From Ceratodon purpureus (lineage: Eukaryota > Streptophyta > Bryopsida > Pseudoditrichales > Ditrichaceae), in NCBI GenBank assembly GCA_014871385.1, contig CM026426.1:106303281-106367280 (forward strand): a stretch of DNA of 64,000 bases, read 5' to 3'. Shown piece by piece: positions 1 through 64,000 of this stretch; positions within the stretch are counted from its first letter, which is position 1, and each line of letters begins with the position of its first letter. The translations under genes were made by a program, and so were the position numbers. The notes below the pieces were generated by a model, which saw only the letters and a list, made by a program, of their open reading frames with translations, made no database searches and had not been told where the DNA came from.

Positions 1-3000
1 ATGAGGAAGGATGCATTTTCAGTTGTGTACTGCTTCTCAACAACCTAACTGGTTTCTCCTTGTTTGTGTTAAGTTTCCTGCCTCGTGACGACCTCAAAGG
101 CTTTTTCTTGCCCGACCGACCTCTCAAGTCCCGACAGTTTTTACTCCCACACTGACATTTGAACCCGGGGACATCCTGGTTATCAGACTAGAAGTCCTCT
201 CCGTAGTCCTGCCATGTCCATTAGCACTGTGTTAGGGGAGAGGGGTCTATGAGGGGAGAGGTGCTCAAAGGAGCAGATTATTTTTAAATTTACCACTTAT
301 TAACAAGTCAATGATGAATCACGATGAACTTACCCACGTCAACTCTTCTCCTAGGTTGATATCTCTTGAGGCAAAGAATGCTACATGGTACAAACGGTCT
401 TCTCCTGAGTCAACTTGTGCCGGCATATCCACCATATTGGCCCCTTCACACCTGAAACACCGCAAGTACTTAGTTCGAGTCTACAGTTTACTCTTTTTTA
501 CTATACTGATAGATCATGGACATTGAGCTAAAGTGGTCCATGCCTGTGATTCAGAAATCGTGCAACATTGCGATAATGAGTGGCATCAATACACAAGGAG
601 TTCCTGTCGTTGGCCATTACTTCGGAGCGCCAGCAAGCATCGAGCTGTAAAGTGTACGTTTGATGAAACCCGAGCAGTTTGTGGACGAGGTGATTTCGCT
701 CGATGAGTTCATTATTAGAAACTATCTCCCCAGCGAGCTCAAATAAGAACTTATCTGCTTCAATGTGCTCCACTGTCCGGACACCCCAGCCTCAAGCAGA
801 AGTCCTGAAAATCTGCCAAGCATAACGTAAAGGTAAGAAACTCATCGGAATTGTTTAAAAAAAATAAATTACGATGTACATGCACCGTCTATCTTACCTG
901 GACTTTCACTGCCATGCCATGTTGTATCACACGGTTGCCACATTTGGAATGACAAGTACACATAGAGTTGCATTCAGTGATAAAAGTCCTTGGCCGGTGG
1001 CCCTGACAAACTCCATCTTCATCAGTGGTAGTGTCTTCACACGGGAGATTCGCACAATAGCAACCTGACCCTTTGTTGCAAAATTCCAAAGGTAAGTCGT
1101 CATCCAGTTGCTTTATGACGTCAGCCTGAAGGAGCCCTGTTTTGGTGTAGGCAAAAGTCCCGGATAATAAGGCGCACTTGCACCCAAAAGGATTATTCCT
1201 TATACAATTTTTCCCACAACCAGAACACCTTGGTCTGGGGCCGAATGCTTTTCCCACCGTAGTCCATAATTCAGTAGGCTCTTCGACTAGCACCATATTC
1301 TCTTTTGTGTACCAAAACCGAGGAGGGGAGATTGGGGATTGACTTGGAGCAACCACTAGCCCAAGATGCCGCTCCTGGCCATACGAAAGATCCTTAAGTA
1401 ACACATATTCCTGTTTTGTCAAGTAGATAAATTCACAATTTAAAAATGGGACACATGTCTGCAGTCTGAATTGCTTGATTGCAAGACAGAAGACATATAG
1501 AATGTATTGTGGCAAAAAAAAAAACCACAAACCCGAAGAAGCTCCAGGTATGTACATTACATGGCACAAAACAAGGTGAAAGCATATTTTGCTCCCACTA
1601 AAATCCGGGCATCACATTTCTATTGCATCGTACACAATTCTACTGCATCGATTAGTTAGAGGCTTCCAAAACAGACTTAACCGGCTTAAGTTTTTTTCCG
1701 CTTGGGCTGTCTACAGGACTTGTGAAGTTGGGGCCACTGCGCAGACTTGGGCTTTCTTTTGACTTCCTTTTGCCACCTGACTTTGATGCCAAGTTTTCCA
1801 CCTCCCTCTTCTTTGGTTTCTTGTTTTTGGCCCTTTGTTGGCCCTCACCTTTGCCTTCAGCTTGAGTCCCGTCGTCTTCTCCGCCCAGTGATCTCCTACT
1901 CGCCCGAGTTCTTTGGGCTGGCCCTGTATCCGCGACACTTAGTCTTCCAGCCATCCTTTGGCCTTCCAACTCCTCCTGCAGCCGCCTTCCCTCCTCCGAT
2001 TTCCTCTTCCCCTTCACTTGTTTCTCGACTACAGGAACTTCCACCACTTCATCTCCCTCAGATTTCTTCACACCTGGGATGACTTCAATCTCTCCCCGAT
2101 TACGGTGTCCTTCTAATGGAATTGACAGTTCCATGCAATCATCGAGATTGGTGGTTTCAGTCACTGCCGCCATGGTCTGCACCAACGAAGACCACGGCCT
2201 ACCCCATATCTCCAGACTCTCTTGATTCAATACACCTTCTTGCTCGTCATGTAGACCCTCAGACTCCACAACCTCCATTCCCTTCCCCTTCGTTTCGCCT
2301 TCACCCTTCACTATTATCTGCTGTTCCACATTAATCTCCATGTCAGAGGTTGGCTCGCCATTACCTTTGGTCTCAACGACCTCGGCCGTAGGGGTTTCTT
2401 CATGCAGCGTCGCCCCAGCCTGGTCCGCACCTGCAACACATTGATCTCCGTGGTTAGTTTTGTCCACCTCAGTAGACAAAAGGTCGGTGTTTGTCTTTCC
2501 CCATATTTTCTCGTTTAGATCTGTCTCTATCTTCCTCTTGATGGCTGCGTCTATGCCCACTTTTTCCCTCCTCTGAGTCAACATCACTATCTTCGTCTCC
2601 GCTGCCGCATACAGTAGTCCCAGAGCTCGACTGCAAGTCGGGATCATGACCTGTCAAAATTAGCAACCCAACAAGTATTAATTCAGCAAGGTTCATGTGA
2701 GACCATTCACTATGGTCAATAGCACTCCAAAATTTACAAACATATAGTGCCTATCACATTGTTACAGTCGGCAATTACAATGAGGGAATGACATACCTTC
2801 ACTTTCGGAGTCTTCCTCATCTGATTCCTCTTCTAATTCGGTCTCCTTCACTATTGATCCCTTACGTGAATCCTTCTGAAGGCATTCAAATACCATCTGT
2901 GGGGCTTCCTGCGACCCACCCTAACGTTTGCGTCCCCGAGATTTTCCCGACGACCTGCTCGGCTTCGAGGCTATTCGGTGCACCCGCCGTTCCACGTCAA

Positions 3001-5807
3001 ATCTCTGACCTCTGTCATCCTCCCGAATTTGCATGAGACTGCTAGTGATAGTGTCTCCACCCGCTGAGTCCCTAAATTTTGTTGAGCAAACGGCTTGACT
3101 TTGCTCTCCTAAACTAGCAACGCCGTGAGAGAGACCCGACATCGGCTTCAATGACGAGTCTGTCATCACAACAACAGAAATGAATTAGTCAGATGATCAT
3201 GAGTACACTGTAGAAGTACGTCTAGTTACAAAGAACATACTATTAGTACATGCGGTCTAAAAGTACTATGTGAGTGGCTACAACAATCTGCTACTGATAC
3301 ATCCTAAACCCAATACTGTACTTTATTGTTGCCAAAGTACTTTCAATTCTATTAGAACTAAATAAGAGAACTACATTTACAGAATGTACTACCCTTCACG
3401 TATTTTAAAGATTAAGGTAAGTACTGTATGTACATCATCCATACTGTATCTATGTACATTCAAATTCATCTGAGATACTTGACATACACATTGTACAATG
3501 TAAAAGGACAAACATATACACGACAGTACGCAGAAATTCCAAAGTACAAAACAAGTATTAAACACAGAGTAACAGAACACGACTCGAGTTACTAAAAGTA
3601 TAAACAGTGAGGAAGAATGTATTCTTCCTTGAGCCTCTGCAATTCAAGTACTATTGATCAGTGACTCCAGAATACAGTGGAAAAGGATAAACACCACAAA
3701 GTACTTATGTTCTGAAACAAGGCCTAAATAAACGCAGAGAAGTAGTGTAAGCCAAGGTATATGAAAAGCTCAAGTACTTTTTGGAGATGATTCAAGTACT
3801 GACCTGTGTTTGGACATCGTAGACATGCTTGTTCAGCTCGACCAACAAGTAAGCGGGCCACTTCCTCGTCGCATACGGTCATCTGAGTTGCAACATCCTC
3901 GACGACAACTGTCCCTGGACCTCCCCATCCGAAACTACGATGCCAATCTGGGTCCACTAACTTATCACTAGAGTTTGCGGCTGCACACTTGTAACCATTC
4001 TCGTAGGTCACTTTTGCACAGAATGGATGGTACATGTGCTTGCAGCTAGCAATAACGATATCACTCTTAGGAAATCCAAATCCACAAAGGGCACACGTGG
4101 TGATTTTTAGGAACCTGCGCTCAGGAGACGCATCCTCTCCAAATGCGCTGTCCGGGTAGACTAGTGGTACTGGATTCAGGCTTGCCGAGTGCCTCCCATA
4201 CTTAATACGTTCGCATTCGGTCTTCACACCTTCACACATACGGATCTTCTGCTCCAGCAGCCTTCTACACTCCACTACCCCTAAGTCCTTCTGTAGAGCC
4301 ACACTCTGCTTTGTTGCAAGCGACTGCTTATGCTCCTCCAGAAGCTCCACCAGAACACCCCGCTTCCCCTCTAAACCAGGATTTCCCCCTTCGCCCCTTG
4401 GTATTGAAGCGAGGTTAGCTTCATAGGACTCTACCATCAAGAGCGCAAGACGCGTGTCCTGTGCAGCTGACTCCTTTGCCTTCAACGCCAAGTCCTCGTC
4501 GAGCTTCAACCCCTCTATCTCCATCAGCAGGATCGTGTGCATCGTCTGGAAATATTCGAGCTTCGACATAGATGCTATCCCCCGGTCCTCTACCTTCACC
4601 GGCTGGTTGACACAATCTGCCTTTGTTCCCACCTTCCAAGTCGTCGGTACATTGCTCGGCACAGGTACTGACCTACGCTGCTAACACAAAGAAGGTAAGT
4701 TTCACATATTAGAAAACAGACGAATTTCAAAGACTTAGCCAATGGAAACAATGCAAGTTAGAAGCAACATAACAACTTATAGCAAAGGATAGGTTGTACA
4801 ACATAGCAAAGAGATACAATATGACCCCGAACTGGAAAAAGACTGAATACGCCAGAATGATGCAACCCCAAGCCTAAACGAATTTTCTATGTGTCATTAA
4901 AAGAAACTATTGAATCCTAAATTCTCAATACAGTCAGGAGCAAAACATTTTCTATAGTATACAAGCACCATTTATACCCAAATCGCATCCTAAATCCTAA
5001 TCACAACCTGAACCTGACCCTACATCAATTAACTTGAACTTCCCAATCAAAAGAACCGCAAAAACATACCTTTGTGGGCGTTGAAGAATCTCCCCCGACT
5101 ATGAGCTCCAACTTCACCGCTGAGTCGACCTTCAAACCCCTCCATGTCCGTTTCGTCACCTTCGCCCCGGTGTTGATGGTGTACTGGAGCTTTCCTAGAT
5201 CCTGTTCGAATTTTCTTCTCTGGCTATGGTTCGTCTCCTGACCATACAAAGCCCAGTTTACTAGATTCTTCTGGTATTCTAGAACTACGCCCATAGCAAA
5301 CTGCTTGGTAATACACCGGGGTATCTCATCTGGACCGTGCTGATACACTATAGGATGCAAGTACTTGATGCGATTGACAATATCCCTATTGTTGCAATCT
5401 GCCCAAGAGTATCCACCGCGACCTCTAACACCCTCCGGCCTCAACCCGAACTCCTGCATTGTCTTGTCCGAAATCTCCTTGTCATTCCGGCATCGATGCG
5501 GGTTGATAGAATTAGGCCCACACTCCAAGTTGTATCTATCCCAAAAGTCCTCCCATGTTAACAAATCTGGAGGGGACTTCAAGCTTGAAATGAGCTCCTG
5601 CAAATCCTCGACGTCTAGGAAATGGTCGTCCTCTTGCTTCACACCTTCCCCAACTACATCACTTCCCCCCGACTTGGTCTTCCCAACTTTCACTCCCACA
5701 GCAGATCCTACATTTCCTTTGGACCTACTCTTTCCCACCCTTCGAACTAGTCCGAGCACCGTCTCCACTCCCAGACTTCGACCTTGACGACATTGCACAA
5801 TGCCCAC
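1..5807 (-). pseudogene. SUVR4-like SET-domain histone methyltransferase gene, disrupted
   Basis: Minus-strand gene with phase-consistent exons: A 5807-5070, B 4680-3804, C 3159-2797, D 2651-~1682, E 1458-898, F 812-544, G 451-334, H 208 to the window edge. E holds the Cys-rich pre-SET and an AYTKTGLLQ motif shared with plant SUVR4. F and G hold the SET core (GWGVRTVE, AGEI, NVARFLNHR then CEGAN, AFFASRDI, GEELTW). H holds DYGEDF and post-SET CQCGSKNCR. The family methylates histone H3K9 on chromatin. Exon B carries a RING-like zinc finger; C and D are charged, low complexity. Defects: TAG at 2921-2923, TGA at 792-794, TAG at 188-190, and a likely one-base homopolymer frameshift near 2564. 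Intron F/G appears to be GC-AG. SET identity is very sure; that exons A-D belong to the same gene rests on splice phase and is less sure. The 3' end is cut by the window. Confidence 0.85.
3804..4680 (-). other. Exon B: coiled-coil and RING-like zinc finger
   Basis: Second exon of the SUVR-like gene, 877 bases, ending in phase 1, which matches the start of exon C. The first ~190 residues are charged and Leu-rich and read like a coiled coil. They are followed by CALCGFGFPKSD and then CKHMYHPFC, the C-x2-C ... C-x-H-x2-H-x2-C spacing of a RING-type finger. The usual fourth ligand pair cannot be placed with confidence. A RING-type finger would suggest ubiquitin-ligase or protein-binding activity, but this is inference. 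It could instead be an independent upstream gene that I have joined wrongly to the SET exons. Confidence 0.55.
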
Positions 5808-6629
5808 GACAAACGAATACCCTAAACCCTAGACAGTTGTTGTGTAATAATCCTCCCTAACACAGAAAGTAACAAAACCTCAACCCTAACTCGCACTCTA
5901 CACAACACTCACGGTCTACAGAACTACAAAGACACTAACAAGACATGTAACCCCGACACCCCATCAATACTACCGCAACAACAAATGATATTCCCTAAAA
6001 AACTACAAGGCGTAGAAGATAACCCAAAACCAGGAACTTTGAAAACGTAATTTACTCTAATCCTGAATACCTATCTCAGCAAGCACACTCTAAAGCGAAA
6101 CTCCTTCCCAAAAGACTAAGACGTAAACAATGGCGCAAAAACACCTGAAACTCCGACAATAAACAACACCCCAAGCACAACACAAGCATCTCACAGAAAC
6201 TCTCACCCTCAATATCTTTAACCCCCAATTCCTCTACTCTCCCAATCCCTCTATCCCTCAATCCCTCTAACCCTCCATCTGAAAAAACAACAAAACAAAT
6301 GAACCTCTTCTCATAAACTTCCAAGTTTTCAGCAAATTGCTAAACCAAAAAACACTACCAAGACAACATTGACACCAGCAACACCAACAAGACCAGAGTG
6401 ACTAGGAGGTGCGAGACGGTGACTACCTGCTACAACAAGTATAACCAAATACGGTCACCTAGAACCACCGGTCACGTGCTTCCTGATAGGTCGATCTGAG
6501 CATGGGCGCAGGTGGATCGCGGTGATGATATCGACGGCTAGGATTATCCCAAAAAAGTACTATACTTACATACTACCAGAAAAGTACTCCAGAAGTACTT
6601 CCAAAATCTGCCCAAAGTGTACCCGGTGT
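5808..6629. other. Intergenic region without recognised gene
   Basis: Sequence between the first exon of the SUVR-like gene and the gypsy relic. It is rich in CCTAA/ACCC-like short motifs just upstream of the SUVR start (accctaaaccctag near 5820), which is a common plant telobox-like sequence in 5' regions. Minus-strand translations here are short and low complexity. No LTR or coding domain was recognised. Confidence 0.4.
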
Positions 6630-8962
6630 AGTGTGCTTCCACCCGATACTACCAGGTCGCCATGGCCGACCACGACAAAAATAAAACAGCTTTCTCTACC
6701 GCGTGGGGACCGTACCAATTCAAGAGAATGCCGTTCGGAGGAAAGAATGCACCCATGCATTCCAGAGAGTAATGGAACTCATCTTCCGACCATTTTTGAA
6801 ACGATTTTTTCGCATATATCTCGACCATGGTACGGTCTACGGTTCCATGAACGACCACATTTCTCACTTAAGACAAATCTTTGATGCTTGTAGATCCAAC
6901 GGAGTCAGCCTAAACGCCGACAAATGTATGTTTTTATTTTTCGCCGGCATTATCTTCGGCTATATTATCTGTAAACATGGTAAACTACCAGATCCAGAGA
7001 AAATACAAGACATAGTCAACATGACGCCACCGGTGAATCAAAAAGGGATACAGCGCCTCCTTGGCCTAGCTCAGTTCAATAGGATCTACATAGAGAAACT
7101 GGCTCATATCACCGCTCTGATCACAGCGTTGAACCATACTCGCTATAGTTATCCTAAGGATTGGACACCCGCAGCTCAAGAAGCGTTAGAAAAAATCAAG
7201 ATAGCCTATTCCAATGCCCCCATATTGATTGCACCCGACTGGACCAAACCATTTCACGTACATACTGATGCTTCTAATGTCGCCGTCGGCGTCATGCTCG
7301 CCCAAAACCTAACCGGTAAACACGACCAGCCGGATCGCTTATGCAAGTAGGCTATTAAACACGGCAGAACGAAATTATTCCACCACGGAGCGAGAAGCTT
7401 TAGCAATGATCTACGCTATGAAAAAATTCCGCCTCTACCTATTGGGTAACAAATTCAGATTTATAGTAGATCATCACAATTTGTCATACCTCGTTAATCA
7501 GCCGCTGGTTAGTGGTCGAGTTGCACGCTGGATCATGATCCTGCTGGAATATGACTTCAAAGTTGTCTATGTCCCAGGTAGACGCCACATAGTAGCCGAC
7601 TATCTGTCCAGAGACACCACAGCCTCCGAGGATGGCATCAACGATTCTTTCAATGACTCATACATCCAAGCCGCAACAGTGGCACCAGAGACAACCCCGG
7701 ACTGAAGATCCCAGTATATACAATATTTGACCACCGGCAAAGCCCCCGCAGAATTCACGGGCACCAGAAAGATCAGTTTTATCCGCAGCACCCTTCCCTA
7801 TGCGCTCATACAAGGTGAACTTTATTGCCGTGGACTTGACGGAGAAATCGGAATCTGCGTAGCCACGGAACAGCAACATGAGATCATATCCCACCTTCAT
7901 GAGAGCCCCGTTGGAGGCCATCAGGGACGCGACACTACTATCAAGAAAATTTTAACGGCCAAATATAGGTGGCCTAGGGTGCATAAAGACGTCCATAATT
8001 ACGTAAAGAATTGCCATGCTTGTCAAATTGCCCCCACAAATTTTCAGTACCTGGGCAAAGTCCCTCTGAAATCGATACCTCCTTTGGGACCCTTCTTAAG
8101 ATGGGGTTTGGATTTTGTGGGACCAATTTGGCCTGCCACCCGCCAGGGATTCAAGTACATCTTGGTCGCCACTGACTACACCACTAAGTGGGTCGAGGCC
8201 AAAGCACTTAGGACAAATACCGCCATGGTCACCACCACCTTCATCTACGAGAACATCATCACCAGGTTCGGCTGCCCATTGGAGATTGTGTCCGACCAAG
8301 GCTCCCATTTTGTCAACGCAGTCATCGAAGAACTCATGGAGAACCACGTAATTAAGCATAGGACCAATACAGTCTATTACCCTCAGGGCAACGGACAAGC
8401 TGAATCCACCAACAAAACTCTGATTGGCATGTTAAAACGATTCATCCATGCCAACAAGGTCGACCGGGACGACTGTCTGCCAGCAACCCAGTGGGCCTAC
8501 AGAGTAGCAACAAAAACCGCGACAGAGTCAAGTCCATTTGAGTTAGTCTACGGTACGCAACCTTTGCTTCCTATAGAATATATTTCCCCTACATTCACCA
8601 GCTTACAACCCAGGGACTACACACCTCATCGAGTATTCGCGGCCAGGATGCAAGATATCCATCACCTCGAGGAGCTTAGAGAATCTGCAATACAGAACAT
8701 TCTTCAGAAACAAAAAATTAGCGCCCAATATTTCCAAGCCTTCGAGCCCCCCCGTGTCTTCCAAAAAGGGGACCTTGTCTTATGGTGTCTCCGGGATCCC
8801 AAACTTAAAAAGACCAAGTTCGAGTCTGTATGGCATGGGCCTTATCGAGTCCAGCTGGTACTCCCTAACAATACTGTGTTACTAATTAATAGTGATAACT
8901 ATGACGCCCAAGCTACCATGGTGAATGGAGGCAAGTTGAAACATTACCATACAGCAACCTAG
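6630..8962 (+). mobile_element. Ty3/gypsy retrotransposon pol relic (RT-RNase H-integrase)
   Basis: Plus-strand pol remnant in gypsy order. Reverse transcriptase begins about 6630 ([16 protein letters not shown], then YQFKRMPFG), shifts frame near 6750 and continues to 7349. The catalytic YxDD box is YLDH, so activity is lost. RNase H (HTDASNVAVG) shifts frame near 7340 and runs to 7705 (STTEREALAMIYAMKKF, VDHHNLSYL). A TGA at 7703-7705 separates it in the same frame from integrase (7727-8962). Integrase has the H-H-C-C zinc finger ([10 protein letters not shown] ... CHACQI), a DDE core ([24 protein letters not shown]) and a C-terminal GPYRV module. No gag, protease or LTR was found. Clearly decayed. 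Confidence 0.93.
7727..8962 (+). pseudogene. Gypsy integrase, intact-looking open frame
   Basis: A 411-residue open frame holding the whole integrase: zinc-binding HHCC module, catalytic core with all three acidic residues visible (Asp in WGLDFVGP, Asp in SDQGSHF, Glu in GQAESTN) and the C-terminal DNA-binding domain ending in GGKLKHY. It would normally be released from a Gag-Pol polyprotein and join retrotransposon DNA to the chromosome. Here the upstream frames are broken by frameshifts, a TGA and a mutated YxDD box, so it is a fragment of a dead element although this part shows no stop. Confidence 0.88.
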
Positions 8963-9076
8963 CACCTATCACCTACTCTTAGCACTATCACCAATCATCG
9001 GGCAAATGACATAGACCAGGAGCCTAGCACCTCCAACTCTGAAGGAAAAATTCTACCTGAGCCATGGTTCGCTCGG

Positions 9077-9319
9077 ATGCGGGGGATCCTCAGCCAAGTG
9101 TTCTTTAAAAACGAGTGCAATGGCATAACCCTCGCCCAGCTCTCGTTATTGTTCATGGCCGATCAGGGAGTGAAAATCAACTGGAACGCCCTCGTTGACG
9201 AGAACTTCAGAGTCGAGGTGAGAGGTCACCGACGCAACCCGGACTACTCCAGCCCGATCGGTCCCTTTCTAACAGCGGTGATGAAGCCACGGTGCCCTTT
9301 TACTAATTTCGTAGCCTAA
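9077..9319 (+). other. Small ORF downstream of gypsy integrase
   Basis: An 80-residue open frame 115 bases after the integrase stop (SLLFMADQGVKINWNALVDE in its middle). Not recognised. Its position suggests it may be part of the same retroelement, downstream of pol, but no domain supports this. It could be spurious. The flanks (8963-9076 and 9320-9632) hold no recognised gene; 9340-9500 is rich in GTAC motifs. Confidence 0.3.
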
Positions 9320-9632
9320 GTATAGAAATCTTCTACTCACTGTACTCTTGTGCATTTTAAGTACCTAATGTATAACAATGAGCCTACTGTTTGTATCCTT
9401 GCTCGTATGTCAGTACATAGTATACATTACAGTCAAGTTCAAGGTACTAGGATGTCCTTTTTCTGATTCGTTTAAGTAGAGTTAGTACTTTTTGATTGAA
9501 TTTAATTATATCTTCGGTGCGTGCTTGCCGCAAAGTCTTCAAGCGTCTCCTTTCATGCGCTTGTTGGGTCGTTACCTATTGTGCTAGAGAAGAGATCGAG
9601 TTAGATTTACGATCCTCAACCCAAAGTGCAAG

Positions 9633-10049
9633 GTGAGAGATTATTGCCGGTGCCGCTCCAAGATGCCCCTTCGAAGACGTTGTCGAAGCATAATGCTATT
9701 GGAGCAAAGCGGAAGAGGGATGAACCACCTGTCTTTGAGTGCTTGGACGGGAGGAGGTGCTTGGAGATTACGACTTAGGGAGCCAGAGCTGGACTCTGAA
9801 GATGCGTCCTCAAGTGATGAAGACTGTGACCAGAAGGTGCCTAGGCTCCCCTCTAGTTCCGGGACAACCACGTCAACTCGCAAGGGTGATAAAGATGCGG
9901 CCGCTGAATCTTCGAAGGGAACGTTGCCGGTTCTAAAGTCCTACCATCCAGACTTCATTAGCCCCATCATCGCAAAGGATCCTGATCTAGAGCAAGCCAG
10001 GGGGGAGGCTAAGTGGGATTCTCCTATCCGACAGCCCCACATGGAGGAC
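9633..10049 (+). other. Hypothetical charged ORF fragment
   Basis: Open frame of about 140 residues that is Ser/Asp/Glu rich (EPELDSEDASSSDEDCDQ) and ends just inside the MULE terminal repeat that begins at 10050. In another frame near 9640-9770 the peptide GAKRKRDEPPVFECLDGRRC looks equally protein-like, so a frameshift is possible. Function is not recognised. It is cut or bordered by the MULE end. Confidence 0.3.
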
Positions 10050-10063
10050 GGGGAAAGTTAACA

Positions 10064-10170
10064 TGCGAGCGGCGAGCGGAGAGCGGAGAGCTGAGAGCGC
10101 AGATAGGAGAGCAGAGATTTGACCATTGACCTAGTTTTAGTGAAAAGATTTGCAACCTATAACCGTGGAG
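10064..10170 (+). repeat. MULE terminal repeat (relic 1, left end)
   Basis: GAGCGG-rich cluster (gcgagcggcgagcggagagc, then gctgagagcgcag) followed about 60 bases later by cctataaccgtggag. Both parts and their order match the ends at 28648-28751 and, inverted, 50310-50504. Confidence 0.8.
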
Positions 10171-10989
10171 AAGTACTAAATTTAGGGTACTTTTTTTAGT
10201 ATCCGGTGAATGAAATGTATGTAATTACGTGGTTTACAATATCTGAAACATTTTATTTCATTTTCGTCCGAAAAACTACATTTATATCAAGACTTAAAAT
10301 TAGGGCTGACGTCATATTTATAGGTAATAAATGAGAATATTCAAACTAAATTTTAAAGCGATGTCCAGGTCTTAGAAGTTCCTGCTATATTTTAAGAATT
10401 TTGCATAGCAGATATTATATTGTTGAAAAGTTCTTGGAATCTTTAAAAACATGTGTACAATGATTCTAATAATGAGTCCAAAATTATATACCTTCCAAAT
10501 ATGCTTGGCCTCATTGATAATTTCTTCGTCTTCGGATAAGATCTAGTGTAGCTTTTTAAGTCAATTATTATCCTATAAAAACCTAGGAAGTTTGAATTCA
10601 ACTTATTTGAGATCATCAGTTTGTGAACTAAATGTTGCTTATGGTAGACATAATTTTGAGAGAATGAGCAATTCCCTTGAAGTCATAGCTTGTGAAACAA
10701 AGAGGCTCCGTTCTATACCTGCGGGACTACACGCGCGGGGAGAGAGAAGCCTTCCTGCGCTCCTACTGGCTGGACCCTCCGATTTGCGATTTGGCTCGCT
10801 TTTGGCAACCTGCTGGCACCAATGGTGCCAGCAGGTAAAGTGCACGGGCATGGCAAAAATTCAGGCACAGATTTCATGGCAAAGGCCTTTTGGAGACCCC
10901 AACCTTCCCCTAATGCTAGTACTGCAGGTTCATCTATCTCGTCAAGGTTGATTTATCGATTCTAAAAACTTTGTGTGCTTCCCTTGCAG
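10171..10989 (+). other. Unexplained filler inside MULE relic 1
   Basis: AT-rich sequence (10171-10600) and a GC-richer patch (10690-10880) lie where the first transposase exon and cargo gene should be. No similarity to the intact element was seen by eye. The patch holds a perfect 29-base palindrome at 10808-10836. The last bases are a recognisable splice acceptor (ttcccttgcag) conserved with the intact transposase. Confidence 0.45.
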
Positions 10990-12476
10990 AAATTTACAGA
11001 GGAAAATTTTTCAGAAATGCCTTCATGCAACCTGGCGGAAACTGTCCACAACAAATGGCTCCAAGCTTTAGGGAACAACGGCCAAGATTTGTATGTTGCT
11101 ACTGTGGACGACTCTTTCCGTGCATGTCTATAGGTCGTCAACTTTTACCAGTTCCTGAAAGGTGAGGTATGCGGCACAGGACCATCCAAGAAGGAACTCA
11201 AGCTAAGGAACGCTGAACGCCGGGCTAAGCAGACAAGGAACCCTATACTTCTAGAGGACGCGATGTTAGAGATGCCTGGTGCACATGAGTTTTGCACACG
11301 ACTTCCTCACATGGCAAGAGAAGAAGTGTTTGGCTCTGTCAAGCGGAAGGCAGACCTTCCCATTAGAGCTGAAGAAGAATCACATCGTCCGGACAAGGTA
11401 AACTACTCTCGTCCTAAAGGTTTAGGACGTGCTGTCAGGGCTCGCAATATGCCAATGCCTGTCATTGTGGAAGATGACACTGAAGATGAGACTAAGGTAG
11501 TTGAAATTCAACCTACGGCAACAATATCTCAGGATACCCCATCATCACCGGTGAACGAGAAGGGGGTTCGACATGTCAATGCAGTTGAAGAAACCAAGGT
11601 AAATGTCAAGGAGTGGCACATTTTGAGACTGCTCAAGACTTCCACCAAGTGTTGTTATGCACAGAGAGCAGTTATGAAAAAGAAGTGTATCGAGAAGATT
11701 GTAAGGGGTGCTAATTCAACTGCAGCACCTACCTACACCGGAGTCTGGACCAACATATGCACGAACACATCTGAGAGTACGGAGATCTTCTGCTTTGACA
11801 TCGAGAGGTGTGTAAAGGGTACGAGATGCAAGTGGGTTGCCAAATACTCTAGGGACCAAGAGATGCCTCCAATTCCAGAGGTTTGGCCGGTGAAGCTAGG
11901 TACAAACCTAAATCTCACAGAAATTCGAGCACTTGAAGCGGCAGGGTTTCAACTCCCGCAGAAGATTCCCGTCTCCCCGAGACGCCTCTTCTTTGGTGCC
12001 TTGCCTCTTACAAATCTTAGATCAGTGCCTGTTCCTGCAGAAGCTGACCGCTACCCTAGTGAGAGAGACAGCAAGATGGTGAAATGCATTGCCCTCGTCC
12101 AAATCTGGCGCAGCGCCTCTCAATGGGCTCATCCGACTCCATCAAAGCTCGCCTATGCTCCATCACTATGATACCTCACCAGGGCCATGGTTGCATCATC
12201 GGGCTGGATTCCGGCGTTGCTCCAGCCATCACACAGTACCACATCACCATCAGCTCCTACCCAGCTTGCACTTGCCCTGCATTCAGAAAGACCATGACGA
12301 AGTTTAGAGGACGGACGCAATTCTCTTATTGCAAGCACCTCTATTACATTCTACTGAAGGTCTGCAATCGTGACCCTGACGCCGATCTCTTCATCCATGC
12401 GCCCACTTTTAGTTTCAACGAGGTCAAGATAGTCTTAGAGATTGGAATCTTGACTCACCCTTTGATAAGAAAATAG
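10990..12476 (+). pseudogene. MULE transposase, second exon, decayed copy
   Basis: Homologous along its length to exon 2 of the intact transposase at 47397-48890: KFTEENFSEMP at the splice junction, SCNLAETVHNKWLQA, then RHVNAVEETKV, the Cys-rich stretch, EVWPVKLGTNLNLTEI and the C-terminal SWIM finger (CTCPAF ... YCKHLYYILLKV). Two lesions are visible: an in-frame TAG at 11131-11133 where the intact copy has CAG, and a one-base deletion near 12094 that shifts the last 130 codons. Low decay indicates a relatively young copy. MULE transposases excise and insert DNA in the nucleus; this fragment lacks the DDE core. Confidence 0.9.
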
Positions 12477-12714
12477 TAAGCAGAGTACTTTCCTGGACAG
12501 GTATTCACCTAGTGGACGGTGGTTTAGGGTGAGGCTAGGTCTTTGGTGATTGAATTTTTCCTTGTACTGAGTCAGCAATACAAATCTCGTATTGCCTATT
12601 TCAATACAAAGGTTTTGTCATTCACATTTATAACACTGTGTAACAATAGCATTCACTTTTGACAAGTGGCCTTAGTACATCGTATCCACTATGAGTTCGA
12701 CTGTCCCAATGCCA

Positions 12715-12978
12715 TCAATAAATATGAAATGCCATTTTATTCTTTGAACTTATTGCATTTAGGTATCTCCTTGCATTTTCAACATAATTACGAACCTTCG
12801 GCTGTACTACAGGACAAGCTACGTCTACGTTCACTATTTGATCCCCACTTGGCACTTGTCGTAGGTGGAGACGTTTCAACAATGAACGAGCTACACTCTT
12901 TCCTCGCAATGCTTCCCTAGAATAAGTCCCCGGTGGAATCTTCTCAACCTTGGAATATGCATGAGTTGGCAAGGGCAC
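12715..12978 (-). pseudogene. MULE accessory gene, partial copy
   Basis: An 87-residue minus-strand frame, convergent to the transposase fragment. It shares HAYSKVEKIPPGTYSRE, a basic LLKR segment and VACPVVQ with the 150-residue accessory gene at 49145-49597. Its N-terminal part is missing. The recurrence of this gene downstream of the transposase in a second copy shows it belongs to the element. Function unknown. Confidence 0.75.
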
Positions 12979-13435
12979 AACCGACTCCTCTTCAAGTAGT
13001 ACGAGACAACTTGGCCCTTCTCACTACAACAAATCCAGCCCAGTGTGACTAGTTGTAAATCAGCCCGTGTGACCGCGAAGTCACATCAGTTATTAGTTTA
13101 ATCAAAATGCAGTCACGATAGAGTCTAGTCATGGACTGTTCATCTGATCATTTTTTTGAGGACCTGGGTAGGAACGTCTTCAGAAACGGGCCATATGTTC
13201 CCCAGCACTGTTTCCATAGTCATGCTTTGAGTGCTTACTATCTGAAGTCATACTAACATAGTCATATGGTTTCGGTATTAGATTCTTCTATGACTGTGTT
13301 TCGTAAGAAATTTCATTTGAGTGACTGCATGTCGTCGACTCGTCAAGGAGTCATTCCTCTCACTAATCGTAGTCATTTATTACAATCAAGTAACTCGAAG
13401 AAATCTTCTACTCGAGGCCTCAATGGGTAAGTGCT

Positions 13436-13890
13436 TGGTAAAGGGAGGATTTAATCACTAAACCCTTGCCTTCACAACCCCATCAAAATCCAACAAAACC
13501 CAACTAAACTAAGTGCTCCAAACCCTCATAGAATGCTAGAAATGTACAATACAAGTGCAAAAAGAGGTCAAAACTGCATAAAATGGGTCAAAACAGCCCC
13601 AAAACATGGTACAGCAGCTCCTACAGCTCTCAGACCTCTCTAACTCTACCTGCTCTAGTGTAGAATGATCTCCCAAAACCCTAAACCTGCCTCTTAAACA
13701 GTCTGAAAACGGACAAAATCATCCAGTCGGCTTCGTCAGAGTTCATCAAGTCGGCTCCGACAGAGTTCATCCAGCCGACTGACAAAGTTCATTTGCAGGA
13801 ACTGGATGACTGTCGGGACACTTCCTAGATGAAACTGAGAGGGGACTGGATGGGGTTAAAGGGAGAGACCAGTTGGGTCTCTGGTTAACA
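13436..13890 (-). repeat. 3' LTR of TR-GAG element
   Basis: 455 bases, starting TGGTAAAGGG and ending GGTTAACA on the plus strand. Nearly identical to 18416-18893. Contains short internal repeats of a GTCGGCT...AGAGTTCATC unit near 13720-13790, one unit fewer than the other LTR. Confidence 0.9.
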
Positions 13891-14528
13891 TTATCCACTT
13901 CTTCTGGTAGTTTTGCCCTCATAATGCATGGAGACTAAGAGAGAGGGTGGTAAATGGAAAGAAGGCTAAGCGGCTTGCAGTAAAAAAAATTGACTATACT
14001 AGTAAATGGTGGAGAAGAAAACTACTCCTTGGTATCAAACACATGGAACCCCTTCCTAACTAGCAGTGATGCTAGCTGCTGCCTTGAAGTCGTCCATTGG
14101 TGGTGTCACTCTTCCTTAGGCCCATTGGTGGAGCTTAAGTTTGAAACAATCCGCTCTATAGAATTTGGCTGTGTAAAACTCAGCTTCGTAAAATGGTGTT
14201 AAGTAGAACTAGCTAGGTGGGTATAAAAATTTTGTAGGTTTCTCTTTAGATCTAGACAGTAAACTAGCCTTTTAAGGGTGAAGCTAAATCACCCTTTAAC
14301 AGTCGGCTCGCATGCACTTGCTCGGAACACTTGACTCTTCAAGTACTCTGTGAGAGTAGGGGCCACTGCCAACAGTTGTCCTAACCATATTGTAATGGGG
14401 GTCTCCAGGATTTGACGGCTAATCTCCTGCACCAAAGCTTCGAGCTGGGTTCCGGGAAGACTCTCCATATTTGTATCAGGCGCCTTCTTTGGGATATCCT
14501 CTAGACAATCAGGGTTAATAAAACCAAT

Positions 14529-17211
14529 TTAGTGACCATTCAAAGTTGGTGCCGTAGGTGCGTTGGCATCCAAGTTGGTTGTTGTGGCCCCTTCAAGCTT
14601 CTCTTGTGCCTCTTTGTCTTCCAACGGAAGGCCCACCTCCAGTCTTGCTGCTCTGGTTGGAGAAACTGCCACCTCAGATGGCTCTTGCACTTCCAGCTCC
14701 TCCACTTCCAGCTCTTGCAGTTCCACATTATTAACACCCACAGTATCACTACCAAGTTTTCTAGATGCCACAAACTGCTCAAACCTCAACTTGTAAGGAA
14801 GGTTGCGCATTTGATGGTCGGTCTCGTTGCAAATAAAGCAAGTATCGATATGACCATAGCCATCATGCTGGTACCCTCCAGGTCGACTGTCAACAAGTCG
14901 GCTGTTAATAGGTCGACTAGAGTTGCTGTCGTGTTGCTGAGCAGTTACTTCATCGACCCCCACAATCGGTGTACCTTCAGGTCATGGAAGTCTATTCTTC
15001 GGGTTGGCTGGGTTGAAAAAATAGTAAGCATCGTCATGGCTGTATTTCTTGCAGACTGTGCAATACCTCCCACTATCTGACTTTGTTGCCTCCGCCTGAG
15101 CTGGTAAGGTAGTCGGATGTCTAGTAGTCGGCTCTCAATGCCGGGCTTGAAAGCACAGTTCCTCCCTTAAGGCATTGATGCATTGGGCTTCAGAGCGCCG
15201 AGCTACCTCCTGCAAATCAGTCATAGTGTTGGCTGTATAGGCACTTGTAGTGACCTCAGGTAGTCCAGCAGGCCTGCCCTGAAGTAGGTCAGCTTGAAGC
15301 CTTCTCCAACATCTATTTGCAAACACCTGATCAGGTTTGTAAACCTCTCATAATAGTCTTGAACCTTCTCCCCCTCACCTTGTTTGAAGGTCCTTAGAGT
15401 CATGAACACAAGTTCATCAGAATCATGCTCCCTAAACCGCATCTTGAACGCCTCCTTCGCCTCCTCCCAAGTACAATTGGGGTGATGATCCAGCCAATCA
15501 TCAAACCAAGTCTGGGCCTTATCAACAAGGGTTGTTCCAAAGAGGAGGATGATGACAATCTCATCTGTCATTCCATTGTAACAAACACACTTGTCAAAAT
15601 GCCTTAGGTGAGCATCAGGGTTAGTTCCCTCCTTGTATGCTCGGTACGGCAATTGCTTCCGCTCTGCACTGACTGGTGGCCTTGGAGGAGCTAACTTAAA
15701 GTCGGCTGTGCGCACTATTGGTACTACAGAGGGACATCCTGCCAAAGTGGCCGGATAAGTCGTCTGTATTTTAGTGGCAGTCGGCACTGCCCGGTCGGCT
15801 CGCGAAAGATCACCAAAACTATAGCCTCGAGGTGCTGGAGTAGGCCGAGCATCCAGTGATTGGGCTATATCAATTGGACCAGGTATTGAGTCTCCAACAG
15901 TTGGCTAAGCTGATTGCCCAAGATACCATACTGACTGAGTTGGCTGTAGCGCGTCGTACACATCACTTGTCCGGTTGCCCAAATATCCAGAAAACTTGTG
16001 TGGTGTCAAGGTCGGCTCTGCAAGCAATGGTCTTGAAACGCTCCTGCCCACAGTTGACTCTAAATGAAAGGTAGATAAATCAGGCGGCCTTGCTGGTATC
16101 TCTCCAATGTGCTCACACTCCTGCCTCCTTTGTTCCTCCTTCCATCAATCCTCGATTTGAGTATCCTCATGCTGCTCTCGTTTGAGCCGTTCTTGTTCCC
16201 TCTGTTGGGTAGCCAACTGCTGTGCCGCCAAGTGTTGCGCTGCCGACTGCTGAGCTGCCAACTCCTGTGCTGCTAATCTCTGCATTGCTTCTTCAACACG
16301 GCGGTCAAAGTCGGCCTCCTGTGGTGTTGGATTCTTCTCTGGCCACTGTGGTTCTGTATGCCAGTGGTGCACTGATGCAACTCTCAATTGTGCGCCTTGT
16401 TGCAAAGCCTCTAGCTGCATGAGGTACTTTCCTTGGGTCCGGCATGCCTTGGTTGTGACTTACTTGGTGTTGCCAGGCCCTTTCCTTCTTGGCCAGTAAG
16501 TCCGCTGCAAAGGCCTCCAGTGCCCATTGGTCCTCTTCTTCCAGCTTCCATCCCGACTGCAATCGAAATTCATCCAAGAAGTGAACATTCCTCCCAGGTA
16601 TACTGTCTTGGTGGTTCATTGGCCCATGCTCTTGAGCTAATCAACTCTTGGTTTCTTCCAACGTCTGCCTTAAGTTCTGAAATGCGGTTGGCAGCGTCAC
16701 TAGGGTTTTTGGCAGATGCCCCGGAGATACAGGTCGGCTGTGTAGCCAGGTGGTTCCGCTTCTATGTTGGCTCTACCAGTGACTGTGCTTGGCCACTATT
16801 TCGGCTCCGAATGACCTCCTGTGTCTGACGTCTCTCCTCCCAGAATGTGTTGTAGTCATCCACTGTAGGGTAGAAGTCCCCCCTGAATGACGCAGTCCTT
16901 CTCTTGTCCTCATATCTCCAAGGAATGTTGGCTTGATCGTGATGACTGTTCAGTCTATCCCCTTTTTTGAATTGCCTTCCCTCTTCAAATTGGCTCTCCT
17001 GTGTACTTCCATCTGATGGTGAAATGTCATTTTCAACCTCCATGTCAATGAGTGTACCTTCCTGCATAGCTGCACTGCCTTGTGAGCTAAGTCGGTTGCG
17101 TACCTCAGGTGATGTCGACTCTACTGTCTGCTCCTCATGTTGCAGCCAGCGTTTGTACCTCTCCATGGCTTGTTGCTCAGCTTGCACATCGTTCGATTCA
17201 CCTTCCTCCAT
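14529..17211 (-). pseudogene. Retrotransposon gag, broken
   Basis: Minus-strand coding remnants read from 17211 to 14529 in several frames. The first segment is acidic (SQGSAAMQEGTLIDMEVEND). A Gln/Ala coiled-coil stretch (AAQ-rich) lies at 16160-16300. The capsid domain at 15787-15221 is recognisable as retrotrans_gag (AHLRHFDKCV, WFDDWLDHHPNCTWEEAKEA, FKQGEGEKVQDYYERFTNLI). A zinc-knuckle-like CFICNETDH follows near 14850, lacking the last Cys. Frameshifts and stops separate the parts. Gag would build the virus-like particle of the retrotransposon. Confidence 0.85.
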
Positions 17212-18415
17212 GGGTGTGAACGGCTGATACTGTCAGTCGGCTGCGTTCAGTTGGCTGTATGTTCTTCCTAGTGTAGGCGGCTGTTACTCCCTGTTTGCTG
17301 TGGTCGGCTCTCTTTGGCCTCCTCCAATCAGTCAGCTACCAATACTTGGCTCCTTCCCTTACGTTTTTGTACCCCCTGCCACTTTAGCACTCATCGACCC
17401 AACACTTGGCTGTGTGGCATAATTAGTGCTTACAGACACTTCTTTTTAGCAAATAGGAACAGACCAAGGCAATACTGCAAAATTGCCCCTAACTAGTTCT
17501 TATCCCCTTTTTTCACACTGTACTGACCTTTAGAAAATCCAGTCCAATGATTACAATGCTAGTTACAGTTCTGACAATACTTGAAACAGAAATCACTCTG
17601 AATCTATCCAAATGCACTCAGCAACCCAAATTACCAGACTATTCTGACATGTGCCAACCTCAGGTCCAGGTCCCAAATGTCACCCGACGTCTCCAAAAAC
17701 GACGTCCCAGTGCCGACCTAGATCCCCAAATTGAGGTCCGCAGAGCCGACTGAGGTCCCAAATTGAGGTCCTCAAATTCAAAATTCAAAATTCAAATTTT
17801 TAAGATCCTAAATTTTGGATCTGAAATTTGAAATTTGAATTCCTAAAATTTTGGATTACTTACCTTTCGCCCCTTTTTACATTGGGAATACAAATCTGTC
17901 TTGTAGCAGCCCTATCCCCTTTTTCGCTCTTGAACTGCCCTCAATTCACAGGGATTGACGCCAAGGCAAATCTGGCCCTCCACCTCCTCACAGCATCTGC
18001 GCCCACCAGCCTGCAATAAAGCCGCCTCTGCTGCTACTGCTCCCTGGACACGTGCTGGACTGCCACCGTCACTACACCAATGTTTCCACCTTTGAAAACA
18101 CGTGAAACTCTTTGGCCGCCATTGCCCTCTCTACTGCAACAGTCTTGCCGGACTTCAAGTGTCTTGGGACCCTGCCAGTGGCTAGACAGCACTCTGCCGA
18201 TCGATTCTAACACTATAGTGACTCCCCACACCCTGCCAGTAACTGTTCAGCACCTCGGAATTATAATAACAGCGGTTCAGCACCCCTAAACACTCTTGAC
18301 AAACACTGCTGCACCTCAGCAAACCTAAAGTGTGTACTTCAGGACCTCTCTAGTGTGTGGAACAGCCTACAACCAGCTGGAGATCACATGGTACGAACTA
18401 AAGCATGGTCGCCAA

Positions 18416-18893
18416 TGGTAAAGGGAGGATTTAACCACTAAACCCTTGCCTTCACAACCCCATCAAAACCCAACAAAACCCAACTAAACTAAGTGCTCCA
18501 AACCCTCATAGAATGCTAGAAATGTACAATACAAGTGCAAAAAGAGGTCAAAACTGCATAAAATGGGTCAAAACAGCGCCAAAACATGGTACGGTAGCTC
18601 CTAACAACTCTCAGACCTCTCTGACTCTACCTGATCTAGTGTAGAATGATCTCCCAAAACCCTGAACCTGCCTCTTAAACCGTCTGAAAACGAACAGAAT
18701 CATCTAGTCGGCTTCGTCAGAGTTCATCAAGTCGGCTCCGACAGAGTTCATCCAGCCGACTGATAGAGTTCATCCAGCCAACTGACAGAGTTCATCCGCA
18801 GGAAGTAGATGACTGTCGGTACACTTCCTGGATGAAACTGAGAGGGGACTGGGTGGGGTTAAAGGGAGGGACCGGTTGGGTCTCCGGTTAACA
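18416..18893 (-). repeat. 5' LTR of TR-GAG element
   Basis: 478 bases, TG...CA ended, near identical to 13436-13890. In element orientation (minus strand) it lies upstream of gag. The sequence just inside (ttggcgaccatgc on the minus strand) is the expected primer-binding position, but the tRNA was not identified. Confidence 0.9.
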
Positions 18894-18898
18894 ATGCT

Positions 18899-21800
18899 GT
18901 AAAGTTGGGGTAGGTCCATCATCTTCATCTGCAAGTACATACTAGACATTTATATTCACAGAATTACAATCACTAGATATTTAGAATACAACTTTAAAAA
19001 AAGAATACCTGTTTGCATGAGATGCACCATATATTATGACTCCACTTTCTCTACCTTCCTACTTAGGGTTTCCAGATGCATGAAGATTGCTTGTACTATT
19101 AATCATGCTATAAATTTCCATCACTCACAATTGAACCCTTATAAATTGCCTCCCCATATTATTTCGAGCAGTTACACTGATCGCCAACAGAATGTAGTCA
19201 TGTTGAGAGTCATATAGACAATTTCCTTTACTTATTCTGGTCATTGGTTTGTGTATGACTCGATGTTGTAATAAAGTTGATTTAAGTGACTATGTGTAGT
19301 CATGTAGTCATTACCTTGACTAATAACAGTCATATATTTTGATTCAAGGCATTGCACTATGAACATTTTAAAAAACCAAATGCTAATTAGTGCCAAAGAG
19401 AATAAAATTTGTTACTCTTTAGTTTTCTATTATTGTAAGTTTATATGTATATATAAAACTACAATTCTACCAAGTGAACCAGATAACCCGTAAGTAATCA
19501 ATGTCGTTACCGTTCCCAAATTTTCATGAATGATGGATTAAATATTAATCCAGATATAATTGAATTCACAGTGCTCACAACAACAAGTCTTATAGTACCA
19601 CAAGATTTCCATTGTTTCTCTTCTATGTTTTTTTCTTAATTTTTGGTTTCCGTTTTGGTAAAAAAATTCTCTACATTCTTCCTCAATTTCTTCTTCAATT
19701 TGAAGGGAAAATTTGGACTTCAAAATTTATGCTCAATTTCGTCGTCATTGTTTTACATTTACGCCGCAATATATTCGTGCATGCAAGGACTACAATTTTT
19801 ATAAATTATTTATCCGAGCTATATACTGTAAACCCTCCAAAACTTCCATAAAACCATCACACGCTTCCAACAAACCCAATTGAAAGACAAACACCACTAA
19901 CAACGGATACCAAAATTGTCCTCTAAGTATTCTTCTAAACTGCAACCTCAAAGTACTCCTCAACACCTCTTACTTTCAACAATCATCTAAGAGAAAGAGT
20001 GAGAGAGCTCAAAAAATAAGAGGCTGACGGTTGGCCGCCCTTAATATTTCCAACCCTTACCCTAAACAAGAAAGGGGGCAAGGTCCACCTTGGCCACATG
20101 TCTCTTCTATGTTTTTTTCATAAATTTATGTTTCTATTTCGGTAAAAAATATCTTCACATTCTTCCTTAATTTCTTCTTCAATTTGAAGGGAAAATTTAG
20201 ACTTCAAAATTTGTGTTCAGTTCTGTCCTCAATGTTTTACAATTTCCAGTCCGCAATATATTCGTCTATCCGAGGACTACGATTTTTATAAATTATTTAT
20301 TCGAGTTATATACTATAAACTAGTCATGTACCTCTATTATGTAGTGATATATTAATCTAGATATGATGTAGATTAGACGTATAGACTTTAAGATATGATG
20401 TAGATTAGACGTATAGAGTTTAAGATATGATGGTGAAATGTTCATTGCACACATATTATGAAATGTTCATTGTACACATATTTTTATAAATTGTTTATTC
20501 GAGTTATATCCTATAAACAAGTCATGTATCTCTAACTGGAACTAGTCATCTACACTATGGCGGTGCACAATCAAAATGCAGGGCAACTAAAAATGTAATT
20601 ACCATTAACATTCCACTTCAGCCACATTTTGAGATCATATTGGTCTCCACAGAGTCATATTCCACGTCAACACGTATTACAAAGTTGGCGTATACAAGAG
20701 GATCGACCCACTCCTTCCTTGCGTAGATCTCGCAAAAGTAGTTCTCTGCAATGGCAAACGTTCCATACAATGGCAGAATCATTTGTTGTTATGAGAAATG
20801 AGGCATTGCATACTTAATTTTTGTTTGTTAAATTGATAAAAAATATGGATCATACAGAGAGTCAAATTTCAATCTTAAATCAGTGTTTCTATGACTAGAA
20901 TAAAGAACTCGGACATTACAACACCAGGAGTACAATAGATTCATACAATTCAAAATTAATGTTAGCAGTACTTTGTTAAAAATAAATAAAAGGAAATGAA
21001 TAATTAGAAAAAATGAAATAGAGGAAAAAACTTGATAAATAGAAATAAATTCGAAATAGTTAGGACAGTACAAAAGCGATATTCTATGTTTTAAATTCAT
21101 ATAATTTGATTTTCATTTGGAAAAACATTTAGTAATGTACATTTCTTAATTATTGGGAATTTTATATACCCTCAAACTATAATATTGTAGAGAAGGATAA
21201 GAAAATAATGAATAATTGCGTTCGTTAAATTCCCCTACTTTCACCGAACTATGTATGAAATGTTATTCCATATTTAATTGAATTGAGAGACTCACAAGAG
21301 CAAATTTTATAGTACCATAAAACTTAAGCAGAATATAAAATATCATTATTATTATTTTTTAATTATACTATTGAGTTTCACACAATTTATTTAATTAGAT
21401 ATATAAAAATGTGTACATAAATATGTCTACAAATTTTTCCTATTTTAAAAAGAATTAGAGCTTCATTATGTGAATCAAGATTTTAAGAACATATTGAAAT
21501 TCTTTAATGAGTTTAATTTACTTCCACTTCAACTATGTTTTGGTAATTTGAGGATTTCATATTCATATCACGTTCTATGAGCATACATTATTTGTTGGTT
21601 TAGGTACTATGTTTTTCTAAATTAATTACGTTTAATAGTTAAACGTAAAATAAACATATGGTCGATGAATAGTATTTACATATTTTTAACTTGTAGAATG
21701 TACTAACTTTTCATACTCGTTTTAGGAATACATACTAATAATCGAGTGAGCACATATTAAATAAAATAAAACCTCGGTCTAAGGAAATCTAATTCCAAAT

Positions 21801-21974
21801 TCAGTTTCCATTTGAAGATCATGACATAACTTCCACTTTGATTCATAATTCATTGACTTGTACACATGTAATTTTATTTTAATGAATATTTTGAATTCTG
21901 TTTCTATATTGCAATGAAAATTATTTAAGATTCTTACAATTCCGACCTATATTTTGAAGGCGCCTCTAGTTCTG
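18899..21974. other. AT-rich interior of CACTA element, no intact gene
   Basis: No coding domain recognised. Contains AGTCA-type repeats at 19190-19340, a pair of about 220-base direct repeats (19610-19830 and 20098-20320), and two short tandem duplications at 20340-20470 (a ~38-base unit with gatgtagattagacgtata and a ~27-base unit with gaaatgttcattg). From 20830 to 21970 it is strongly AT-rich with nothing recognisable. Confidence 0.5.
19610..20320. repeat. Pair of ~220-base diverged direct repeats
   Basis: 19610-19830 and 20098-20320 share tctcttctatgtttttttc, cttcaatttgaagggaaaat, cgcaatatattcgt and ttttataaattatttat in the same order, with scattered differences. A third partial copy of the last 50 bases is at 20477-20525. 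They could be subterminal repeats of the CACTA element or remnants of LTRs or MITEs. Confidence 0.65.
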
Positions 21975-22395
21975 TAGTCATGTGGATAGTTTTCTTTACT
22001 AAAATTGGCAATGACTGCAAAGTAACATAGTCACGTGGACAGTTTTCTCTACTAAAACTGTTGTTAAAGTTGCAAAATAACATAGTCATGTGGACGGTTT
22101 TCTTTACTCAATGTGGTAATAATATTCCAAAGTAACATAGTAATGTGGACAGTTTTCTTTACTAAAATTGGCAATGATTGCAAAGTAACATAGTCATGTG
22201 GGCAATTTTCTCTACTAGAAATGTTACTAAAGTTGCAAAGTAACATAGTCATGTGGACAGTTTTCTTATCCAAAATTGGTAATGATTGCAGAGTAATATA
22301 GTCATGTGGACACTTTGCATTACTAAAATTGTTAATAAAGTTGCAAAGTAACATAATCATGTGAACAGTTTTCTTTACTCAATGTGGTAATGAGT
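21975..22395. repeat. Tandem minisatellite with AGTCATGTGGACAGTTTTC core
   Basis: About nine copies of a ~48-base unit: agtcatgtggacagttttc, then ttactaaaattg, then a variable ~15-base spacer and gcaaagtaacat. Alternate units differ, giving a ~96-base higher-order period. It lies just 3' of the CACTA transposase (minus strand) and shares the AGTCA motif with the other subterminal blocks, so it is probably the transposase-binding subterminal array. Confidence 0.75.
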
Positions 22396-22401
22396 TGCAT
22401 T

Positions 22402-25400
22402 TTAATTCCACCTTGGTTTATACTGGTAATGTTGTCCTCTTTCATTACAGAGGTCCATATAACTCTCATTTGTTAACCGCACGATCTTTGTGAATACTCT
22501 TATGATGTACAAAGGTTCTCTAGGCAGTACAATCCTGTTGCGGTGACTCATCATTGTAATCCACCTCTCCCTCCTCTTGTAGAGCAAGTTGCGCCTCGTT
22601 GCTAGAAAGCTCTCTGGCATTTGATAAGATAGGCGGCACTGCTTTGGTATCGTCAGTGACATTCGGTGCCATCAATCCCTGGTTTTCAACACCATCACGG
22701 AAGCTCAGACAGTATAGATCTGGAGTTCCCTTATCGATGGAAGTCACTCTCACACTTTGTGCCTCTTTGTGAAGAACAACCTTCCACCCAGGATGTGCTA
22801 CATTGTCAACAAAGAAGACCTGCTGAGCATGAAGAAGGAACGCAAACGAATCTGAAGAGTACGGAATGGTGCGGTCAAATTTCACGAGGGTGAAACCATA
22901 CTTGTCTTTTTTCATAGTTGCCTGGGGCCCAATCCACGTAGCTTGGACCCACTTACACTATAGTACGAGTAGCTCGAACTTCCCATAGTCAGCGCCAATG
23001 ATCTCTTCGACCCACCCCACGTACTCCACATTCGCGAGCCTGTGGTGCTGGCCCTTTCTGCTGGCCCGGCAAGATTGTGAGAATGTTGCAACTACTCCGC
23101 TATCGCACGTTGCCAAGTCCATCTCTGCTCCTCGCACACGTATATGGTTGCCGTATGCATACATGCTGCGATATGATTTTTGCGTTGCATGAAGGTGGCA
23201 GGACAAAGGCAAGCACATCTTCATCTACCTGTGAACCTGCTGCCACATCCCGTTGCACTGCATCAGGAAACCACTTAGAAAATTGCTGATTCCGAGCGTT
23301 CCATGGATACTCCACTCTTCTACCCCGTGATCGACGGCGTATCTCTGCACGCAACTTGGACCGCTCTTCCATTTCCACATAGTGGCGTCTGATAAGGAGC
23401 CACAGTGAATGGCAAGTCTTCAGCTAGCAAAACCAGTAAGCAGTTGTACATGCAACGTCATCTACAAAAATTCACTAGTCACGTGTTGCGAGTCGATGAC
23501 TAAAAGTAGTAAAGAGAACAAGTTCTAGGACTAAACTCAGTCATACCTCCCTTTTGAGACAGATCACATGACTAAAACAAGAGACTTTTCTCAGTCTTAC
23601 TCTCCTCACGGGACATCCAAGTGGTACTTACTCTCTGTATGAATGTAGAGGCTCTACTTTTGTGAGAACAAACTCGTGAATCCACACCCTTAGATCCAAC
23701 GTCAAGAGTCTGTAACGACCTGTATCCTCTACGGACTCGCTCTTTGCCCCAACTTCCTCCTGGTCGTCCCAGATCCTTCAGCGCATTAGCTCACAGTCCT
23801 ACACGTACTCCGTGCAGAACCCTAGCGTTTCCTCTATTGTATACGCCCGTGCCATGGATCCCTCGGGCTGCGCTCGTTGCCTAACGTAGCCCTTCAATCT
23901 CTTCAAGTATCGCTCAATAGGATACATCCATTGGGTGTGTACAGGAGCGCATATATCCAACTGCTGCACAAGGTAGATGGGGAGGTGCGACATTATATTG
24001 AAAAATAAGGGTGGGAAAACCTTCTCGAGCATGCACAGTGTCTCTGCTCTGTACTCCAGTAACCGTTGCATGGACGATGGATCCACTGACTTTGTGCACA
24101 GTCGTACAAACATGCGACTAAGTCGCAATATTGCCACCCGCGTGTCCCTGTTCAAGAGAGTGCGCAGGCACAGAGGGAGCAACTGCTACATCATGACATG
24201 GTAGTCATGAGATTTCAGTCCCTTTAAGTCCCCATCCGATGCAATGCACTTCGCAAGTTGTCCAGCATAGTTTGTAGGAGTCTTCAAATTCCGAATAATG
24301 TCTAGGAATGTCCCCTTCTCCTCTTTGGATAGTACAAACGGAGCTGATGGGAGTACAACAGACCCAGGTTTCCTTCGAGGAAGCGGGAGCAATCGTGGTC
24401 AAATATTGGCCTCCTCCAAGTCGAGCCTGGCTTTCAAAGTGTTGCGGTCTCCCGAAATTGTTTTCATTATGTTCTCGCAAATGTTTTTTTCACAATGCAT
24501 TGGATCCAAAACATGTCTAATGAGGAGGTCCTGCCAAGAATCTCAACATAGGATTCCGGCATCAGTTCTGCTCACAATCAGTAACATAGAATCTACTGTC
24601 GCAATTTAGAAGATATAGTATAATTTTCATTTTTCTACCTACATTCAGTGATGGAGATAAGAATTAGCACTCTTTACAGTCAAGCTGATCATCTAGAGCT
24701 TACTAAATTCAGTCAACTTTTCCTGAATACATTACTTGAACCAGAATCTTCACTATTCAAAGTCAACATCATCATCAAAATGGGTTCGTCATGACAGTCA
24801 GCGTTACTTGGAGTACTAACTAGAACCAGATTTTGCACTATTCACGATCATCCTTCTAGACTGGCAGTTACTACAGTCAGTCATGTTTTGCTAAAAGTAG
24901 CTAGTGGAACCAGAAAATGCATTTAGCTAGTACCTGCCAATATGGAAGCATGTACAAAGCTAAGAGCCGCTTGACTCCGGTACGATGAATGGGGTCGCCC
25001 TCTCCCGCACCTCTTCTTCCTTGTGACGCTTCTAGAAAGGATATTCTGTCATGTGCAAAGCCTTTGATTTTTGATCCTATGAGAGTTTGGGGGGGAGGCC
25101 GGTACACCTGTTGACCATAAAACGCTTGTCTGAGCCTACGATAGGAATGCAACCTGTTGAGATACCGACGGTGACCTAAATATACATTCTTCCCTAGGGC
25201 CTGTGACTGCCGAATAGTTACTTCTGGCCCACACTTTATACACGCTCTATATCCTTTTGTGACTTGAGCAGACGTTAGTCCGTACGCAGGGAAGTCCTGA
25301 ATGCACTAGAGAAGAAGAGAGCGCAATTTAAAATGTTGTCCAGGGGGCTCTGAAGACACATCTATTGCTAGAACCCCTTCCTAGAGTTCCAAAAGCTATT

Positions 25401-26674
25401 CGATTAGCGGAGCAAGGTACACATCGATGTTCTCCGAGGTCACACTCTCTTTCCCTGCAATCAACAAAGAAAGCATGATAAAGAAGGGCTTCGTCACTAG
25501 CCATGCAGGCAAATTATGGTTCAGCAGAAGAACCGGCCATGTTGAGTGACTGAGCGACTGGTTTCCAAATGGGTTCACTCCGTCCAGAGCCATCCCTAGG
25601 CGGATGTTCCTATGCTCAGCTGTGAACTCGGCATCCAATGATTCGATGTGCTTCCAAGCCTTCGAATCGGGGACGCAATCTATATTACTTCCCTCCTTCA
25701 CCCGATTGGCGTGCCACTTGTTAAGTTCCGCCACTTTCTTACATCGGTACATTTGCTTCAGACGGGGAATTAATGGAAAGTGGCGTAGAATTTTGGAGGG
25801 GATTTGGCTGGACTGTGACTTGTATCTCGGGGCATTGCACTTTGGACAGCTCTCCGCATCCTACAGCTCCATCCTGAACAGGCAGCATCCATTGCGGCAT
25901 GCATGTATGATATTGTAAGACAGTCCTAGCTTCCCCACATACTTCTGGGCTTCATAGTGAGAAGTGGGTAGGTAATTGTCGCTTGGAAGAAGAATCCGCG
26001 GTAATTGCAGTAGTTCGGTAACACATGCATTCGATACTCCAAAGACTGCAAAACATTTGAGTAGCAGAAGAGTAGAGACCAACCGAGATGTTGTAGCACC
26101 TTCAAAAAGAGGAATTCTGGCATGCTCCAGTAACTCATCCATTACATCCCCAGAGTGGTCCCCTTCAAGCCATGGGATTTCATTGTCTTCTTCCTCACCA
26201 TTTGCCTCCCCACATTCGAGGGGGTCATTTTCCTCGAGGTTATCATACCTAGCCAGGCACTTTAGGATCATTCTTATGGCGTCCATGCCCCCATTGTTGT
26301 TGTCAGGCTCAGGAGGACTTTCCCTGACTTCTTCTTCAACAAAGTCATTTTTTGCATCTACAAATTTGTTTTCCGTATCTACGAGACGCGCCTGACCAAA
26401 GTAAACGAAAGAAGTTATCCACTGGGAGTATTTCCGCACTAGACATGAAACTACTAGCTGGTTACATCGCGTAGTTCAGACATACCAAAATAGGCACAGT
26501 GAATTGACGGTCTTTTCCGACCGTTCTAAGATGCTTGCGAATGGTTGCCCTGTTGATGCAACGTCCTCCCATACAATTCCTACATCGACAAGGGTAACTT
26601 GTTAGCCCTAGCCTATCTGCTTGACGCTCCTCCAAATCCCAGAGGTAGAGCTCGCTTGCCTCCATCGCTACCAA
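22402..26674 (-). pseudogene. CACTA TNP2-like transposase, decayed
   Basis: Minus-strand segments in TNP2 order. 26674-26462: N-terminal zinc module (CRCRNCMGGRCINRATIRKH). 26439-25861: LPTSHYEAQKYVGKLGLSY and IHACRNGCCLF. 25752-25396: core (HRNIRLGMALDGVNPFGNQS, LLNHNLPAWL, VYLAPLIE). 25152-24901 and 24480-23799: CENI/GLKSHDYHVMMQQLLP then the DUF4218-like VFPPLFFNIMSHLPIYLVQQ and PIERYLKRLKGYVRQRAQPE. 23378-22958 and 22915-22520: WNARNQQFSKWFPD and DUF4216-like YGFTLVKFDRTIP. Stops and frameshifts separate several segments, so it is probably inactive. The enzyme family mobilises CACTA elements in the nucleus. Confidence 0.9.
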
Positions 26675-27060
26675 CGTGTGATCCTGCTAATTCGTGGATC
26701 CATTCTCTTAGCTCCGTTTCAAAGGTTAGTACGGACCTCTTTAAGCTCTATGACTGTACTCAGTCACATTAAACAAACAATTGTCTATTGAATAACGCGA
26801 TGTAATCAAATTCTGTGACTAGCTGTCGTCACGTGAATCAGAATTATGACTCCAATAATCATGATTCCCATCCTGAAAATTACGAGTTGTACGAATGTTC
26901 CATTTGTGCTTTTCTAAGAGCCTTACAAGATGCAATTCACACACCTGCAAAATAACTTCCCCACACACCTTGCTGTACTTCTTCTTGTATTGGTTCTTTG
27001 TGGTGAACAAATACCGGGTGCCTTTAATGCTCTCGTTTTAACTCTCTCCCATGACAATAT

Positions 27061-27420
27061 CGCCTAGTCTGAAACTGAGTCGGAGGTGGCACATGCGACT
27101 GCTGGCAAATAAGGCCGCAAACAACAGCAGGTTAAGTCGTGACTATTTCACAGCACCTCAAGGTTGCAACAAACTTTGCCTCAGGTTTGAAAATCGAGTA
27201 AAATTACGCCCTTAGAAATAGATTAGCAGAAGACTAAACCATGTTGTCACACTAGGGCCATTGAAGTTTGAGATGTCAACTTCACACATGTGCAAGCATC
27301 TGTATAAGAAGTCTAAGGGCTGTACACAACAATGTCAACTATCATTGTTTTGATGTCCATCCCTCCATACCTTCTGAGGTACCTAAAAGTAACGATCTTG
27401 TTCCAAATCTTAGCACTGAT
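27061..27420. other. Junction between CACTA relic and older MULE relic
   Basis: No gene recognised. I looked here for a right-hand CACTA terminus (TTTGTTGTAGTG-like) and did not find one. The region may contain decayed 3' sequence of the older MULE transposase. Confidence 0.35.
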
Positions 27421-28639
27421 CCAGCATAGGGTAAAGCTCCTGAAGAATGAGTGTCTTTGGCGTTTCATCCTCCGAGCCTACCAAAAATGCTACCAATAAG
27501 CTCTTTGCTAGCCTCAAGCACAACGGCACTCTTTGTGGCCTATGATGTCTTCTCAACCTATTCTCATATCAAGCTGCTAATCTTAACCTTGATGTCCCGG
27601 TAGTCGCCTACCTTCACAAGGTGCCTATGGGATCCTAGGTGGATGCACGCTTGTGTCCTATTGCCCTTTCCCGTAACATAAAATATATTTGCACTACAAG
27701 TGGCAACGCATACAGGAAGTTCTTTACATACCTTACAGACCAAAGTTGATTCCTTCAGAGCATCCTCCCTAACAACAAACACGTGTAAGGTGCATCCATC
27801 AAATTTGGTCTCATTCACGTTGAAGATGGGATGATCACGATCAAGGTACTTGCAACCCTTGTTCTTGAATTGCAAATGCTCCACAAAGGACGAGGACCAA
27901 AAGGATAGGTCCATGTTGTTAGAGATGTTGGTGGTAATCTTCTTGGTCGACACGTGTCCATCGTATCGCTTATCCATGCTCTACATGAATTTGGCGGCCG
28001 ATCACGAGGCTGAAGTCGAGACAGGTGGTACTTCAAAGATGACATCACCGTTGAAATCCGCAGGCATATACTCCTCTCTCTTGTGTCTGATAAAGCTATA
28101 GTCTAATTTCCTCAGGCCATTCTTCTTACCAAGTCGAGGAGCAAGTTTCTTCAACAACAAAAGAATACTAAGAGACTCATTCAGCGAGGGGGGCACTAGC
28201 ATAGGATAGGAAGTACGCTTATTCACAAGGGCCTTTAGATGGGCATGTGGCTTTACGGGTGTATACTCGGCAGACAATTGCTTCCATGGGTTGCTGTGAT
28301 CGTCAAATGAGAGATCGATAACCGAGGTACCTAAACCCGACTTGACTTTGACTTTTGCAAGGAGAGGCGTCTCTCAGGCAAACTCGGTCTTGACCTTCAT
28401 ATCTACCGACCCTAGAGTCTGTGTGGTGCAAGTCAAGGATTGATGAGGGATAAGAATCTTGGTGGACACAACCATTTGGGAATCTATCATACTGCAACCA
28501 GGCCGAAGCCTCCACATTTTGCGATCTTGCTTGTCTACGAAGGATATCTGACCTAGTGTGTGAGTAATCTCTCCTGTGAGGTCATTACAGATCTCTTCCT
28601 CGATGCTTATGGTGTCCTCTTGATATTGAATCCAAAAAC
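27420..28639 (-). pseudogene. Older MULE transposase, larger fragment
   Basis: Minus-strand relic homologous to residues ~45-460 of the intact transposase. It reads YQEDTISIEEEICNDLTGEI (intact: FREDSISIEEEIFDDVTAEV), KKNGLRKLDYSFIRHKREEY, MDKRYDGHVSTKKITTNI, the zinc cluster (FKNKGCKYLDRDHPIFNVNE, VCKVCKELPVCVATC, CIHLGSHRHLVKVGDYRD) and VVLEAS near 27530. Frameshifts and stops are present. Its N-terminal end is cut exactly at the target duplication (28640-28647) of the 21.9-kb element, and the missing N-terminal residues lie at 50513-50620. Confidence 0.92.
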
Positions 28640-28647
28640 TTGGACAC
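28640..28647. other. Target site duplication, left copy
   Basis: TTGGACAC, repeated directly at 50505-50512. Two more matching bases (AC) precede it on both sides, so 8 to 10 bases are possible. Eight is preferred because both element ends then begin GTGGA. Confidence 0.88.
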
Positions 28648-28751
28648 GTGGAAAGTTCGTACGTGAGCGGAGAGCGGTGAGCGCAGAATGGAGAGCACAG
28701 AATTGACAATTAGGAAAATTTTCAAAAGCAAAGTAGACCCTATAACCGTGG
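28648..28751 (+). repeat. Left terminal inverted repeat of the 21.9-kb MULE
   Basis: Begins GTGGAAAGTTCGTAC, then GAGCGG-type repeats (28663-28686), a second GGAGAGCACAGAAT block, and accctataaccgtgg at 28737-28751. Related ends are at 10050, 54611 and 58185 (plus orientation) and 50504 (inverted). Confidence 0.88.
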
Positions 28752-29403
28752 AAAATTACTAAATTAAGGCTTAATTTTGACACTTTTTTTAGAAAAAGAG
28801 TATATTACCGTGGAAATTAGGATTATCTGTGGTAAGAATTTATTACGTTTGTTCTCTAAGATACAAATTAGGGCTGATGTCATGATGACGTCATGCATAC
28901 ATTCCTTTAGATTAGTCATGGGTTTAGGCAAGATACAATGATCAGGCGTTGAGTTTTAGATCAAACAAATAATTCTTTCATAGGATTATGTAAATGCACA
29001 AGGGAAAAAACAAATTTGAAAGAACGTAAAGGAGGCAAGGTTTGAAAACTTCCTGGAATATTTCAAAAGTCAGGTATAGTATCTTAACTGCTGAAACCAA
29101 GATATACCTTGTAAGAGTCCTTGTCTTCATCGAAGATTACTCTCTCTTCCTAGGCAGCAAAGCATCTTCATTTGAGTGATAGAAGTAGGAGATTTTCATC
29201 ATGAAACAACACTTGGTAAGCAAGGTTCCAGAGAAGGAGGTCACTCTTGGTTTCTTGAGCTTGTCTCTAGGTGGCGTATTTGGATAGTGACACAGTCCTT
29301 GGCATGCTGTGCTGTATGCGAAGGTAGCGTAGGAGTTCGGGGATGTCAATCTACAAGCTTGAGTGTAACGTTTTAAGACTACAACAATTCAGTGTGTTGC
29401 GCG
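28752..29403. other. Left subterminal noncoding region of the MULE
   Basis: AT-rich with no recognised gene. It could contain the promoter of the small ORF that begins at 29404. Confidence 0.45.
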
Positions 29404-29775
29404 ATGCCGAAGGTGTGTAATGCGAGATCGAGGAGGACGAGAGCGGCTGTAGGTTTGCCCCCAAAGGCACCGGCGAGTTATGAGGAGCTGCGGCCGTGGC
29501 TGCTGGAGGTGGAGCGCGCCAGGGAACGAGGCATGGACCTGCCACCGTTTAGGCACATCGGAAGCCTCCATGTTGGTGAAGGTGAATGGCGTTGGACAGT
29601 GCTTTGTACCAATGAGCTTCTCCGTATTATGGAGTTGTCCCTAATCCCGTATCCCTTGCTATCGAACGTCGATGACAATCCAGTTGTTCAGCTGCCCGAA
29701 GTGATCATATCGGATGGCGAAACTTGCTGGTTTGATATGGACAAGAGTTGGACTGTATATCCTTCGAAGGATTAG
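29404..29775 (+). CDS. Small hypothetical protein near the left end of the MULE
   Basis: ATG at 29404 (MPKVCNARSRRTRAAVGLPP), 123 residues, stop at 29773-29775. The codon-like composition is clearly richer in GC than the flanking AT-rich DNA. It has a basic N-terminus, then a mixed sequence with several Trp residues (RPWLLEVERARERG, EGEWRWTVLC, TCWFDMDKSW). Not recognised. It lies inside the element, convergent with the 3' end of the ParB-methyltransferase-like gene, and may be another element gene, but no second copy was seen in this window. It could also be a captured host fragment. Confidence 0.5.
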   Translation: MPKVCNARSRRTRAAVGLPPKAPASYEELRPWLLEVERARERGMDLPPFRHIGSLHVGEGEWRWTVLCTNELLRIMELSLIPYPLLSNVDDNPVVQLPEVIISDGETCWFDMDKSWTVYPSKD

Positions 29776-30326
29776 TACTGTGAAGTGTAGTGGGGTGTTC
29801 GAATACATTCCTTTAGATTTGGTCCCTTATTGGATCTAGATACGAGTATTCCACCATGATGGTTTTAGATAATATAGACGATTCTAGGAATAAGACAACT
29901 CGAAACCAACTAAAAGAGATGGTCTTAAAAGTACGTGGAATATTTCACAGTGCGTGTAGAATAATGGAGTAGCAGAAACCAAGATGTACACCAAGTCAAG
30001 AATAGGTAACATGGCTATGCAAATGTGGGATTTTGAATGAGTAAAATATAAATAACAACGCAATATTATTTTTGAGCCTTTCTTTTGTAACATTTCACTC
30101 TTCATATTATATTTTGAGCATTACAGTTGTGACATTTCATCCTTTACAAACACGGAGACAAAATGGATATGAGAATCATAACAAGTTTAGGTTTAGGGTA
30201 GTAGAGTAGACGAAGGATTACCCAATAAGCTCCAATTAAATTAAATCAAATCCAATGAAAACAACAATAGACCGAAGCCTCCTTCAAACTCACAACATGC
30301 TACAGTAGCTACTTTCACTCTCAGAA
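29776..30326. other. Spacer 3' of the methyltransferase-like gene
   Basis: AT-rich. Contains an imperfect direct duplication of about 40 bases at 30068-30148 (gcctttcttttgtaacattt and gcattacagttgtgacattt). No gene recognised. It probably holds the converging 3' UTRs. Confidence 0.4.
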
Positions 30327-33300
30327 CTAGATGACTCTGAATCTCCTTCTACCGCCTCTGTCCTCTGTGTAGTCCAGAAGTATGAAAGGCTGAATCGGGC
30401 TGGAATGAAGACGCCACGATGGAGTGGACACTGATGTTGGCCCACGTGGCGGTGTTGCTGAAACTACTCTGCAATAGAGAACCGATTGTGGTTAGATCGA
30501 GTACGTAGAGCTGGAAAGAGAAGTAATGATTGGATAATTTGAACAAAGAATAGAAGACTTACACCACTTATCAGGTCTTGGTCTCTTTGGAGGCGCTTCG
30601 CCTGTTGCTGCCGGCCTTGGATGTTTAGGAGGGCCCATGGCGGATGGTTTGAGAAGGGCGTTGAATATGGCTTTGTCCTCCTCAAAAGCGAGAATGTGAC
30701 GACCAATAGCCTGGCAAGCCTTGATGGAGGCCCCTGAAACTCGGAGAGAAACAAAGAAATGAGAAAATGTGGTAAAAACGAGAAGAATAATTAAGCAGAG
30801 ATACGTATGAATAGTTACCTGTCCCTGCATTCCAGTCGAGGACTATGTCGCCGGGCTTCGACAGCTCCTCAATTATGCCCTGCATCATCTCAAGGGATTT
30901 CTCCCTTGGGCCTCTCCACGGCACCTCCCCATTCATGAGCTGCGATTCCACATCGGTGAAGTTGAAAATGGCATCACTCTCGGTAATGTTGAGACTCCCA
31001 TGAATCAACTCGGATTTCTTTGTCTGGAAGGAGAAAGTACTGCCACTACGAACGTAGACGCGAATCCAGAACCGCATAGTCTGCAGTGAAGCAAAACTAG
31101 TGAGTAAAATGAAGCGGAAGGGTTATCAGTAAGTAAAGAGAAGGGTATGTTTAGGAAAAGTACCAAGTTCTCGGGGTTCGCAGGAGAAGTGAGGCCGAGG
31201 ACATTGACGCCCCACCAGTCCTTGAAGAGCACGTAGTCACCACCAGCAGCTTCTTCGTCGATATCCTTAGCCAGCTTCTGATCAGTGTTGTAGATGAGGC
31301 AGATGGCACCATCTTTCTGCAGGTATTTATCTGCAAAATGGAAGATGTCGTACACATAATCCTTCTCGCGAGAGTTCCAAGGCGGAATACTCGTGGGGGG
31401 AACGGAAACGGATGGGACGAGAAGATTCTCAGGGATGTCGGCAATGATCAAGTCGACTCCCAGATGGTCCTCTTGTTTGCACCGGTCCGGAACTTCGTTT
31501 TCGCGGCCTGCTCCAAACTTGAGGAATGAAAAAAGCACAGTTAGAAACTACAAAGCGAGTAGAGGTGGCAGAATCCATTAAATGTCAAAATATCAGAACA
31601 TACCTTGCGAATGAAGTCTTGAGTCTTGATCCAATCCGGGTCGCCACCTTTTCTCTCCTGTCTCTTATTTCGCGGTAACATGGAATCCACAGATGAGTTG
31701 AAGACGGAAACATGTGTGGAAATTGAAGCTCCAGCGGAAGAAGTTGTTTGAGGATATAGTTTGGCCTTCCTCTGCTCAAGGAGACCTCTGGTGATCTCCG
31801 AAGCACTGATCGAGGAAGGAGCCGGCGAAGAAGCTGGAGAAGGGTTCGTAACGACAATACCCGGAGAGGGCTCTGGTGCCTTCTCAGTTGGCGCGGAAGA
31901 CTCCGCACCAGTTTGCTGTGATGCCTCTGACCGAGAACGCAAAGATTTCAGTCGCCTTCCTCTCCCTCTCTTCGGTGGTGGAGCAGAATACTGATCCTGC
32001 TCTCCTACAGGACCTTCTACATCGTCCACGGAGTCCTCCACCACAACCTCACCCCCATCGTGTAGAGTCTTGACGTCTGCCTCTGAGTCAATCGTGAAAC
32101 CACGAGAGCAATCAAGATACCAGCATCCCTCAAGCAAGTGAGGATTTCTGTATTTTTTCAGCTGTTTCGGAGAGTACATACACTGGTCCGAGGTTCTCGA
32201 CGTCCAAGCAGTAAAGTAATTAGGCAGTTGCTGAACTTTAAGTGCCCCCTTCAGAAGAAGCTCTCGCTTAAAGTACCTAAGGAAACCAATATGGAGAAGG
32301 TTAGTATGTGAAAGATATGTAGAGCTCATTATGGAATTTGAATATGATTAAATGAAGTAACTTACCGGTAAGTAACCCGCTTGACAACCTCAGCAGTTCC
32401 AGGGAATTTAGCGAAGTTGGATTTCTTGTCGAACACCTTCTCAGCATTCTTTCCAACGAATGTAGGGAAGGCCTTGTCCCATAATAGAATACGTGAACTC
32501 TCGACAAAGTCGCCCGGCTCTTGTACATCAGGAAATGCCTTCCAATTGATAACGAGGTTCTCCGCCTTGCATATGCCCTCGACTTCGTTGATGACGGCTT
32601 CCTCCAACTAATATACAGAATATATATCAGTAGTAGTAAGGAAGAAATGAGGGACAGAAGAAAGGTTCAAGTCATGAATGAAGAACGCTTCATGAATGAA
32701 ACTCACCCCGGCCCAGAACGAAGCTTTGTTCAACCATGGGTCGAAATCCGTGTCCTTGAATTCTGATGGCGGAAATCTGTAAGACTTTCGGGAAGTCGGA
32801 GATGAGTTCCACCACCTCAACCAACGAGCCTTGTACTTGGCCTCAACGGCCGCTGGAACAACCTTCTGAAGCTTATCGAGTGACATCTCAGGTTTAGAGT
32901 TGTCACTGTAATGCCGATTAATCTGCAACAAGTAGAGAAGATTTAGGAAATATGAATACAAATATAAAGTAGTGAAACGAAATACTGAACTCAACCACGG
33001 TAAGGGTATCACCTCATTGAGGAAGTCGTCACCGTTCTTGGGATTTGCAATTGTCAAGTACTTGGTGAAGTCCTTCTTCTTAATGGATTCGACCATGTTG
33101 TTTGAAGCCGCAGTCATGGCATCCCAAACACCTGCTGCGGTTTGGTCCTCAATGGCTGTTTTCTCCTTGTAGATTCTTGCAGCTTCGTCTGAGGCCGCCA
33201 CGACTTCTCTCTCGAGAACATAGTTATCCCCCTTTTTAGTACAGAGACGAACAAAAATCAATTGTCGAATGGAAGTGTGAGAAAGGATGGATCAAGTGCT

Positions 33301-36300
33301 TACACGATAAAGAAACGCGATGAAGACTTTGGTTGGCAAGGTAAACCAAGATAGAGTATGTGGTTTATTATTCAAAGATATTTGATACTCCTCTGCTGTG
33401 AGCAGATCCTTGAATTCCTCCAATTTCATCACACCGAAGGAGCGAATTCGGAAAAGTTTAGCCGGAAGATTGCTCTTTACATGATCATTTTCTGTAGACC
33501 TGCACAAATAGACAGTAGTTAGTAAAATGCATAAACATCAAGACGTCTGGCCAAAATAGAGGGGATTCATATTCTCACCAATTGATGTCGTGCATGGCAT
33601 GAAGAAGGTTTCCCACATGTCCGCGTGGGTCGAGAACAATGCAATGCACAGAGATGTGCCACGCAGGATCATCGCTGTGATGGTTGTTGATATGTCTGTA
33701 CCAGGCAGCAAGGCGATGGTTACCTTCCCAGACATAGAACATCTTCCCAGAAAACTCCTTCCAATCCGAGTCCGCCAAGAGCTCATCCTCGAAAGCATCA
33801 TTCGCTTTTTGCCAACAAGGGCTCCACTGAGCCTTGGTCTCCTCAGTGACATCGGCTGTCTTCTCTTCGTGGTTGTACATGGAAATGTACATGACTCTGT
33901 CTCCATCTCTGTAGCCTTTGACAAACTCTCGCTCCAAATGTTGAACTCCCATTTCTCCCACAGGTCGCACTTTTGCCATAGAGAGCATTCTGCAAAGGGG
34001 AACTAGGATACGTGACTTTGACGTTGGATGAATTCGGACCTTGTTGATGACGCCATTGGAGTCTTGCTTGTGTTGTACCCGATGTCCCAATTCACTGTCA
34101 ACTACATTCGTCAATTCACTAGGACAAGAGGGCGCTGGCAACGTATCCTGTGTCTGGGTTACCTGCCATAAGTCATACATTATGAGGATCAAAGGAAATC
34201 AAACAATTGTGAAGATAGGTAGAACAATAGCTTCCTGTACTCATACATCTCCTTTGAATAACAAATCATAAGCCACAGTAGGAAGTACTACAGGGGCCAC
34301 TATGTACGTGGAGCACGGCTATAGTACTCCCTAGCCTGTCTACAGTTCCAATGACGGCGCCTCCTCCAAAAACGCCTGGTCTGCAGGACAAGGCAAGGCA
34401 GTATCGCCGGTAGGGCGAAGACAACATGGGCTGGCCTCCTCACTCTAATAGGCGAGGAAGGAGAAGGTGGAGACATCGGCGGGGTACCAAGTCGTGGAGA
34501 AGTAGGCATGTAGCCCGGGGATGTAGGCTCATAGACAGGGGACGTAGGCATGTACTGAGGAGAGTGGACCTCGAGAGGTCCACTACCTAAACCTACAGGG
34601 TTTCCTAAATCACACCTACATAAATGGGGCTGATCAAATGAATCCGAGAGGTCGGAAACATTGATTATTGAGATCGGAGAACATATGGACAAGGGTGCAT
34701 CTGAGAATACCTACAAGCATAGAGACGAAGACAATGTCAATTTACCATTTGAGTTTTCAAAACTACTTCAGAAAGTTTTAATAAAAATGAATTGTTGAAT
34801 ACAAAAGCAAATAAGATTAAAATTACCTCAGTTTCTGCAGGTGTTGGACCATCACCTTCAGTCGCAGTGAATTGATCCGTGAACTCCTACAACACAGATA
34901 GAAAACAAATTATAAGAAATCATAAAACAAGAACAAAGAAAAAGTTTATATGAAAACAAATAATCTCCCCATCTACATCCATGACTAAACTCGCGGCCTT
35001 GCCCTCCCTTGTATCCACTGCCCACACATCCCCCATCACTCCCCTCTCCCCCCTCCCCCCTTTCGGCCCCGAATCCTCATCTACTGCCCTCACTTGAATC
35101 CCCGCATCCCCACCCAATGCACCTACTGCCCACACATCCCCCATCACTCCCCTCTCCCCCCTCCCCCCTTTTGGCCCCGAATCCCCATCTACTGCCCTCA
35201 CTTGAATCCCCGCATCCCCACCCAATGCACCCACTGCCCGCACATCCCCCATCACTCCCCTCTCCCCCCTCCCCCCTTTCGGCCCCAAATCTCCATCGAC
35301 TGCCCTCACTTGAATCCCCGCATCCCCACCCAATGCACCCACTGCCCGCACATCCCCCATCACTCCCCTCTCCTCCATCCCCCCTTTCGGCCCTGAATCC
35401 CCATCTACTGCCCTCACTTGAATCCCCGCATCCCCACCCAATGCACCCACCGCCCACACATCCCCCATCACTCCCCTCTCCGCCCTCCCCCCTTTCGGCC
35501 CCGAATCCCCATCTACTGCCCTCACTTGAATCCCCGCATCCCCACCCAATGCACCCACTGCCCACACATCCCCCATCACTCCCCTCTCCCCCCTCTCCCC
35601 TTTGGGCCCCGAATCCCCATCTACTGCCCTCACTGGAATCCCCGCATCCCCACCCAATGCACCCACTGCCCACACATCCCCCATCACTCCCCTCTCCTCC
35701 CTCCCCCCTTTTGGCCCCGAATCCCCATCTACTGCCCTCACTTGAATCCCCGCATCCCCACCCAATGCACCCACTGCCCGCACATCCCCCATTACTCCCC
35801 TCTCCCCCCTCCCCCCTTTCGGCCCCAAATCTCCATCGACTGCCCTCACTTGAATCCCCGCATCCCCACCCAATGCACCCACTGCCCGCACATCCCCCAT
35901 CACTCCCCTCTCCGCCCTCCCCCCTTTCGGCCCCCCGAATCCCCATCTACTGCCCTCACTTGAATCCCCGCATCCCCACCCAATGCACCCACTGCCCACA
36001 CATCCCCCATCACTCCCCTCACGCCCCTCCCCCCTTTCGGCCCCGAATCCCCATCTACTGCCCTCACTTGAATCCCCGCATCCCCACCCCAATGCACCCA
36101 CTGCCCACACATCCCCCATCAACTCCCCTCACGCCTCTCCCCCCTTTCGGCCCCGAATCCCCATCTACTGCCCTCACTGGAATCCCCGCATCCCCACCCT
36201 ATGCACCCACTGCCCACACATCCCCCATCACTCCCCTCTCCCCCCTCCCCCCTTTTTGGCCCCGAATCCCCATCTACTGCCTCACTTGAATCCCCGCATC

Positions 36301-39300
36301 CCCACCCAATGCACCCACTGCCCACACATCCCCCATCACTCCTCTCTCCCCCCTCCCCCCTTTGGGCCCCAAATCCCCATCTACTGCCCTCACTGGAATC
36401 CCCGCATCCTCACCCAATGCACCCACTGCCCACACATCCCCCATCACTCCCCTCACGCCCCTCCCCCCTTTCGGCCCCAAATCCCCATCTACTGCCCTCA
36501 CTTGAATCCCCGCATCGCCACCCAATGCACCCACTGCCCACACATCCCCCATCACTCTCCTCTCCTCCCTCCCCCCTTTCGGCCCTGAATCCGCATCTAC
36601 TGCCCTCACTTGAATCCCCGCATCCCCACCCAATGCACCCACTGCCCACACATCCCCCATCACTCCCCTCTCCTCCCTCCCCCCTTTCGGCCCCCAATCC
36701 CCATCTACTGCCCTCACTTGAATCCCCGCATCCCCACCCAATGCACCCACTGCCCACACATCCCCCATCACTCTCCTCTCCGCCCTCCCCCCTTTCGGCC
36801 TCGAATCCCCATCTACTGCCCTCACTTGAATCCCGGCATCCCCACCCAATGCACCCACTGCCCACACATCCCCCATCACTCCCCTCTCCCCCCTTCCCCC
36901 TTTTGGCCCCGAATCCCCATCTACTGCCCTCACTTGAATCCCCGCATCCCCACCCAATGCACCCACTGCCCACACATCCCCCATCACTCCCTCTCCCCCC
37001 CCCCTTTGGCCCCGAATCCCCATCTACTGCCCTCACTGGAATCCCGCATCCCCACCCAATGCACCCACTGCCCACACATCCCCCATCACTCCCCTCTCCC
37101 CCCCCCTTTCGGCCCCGAATCCCCATCTACTGCCTCACTGAATCCCCGCATCCCCACCCAATGCACCCACTGCCCACACATCCCCCATCACTCCCCTCTC
37201 CCCCTCCCCCTTTGGGCCCCGAATCCCCATCTAACTGCCCTCACTGAATCCCGCATCCCCACCCAATGCACCCACGCCACACATCCCCCATCACTCCCCT
37301 CCCCCCCTCCCCCCTTTCGCCCCGAATCCCCATCTACTGCCCTCACTTGAATCCCCGCATCCCCACCCAATGCACCCACTGCCCACACATCCCCCATCAC
37401 TCCCTCCCCCCCTCCCCCCTTTCGGCCCCGAATCCCCATCTACTGCCTTCACTTGAATCCCCGCATCCCCGACCCAATGCACCCACTGCCCACACAATCC
37501 CCCATCACTCTCCCTCCCTCCCCCTCCCCCCTTTCGGCCCTGAATCCCCATCTACTGCCCTCACTTGAATCCCCGCATCCCCACCCAATGCACCCACTGC
37601 CCACACATCCCCCATCACTCCCCTCTCCCCCCTCCCCCCTTTCGGCCCGAATCCCCATCTACTGCCCTCACTTGAATCCCCGCATCCCCACCCATATGCA
37701 CCCACTGCCCGCACATCCCCCATCACTCCCCTCTCCCCCTCCCCCCTTTCGGCCCCGAATCCCCATCTACTGCCCTCACTTGAATCCCCGCATCCCCACC
37801 CAATGCACCCACTGCCCCACACATCCCCCATCACTCCCCTCTCACGCCCCTCCCCCCTTTCGGCCCCGAATCCCCATCTACTGCCCTCACTTGAATCCCC
37901 GCATCCCCACCCAATGCACCCACTGCCCGCACATCCCCCATCACTCCCCTCTCCGCCCCTCCCCCCTTTCGGCCCCGAATCCCCATCTACTGCCCTCAAT
38001 GGAATCCCCGCATCCCCACCCTATGCACCCACTGCACACACATCCCCCATCACTCCCCTCTCCGCCCTCCCCCCTTTCGGCCCTGAATCCGCATCTACTG
38101 CCCTCACTTGAATCCCCGCATCCCCCACCCAATGCACCCACTGCCCACACATCCCCCATCACTCCCCTCTCCTCCATCCCCCTTTCGGCCCCGAATCTCC
38201 ATCTACTGCCCTCACTTGAATTCCCGCATCCCCACCCAATGCACCCACTGCCCACACATCGCCCATCACTCCCCTCTCCGCCCTCCCCCCTTTCGGCCCC
38301 GAATCCTCATCTACTGCCCTCACTTGAATCCCCGCATCCCCACCCAATGCACCTACTGCCCACACATCCCCCATCACTCCCCTCTCCCCCCTCCCCCCTT
38401 TTGGCCCCGAATCCCCATCTACTGCCCTCACTTGAATCCCCGCATCCCCACCCAATGCACCCACTGCCCGCACATCCCCCATCACTCCCCTCTCCCCCCT
38501 CCCCCCTTTCGGCCCCAAATCTCCATCGACTGCCCTCACTTGAATCCCCGCATCCCCACCCAATGCACCCACTGCCCGCACATCCCCCATCACTCCCCTC
38601 TCCTCCATCCCCCCTTTCGGCCCCGAATCCCCATCTACTGCCCTCACTTGAATCCCCGCATCCCCACCCAATGCACCCACCGCCCACACATCCCCCATCA
38701 CTCCCCTCTCCGCCCCTCCCCCCTTTCGGCCCCGAATCCCCATCTACTGCCCTCACTTGAATCCCCGCATCCCCACCCAATGCACCCACTGCCCACACAT
38801 CCCCCATCACTCCCCTCTCCCCCCTCTCCCCTTTGGGCCCCGAATCCCCATCTACTGCCCTCACTGGAATCCCCGCATCCCCACCCAATGCACCCACTGC
38901 CCACACATCCCCCATCACTCCCCTCTCCTCCCTCCCCCCTTTTGGCCCCGAATCCCCATCTACTGCCCTCACTTGAATCCCCGCATCCCCACCCAATGCA
39001 CCCACTGCCCGCACATCCCCCATCACTCCCCTCTCCCCCCTCCCCCCCTTTCGGCCCCAAATCTCCATCGACTGCCCTCACTTGAATCCCCGCATCCCCA
39101 CCCAATGCACCCACTGCCCGCACATGCCCCATCACTCCCCTCTCCGCCCTCCCCCCTTTCGGCCCCGAATCCCCATCTACTGCCCTCACTTGAATCCCCG
39201 CATCCCCACCCAATGCACCCACTGCCCACACATCCCCCATCACTCCCCTCACGCCCCTCCCCCCTTTCGGCCCCGAATCCCCATCTACTGCCCTCACTTG

Positions 39301-42300
39301 AATCCCCGCATCCCCACCCAATGCACCCACTGCCCACACATCCCCCATCACTCCCCTCACGCCTCTCCCCCCTTTCGGCCCCGAATCCCCATCTACTGCC
39401 CTCACTGGAATCCCCGCATCCCCACCCTATGCACCCACTGCCCACACATCCCCCATCACTCCCCTCTCCCCCCTCCCCCCTTTTGGCCCCGAATCCCCAT
39501 CTACTGCCCTCACTTGAATCCCCGCATCCCCACCCAATGCACCCACTGCCCACACATCCCCCATCACTCCCCTCTCCCCCCTCCCCCCTTTGGGCCCCAA
39601 ATCCCCATCTACTGCCCTCACTGGAATCCCCGCATCCTCACCCAATGCACCCACTGCCCACACATCCCCCATCACTCCCCTCACGCCCCTCCCCCCTTTC
39701 GGCCCCAAATCCCCATCTACTGCCCTCACTTGAATCCCCGCATCGCCACCCAATGCACCCACTGCCCACACATCCCCCATCACTCTCCTCTCCTCCCTCC
39801 CCCCTTTCGGCCCTGAATCCGCATCTACTGCCCTCACTTGAATCCCCGCATCCCCACCCAATGCACCCACTGCCCACACATCCCCCATCACTCCCCTCTC
39901 CTCCCTCCCCCCTTTCGGCCCCCAATCCCCATCTACTGCCCTCACTTGAATCCCCGCATCCCCACCCAATGCACCCACTGCCCACACATCCCCCATCACT
40001 CTCCTCTCCGCCCTCCCCCCTTTCGGCCTCGAATCCCCATCTACTGCCCTCACTTGAATCCCCGCATCCCCACCCAATGCACCCACTGCCCACACATCCC
40101 CCATCACTCCCCTCTCCGCCTTCCCCCTTTTGGCCCCGAATCCCCATCTACTGCCCTCACTTGAATCCCCGCATCCCCACCCAATGCACCCACTGCCCAC
40201 ACATCCCCCATCACTCCCCTCTCCCCCCTCCCTTCTTTGGGCCCCGAATCCCCATCTACTGCCCTCACTGGAATCCCCGCATCCCCACCCAATGCACCCA
40301 CTGCCCACACATCCCCCATCACTCCCCTCTCCCCCCTCCCCCCTTTGGGCCCCGAATCCCCATCTACTGCCCTCACTGGAATCCCCGCATCCCCACCCAA
40401 TGCACCCACTGCCCACACATCCCCCATCACTCCCCTCTCCGCCCTCCCCCCTTTCGGCCCCGAATCCCCATCTACTGCCCTCACTTGAATCCCCGCATCC
40501 CGACCCAATGCACCCACTGCCCACACATCCCTCATCACTCCCCTCTCCTCCCTCCCCCCTTTCGGCCCCGAATCCCCATCTACAGCCCTCACTGGAATCC
40601 CGGCATCCCCACCCAATGCACCCACTGCCCACACATCCCCCATCACTCCCCTCTCCGCCCTCCCCCCTTTCGGCCCCGAATCCCCAACTACTGCCCTCAC
40701 TTGAATCCCCGCATCCCCACCCAATGCACCCACTGCCCACACATCCCCCATCACTCCCCTCACGCCCCTCCCCCTTTTCGGCCCCGAATCCCCATCTACT
40801 GCCCTCACTTGAATCCCCGCATCCCCACCCAATGCACCCACTGCCCACACATCCCCCATCACTCCCCTCACGCCCATCCCCCCTTTCGGCCCCAAATCCC
40901 CATCTACTGCCCTCACTTGAATCCCCGCATCCCCACCCAATGCACCCACTGCCCACACATCCCCCATCACTCTCCTCTCCTCCCTCCCCCCTTTCGGCCT
41001 CGAATCCACATCTACTGCCCTCACTTGAATCCCCGCATCCCCACCCAATGCACCCACTGCCCGCACATCCCCCATCACTCCCCTCTCCGCCTTCCCCCTT
41101 TCGGCCCCGAATCTCCATCTACTGCCCTCACTTGAATCCCCGCATCCCCACCCAATCCACCCACTGCCCACACATCCCCCATCACTCCCCTCTCCTCCCT
41201 CCCCCCTTTCGGCCCGGAATCCCCATCTACTGCCCTCACTTGAATCCCCGCATCCCCACCCAATGCACCCACTGCCCACACATCCCCCATCACTCCCCTC
41301 TCCGCCCTCCCCCCTTTCGGCCCCGAATCCCCATCTACTGCCCTCACTTGAATCCCCGCATCCCCACCCAATGCACCCACTGCCCACACATCCCCCATCA
41401 CTCCTCTCTCCTCCCTCCCCCCTTTCGGCCCCGAATCCCCATCTACTGCCCTCACTGGAATCCCCGCATCCCCACCCAATGCACCCACTGCCCACACATC
41501 CCCCATCACTCCCCTCTCCCCCCTCCCCCCTTTTGGCCCCGAATCCCCATCTACTGCCCTCACTTGAATCCCCGCATCCCCACCTTATGCACCCACTGCC
41601 CACACATCCTCCATCACTCCCCTCTCCTCCCTCCCCCCTTTCGGCCCCGAATCCCCATCTACTGCCCTCACTTGAATCCCCGCATCCCCACCCAATGCAC
41701 CCACTGCCCACACATCCCCCATCACTCCCCTCTCCGCCCTCCCCCCTTTCGGCCCCCAATCCCCATCTACTGCCCTCACTTGAATCCCCGCATCCCCACC
41801 CAATGCACCCACTGCCCACACATCCCCCATCACTCCCCTCTCCCCCCTCCCCCCTTTTGGCCCCGAATCCCCATCTACTACCCTCACTTGAATCCCCGCA
41901 TCCCCACCCAATGCACCTACTGCCCATACATCCCCCATCACTCCCCTCTCCCCCCTCCCCCCTTTTGGCCCCAAATCCCCATCTACTACCCTCACTTGAA
42001 TCCCCGCATCCCCACCCAATGCACCCACTGCCCACACATCCCCCATCACTCCCCTCTCCCCCCTCCCCCCTTTTGGCCCCGAATCCCCATCTACTACCGT
42101 CACTTGAATCCCCGCATCCCAACCCAATGCACCTACTGCCCATACATCCCCCATCACTCCCCTCTCCCCCCTCGCCTCTTTCGGCCCCGAATCCCCATCT
42201 ACTGCCCTCACTTGAATCCCCGCATCCCCACCCAATGCACCCACTGCCCTCACATCCCCCATCACTCCCCTCTCGTCCCTCCCCCCTTTCGGCCCCGAAT

Positions 42301-44610
42301 CCCCATCTACTGCCCTCACTTGAATCCCCGCATCCCCACCCAATGCACCCACTGCCCGCACATCCCCCATCACTCCCCTCAGGCCCCTCCCCCCTTTCGG
42401 CCCCGAATCCCCATCTACTGCCCTCACTTGAATCCCCGCATCCCGACCCAATGCACCCACTGCCCACACATCCCTCATCACTCCCCTCTCCTCCCTCCCC
42501 CCTTTCGGCCCCGAATCCCCATCTACAGCCCTCACTGGAATCCCGGCATCCCCACCCAATGCACCCACTGCCCACACATCCCCCATCACTCCCCTCTCCG
42601 CCCTCCCCCCTTTCGGCCCCGAATCCCCATCTACTGCCCTCACTTGAATCCCCGCATCCCCACCCAATGCACCCACTGCCCACACATCCCCCATCACTCC
42701 CCTCTCCCCCCTCCCCCCTTTTGGCCCCGAATCCCCATCTACTACCCTCACTTGAATCCCTGCATCCCCACCCAATGCACCCACTGCCCGCACATCCCCC
42801 ATCACTCCCCTCTCCCCCCTCCCCCCTTTTGGCCCCGAATCCCCATCTACTACCCTCACTTGAATCCCCGCATCCCCACCCAATGCACTCACTGCCCACA
42901 CATCCCCCATCACTCCCCTCTCCTCCCTCCCCCCTTTCGGCCCCGAATCCCCATCTACTGCCCTCACTTGAATCCCCGCATCCCCACCCAATGCACCCAC
43001 TGCCCACACATCCCCCATCACTCCCCTCTCCTCCATCCCCCCTTTCGGCCCCGAATCCCCATCTCCTGCCCTCACTTGAATCCCCGCATCCCCACCCAAT
43101 GCACCCACTGCCCACACATCCCCCATCACTCCCCTCTCCTCCCTCCCCCCTTTCGGCCCCGAATCCCCATCTACTGCCCTCACTTGAATCCCCGCATCCC
43201 CACCCAATGCACCCACTGCCCGCACATCCCCCATCACTCCCCTCACGCCCCTCCCCCCTTTCGGCCCCGAATTCCCATCTACTGCCCTCACTTGAATCCC
43301 CGCATCCCCACCCAATGTCCAATCCCCATCTAATGCCCAATCTGTCGAAGTTGCAAATGCGAATGCAATCCGAACCTCACAATGCGCGACTTGTTGCATT
43401 GCAATTTCTGAATCCCGAGTCCAATACCTTGCTACATTCAACAAACCCACAACAACAAAAGCTTCGATCAGATCTCTTACCTCCTCCGTCGCTGCATATC
43501 GATCCGTGTCGATACCCGCAGCGTCCATCTCCTCCACACCACGGTCTTCTCCACTAGCAGCCATTCTCCCCTCAGAAGCCTCCACTTGCGATGCCGCGAC
43601 CTTGAGTGTGTAAGTGCCCTTACTCTTGACCCTCCCTCGACTACCTCGACCTCTCCCTCTCCCTGTTACATCTAACTCTCTCCCTCGATCCGCGACCTCA
43701 CCCTCTTCACACTCGATGTCGACTTCGGGCCCCGCCATCCTATCTTGCGAATGATCTTCGTCTATACTCCTTTCCGATGGACTTCCCGGGTCCCCTCGTC
43801 CCGCCTGTCTTGCAGCTATTGCTTCGCCTCCTTCGCCCGCCTCCATGATTTCGCGTCTCGCTCTCCGAGCCACTTTTATCAAAATCTCAGTATCTGAATC
43901 CTCGCCCGCATCCACTTCTGGCGTCTTTTCCTCTGCAACGTCTTCCTCAATTCTAAACCAATCGACAATCTGCGCATATATTTGAGCAATGACCAGTATT
44001 ACTACTCGGCTCTCCTATTTTAAACAATCATTCAGTTCATGACGCATCAAATATTCATTGCAGTAAAAAATAATCCCGCAACCAAGACAACACGTAAAAC
44101 TTAATATAACTCTACTAATATACATACTTTACATGAAGCATATTTAAATGTATCAATTATGAAACTTACCACATCCTTGTTAGACTGGTCGCCCGACTGT
44201 GTATCCGTCCCTCTTGTCGAACACTCCTTGAATCCGAAAGAAAGTTGTGGTGTCTCCAAAGTCGGACAGCAATTGAACCCTAATTCTTCTGTCATCTCTA
44301 TCTGTTTTTCCCCTCTACTTCCTACCTCATGCTCCTGATGCTCAACTATGTTGTCCACTAAAATCTCTTCTTTTACCTCTACAATGGACTCTAGAATGAG
44401 TTTACGAATGCTGCAAAATTTAATTGCCAAAGGCAGCCCAGCGCCTCGAACCTTTAGAGGTGCACTCAAGTGGTTGCCTGTCGACTTCGCCTTTCTACGT
44501 GATTCTCTCCTCTTCCTCGCTCTCCTATTCGTAAAATCTGTACCACCTGGTTTACTTCTAGGTCTAGGAGTGACATAAGTGGAGGGAGCTGACCCTCCAC
44601 TCTCCTTCAT
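30327..44610 (-). CDS. ParB-like/DNA amino-methyltransferase-like protein, 14 exons, MULE cargo
   Basis: Minus strand. Exons: 44610-44170, 43969-43292, 34886-34827, 34710-34444, 34162-33579, 33499-33304, 33231-33013, 32922-32707, 32607-32366, 32276-31604, 31517-31164, 31080-30819, 30733-30563, 30466-30327. All joins are AG/GT and in phase, giving 1500 codons without a stop. Order: basic N-terminus; acidic and RG-rich region; CTD-like YMPTSPVYEPTSPGYMPTSP (residue ~446); ParB/Srx-like WEGNHRLAAW (~628); low-complexity linker; methyltransferase-like domain with motif IV position DLIIADIPEN (D1219), motif X-like REKSLEMMQGIIEELSKPGD and motif I DWNAGTG (1392-1398) followed by ACQAIGRHILAFEED. 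IV before X-I is the beta-class order. Motif IV is DIPE, not DPPY, so catalysis is doubtful. The donor of exon 2 and the last exon are the least certain. Possible roles: DNA binding, SAM binding, or epigenetic control of the element. Confidence 0.82.
34492..34554 (-). other. Three RNA polymerase II CTD-like heptads
   Basis: Within exon 4 of the ParB-methyltransferase-like gene: YMPTSPV, YEPTSPG, YMPTSPR, followed by the SP-rich PPMSPPSPSSP. Consensus CTD heptads are YSPTSPS; here position 2 is M or E, and Y1, P3, T4, S5 and P6 are kept in all three. Function is inferred only: such heptads could recruit CTD-binding factors or kinases. Confidence 0.7.
35009..43314. repeat. 108-bp minisatellite, about 77 copies
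   Basis: Uninterrupted tandem array of a 108-base, C-rich (plus strand) unit containing cttgaatccccgcatcccca, ccaatgcacccactgcccac and ccgaatccccatctactgcc. The unit is a multiple of three and lacks stops in several frames, so very long but meaningless frames appear on both strands. In the gene model it lies in the intron between exons 2 and 3 of the ParB-methyltransferase-like gene. Read on the minus strand each unit keeps the donor-like CAA|GTGAGG that ends exon 2. A minus-strand TAA at about 41585 blocks translation through the whole array. Confidence 0.97.
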
Positions 44611-45211
44611 GTGTCTAACTAACGAGTGAACTCTCCTCACAATATAGCTCTCCTCCTTACTTCCCTCTAACTTATATATCCCAAACCTTCAACCCCCCTG
44701 ACTCAGCCCTAAATACTTACCTTATTCTAAACCTACTTAAATTAATGAAAACTATAATTAATTGCATTTTGAATTAAAGTTGATGAGATCAATCTATATT
44801 GGAAGAGAATAAACCAAGCCCACAACATATAAAAAGATTTGAATTAAGCACTTGAATACTTGTATTAAATATGGATCCAATTGACGACTCACTCTAATCT
44901 CACCAAACTTCACATCGAATAGAATCAATCCCACGATTCAATTATTAAATGAGTAGTTCTAAAACTCCTACCCTTTTAATTTGGGCCTGCAGAAAGCAAC
45001 ATTCTAATTAGTTAGCGCCGTCTCTCTTTAATCATACATTCGTTACGTAGCAGAATGAATCATTACCTAGTCGCCCACATGGACATTCCAATTTGAATAA
45101 AAAGATCAACAACGATGCATCATTCCTCTCACTTTGCTCTCGCGATACTGCTTTGCTAGTACACTCCCTCTTTTCCTTTCTTCCTCTAGTATCTCTGAGT
45201 TGCCTGCGAAT
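44611..45211. promoter_or_regulatory. Divergent promoter region between cargo gene and transposase
   Basis: About 600 bases separate the start codon of the ParB-methyltransferase-like gene (minus) from that of the transposase (plus). It is AT-rich at 44740-44900 with a TATA-like tatatccc on the minus side near 44675. The head-to-head layout suggests shared control. No specific motif is claimed. Confidence 0.5.
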
Positions 45212-48200
45212 ATGGGGATGGTCTGTCTGTACGCCCAAGGCATGGGCACCCCTCTTAGGTTTCGCGTAGATGACGATGGTCTAGCTACGGTGTCCTCTCT
45301 TCGCCTCAGTCTCAGGTTCCATTTTCGTGAGGATTCCATCAGTATAGAGGAGGAGATCTTTGATGACGTTACTGCCGAGGTTACCCACACCCTCGGGCAA
45401 CCTTCAGTGAGAGATGAGAACAACATGTTGCAGTGGAGACTCCTTCCTGGATCCTATAGAGTCTATGGTCTTACTGATTCTCTGATGGCTGCATCCACTG
45501 AGATCCTCACCCCCCGTCGCTCTTCTACTTGCACAATTCAGACTCCCTTACCTCGTGATGTCAAGGTCAAAGTCGAGCCTGGTACCGAGACTTCAGATGT
45601 AGAGAAACCTCCTCCGACCGTCATATCTCTCTCTTCTGATGCCGAAGTCAATCCCGTCAAGTTGGTGCCTAAGCTCCACGCAGATGCTCCTCCTTCCAAT
45701 GTCTCTCCTCCATTGTCCCAGGTCACAGTTAGCATTGTTCCGCTCCTTAAAGAGATTGCTAAGACGCGTGGGTCAAAAAACATTCTAAAGAAGATTGACT
45801 ATTCCACTATTAAACACGAGAGAGTAGAGTACTTGCCTGCAAAGTTTGATGGTCCGGTTCTTTTTGAGTTGCCCCCAGCTGCTGCAGGATCCTCTAAGGT
45901 CGCCGCCAAGTCAATGCAGGGAATGGACAAACGATACGACGGACACGTGTGGACCAAGACCATCACAACAAACATCAAGAACGACTTCGGACTGTCTTTT
46001 CGAAGTTCCACCTGCGTCGGATGGCTGCGCTGCACCAACGAGGAGTGTGACTTTCTGAAGCGTGTTCCCAAGATCTTCGATGTTAACGAGACTGAGTTCG
46101 ATGGGTGTACCCTGCAAGCTTTTCTCATGGATCAGCCTCCTCCATCTGAATCTACGCTGGTGTGCAAGGTATGTAAAGAACCTCCATCATGTGTAGCTAC
46201 ATGCGAGGCTAAGATTTATTACGTTGTGGGCAAAGCAAATCAGACTAGAGCTTGTATTCACCTAGGAACACATGATCATCCAGTGAAAGTTGGAGACTAC
46301 AGAGACTCTAAAGCAGAAATTAGTAGCTTAATAGAAGAGCAGGTAGAGATGAACAACAAAGCAACGAAGAGCGCCGTTGTCTTGGAGGCGAGCAAACTCC
46401 TCATCGGGAGCTACCTGCTACAGCCCGAGGATGCACCACCGAGGAAGCTGACGATGGAGGAGCTGGTTCCTGTTCTGGATCGATGCAAAGATATGGCGTC
46501 GCCCAACATCCGCAACAAAGTCGCCACCTTCAAAAAATTCAAAAGGTACGGAATCATGGACGGTATCACCAAGCTCCGTGGTAACAGTCTCTGGGCGTAT
46601 GTCCAGGAGAATAGGTTTCCTGGTCAGGGAGCTATGCGTGACAAAGTCTTCGTCCTCAAGATGTCGGAGGTCGGGCCGGGAAGTGGTGTCGACTTGGTCA
46701 GCCGAATGCAAGCTGGTGGCGACTTGGAGAACGCATGGATCATGTTCGACCATGTAAAACGCGTCAAAGACTGGTCGACCATGGCGTGCCATGTGTACGA
46801 CGCCACCTACTGCCGCGTGATGACAATCGCCACTTGCGACATGCAGTCCGAGGACACGGAGGCCCAGCTCGTCTTCTGGAAAAACCTGAACCTGGTCATG
46901 GAGATCAATGGCGTTGCAGCGCCGAACTTCAAGGGGTTCATGGCGGATAACGCACAAGCGAATTGGAATGCAGTGCGAATCCTTTACGGCAATGGCAACA
47001 AAGAGGACCCAATGGAGGACTGGGAGAGGTCGTGCTTGTTCCACTGGACTCAGAACATGGTGGCGTATACGCAGAAGCACTTCCCCGAAGAACTCTGGGA
47101 ACAGCACAAGAAGATGTGCACTCAGTACAAGAATGCTACCAGCATGGCAGAGGCGGAAACTCTGTACCACGCGTTGCGAGCATGGTGGGCATCCACCGGG
47201 GTCGTTGGCGAGAGCAGGCTCATCAAACTCGATCAATGGCTGTCATTCTGGCACCACCGCTTCCGCCAGTGGGGGGGATTTATGACCGAGGTATAATCTT
47301 TGCACTCTGTTTTGATGTTTTTCATACTGGTTTCCTAGCCCTAACCTACAAAACTCTAATCCGTGAATCTAACGGCACCTACTGTCAAATCTGCAGAAAT
47401 TCACGAAAGAAGAACTTACAGAGATGCCCACCTGTAACCTCGCCGAAACAGTTCACAACAAGTGGCTCCAAGCTTCTGGAAACAACGGGAACGACCTTTA
47501 CGTTGCTACCGTGGACGATTTCGTTCGGGCTTTTCTTCAGGTTGTTAACTACTACCAGTTCCTCAAAGGTGACGTCGGCGGAACAGGACCGTCCAAGAAG
47601 GAACTCAGGCTCCGGATGGCTGAACGCAACGCGAAGAAATGGGGAAATCCTACACTGCTCGATAAGCCCATGCTCGATATGCCAGGCGCGGATGAGTTCT
47701 GCACCCGTCAGCCAATCATGCCTGGAGCGGAAGTCTTCGGTTCACAGAAGCGAAAAGCCGACGTCCCCATCGGAGCTGACGAGGAGTCTCATCGCCCGGA
47801 CAAGACAAACTTCTCACGCCCAAGAGGCCCAAGACGTGCCGTCAGGGCTCGCCCTATGCAGATGCCCGTCATTGTGGAAGTCGACTCCGAACACGACACC
47901 GAGGTACAATGTATTCAACCTCCTGCCCAGGAAGTTGATTCCCCTTTACCTTCACCTGTGAACAAGGGCGGCATTCGCCATGTCAACGCGGTTGAGGAAA
48001 CGAAGGTCGACGTGAAGGAATGGCACATTTCCAGACTTCACAAACTTTCTGCGAAGTGCTGCTGGGCCCAAAGAGCTGAAACGAAGAAGAAGTGCACTGA
48101 GAGAATCGTCAGGGGGCCCCTTTGCACAGCTGCACCGACCTACACTAGGCTGTGGACTAACTATCGCAGGAACACAGTCGAGAAGACAGAGTTCTTCTTC

Positions 48201-48890
48201 TGCTCCGACGATATTGAGCGCTGCGTGAAAGGCTCTAAGCGCAAGTGGGTAGCGCACTACTCAAAAGACCAGGAATTCCCCTCCATTCCTGAGGTCTGGC
48301 CAGTGAAACTAGGTACTAACCTAAAACTGACTGAGATTCTTGCCCTCGAAGCAGCAGGCTTTCAACTTCCGCCGAAGAAGCCGGTCTCCCCAAGACGCCT
48401 CTTCTCCTTTGCCCCGCCCCCTGCGAATCTCAACTCGGTGCCAGTCCCTGCAGACGCTGACCGCTACCCAGGCAAGAGAGACGGCAAGATGGTGAAGCGC
48501 ACTGCCACTCGTCCCAATCCGGCGCAGCGACTATCCATGGGCTCCTCCGAGTCTCTCAAAGCGCGCCTCCGTTCCGTCACCATGATACCTGAGCCAGGCC
48601 ACGGTTGCATCATTGGGCTGGATTCGGGCGTCGCTCCACACATCACACGTTACCAGATTACCATCAGCTCTTACCCTGGTTGCACTTGCCCAGCATTCAA
48701 GAAGACGATGACTACGTTCAAAGGCAGGACTCAGTTCACATATTGTAAGCACCTTTACTACATACTCTTGAAGGTCTGCAACCGCGATCCCGAGGCCGAG
48801 CTTTTCATCCATGCGCCTACCTTTAGCTTCAACGAGGTCAAGCTTCTCCTAGAGAGTGGAATCTTGCGTCACCCCTTGGCGAAGAAGTAG
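45212..48890 (+). CDS. MULE transposase with zinc cluster, DDE core and SWIM finger
   Basis: Two exons, 45212-47290 and 47397-48890 (intron donor GAG|GTATAA, acceptor ctgcag), 1190 residues, no stop. ATG at 45212 (MGMVCLYAQGMG) is preferred because the related older copy aligns from about there; an upstream ATG at 45134 adds 26 poorly conserved residues. An N-terminal unknown domain is followed by a Cys/His-rich WRKY/GCM- or FLYWCH-like zinc cluster (~270-390). The MULE DDE region reads VYDATYCRVMTIATCD (D~530), GFMADNAQANWNAV (D~579) and SCLFHWTQN (C608/H611). The C-terminal SWIM finger is CTCPAF (C1122, C1124) ... YCKHLYYIL. The enzyme cuts and joins element ends. Intactness suggests it may be active. 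Confidence 0.93.
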
Positions 48891-49144
48891 GTAGCCCTCC
48901 TACTTTAGAACTGCCGTTTCCACAATGGCCATTTGTCACGTAGTGAATGATTTTAGTAATATACCATGTACTAAGTCAGCTATTCAGAAGCTGTATTGAC
49001 TTTTTCATTATATTAAAGGCTCTGTCGTTCGCATTGATTGCACTCTATTTCAATACATTCTATCTTGAAGAAGTGTAATATATACCTCGTATCCCCTGAC
49101 ATGTACCATTTATTACGGCAAACATATACTTGTTATTAGATGTC
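48891..49144. terminator. Convergent 3' region of transposase and accessory gene
   Basis: About 250 bases between the two stop codons. AT-rich, with a run resembling plant polyadenylation signals (tcattatattaaaggc near 49005). No gene. Confidence 0.35.
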
Positions 49145-49597
49145 CTAATCTTGGAACCTAACACGTTTAGGGTTGCCCACTATAGTATCAGCAGGACTGC
49201 CAGCCTCTGACTGTACTACCGGACAAACTACATTTGCATTCACTTTCGTTCCAACACTTGGCAAGTGTCCTTGGTATGAACGTTTCAGCAATGGCCCACC
49301 TCCCCGCCTCCGATTCACTGATTCCCTCGAATAGGTTCCCCTTGGGATCTTTCCAACCTTGGAGTATGCATGAGTTTGCAAAGGCACATCTGCGTTCTCC
49401 TCCAGCACTCTGATATCATCCGAATTTTCTGAACGTGGAGGGTCAGCTCTTACATCCGGTTGTACGTCAACATCCGTTGTCAAAGGACGCCCTTGGCTGT
49501 TGGCCATCACCTCTTCTTTGTCCTCGACCTCAACATATGGTTGAAATGGACAAACATCGTCAGCAAGTGATACAACAATATCTCTAACGTCTTCCAT
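49145..49597 (-). CDS. Conserved accessory protein of the MULE
   Basis: 150 residues on the minus strand, convergent to the transposase. Start MEDVRDIVVSLADD, acidic first half (VDVQPDVRADPPRSENSDD), then a conserved core HAYSKVGKIPRGTYSRES, a basic RRRGGGPLLKR stretch, VVCPVVQ and a C-terminal PKRVRFQD. The core recurs in the partial copy at 12715-12978, in the same position after the transposase, which argues that it is an element gene comparable in position (not in sequence) to second genes of other MULEs. Function unknown. A possible upstream exon (49671-49745, peptide DDNFRINEKPVFKGAKHHLH) has good splice signals, but I could not make its phase fit. Confidence 0.72.
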   Translation of the reverse strand: MEDVRDIVVSLADDVCPFQPYVEVEDKEEVMANSQGRPLTTDVDVQPDVRADPPRSENSDDIRVLEENADVPLQTHAYSKVGKIPRGTYSRESVNRRRGGGPLLKRSYQGHLPSVGTKVNANVVCPVVQSEAGSPADTIVGNPKRVRFQD

Positions 49598-49745
49598 AAC
49601 TGCTGTCCCGCACTACGGAAAAGAGCTTCACAAAACACCAACAGAAAAGAGGAAGAGACATACAATAATCCCACCTTAAATATCCGTGAAGATGATGCTT
49701 GGCGCCCTTGAAAACCGGCTTTTCATTGATTCGAAAGTTGTCGTC

Positions 49746-50309
49746 CTAAAATGAATGAAAAAGGATGAGGGTTGAGCACAAGTCATTTAGCATTTAAAAT
49801 TTAAAAATTAAAATTAAAGTATAAAAGCAAAAAAAAAAAAAAAAATTATCAAAAATGAAATTAGAAAAAGAAAAGTAAACAAAAGGAAAAATAAATATTA
49901 AGGTTGAAAAAAATATGAAGGCGATTGAGAAAATCAAAGAGAAAATAAAATGAAAGAGAATCAAAGGAAAGGACTCTTTTGACCCCTTTAACAAGATAGA
50001 TAGAATAATGGAAGTTAATATAAAAAATAAAAGATAAAAAGTTGTAAGGCATGTAGACTATGGCGGATGAATTCTAGCAATGTTAAGAAAATGTTAGGAA
50101 ATTAAATGTTACTTGATTCCTTTTAAGAGGTTCAATACGAATACATTTTAAGTAGTAATTTGCATATAAATTTGAGGAGATAAGGGAAATTAATGTATGC
50201 CTGAACTAGTTAGAAGGAGCTGGAGCATAGTAATTGGTGCACGCTAAAAAATTAATCACCAAGAAAAGAGAAAACGAACTACAAATTCAATGAAAATACT
50301 GTAATTAAT
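49746..50309. other. Right subterminal AT-rich region of the MULE
   Basis: Very AT-rich, with a poly-A run near 49830-49846. No gene recognised. Confidence 0.5.
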
Positions 50310-50504
50310 CCACGGTTATAGGGTCAATAAAATTACTAATATTAGTAACTTTCCAAAATATACTAAAAATATTTGAATCTTCTAATTTTATAGTTTATTT
50401 TTAGTAAACAAAATTGCTATTTTAAGGTTTTGTCCCCCATTCTGTGCTCTCCGCTCTCCAAATCTGCGCTCACCGCTCTCCGCTCACGTACAAGCTACGT
50501 CCAC
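50310..50504 (-). repeat. Right terminal inverted repeat of the 21.9-kb MULE
   Basis: Read on the minus strand from 50504 inward: GTGGACGTAGCTTGTAC, then GTGAGCGGAGAGCGGTG and GGAGAGC blocks, then accctataaccgtgg (complement of 50310-50324). The 28 bases at 50464-50491 are an exact inverse of 28659-28686. Confidence 0.88.
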
Positions 50505-50512
50505 TTGGACAC
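50505..50512. other. Target site duplication, right copy
   Basis: TTGGACAC, direct copy of 28640-28647, immediately outside the right terminal repeat. Confidence 0.88.
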
Positions 50513-50620
50513 TGACAAGACACAAGAGCGTTACCGTCATCTTCCATCTGAAATGTAAGCGGAATTCAAAGACCATGCGCATAGAGAGTGGCTGTACCCG
50601 TAAACCCGACTGCGACCGGT
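50513..50620 (-). pseudogene. Older MULE transposase, N-terminal fragment
   Basis: Minus strand: LYAHGL, a TGA, then IPLTFQMEDDGNALVSCQC, where the intact transposase reads LYAQGMGTPLRFRVDDDGLATV. It continues without a gap into CPSFWIQYQEDTISIEEE at 28639 downward once the 21.9-kb element is removed. From the PL pair to the ED pair both proteins have 28 residues. This is the other half of the fragment at 27420-28639. Confidence 0.88.
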
Positions 50621-52300
50621 TGAGCCATGGCGACCAGTGTTCAATGGAGAGCGACATGATAGACAAAGTACACAATGGAGAGGTTTGGTGCTGCAACAAT
50701 TGGTGTGTTTATATGATTGATTTGCTATATTCAAAACAATCATCAGACAGACAAATGTGGTACAGAGGATGAATATTTGACAATTCAATGGATATTTAAT
50801 GGGTAGATGACTAGGCGGCAGGGGAGCCCCTGGTTTCTCTTAAAGGAAAAGTATGCAACTAATCTCACACCACTCGTAGCACTTTATGATACGCGCAAGC
50901 CACCACTAGATCGATGATGAATAAAAATAGGCTCCTGCAACGTGCCTTTTAAATTCCCTCACAAAGGAAAAAGGAGAAGGATCCCAGCCGACAATCCTAA
51001 AGATTTAGAATGATAGCTGACCCTTTTTAGAAAGTTGCCATTATTCTTGTACGCATCATTAATAAATGTATTCCTCCTACAAGGAGGTCCGTTAAAGCAT
51101 GGAGCAGTAGGTGTGCGAGTTGTTGAGCGTAACAAGTGAGGAGGTTAGTGTCACAAATTCATCTTGATCCATCACCTAAAGGGATCACCATTCCTATGAG
51201 AGAGAAGAGAAGGAGGAAGGTAGGTTCGTGGTTCTCGTGTGCGAAGGAATTGAGGTATTTGAGGATGAGATAGGAGGTGGACCGCAAGCGACGTCTTGAG
51301 GGATTTGGCGGAACCATGAAGTCATTAAACAAGGACTTCACAAAACTTCCGGTCACTGCAGTACGTCAACCATCAGTGGAGTGTAGGGGGTGTGAGCCAT
51401 CGTCATTGTAGTGTATGACGGCGCTCGAGCAATTAAGTGCAATGACTATACCTAAGTGCCCTGAGGTACAGGTTGTTGAAGTGTGGCCTCAACCTTGCAT
51501 TATTTCGTGTGGCCTTGCTCTCACGGCCAAGTATAAGTAGTTTTGGTGTTCTTGGCTTCCACTGTGTTGTGGTTCTTGTTTTTGCTGGTGTAGTGTCTTT
51601 GGGTTATTGTTCTTGTTGTTGTTATTGTCTGTAGGTCATTGTCTACCTTGTCTATAGCAATGTTTAATGCACTGTTCGTCAAACCTAAAATGGTTAATTC
51701 CAAGAAGTAACGTGGAGAGGAGAGGTCTACTAGGCATGAGAGGTCATCTAGAACTGAGAAGAAGAGTAGGAAGAAGGCCTTTGGAAATGAGAGGTTGTGT
51801 GAAACTGAGAGGAGGGGTAAGAGAAGGTTGCCCAGAGAAGGGCGTCTCAAAAAGCCAAAGAGGAGAAAGAAGCTTAGTAGTGTGATGGCGCTAGCAGAAG
51901 TAGAGGCGTTGCAAATGGATCATGGCAACATAAGAGAGTGGTATTTTGCGCCCTAGACAATGGGAGAGGGTTTAGATGCATTGTACATACTTGACTGCTT
52001 GAGTCAGTTACTACATAGAAAGGGAGGGCATCGACGCACTCTTGTATGCTGTGGCGAGTACTTACGGTTTTTGTTAGGATTCTAGTTAGGGTGACTAACT
52101 GGGCGAAGGTGGACTAAACTCATTGGTGCAGGGGGGCACGATGGAGGAGACTCCGAATTAGGAGGGACATTCTAAGAGCATGGAGATGGCGACGGAGCAG
52201 TCCAAACATGAAAATGTGGAGGTGGAGTAGGAGTCTCAAGTCTGCGAAAAGTCAGCTATGGTGGAACAGTTGACATTGGGGTGACGGATACACTCGAAAG
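50621..52300 (+). other. Decayed region between older transposase start and ParB-like relic
   Basis: By analogy with the intact element this should hold the divergent promoter and 5' exons of the older cargo gene. A basic, Arg/Lys/Glu-rich peptide reads at about 51720-51900 (RTEKKSRKKAF, KKPKRRKKL), reminiscent of a nuclear-localisation region, but clear similarity to the intact exons 1-2 was not seen. Many stops. No minisatellite is present here. Confidence 0.4.
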
Positions 52301-52378
52301 CACTCTTCCACCGACGAGAGCGGCGTCTGAACTTGCGAAGCCCACGGGCGTAGAGGTGGTGTTAGAGGGGGATCCTTT

Positions 52379-53040
52379 GTGTTTCACGAAGAGCCGGAGA
52401 CTGAGGAAGATGAGGAGATGCCATCACCTAAAGAGATGAGGTTGCGCGCCAAGATGGGAGAGCCGGAGTTGGTGAATCTTTTAAGGGATGATGCGGACGT
52501 GACTACAGCAGAGGTTGAGGCTTGGATGATTAAAGAATTTGATAGCAATAGCTTTGTTGCAGTCAACATGATGTGGAGGAAGCCGGTAGAGAATTTCTTG
52601 AGGTTGAAGATCCGGTTGTGTCGCATGGTGAGTATGCCTGAGGTCAGACCGGTACTTGAGTCTGAGGTACTACGTCTGAAGTCAGCGTATTGGTCCGAGT
52701 AGGCATAGCCCTGTTCTACGTGGCTCTAACCAATTCAAAGAGTAAAGAGCAATCCATCACTCAAGGAATTGAAGGTGCGTAGAGCGAAGCATGGAATTGG
52801 ATGAACTCCAAATTTTAGTTGGAGTTACGATTTGATCCAGATTTGCAGCCACTCCAGGGGAAGATTTTCTTCATTTACGATGGCAATCACCGCTAAACGG
52901 CGTGGAAGCAGTACATTGATGAGGCCTATGTGGAGGACATAGAATGGCATCGACAAAACGGCATGCCGAAATGCTTGATCCTTGATATCACGGTGAATGG
53001 ATATGGGTTGATACTCAGCGCCATGCATTTAGTTAATCAT
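52379..53040 (+). pseudogene. Decayed ParB-like gene of the older MULE
   Basis: Plus-strand relic homologous to exon 5 of the intact cargo gene: LKIRLCRMVSMPEVRPV (intact LVPLCRMLSMAKVRPV), then after several stops LQGKIFFIYDGNHR, a TAA, TAWKQYI, and PKCLILDITVNGYG ... AMHLVNH (intact FSGKMFYVWEGNHRLAAW, HCIVLDPRGHVG ... AMHDINW). It diverges from the older transposase start at 50620, just as in the intact element, with about 2 kb between. The methyltransferase half was not found downstream. Confidence 0.82.
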
Positions 53041-53702
53041 TAGAGAAAATTTGGGGTTTAATGTATCCAGTACTTTTGGCTTGGAAATGAATTAATCTTT
53101 TCCAAAAATGGCCTAAATTAGCCATTTACAGTACTTGCAGCAACTTGCAATCAAATCCCAAAGCCAATCTGAGTGTCGAGCCATGGCATAGTTCGCACTG
53201 TGATAGGCCCATGAGGCAAAGTAGTGGGCCTTGTTGGCAGCATTTGGGCTGAAGTGGCAACCACCATGCTTGTCCAACATATACTTGCGTTGGTAATTAT
53301 AATGAGCACGTGCTTAAAATAGGATATCAAGCCAAATATAAAATGCACTCTAAAACTTGTAAAATACCACAAATAACCCTACCTTACCTTGTTGTAAACT
53401 AGAAACTAGTGTTTGACATGATTATACTTGAGTTGTACACAATGGTCACCTTGTGCTACTGGCATCCTTTCTCGCCAGATGACTTGAACACACGGATCTT
53501 GCGAGTTTCCAAGAGTTGCCACCTTTGTGTATTTTGAACAGTCAAGTGTATTTGGACAGTGAACATTGTTTTGGTGGAGTTTTGTTATGATTTTGCTGTA
53601 GTATTGCTATAGTTTTGTTGTAGCTTTGCTGTGGATTTGCACGTGTTTTGCATGTCTAGGAATATGGCATAGCAAGATGTTACCAATATCGGAAAGGGAA
53701 GT
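53041..53702. other. No recognised gene
   Basis: Mixed-composition spacer. Short repeated phrases (ttttgttgtagctttgctgt and similar) at 53565-53650 form an imperfect low-complexity tract. No homology to the 3' half of the cargo gene was recognised. Confidence 0.4.
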
Positions 53703-54425
53703 TTGTATACAGGAGCTGCAATGTTAAAGAATAGATATGCACATGTTGTCAAGAAGGGTGTTCAAATTGATACACAAAGGTCTAGATTGGAGTTTCTAGT
53801 ATTGAGGGATTCTGGAGCAACCAACATCAATTTATGGCTGGAAGGCATCTTATATCCAATAGATCCTCTCACGAGAAAGCCAATACCCTTTCAAACTTTG
53901 AAGAGCTACTTAGAATTTCTTTGTCATGGTAATTTTGGACTCCTTGGGTATTGTAATCATCTAGTAAGCGCATGTGATCAAGTGGGGGTCTTCCCATAGC
54001 AGTTAGAAGAGATACAAGCGCATTCTCTTCAAAAAACACTAGAGCTGCAGGAATCCATCGTGTTGCTAACAGAGGAACTAGATGTTGCCAATAGTAGTTG
54101 GGCACATAGTGCAGAAAAGATGGCAGCATTGAAGAGGGAATCCAACTTATTCAAGTGTAGATGTGTAGCACTTGAAGAAGAGTTGCAAAGTACTAAAGAT
54201 GGTTTCGAAATCAACCTTCTCATTGCCAAAGCACAGGGCAAAGAAGCTGCTGGTGAGCGATTGGAGCAGGAACTCATGGAAGCAAGAGAGGCTTTATTGA
54301 AGATGGAATGGATTGCGAATACTCATGTTGGAACACAGTGTAGAGCATCCAAGGGTCTTGCTGATTTAGCTAAGATTGGTGGCAGGGCAAGGGCTTGTAT
54401 AGCAAAGATTTTAAGTTTGTTGTGA
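53703..54425 (+). pseudogene. Coiled-coil protein fragment with one in-frame stop
   Basis: Two open segments in one frame, 53703-53999 and 54000-54425, separated by a single TAG at 53997-53999 (VGVFP stop QLEEIQAHSL). The first holds VLRDSGATNINLWLEGILYP; the second is a strong coiled coil (KMAALKRESNLFKCRCVALEEELQ in part, ERLEQELMEAREALLKME). Not recognised by family. It may be the remains of a host gene or an element gene. It ends about 185 bases before a MULE-type end at 54611. Confidence 0.45.
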
Positions 54426-54610
54426 CCGAAGGTTGTTGGAAACAAACATGCTCGAAACACAACATGTAGAAAAAGGAAACCGCTATGTAGAAACAAGGAT
54501 ACCCAAAATGAGACTGGATAGGTGATTGGACATCTACTGTCAAAAGAAGAGACATTAGCGTTTATGTCAAGTTCACAAAATAGTGATGCTGCAACGAGCA
54601 TGACTAACTA

Positions 54611-54705
54611 CAGGAAATTCTATTTAGTGAGCGGTGAGCGGTGAGCGGTAACTTTTGCAAATTTTTGGTATTTTGTATTGGTGAATAGAGGCCCTATAAC
54701 CACAT
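54611..54705 (+). repeat. MULE-type terminal sequence, plus orientation
   Basis: aggaaattctatttagtgagcgg followed by two more GAGCGG units and, 55 bases on, ccctataaccacatgg, the same two-part structure as 28648-28751 with mismatches. No inverted partner was found to its right within the window. Confidence 0.6.
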
Positions 54706-57700
54706 GGATAAAGTATATTTTTGAGAAAATGAAAATATAAATGATGTAATAGAGCCTATTTCCGTGTGTTAGAGGAAATTTTGTATCCAAAATTTAACCA
54801 TATTTAGACAACTCCGTAAGCAAGAGAACTGAGGTTCACAATAACAAATCAACGCAAATAGAGCAATTTCAATTTTCAAAGGAAATAGCCTTTTGATTGA
54901 TCTTGAGATATTGGTGTCTACAACAAATATATTCAACATTCTGAGCTTAGAGGAACTACAATTTTTTAGTAGGCATGTTTGTATTATCATAGAAATAATT
55001 TTAAATACTAAGTATACATAAGGAAGGAAATAATTTGATTTGGAATTTTTTAATTTTTTGATTTTAAACTAGTAGTTGGATTTTATTTTCAACCTTTTTT
55101 TTGGTATAGCCCTGCATGCACGATGGACTCAAACTTTGGTTTTTTATGAATTGGTATTTTAAACTTTAAATTTTTAAATGTTTGAATTTTTTATCCATTT
55201 TTCCCAGTTCTTGGTTGTTCTTTAGTTGTTTAACTTATATTTCCAACCAGTTCTTGTTTTTTTATTCTTTAATTCTTTGTTCTGGACAACCTTCTCCTCC
55301 AAGTATGCTTCTCCAAAGACCAAAAAAGAAGAACATTGATCAAAATTCAAAGTGAAATTTTAATTAGAACGAAATGAACCACAGCAACAAAAGCGATATA
55401 TCATAAAGAAGACGTAACTTAAGCTATGTAATGGAATCTGAATCTATTTGAGCACATGAAGATGCAAAAATAGAGAAGTTAACACTATCTGCATCAAAAG
55501 ATGCCTCAGCATGAGATTCATGAGCTTCTATATCCAAAAAGATAAGGCTTCACTCCAATCATGCAAAAAATACGATAAGAAACTCCGTCTACTTAATGAG
55601 CAACATTGATCGCATATGAAGGTAGTACTCTTGGATAATCTATCTAGTACTTTTATACAGTCTATCATTCTCACCTTAAACGCTGTTGAGTAAGGATCAG
55701 GTGAAGCAAACCATGAGCAAAGTGTGCATAGGCACAAATGCCCTCAAGTGCCCTATCATTCCAACAAGAGAATGCCATTGAGTCAAACAATCAAGAACTA
55801 GTATGGATTGAAAACTGAACTTGGATTTGGCACCTCTGCAAGCTCCTAACCACTTAAGATATACCAAAGCACATTGTTTGGAAAAATAAAAACATTGCTC
55901 ATTAACACCAAATGGATCGGTCAGATCTAATTCAATATGCTAGCCCACATACTTGTTTTGGATTCAAAACTACACACCGAGCAAGCATATTTGAATCTCC
56001 ATTACTGACTATGGTATAGTCACAGATGCTCAACCATTAAGCACTCAATTCATTCATAGCTACTCACCCTATGCTCAGCTTGAAATGACTCAGATGCAAC
56101 CTGATTGTGGAGCTACAATGGAAAACAAAAAGTTCAATTACAGAAAATGCAAATAAAACTTACAATTATAAATATATATTAAGAAGAGATGTAAGGTCCA
56201 AGCGGTTCATCCCCACCATTCCTTCCGCATTCAAGAGCCTTAGGATTTTTGGTATCTAAGAATATTTGACATCGTACTCAAAAGAAAAGGAAGGCTTATC
56301 ATTATTGCACAGTCATCATAAAGGTGGTGATCTGCAAAGTTGAATGTAGGCAACAACTATGCTTTTAATTGTTGGTTCCATGAATAAATAGAGGTAACTA
56401 GATTAGAAATTTCAAGAACAATGAGACCTTCAAGCATATAGCTAGACATATATCTACATAGGGATGGTCCTCTACAAAACCTTTGTAAAGTCAAGTTTTT
56501 TCTTTTGGAATGCTGCATAGACAATGTAGTAAACTAGATAGTAGACCGTGCTCACCGCATTTACAAGAACATTCAAGTTGTTCTTTCTTAGGATATATAA
56601 ATGGCTTGCTCAATGACTTAAATAATGGTTGTACAAATGGCTAAAATTCACAAAATTCAAACAAAAAGCAAGCCAGAATATATTGTCTTTGAACATCAAT
56701 CATTATAAATGTCAAAACATATCAAGCAAAAAACTTTCAATGCAAAAGCAACAGCCATTTCTTGACATGGTTCTACAATCAATAACCATACCCAAATGAC
56801 TTGGTTTTTTATCGAAATAAAAAACTAAACGCCATATTTGTTATATTGGCCAATTTTGATTATACTAGCAGTTCAAATGGTATGATTTCAATTCATTTTT
56901 CATTTTATTTGATTAGTTTGGCTGCCATTATAAACAAGATTAGCCAATTTAATGAATATAGCGTTTTTATTGCATTTGAAGGTTTGATACAAAGCTCCAA
57001 CCAACCTTCCATGAATTGCAGGTAACCACCATACGCATAACAGAAGTTACAAAAAACTAATTGACTATAGGGTCATGATGTTGGTCAAATTTGACCATTA
57101 GAAACAACGCATAATTAAAAGAACACCAACAAGATTAGCACAAATAGAATTAGTGTAAACTTTCACTCACAACTACAATAACCAATCTATGTACGATAAT
57201 TCAATTTCTTTATTTAATACAATGTTTCCAATCCATAGCTCACTTAGACTATAAATGTTGTTTTGGACCCAAAATAACATACATAGTTTTTGAGGTTTCA
57301 AACCTATGCGTGGTGCCATAGTTAAAAATTGGATTCGTTTGGTAAGTCTAGTTATACTTATCAACAAAACTCATCCTTAATTCTAACTAATTGTAGCTTT
57401 CACAAAAGATTATGGATTGTGGAACTAGTTTTGACACCAAGCAGGCAATTCAAAAGCAAGATGTTTAATCCCAACTTCATGTCATTCTACTTAGAAATAA
57501 TAAAAATATTAAAAAAATTGAAAAACTCTGGTTAATGTTTTGGAGCCCAAACAACATCAAAATGCCCAAATAATGACTAAGTTCTTTAATATTATCGTTG
57601 TGTTAGAGCCATTATATATGTTTTGGGCTTGAATTCTCTATTAAACACATTGCTTGGTATTGTCTTGAAAACAATATGATTAATAAAAATCTAGTTTCTT
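54706..57700. other. AT-rich region without recognised gene
   Basis: Long AT-rich stretch. Short frames on both strands are not protein-like. No domain, tRNA or LTR was recognised. Confidence 0.5.
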
Positions 57701-58140
57701 TAGAGATTGAAGTATTCATATGAGGGTCTTTAGGATCACTCGCATGAGATTTGGTGCCTCCTTGGAAGTGTATTGGGCCCGATACAACACCTTGTGGCAC
57801 CAAAATTTCCTCAATTTAACAAAGAGCAATGCTCAAATTACTACCAAAATCAAATTTCCAAAAACAATCAAATGTTCATGATGTGGTGTTTGAGAGCATT
57901 GCATGAGGTGTGGGGACCCCTTGAAGTGTCTTCGGCACCGAGATAACCCTAAGAGGCCTTGGAATTCCATCACAAATCTATGAGCAGCAGCACTAAAATG
58001 GATGCCGGAAACAATTATTCAAAAAAAAAAAAAAAATATTCATGAAGGGGTCTTTGGGAGGGTTGCATGAAGTGTGGGGACCCCTTAGAGTGTATTTGAC
58101 TCCTTATAAACCTCATGCAGCTTCAAAATCCCTTCATTAA
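57700..58140. repeat. Three diverged ~150-base tandem copies
   Basis: Copies begin near 57714 (attcatatgagggtctttag), 57876 (tgttcatgatgtggtgtttg) and 58038 (tattcatgaaggggtctttg). Each continues with a gcatgag/gcatgaa block, a gtg-t-gggaccccttgaagtg-like block and an accttgtggcaccaaaatttcc-like block. A poly-A of about 17 sits at 58021. Confidence 0.6.
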
Positions 58141-58184
58141 CGTTTTATTTTGGAAAATTTGGTTTTGAAATTGATTTCAGCCTT

Positions 58185-58240
58185 GTTACTTGGAGGAGAA
58201 AAGCTAATTCGCGAGCGGTGAGCGGTAACTTTATGATTTA
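58185..58240 (+). repeat. MULE-type terminal sequence, plus orientation
   Basis: ggaggagaaaagctaattcg then cgagcggtgagcggtaact. The GAGCGGTGAGCGGTAACTTT part matches the end at 54611 and the outer part resembles the right end of the 21.9-kb element. No ctataaccgtgg block follows and no partner was found. Confidence 0.5.
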
Positions 58241-58316
58241 GATATTTTGGTGAATTTCTTCACTCCCAATGAGCGCTTAAAATTGTATTGATTATGATTT
58301 TTTAGATAAAAAAGAA

Positions 58317-58561
58317 TGTCTAAATGTCACCTATTACCCTGTTTGCCTATTTCTGTGTGCACCTATATCCATTCTGACATGGTATTCTCTAATATAGATT
58401 GTGGGACCACAACTATCATGGTTTAGAATTCATGTGAATCTCTAAATGTCACCGATTACCATGTTGGCTTATTTCCGTGTGTGCCTATATTTGTCATGAC
58501 ATGGAATACTTTAACATAGATTGTAGGACTACAACTGTCATGGTTTAGAATTCATGTGAAT
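58317..58561. repeat. 122-base tandem duplication
   Basis: Two adjacent copies starting tctaaatgtcacc(t/g)attacc and ending ggtttagaattcatgtgaat, about 85-90 percent alike by eye. Confidence 0.75.
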
Positions 58562-59126
58562 GTACAAATTATAATCAACATAAAATGTTGAAAAAAGATG
58601 TGCACAACATTGCATTTTTATGTTATCTCTAATTCGATTTTGTTTTATGTCAGTTTGCTCTTGACCTCGGCGGAATCCAATTCGCAATTTACATCTTTCC
58701 ACTCAAGTTCACTGTTTAACTGAATCCAACCAAGGCCAATACCAAGTGACGAAGGTGATATAATCACGTAGATTATTTATGTAATCAACGAACACTAATC
58801 ACAATTACTATGGGATAATTTCTCGAGGGGTTTACTTAGTGTATTTTGGTATAGGCACTTGAGATAACGGTGTATTTTACATGGGGGTATTAATCTTTTT
58901 GGTTGATTTATAGGCATCCTATTATTATTTAATTAAGTAATATCAAGTATTATACACTATCGTATATTTCTTTAACTCAACACCAGTCATAAAATAAATA
59001 CCATGGTATATTACAAAAAAATGTTATTTTAATCATTCTCCAAACATCTAGGAGGGGTCATGAAGGCATGCGGTTCCCAAACATAATATATAGTGCATCC
59101 CCCGAGAATGAAATAATCAATTTTAT
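58562..59126. other. AT-rich spacer, no recognised gene
   Basis: No domain or repeat recognised beyond base composition. Confidence 0.45.
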
Positions 59127-60027
59127 TCATTTTTCACTAGTAATTAATTCAGCAAGAGCCTCAGCATCGTTAGCATCAAGATTGTACACATTGTAATGCT
59201 CAATATAACTCATCGTAACTAAACTTATAAGTGTTTCCAAATATATCCATATACTATTTGTCAAGTCGTACTTGAATTTTAAGTGGCCTAGGGCTCTTGA
59301 AAAATAATTCAAGTGCATTGAAATCGTTATGGACGGCTTATTCATCAAGTCTACTGGTTGATAAAGTCTCCCCAAACTAATTCCTTTCTTCACCTTCATC
59401 TGTTGTATTCTACCTAAATACCACAGACCTTGATCCACAGCTACAGTAACCGGTGGTGCGATACCCTTTCGTCCCCCCTTGTGTTTATTTCTTTTTTGAA
59501 CAACCTTTACAACAGATGATTGAATCGTGGATATTCTCTGAATAAAATAGACTCCAACATTTGTTTCTACTCCAACAAAACATGTTGAAGAATTATTTGC
59601 AGCAGCTAGATAAGACTCAGAGTTGTTGAAATAAACCAATGACTTCACACGAGTTAGCCTATCCCTTGCTCAAAAATGGATTGACAATTATTTGGCTAAC
59701 CAATATTGATTTGAAAACATTATTATCTTCCAATTTCACTGTGTTTTTGAACGACACAATGTTCTGAACGATGACATTCTCTTGTGACCCAGAAGAGATC
59801 ATCTCATTTACAATACCTTTGACCCCGTCTTTGACCGTTGCACCATGATCAATACCATCATCGAACACCAAGGAGGTCTCCACTTCGTTGCTTAGAGGGG
59901 ACTCAATTTGTAATTCAAGAGAAACTCTAACGTCTTCACGCATGACTTCACCATCTCCATCTTCTCCTTGAACCGGCCTTGCAACGGGTTTAAAAGACAT
60001 GAATGTTTTATCCTCTAATTCCAGCAA
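59127..60027 (-). other. Hypothetical minus-strand gene or fragment
   Basis: Two open frames, 60027-59659 (122 residues, MLELEDKTFMSFKPVARPVQ) and 59648-59127 (173 residues, MKSLVYFNNSESYLAAANNS), lie end to end. The second contains KRNKHKGGRKGIAPPVTVAV and YIEHYNVYNLDANDAEALAE. Neither is recognised. They may be two exons or one frame split by a mutation. They lie head-to-head with the piggyBac relic and could be part of the same element, but nothing proves it. Confidence 0.4.
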
Positions 60028-60079
60028 CCAAGGATCTGTGAACCACTTGCAATTCTTACGACTGGAGTAGTTCCATTAG

Positions 60080-61090
60080 CACATACTGGACTATCAAATT
60101 TTGGGTGTTAGCTGATTCCGTGTCTAAGTTTGTTTACAATTTCCAGGTTTATTGTGGAAAAAACTTTGATGCCCATGGTATTCCAATTGTCCGTGGAGAA
60201 GCGACTGCAGCGCATGAAGTTGTTATGAAATTTTTGGCTAGGTTGGAAAAGAGGGGACATTGCCTGATAATGGACAATTACTTTTGTTTTATTCCTTTGT
60301 TTCTGGATTTGGCAGAAAAATCCATTTGTGCTATAAGTGAAGTTTACTTCTAATATCCTCAATTTTTTACTTGTGTTTGCAACTTAGAATTCCATTATTG
60401 GTTATAAATTGTGTTTTTCCCTACTTGTTTCATCTATTTCATTGCTTTGCTATTTCGTGTCCCTTTTTGTTTCATTAATCTTCTTCTATAATACATTTAT
60501 TCTTGGTCTTGTATAAATTGTTTGTTTAAAAATATTTTTTTAGATGCTATATTATAAGCTTCATTTTATTATTCGACTGATACGGTGCGCTCAAGTAGGA
60601 TTGGCCTTTCTCCGCATTTAGCACATGTTACAGCGTGGAAGCGGAGTGAGCAGGGCCACCTTTAGTAGAAGATGCACAACTCCATGCGCATTTGTTGCAT
60701 GATGTAGAAGGATAAGCGTCCAGTGTTGTTGTTGTCCACCTACACTTTTTCAGTAGCGCTTTTAGATACACCAACGCCCACGATTCCATGTAGGACAGGA
60801 GCGGTGCGTCATCAAATACCGACATCTTTGGTATTGTTGGAGTATACTACGTCTCTGCGTGGTGTAGACGTGGCGGATCAGCTTCGATCTTCATACACTT
60901 GTCAGACGCGGAGTCACAAGTGGTGGCACAAGATTTTCAGTATTCTTTTAGACATTTCTGCTATAAATATGTATTTGATCTATTTGTATATATGTAGGAC
61001 CGTCCCGAACATAGCTAGTCAACCGCTTTCACACTTGCAGTTCTAGACTGCATTGTGTGATGCGTTGTTGATGACGTGGCCAAGACGGAA
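60080..61090 (+). pseudogene. piggyBac-like transposase relic
   Basis: Plus-strand fragments of the DDE_Tnp_1_7 (piggyBac) family. 60080-60353: TIKFWVLADSVSKFVYNFQV, YCGKNFDAHG, KRGHCLIMDNYFCFIPLFLD, where DNYF carries a catalytic Asp. 60723-61046: TTSLRGVDVADQLRSSY, SHKWWHKIFSILLDISAINM, matching the GVD-x-DQ and KWW motifs of the family. The segment between (60354-60720) is noncoding or decayed, and the N-terminal part was not seen. piggyBac transposases insert at TTAA. Dead fragment. Confidence 0.85.
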
Positions 61091-61283
61091 TGAAGCCCAC
61101 AACGCAGCCATGGCTCATCAACCACAGTGTCACATGCCGTGTACGAATGGTGACATGCGACAGCAGTGTGTGGCAATCGCACACACTATTTTTGTTTTCA
61201 ATGTAGAAGTCAATTTATCTGCCTTGGGACTAGTTGTTTCCAACAAGTGCACAAGCGACTACTTTGGTGATACAATTGTGTAA

Positions 61284-63030
61284 GAAATGATTTATATAAG
61301 TAAATATAAAAGCAATTATAAAAGTGATTTTTTTGTACAATTTTAACTTCTTTTTATCAACATCAATCGAATAGTTTCCCGAGAGTGAGTGGAACAAATA
61401 TTAATATTATTTTTTTTCATGAAAATTTTATGAGGATGATGGATATGAAGTTCTCATTTCTTGAGAGTTTGTTTCATACCATTCCAAATCTCAGAGAATA
61501 AATGACAGTCATTCAAAAATCCATTTCCAAAAGTTCTGCATACCAGCCAATATGGTTTCCTCTTATCAGTTTCATCCTTCCAAAGAAATTCATCTGACTG
61601 TAAAATCTCATCCCTCACTGCTGGATACTTCCATCCCTTGTAGTTTCCGTCCGAGATGCCAACTTTTCATTCAATAGTTGAAATACATCCACAGAACCTA
61701 TTTCATCCACGCTAATATTGCTTCCAACACAATTTGCATCTACTGTATCATTTCATCCACATGTGTTATGTCATCCAAGTGTATGACGTGGCAGGGGGTC
61801 CATTCCTACAACCCTTTATTGAAAACTGCCCATCTAAGATTCAGTAACATTTATTTTGTCAACTTCAAAAAATTCTCAAAATTTGAGTTTTACTCCAAAT
61901 GCTTTGAAATTTGTTTGGGTGATACTTCTCATTGACCTCAACATATATACTATTTGGATTTTAGATTAGACACATAGAGATTACCTTTTTGGTAGTTTCT
62001 ATTTAGGAAAATGAAGGACAATTTCAGCACACCCCTTTTCACAAGATCAAGGATCTCTTCTACTTCCAAAGCCCGTATGAGGCTCAAACTTTGTGAACTT
62101 ATACCTTACTTCGATCCCTAAAGGAAATGATGATCCTCTATGGATCAAATATGTTTGCAAATTATACTTTTGGGCATCAAAACTTAGGTATACCCTTAGG
62201 GTAGTGTTAAAAAAACTTTTACGATAATTTCAAACGTTATAATCTTTCAATTCGTACACTAGATTGTGCTCAAATTTTGTATATATATTTTCGAGTATAG
62301 TAAGTACAAAATCCTACGGTTCAATATTCAATATTGTATCTAAATTTAGGTAACATTAGATTTCTAACAATAGGGGTATGTTTTTGGCAGTTTTGGCTCC
62401 AAAAACACCAAGGGCCTTTTGGGGTTAAAAAACAAAATTATTGAACAATTGCAAGGTGTTGATCAAGTGAAGTCTCAAAGCTTATGATGATGCTTGTCTC
62501 GTCTCTATAGAATTGTAACCTCTTATTGCATTTGTATTTTGGCGTGAAATTAAGATAAAATTCATGTCTTCACTGTGTATACATGCAATGTAGTAAGATC
62601 TAACTTATCTTGATATCATATGTAGAAATATAAATTAAAACATAAAAAAATTGATGTGAATGAAAGATTTTGAAATAAAATATCCATATGAATTACTAGT
62701 CTTGCCCTCTTGTGTATTTTATTGGTAAGATGAAGAGATATTAATTGCAATGGAAGACCTAGCTATATAAATTATTATCTTTAAAATTTTATGTCTTGGC
62801 ACTAAAATTACCAAAATAGTCATGATAAAATTGTTATAGTGTAAATTAGAATTGATATAGGAATATAGAACAACCTTAATTGCGTACACACACATACACA
62901 CATAGAATGAATATTCAATTTAATTGAGGTACATACATAGCATTCAAATTCAAAGATATGGCCTATCTTGGTCATTTGCTTCGTTCAAGTCAAGTCAAGG
63001 TCTAGAGGAGTGCCCTATTGCCTTTCCATG
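61284..63030. other. AT-rich region without recognised gene
   Basis: No protein-like frame, RNA gene or clear repeat recognised. Confidence 0.45.
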
Positions 63031-63034
63031 ATCT

Positions 63035-63105
63035 ATTCTCTAGTGGCTTAATTGGTAAAATATGTCTGTTGTGCTACACGAGGGCCTTTGTCTAAGTCTG
63101 ACCTT
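63035..63105 (+). repeat. tRNA-derived (SINE-like) sequence, possible
   Basis: tagtggcttaattggtaaaa resembles a tRNA D-arm with A-box (TGGCTTAATTGG), and about 40 bases later gtctaagtctgacc resembles a degenerate B-box with a T-arm. The cloverleaf is imperfect, so a functional tRNA is unlikely; a SINE head fits better. Confidence 0.3.
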
Positions 63106-63872
63106 ACTTATGTATATACAACTTCAAAAGCATCTAATTAAAAGAAGTATTTTTTTAGAGTGGATAAATTCATTACAAGGGATAATCCTAGTAATGACGT
63201 GGAAATCTATAGTAAATAGAAAGTTCCATTAATTATAACGTAGACCAATTTAGATGCCTCCAAAAGCACCTTGCATTACGACCTGAGATTGTACAAGAGA
63301 ATGGTTTGCAACCACTATAATAATCCTTCTATTCAAAGCAGACGTATAAAAATAATAGAAAATAAGAATTGTATGTTATAAGTCTAGTAAAAAGACTTGG
63401 GATGTACTCTACTCAATGTGCATTATATGTATATTATGCACATCATAAAGACCATTGTAAAGATGAATTCTACTTCTACCCTTTGTTGTTTCTCTATCAT
63501 GCCTCACGCTTTCACATAGATTTCTTGACTAATGGCTATTTGTTCATGCCTTGTTGCTAGTACTAAGTATTTCTAAATGCTTGACTAATTTTCGTTTATA
63601 ATCATTTCTCAATAATTAGATTTTAGAGCATTTGACTATGATCTTTATTTTCTTCTAGCAACCCTATGTTGTCTCTTATACAAACTAAGAAGTTGATTGA
63701 ATGGCTTTGATCATTAATTATAACACCAAATTATTGAACAGAATGAAAAATAAAATAAAAAAATCTAATGCGGGTGGAAGTCGACTATGCCCATCTAAAG
63801 TGTACATCAAAAAAAGTAGTTTTGGGCCATTTTGAAGGAATGTATCGAGGTTCAAGTACTTTTTTGGATTGG

Positions 63873-63873
<1 letters not shown>
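63106..63873. other. No recognised gene
   Basis: AT-rich sequence with nothing recognised. Confidence 0.4.

Positions 63874-63954
<81 letters not shown>
63874..63954. repeat. (AT)n microsatellite
   Basis: About 40 uninterrupted AT dinucleotides, followed by gtatat. It makes artefactual Tyr-Ile frames on both strands. Confidence 0.98.
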
Positions 63955-63962
<8 letters not shown>

Positions 63963-64000
63963 TTCTATTCAATTGAATTAGGTGAGTAACTTTAGGAATA

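Follow-up and report, generated by a model that had tools for sequence, protein, structure and literature searches.

A giant transposon family in the moss Ceratodon purpureus, Mutator-like by its ends, with conserved accessory coding parts and a variable tandem array

Introduction

The nearest precedents of the element analysed here are, as published, the ParB-methyltransferase gene of the Ectocarpus transposon Sola1 (PMC12477816) and the anti-silencing system of VANDAL elements and VANC (PMC5735166). Sola1-1_Ec32 is described as a 21.5-kb element whose opposite strand carries a gene for a 1104-aa protein with ParB-like and DNA methyltransferase domains (PMC12477816). In the account of VANDAL21 (Hiun), tandem repeats vary between related elements, including within the introns of VANC (PMC5735166). 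Abermu of barley is a MULE with three ORFs, one of them opposite, and a very high copy number (PMC9168764).

The moss element shares with Sola1-1_Ec32, by the description of the latter, its size, an opposite-strand accessory gene with a methyltransferase domain (PF01555, E 3e-9) and a host that spends a long stage as a haploid and has a V sex chromosome (PMC12477816). Unlike it, the moss element has an altered catalytic motif, a CTD-like part and a variable array, its ParB-like part is recognizable at the level of a motif only, and the Sola1-1_Ec32 transposase is assigned to another superfamily, Sola-1 (PMC12477816). The likeness to VANDAL21 lies in a MULE, here by its ends, with extra genes, in variable repeats within introns or non-coding parts (the moss array is intronic by prediction) and, likened by description, in an accessory protein that is conserved in some parts and variable in others (PMC5735166); the methyltransferase-like domain and the size set the moss element apart. 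Abermu resembles it in gene number, orientation and abundance, but is given as >8 kb (PMC9168764), whereas the paired ends in moss span 11-28 kb and enclose other genes.

Results

The element, its ends and its family

The window, i.e. the whole stretch of 64,000 nucleotides that was analysed (GCA_014871385.1, contig CM026426.1), contains a transposon first read from the sequence alone. Comparison with other copies confirmed that this element is real and set its limits.

28648..50503, no strand: whole transposon, 21,856 bp
28639..28647, no strand: target-site duplication CTTGGACAC, 9 bp, left copy
50504..50512, no strand: target-site duplication CTTGGACAC, 9 bp, right copy
28648..28689, plus strand: left terminal inverted repeat, imperfect, about 42 bp, containing a 29-bp exact inverse run
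50460..50503, minus strand: right terminal inverted repeat
28400..28638, minus strand: left flank, piece of an older, dead transposase relative (joined-frame alignment)
50513..50620, minus strand: right flank, N-terminal part of the older transposase (joined-frame alignment)

The first-pass annotation gave the element an 8-bp flanking repeat, GTGGA at both ends and 28 exactly inverse terminal bases. The repeat is there, with TTGGACAC on either side of 28648-50504. Yet the preceding base is C at both flanks, and the right end of other copies reads NGGACG (N variable) and adjoins the target duplication. Hence the right end lies at 50503 rather than 50504 and the duplication, CTTGGACAC, has 9 bp. 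GTGGA can be read literally at both ends, but the right-hand G is part of the duplication; the left ends of the other copies shown read GGGGAAAG. The ends are indeed inverse, but their exact run has 29 bases and begins 11 bases inside the left end and 12 inside the right end. The subterminal accctataaccgtgg block is common to both ends, as had been stated. The claim that joining the flanks restores an older transposase also held. Read together, the flanks form a single frame, whose alignment to the transposase of the element itself continues across the junction with a score of 947; the two other frames score 37 and 38. By this alignment, the element is shown to have inserted into the transposase gene of an older relative.

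This 21.9-kb element belongs to a large family whose giant copies are closely related. A 26-mer of the left end has 582 genomic matches, and a 28-mer of the right end 295, at no more than one mismatch, whereas reversed control patterns have none. On contigs C1-C4, 52 right ends match exactly, and 29 of them have a facing left end within 40 kb, against 1/52 in the wrong-orientation control. These counts rule out two unrelated ends matched by chance and, together with perfect 9-bp duplications in all five elements with both ends located, answer the proposed genome check for paired termini elsewhere. (Ten elements were assembled, and one end is absent in the other five.) Paired ends span 11-28 kb, with a median of 17.7 kb, and the length initially regarded as unusual is normal for this family. 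All 150 scored genomic matches of the transposase are 98-100% identical over 201 aa; 131 of them lie in long open frames, from which we infer that the family is young. The host chromosome looks like a moss sex chromosome.

The transposase

45212..48890, plus strand: transposase gene, predicted exons 45212-47290 and 47397-48890, about 1190 aa

Median dN/dS in the two exons is 0.14 and 0.16. The transposase has no significant match to the MULE profiles of Pfam, and an hhalign comparison with three aligned MULE sequences from this genome returned a probability of 0.1%. PF10551 has matches at 93 other sites of the genome; homology of the transposase to it is unsupported in the hhalign comparison. 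A SWIM-like CxC...CxH finger scores under the cut-off (PF04434, E 0.098, 12.7 bits, cut-off 19.6). SWIM zinc fingers are frequent among MULEs, though not universal. The motifs follow the order D, D, CxxH, E, SWIM, which we take to be that of MULEs, judging by eye and unscored. The ends carry inverted repeats of about 42 bp, imperfect and paired in 29/52 cases, and the 9 bp of the duplications fall within the 8-11 bp given for MULEs in PMC6446971. The original "Mutator-like" label has the support of the ends and the duplication, but not of a significant profile match of the transposase.

Accessory coding parts and the array

34300..44610, minus strand: accessory coding part 1, predicted exons 44170-44610, 43481-43969, 34827-34886 and 34303-34710, stop 34300-34302, 466 aa
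34494..34554, minus strand: three CTD-like heptads of RNA polymerase II type, YMPTSPV YEPTSPG YMPTSPR (PF05001)
30467..34162, minus strand: accessory coding part 2, methyltransferase-like, nine predicted exons (33579-34162, 33304-33499, 33013-33210, 32707-32922, 32366-32607, 31604-32276, 31164-31517, 30819-31080, 30563-30733), stop near 30467
30563..31517, minus strand: beta-class N6/N4 DNA methyltransferase-like domain, motif IV DIPE instead of DPPY
33701..33730, minus strand: possible ParB-like motif WEGNHRLAAW, motif alone
35015..43317, no strand: minisatellite of 77 units of 108 bp, inside the intron predicted to separate exons 43481-43969 and 34827-34886
29377..29772, plus strand: small gene or exon, function unassigned, present in 11 of 14 copies and absent from 3
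49148..49597, minus strand: possible small gene, 150 aa

The accessory coding parts are under purifying selection. Once pairs with dS <=0.05 or pS <=0.02 and saturated pairs had been dropped, three of part 1's four exons had a median dN/dS of 0.31, 0.68 and 0.12, and the eight exons of part 2 that were tested had medians of 0.09-0.31. Wrong-frame controls place the low values in the right frame only, and the exons are common to far-diverged copies, with a median dS of 0.7-1.3 in several of them. In part 1 the exon phases fit and the frame is open in the window, the joins being predicted; its stop has the same position in 12/14 copies and differs in E27 and E31. The heptads fall slightly below the PF05001 cut-off in the window (E 8.1e-4, 20 bits, cut-off 20.3) and reach 20.6 bits in copy E23. 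Splice sites of part 2 were compared across 14 copies. From its predicted phases, part 2 may join exon 34827-34886 to give a 1295-aa product, or it may be a separate gene. A heptad-methyltransferase fusion by joining 34306-34709 to 33579-34162 was rejected: there is no GT donor, and a stop intervenes in 12/14 copies. The sole route to a fusion is an internal in-phase GT at 34443, present in 12/14 copies. Given this stop and the lack of an in-phase donor at the end, a fusion of the heptad part with the methyltransferase part is improbable.

The methyltransferase-like domain matches PF01555 above the cut-off (E 3e-9) and DpnA with E 1.4e-4. Its SAM-binding motif DWxAGTG is found in 12 of 14 joined frames, but motif IV is DIPE in 14/14 copies, not the DPPY/DPPW of active beta-class amino-methyltransferases. 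A scan of viral contigs matched this part at six loci, with 27-36% identity; a scan with the possible ParB part found no relative. The WEGNHRLAAW segment finds no support for ParB homology in Pfam, NCBIfam, PHROGs or PDB, nor in profile comparison (hhalign score 15.3, exceeded by 3/20 shuffles). Among phages, the methyltransferase domain matches Wolbachia phage WO (E 4e-3) and an uncultured phage (E 2e-7). The WO protein combines PF01555 with ParB_N, slightly below its cut-off; unlike the moss part, the phage protein retains DPPY, and the ParB parts have no detectable similarity.

The frame at 29377..29772 is open in 9/14 copies, with a median dN/dS of 0.17 over 29398-29769. For 49148-49597, within a frame (49148-49612) open in 7/9 copies, dN/dS is 0.42 with copy E28 excluded; the other phases give 1.04 and 0.86, and non-coding controls 0.40-0.86.

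A tandem array occupies the corresponding place in 10/10 elements, with units that are mostly different and largely unrelated. Otherwise different units have in common the core TCGGCYCCGAA (with one mismatch in one family) or the palindrome CCTACTGTCG..CGACAGTAGG. Sharing of 11-mers among units is weakly above shuffles, four families being reached in 1/60 of them. Conservation of the shared core does not exceed that of the remaining unit (0.72 vs 0.79) in the window array, to which this result applies, the other arrays being confounded by motif anchoring and phase drift. A strand asymmetry common to all arrays was discarded, as the minus strand is strongly G-rich (skew 0.74) in the window and E28 only and skew is 0.005 to 0.25 in the other eight arrays. 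So was a protein-coding array in E24, across whose 212-bp units there is no minus-strand frame of at least 70 residues. In the window, E28 and E18 the array is traversed by frames.

Discussion

We consider it likely that the window contains a full-length member of a cut-and-paste family of giant size and high copy number that was active recently and is Mutator-like by its ends, and whose accessory parts would act on silencing or transcription. The transposase would be a DDE enzyme with a SWIM-like finger that cuts out and inserts the element at its ends. The accessory products would recognise DNA of the element itself, with the array as the likeliest target, and, by analogy with VANC for VANDAL elements, would oppose host silencing or recruit transcription. 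The methyltransferase-like domain would be a binding or SAM-sensing module rather than a standard enzyme. A more specific reading sets the family, as a counterpart in land plants, beside the ParB-methyltransferase giant transposons of algae. Its methyltransferase would have become a catalytically dead, SAM-binding self-recognition protein whose ParB-like part binds the core or palindrome of the array; a companion CTD-heptad protein or splice form would draw the transcription machinery, and subfamily-specific pairs of array and protein would protect their own copies only. This reading is rather improbable, and became more so because the heptad part ends in a stop.

The array might instead be a neutral minisatellite growing in a long intron or spacer, unbound by the element's proteins. 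We take this seriously, as slightly short of an even chance: units are mostly unrelated between groups and the core of the window array is not specially conserved, which fits neutrality, but such arrays need not sit at one place in 10/10 elements nor have a short core or palindrome in common, even weakly above shuffles. That the methyltransferase part works as an N6-adenine or N4-cytosine enzyme and marks DNA of the element seems unlikely. The PF01555 match and the SAM-binding motif speak for it, as does the proposal that the algal proteins modify their own transposon DNA (PMC12477816); the DIPE found in 14/14 copies speaks against it.

Absence of a Pfam MULE match and the very low hhalign probability could also mean that the Mutator label is wrong and that this giant DNA transposon belongs to a different or new superfamily, which also makes 9-bp duplications. 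We find this doubtful in view of the SWIM-like finger, even under its cut-off, of the MULE-like motif order as judged by eye, and of duplications that stay inside the MULE range in 5/5 elements (PMC6446971). Finally, a large element with several genes recalls the Pack-MULEs, in which ordinary ends enclose functionless fragments of host genes, and MULEs are known to capture gene pieces (PMC6431247). But the Pack-MULEs cited there are not above 7 kb (PMC6431247), and the accessory exons are kept in far-diverged copies with low dN/dS in the right frame only. Judged on this conservation between copies, the Pack-MULE reading is largely refuted and highly improbable.

Large cargo is said to reduce the efficiency of DNA transposition, and ectopic recombination is thought to restrain giant elements (PMC6431247, PMC12477816). 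Despite this expected cost of size, a single genome holds a family of 11-28 kb with hundreds of end sequences and long open transposase frames in 131/150 scored cases. The accessory parts and the variable array offer a system in which to test whether the same type of methyltransferase-derived protein has been adopted across kingdoms and superfamilies for silencing. The copies themselves are a natural series of protein-array pairs, with which the co-evolution of a recognition protein with its target may be tested.

Results

The segment 28648-50503 (21,856 bp) is certainly a transposon. Direct reading and alignment bear out the first-pass annotation on the repeat at the flanks, on the inverted ends and on the common subterminal block; the exact inverse run is also present, but is 29 and not 28 bases long. 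That annotation placed the right end at 50504, which other copies show to be one base too far out: their right ends have NGGACG immediately adjoining the target duplication, so that the duplication is 9 bp. Ten elements were assembled, and five with one end outside the sequence fetched or beyond the mismatch limit were left out. The five with both ends located all have perfect 9-bp duplications (CTTGGACAC, TAATGTGGC, TCTTTGGAC, GGTAGTGAG and CTCATGGCG).

The two termini are paired elsewhere in the genome. Among exact matches to both end patterns on four contigs (93 left, 52 right), 29 of the 52 right ends have a facing left end no more than 40 kb away; the wrong-orientation control gives 1 of 52. 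The spans have a median of 17.7 kb (range 10.9-27.8 kb), and 21.9 kb, which had been thought an unusual size, is not exceptional within the family. Genome-wide, with at most one mismatch, the left pattern occurs 582 times and the right pattern 295 times, and the reversed control patterns never. Left-end patterns are about twice as frequent as right-end ones, so many ends are solo or diverged, or right ends vary more.

The older transposase said to be rejoined at the flanks is indeed there: once these are joined, one frame aligns across the junction to the element's own transposase (score 947; other frames 37 and 38). This frame contains stops, and the older copy is therefore dead. A CACTA-type Tnp2 transposase fragment (about 25500-25870, minus strand; PF02992, E 3.2e-20) adjoins it, which makes the left flank a nest of transposons. 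A minisatellite with 55-bp units and an AT repeat lie outside the element, at 21975-22399 and 63875-63962. The contig is 110,524,308 bp long, in a genome of 362.5 Mb in 151 contigs; Ceratodon purpureus is described as having a genome of about 360 Mb in which the U and V sex chromosomes each exceed 100 Mb (PMC8000587). We infer that this contig is a sex chromosome.

The family is young and large. A genome search with a 201-residue transposase core gave 2066 candidates, of which 150 were scored; all 150 are 98-100% identical in the core and most (131, counted by eye) have open frames of at least 690 residues around the match. In one copy, E32, about 3.65 kb is inserted in the transposase gene; matches to window positions 47445-47452 stand on either side of the insert, which points to a further transposon that made an 8-bp duplication.

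Copy alignments (14 copies at left, 9 at right) show coding signal in several stretches.

Predicted coding features of the element (window positions)
45212-47290 and 47397-48890, plus strand: transposase; median dN/dS 0.14 and 0.16
44170-44610, 43481-43969, 34827-34886 and 34303-34710, minus strand: accessory part 1, predicted exons; in-phase joins, 466 residues
Acceptor 34163 to stop near 30467, minus strand: accessory part 2, nine predicted exons; start acceptor conserved
29377-29772, plus strand: small ORF, possible gene; dN/dS 0.17
49148-49597, minus strand: small ORF, possible gene; dN/dS 0.42 versus 1.04 and 0.86 in the other phases

The terminal stop of part 1 has the same position in 12 of 14 copies. 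Between the exons of part 2, GT donors are lacking only at a single site in E22 and a single site in E26; AG acceptors are lacking only at a single site in E22, given acceptor 33211, which is AG in all 14 copies. Median dN/dS is 0.09 to 0.31 in 10 of the 11 accessory exons in the set (34827-34886 and 30563-30733 were left out) and 0.68 for 43481-43969; five exons run in all phases gave 1.2 to 3.5 in the wrong ones. A join starting at the last exon of part 1 was stop-free to the end in 6 of 14 copies, the others having stops, frame shifts or a difference at one exon edge placed too early. Since exon 34827-34886 can be joined in phase to part 2, giving one open product of 1295 residues in the window, the two parts may belong to a single gene as alternative splice forms, or be separate genes. 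The small ORFs may be further genes; two non-coding controls gave dN/dS of 0.40-0.86, so the case for 49148-49597 is weak. The stretch 29041-30160, within which the plus-strand ORF lies, is unmatched in E18, E20 and E32, and likewise at loci L019 and L029; its presence or absence is, from these alignments, a subfamily difference.

In 12 of 14 copies, the last exon of part 1 encodes between 2 and 5 YxPTSP-type heptads; the count used the wrong frame in E27 and E31 (E31 has four in another frame). The RNA polymerase II CTD repeat profile, PF05001, narrowly misses its cut-off in the window and narrowly passes it in copy E23. In part 2, the joined last exons match PF01555 (N6/N4 DNA methylase) above the Pfam cut-off (E 3e-9; one exon alone, E 1.8e-4). 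Among solved structures, the profile hits DpnA and further adenine methyltransferases (E 1.4e-4 or weaker); it also hits phage DNA methyltransferases (best E 4e-11 in PHROGs, 2e-7 in phage records). The motif aligned to DPPY is DIPE in all 14 copies. Of the 14 joined frames, 12 contain the SAM-binding DWxAGTG; that of E20 is broken, and E25 has DWNVGT instead. The first exon encodes WEGNHRLAAW, which we take to resemble a ParB box. Pfam, NCBIfam, PHROGs and PDB gave no ParB support for this exon, nor did comparing its profile with 11 ParB domains from phages (score 15.3; 3 of 20 shuffles higher). We call this exon "ParB-like" solely because the published algal analogue has that domain order.

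All ten elements have a tandem array flanked by two blocks that match the window, one reaching to about 34.7-34.9 kb and the other beginning at about 43.7-44.4 kb. For the window, this interval corresponds to the predicted intron that separates exon 43481-43969 from exon 34827-34886.

Array units by element
108 bp: window and E28
171 bp: E18 and E32; a different 171-bp unit in E20
About 210 bp: E22 and E24
212 bp: E26
128 bp: E27
201 bp: E30

Beyond the pairs window/E28, E18/E32 and E22/E24, units have only short stretches in common. TCGGCYCCGAA, or a sequence one mismatch away, is found in four unit families (equalled by 1 of 60 shuffles). A palindrome, CCTACTGTCG..CGACAGTAGG, occurs in the units of E22/E24, E26 and E30; of 200 shuffles each for E22 and E26, none produced arms of equal length, but the palindrome is imperfect in E24 and E30. 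The motif class goes with the group into which the neighbouring exon falls by sequence, but array and exon are linked, so their agreement does not count as independent evidence. Within the window's array, conservation of the core is no better than that of the remainder of the unit.

Discussion

Divergence between copies is uneven. With E28 left aside, identity to the window is 86-98% for the transposase half and 92-97% for the left end, whereas for the accessory region (32.2 to 44.6 kb) it is only 57-85% in copies other than E17 and E28. A single mutation rate cannot yield both levels; the mosaic likely stems from exchange of modules between lineages. E28 is the nearest relative of the window element at left (95-99%); its match is lost beyond about 46.9 kb (about 50% identity).

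The ends make it likely that the element is Mutator-like, which is unproven from the transposase. Published values for the duplications are 8-11 bp for MULEs and 9 bp for VANDAL elements, with SWIM (PMC6446971), and a barley MULE of more than 8 kb with three ORFs has been described as unusual (PMC9168764). The algal analogue comes from Ectocarpus, where a 21.5-kb Sola-1 element carries on the opposite strand a gene whose 1104-aa product combines a ParB-like and a DNA methyltransferase part; proteins of this kind are also reported from green and red algal transposons (PMC12477816). VANDAL elements encode VANC, whose targets are often tandem repeats varying between related elements, VANC introns included (PMC5735166). 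The part of the literature covered, which is no proof of absence, yielded no moss MULE described as carrying a methyltransferase. Accessory parts with a changed methyltransferase motif, together with copy-specific arrays, are new, but a variation on a known theme. The accessory parts would serve in self-recognition and anti-silencing.
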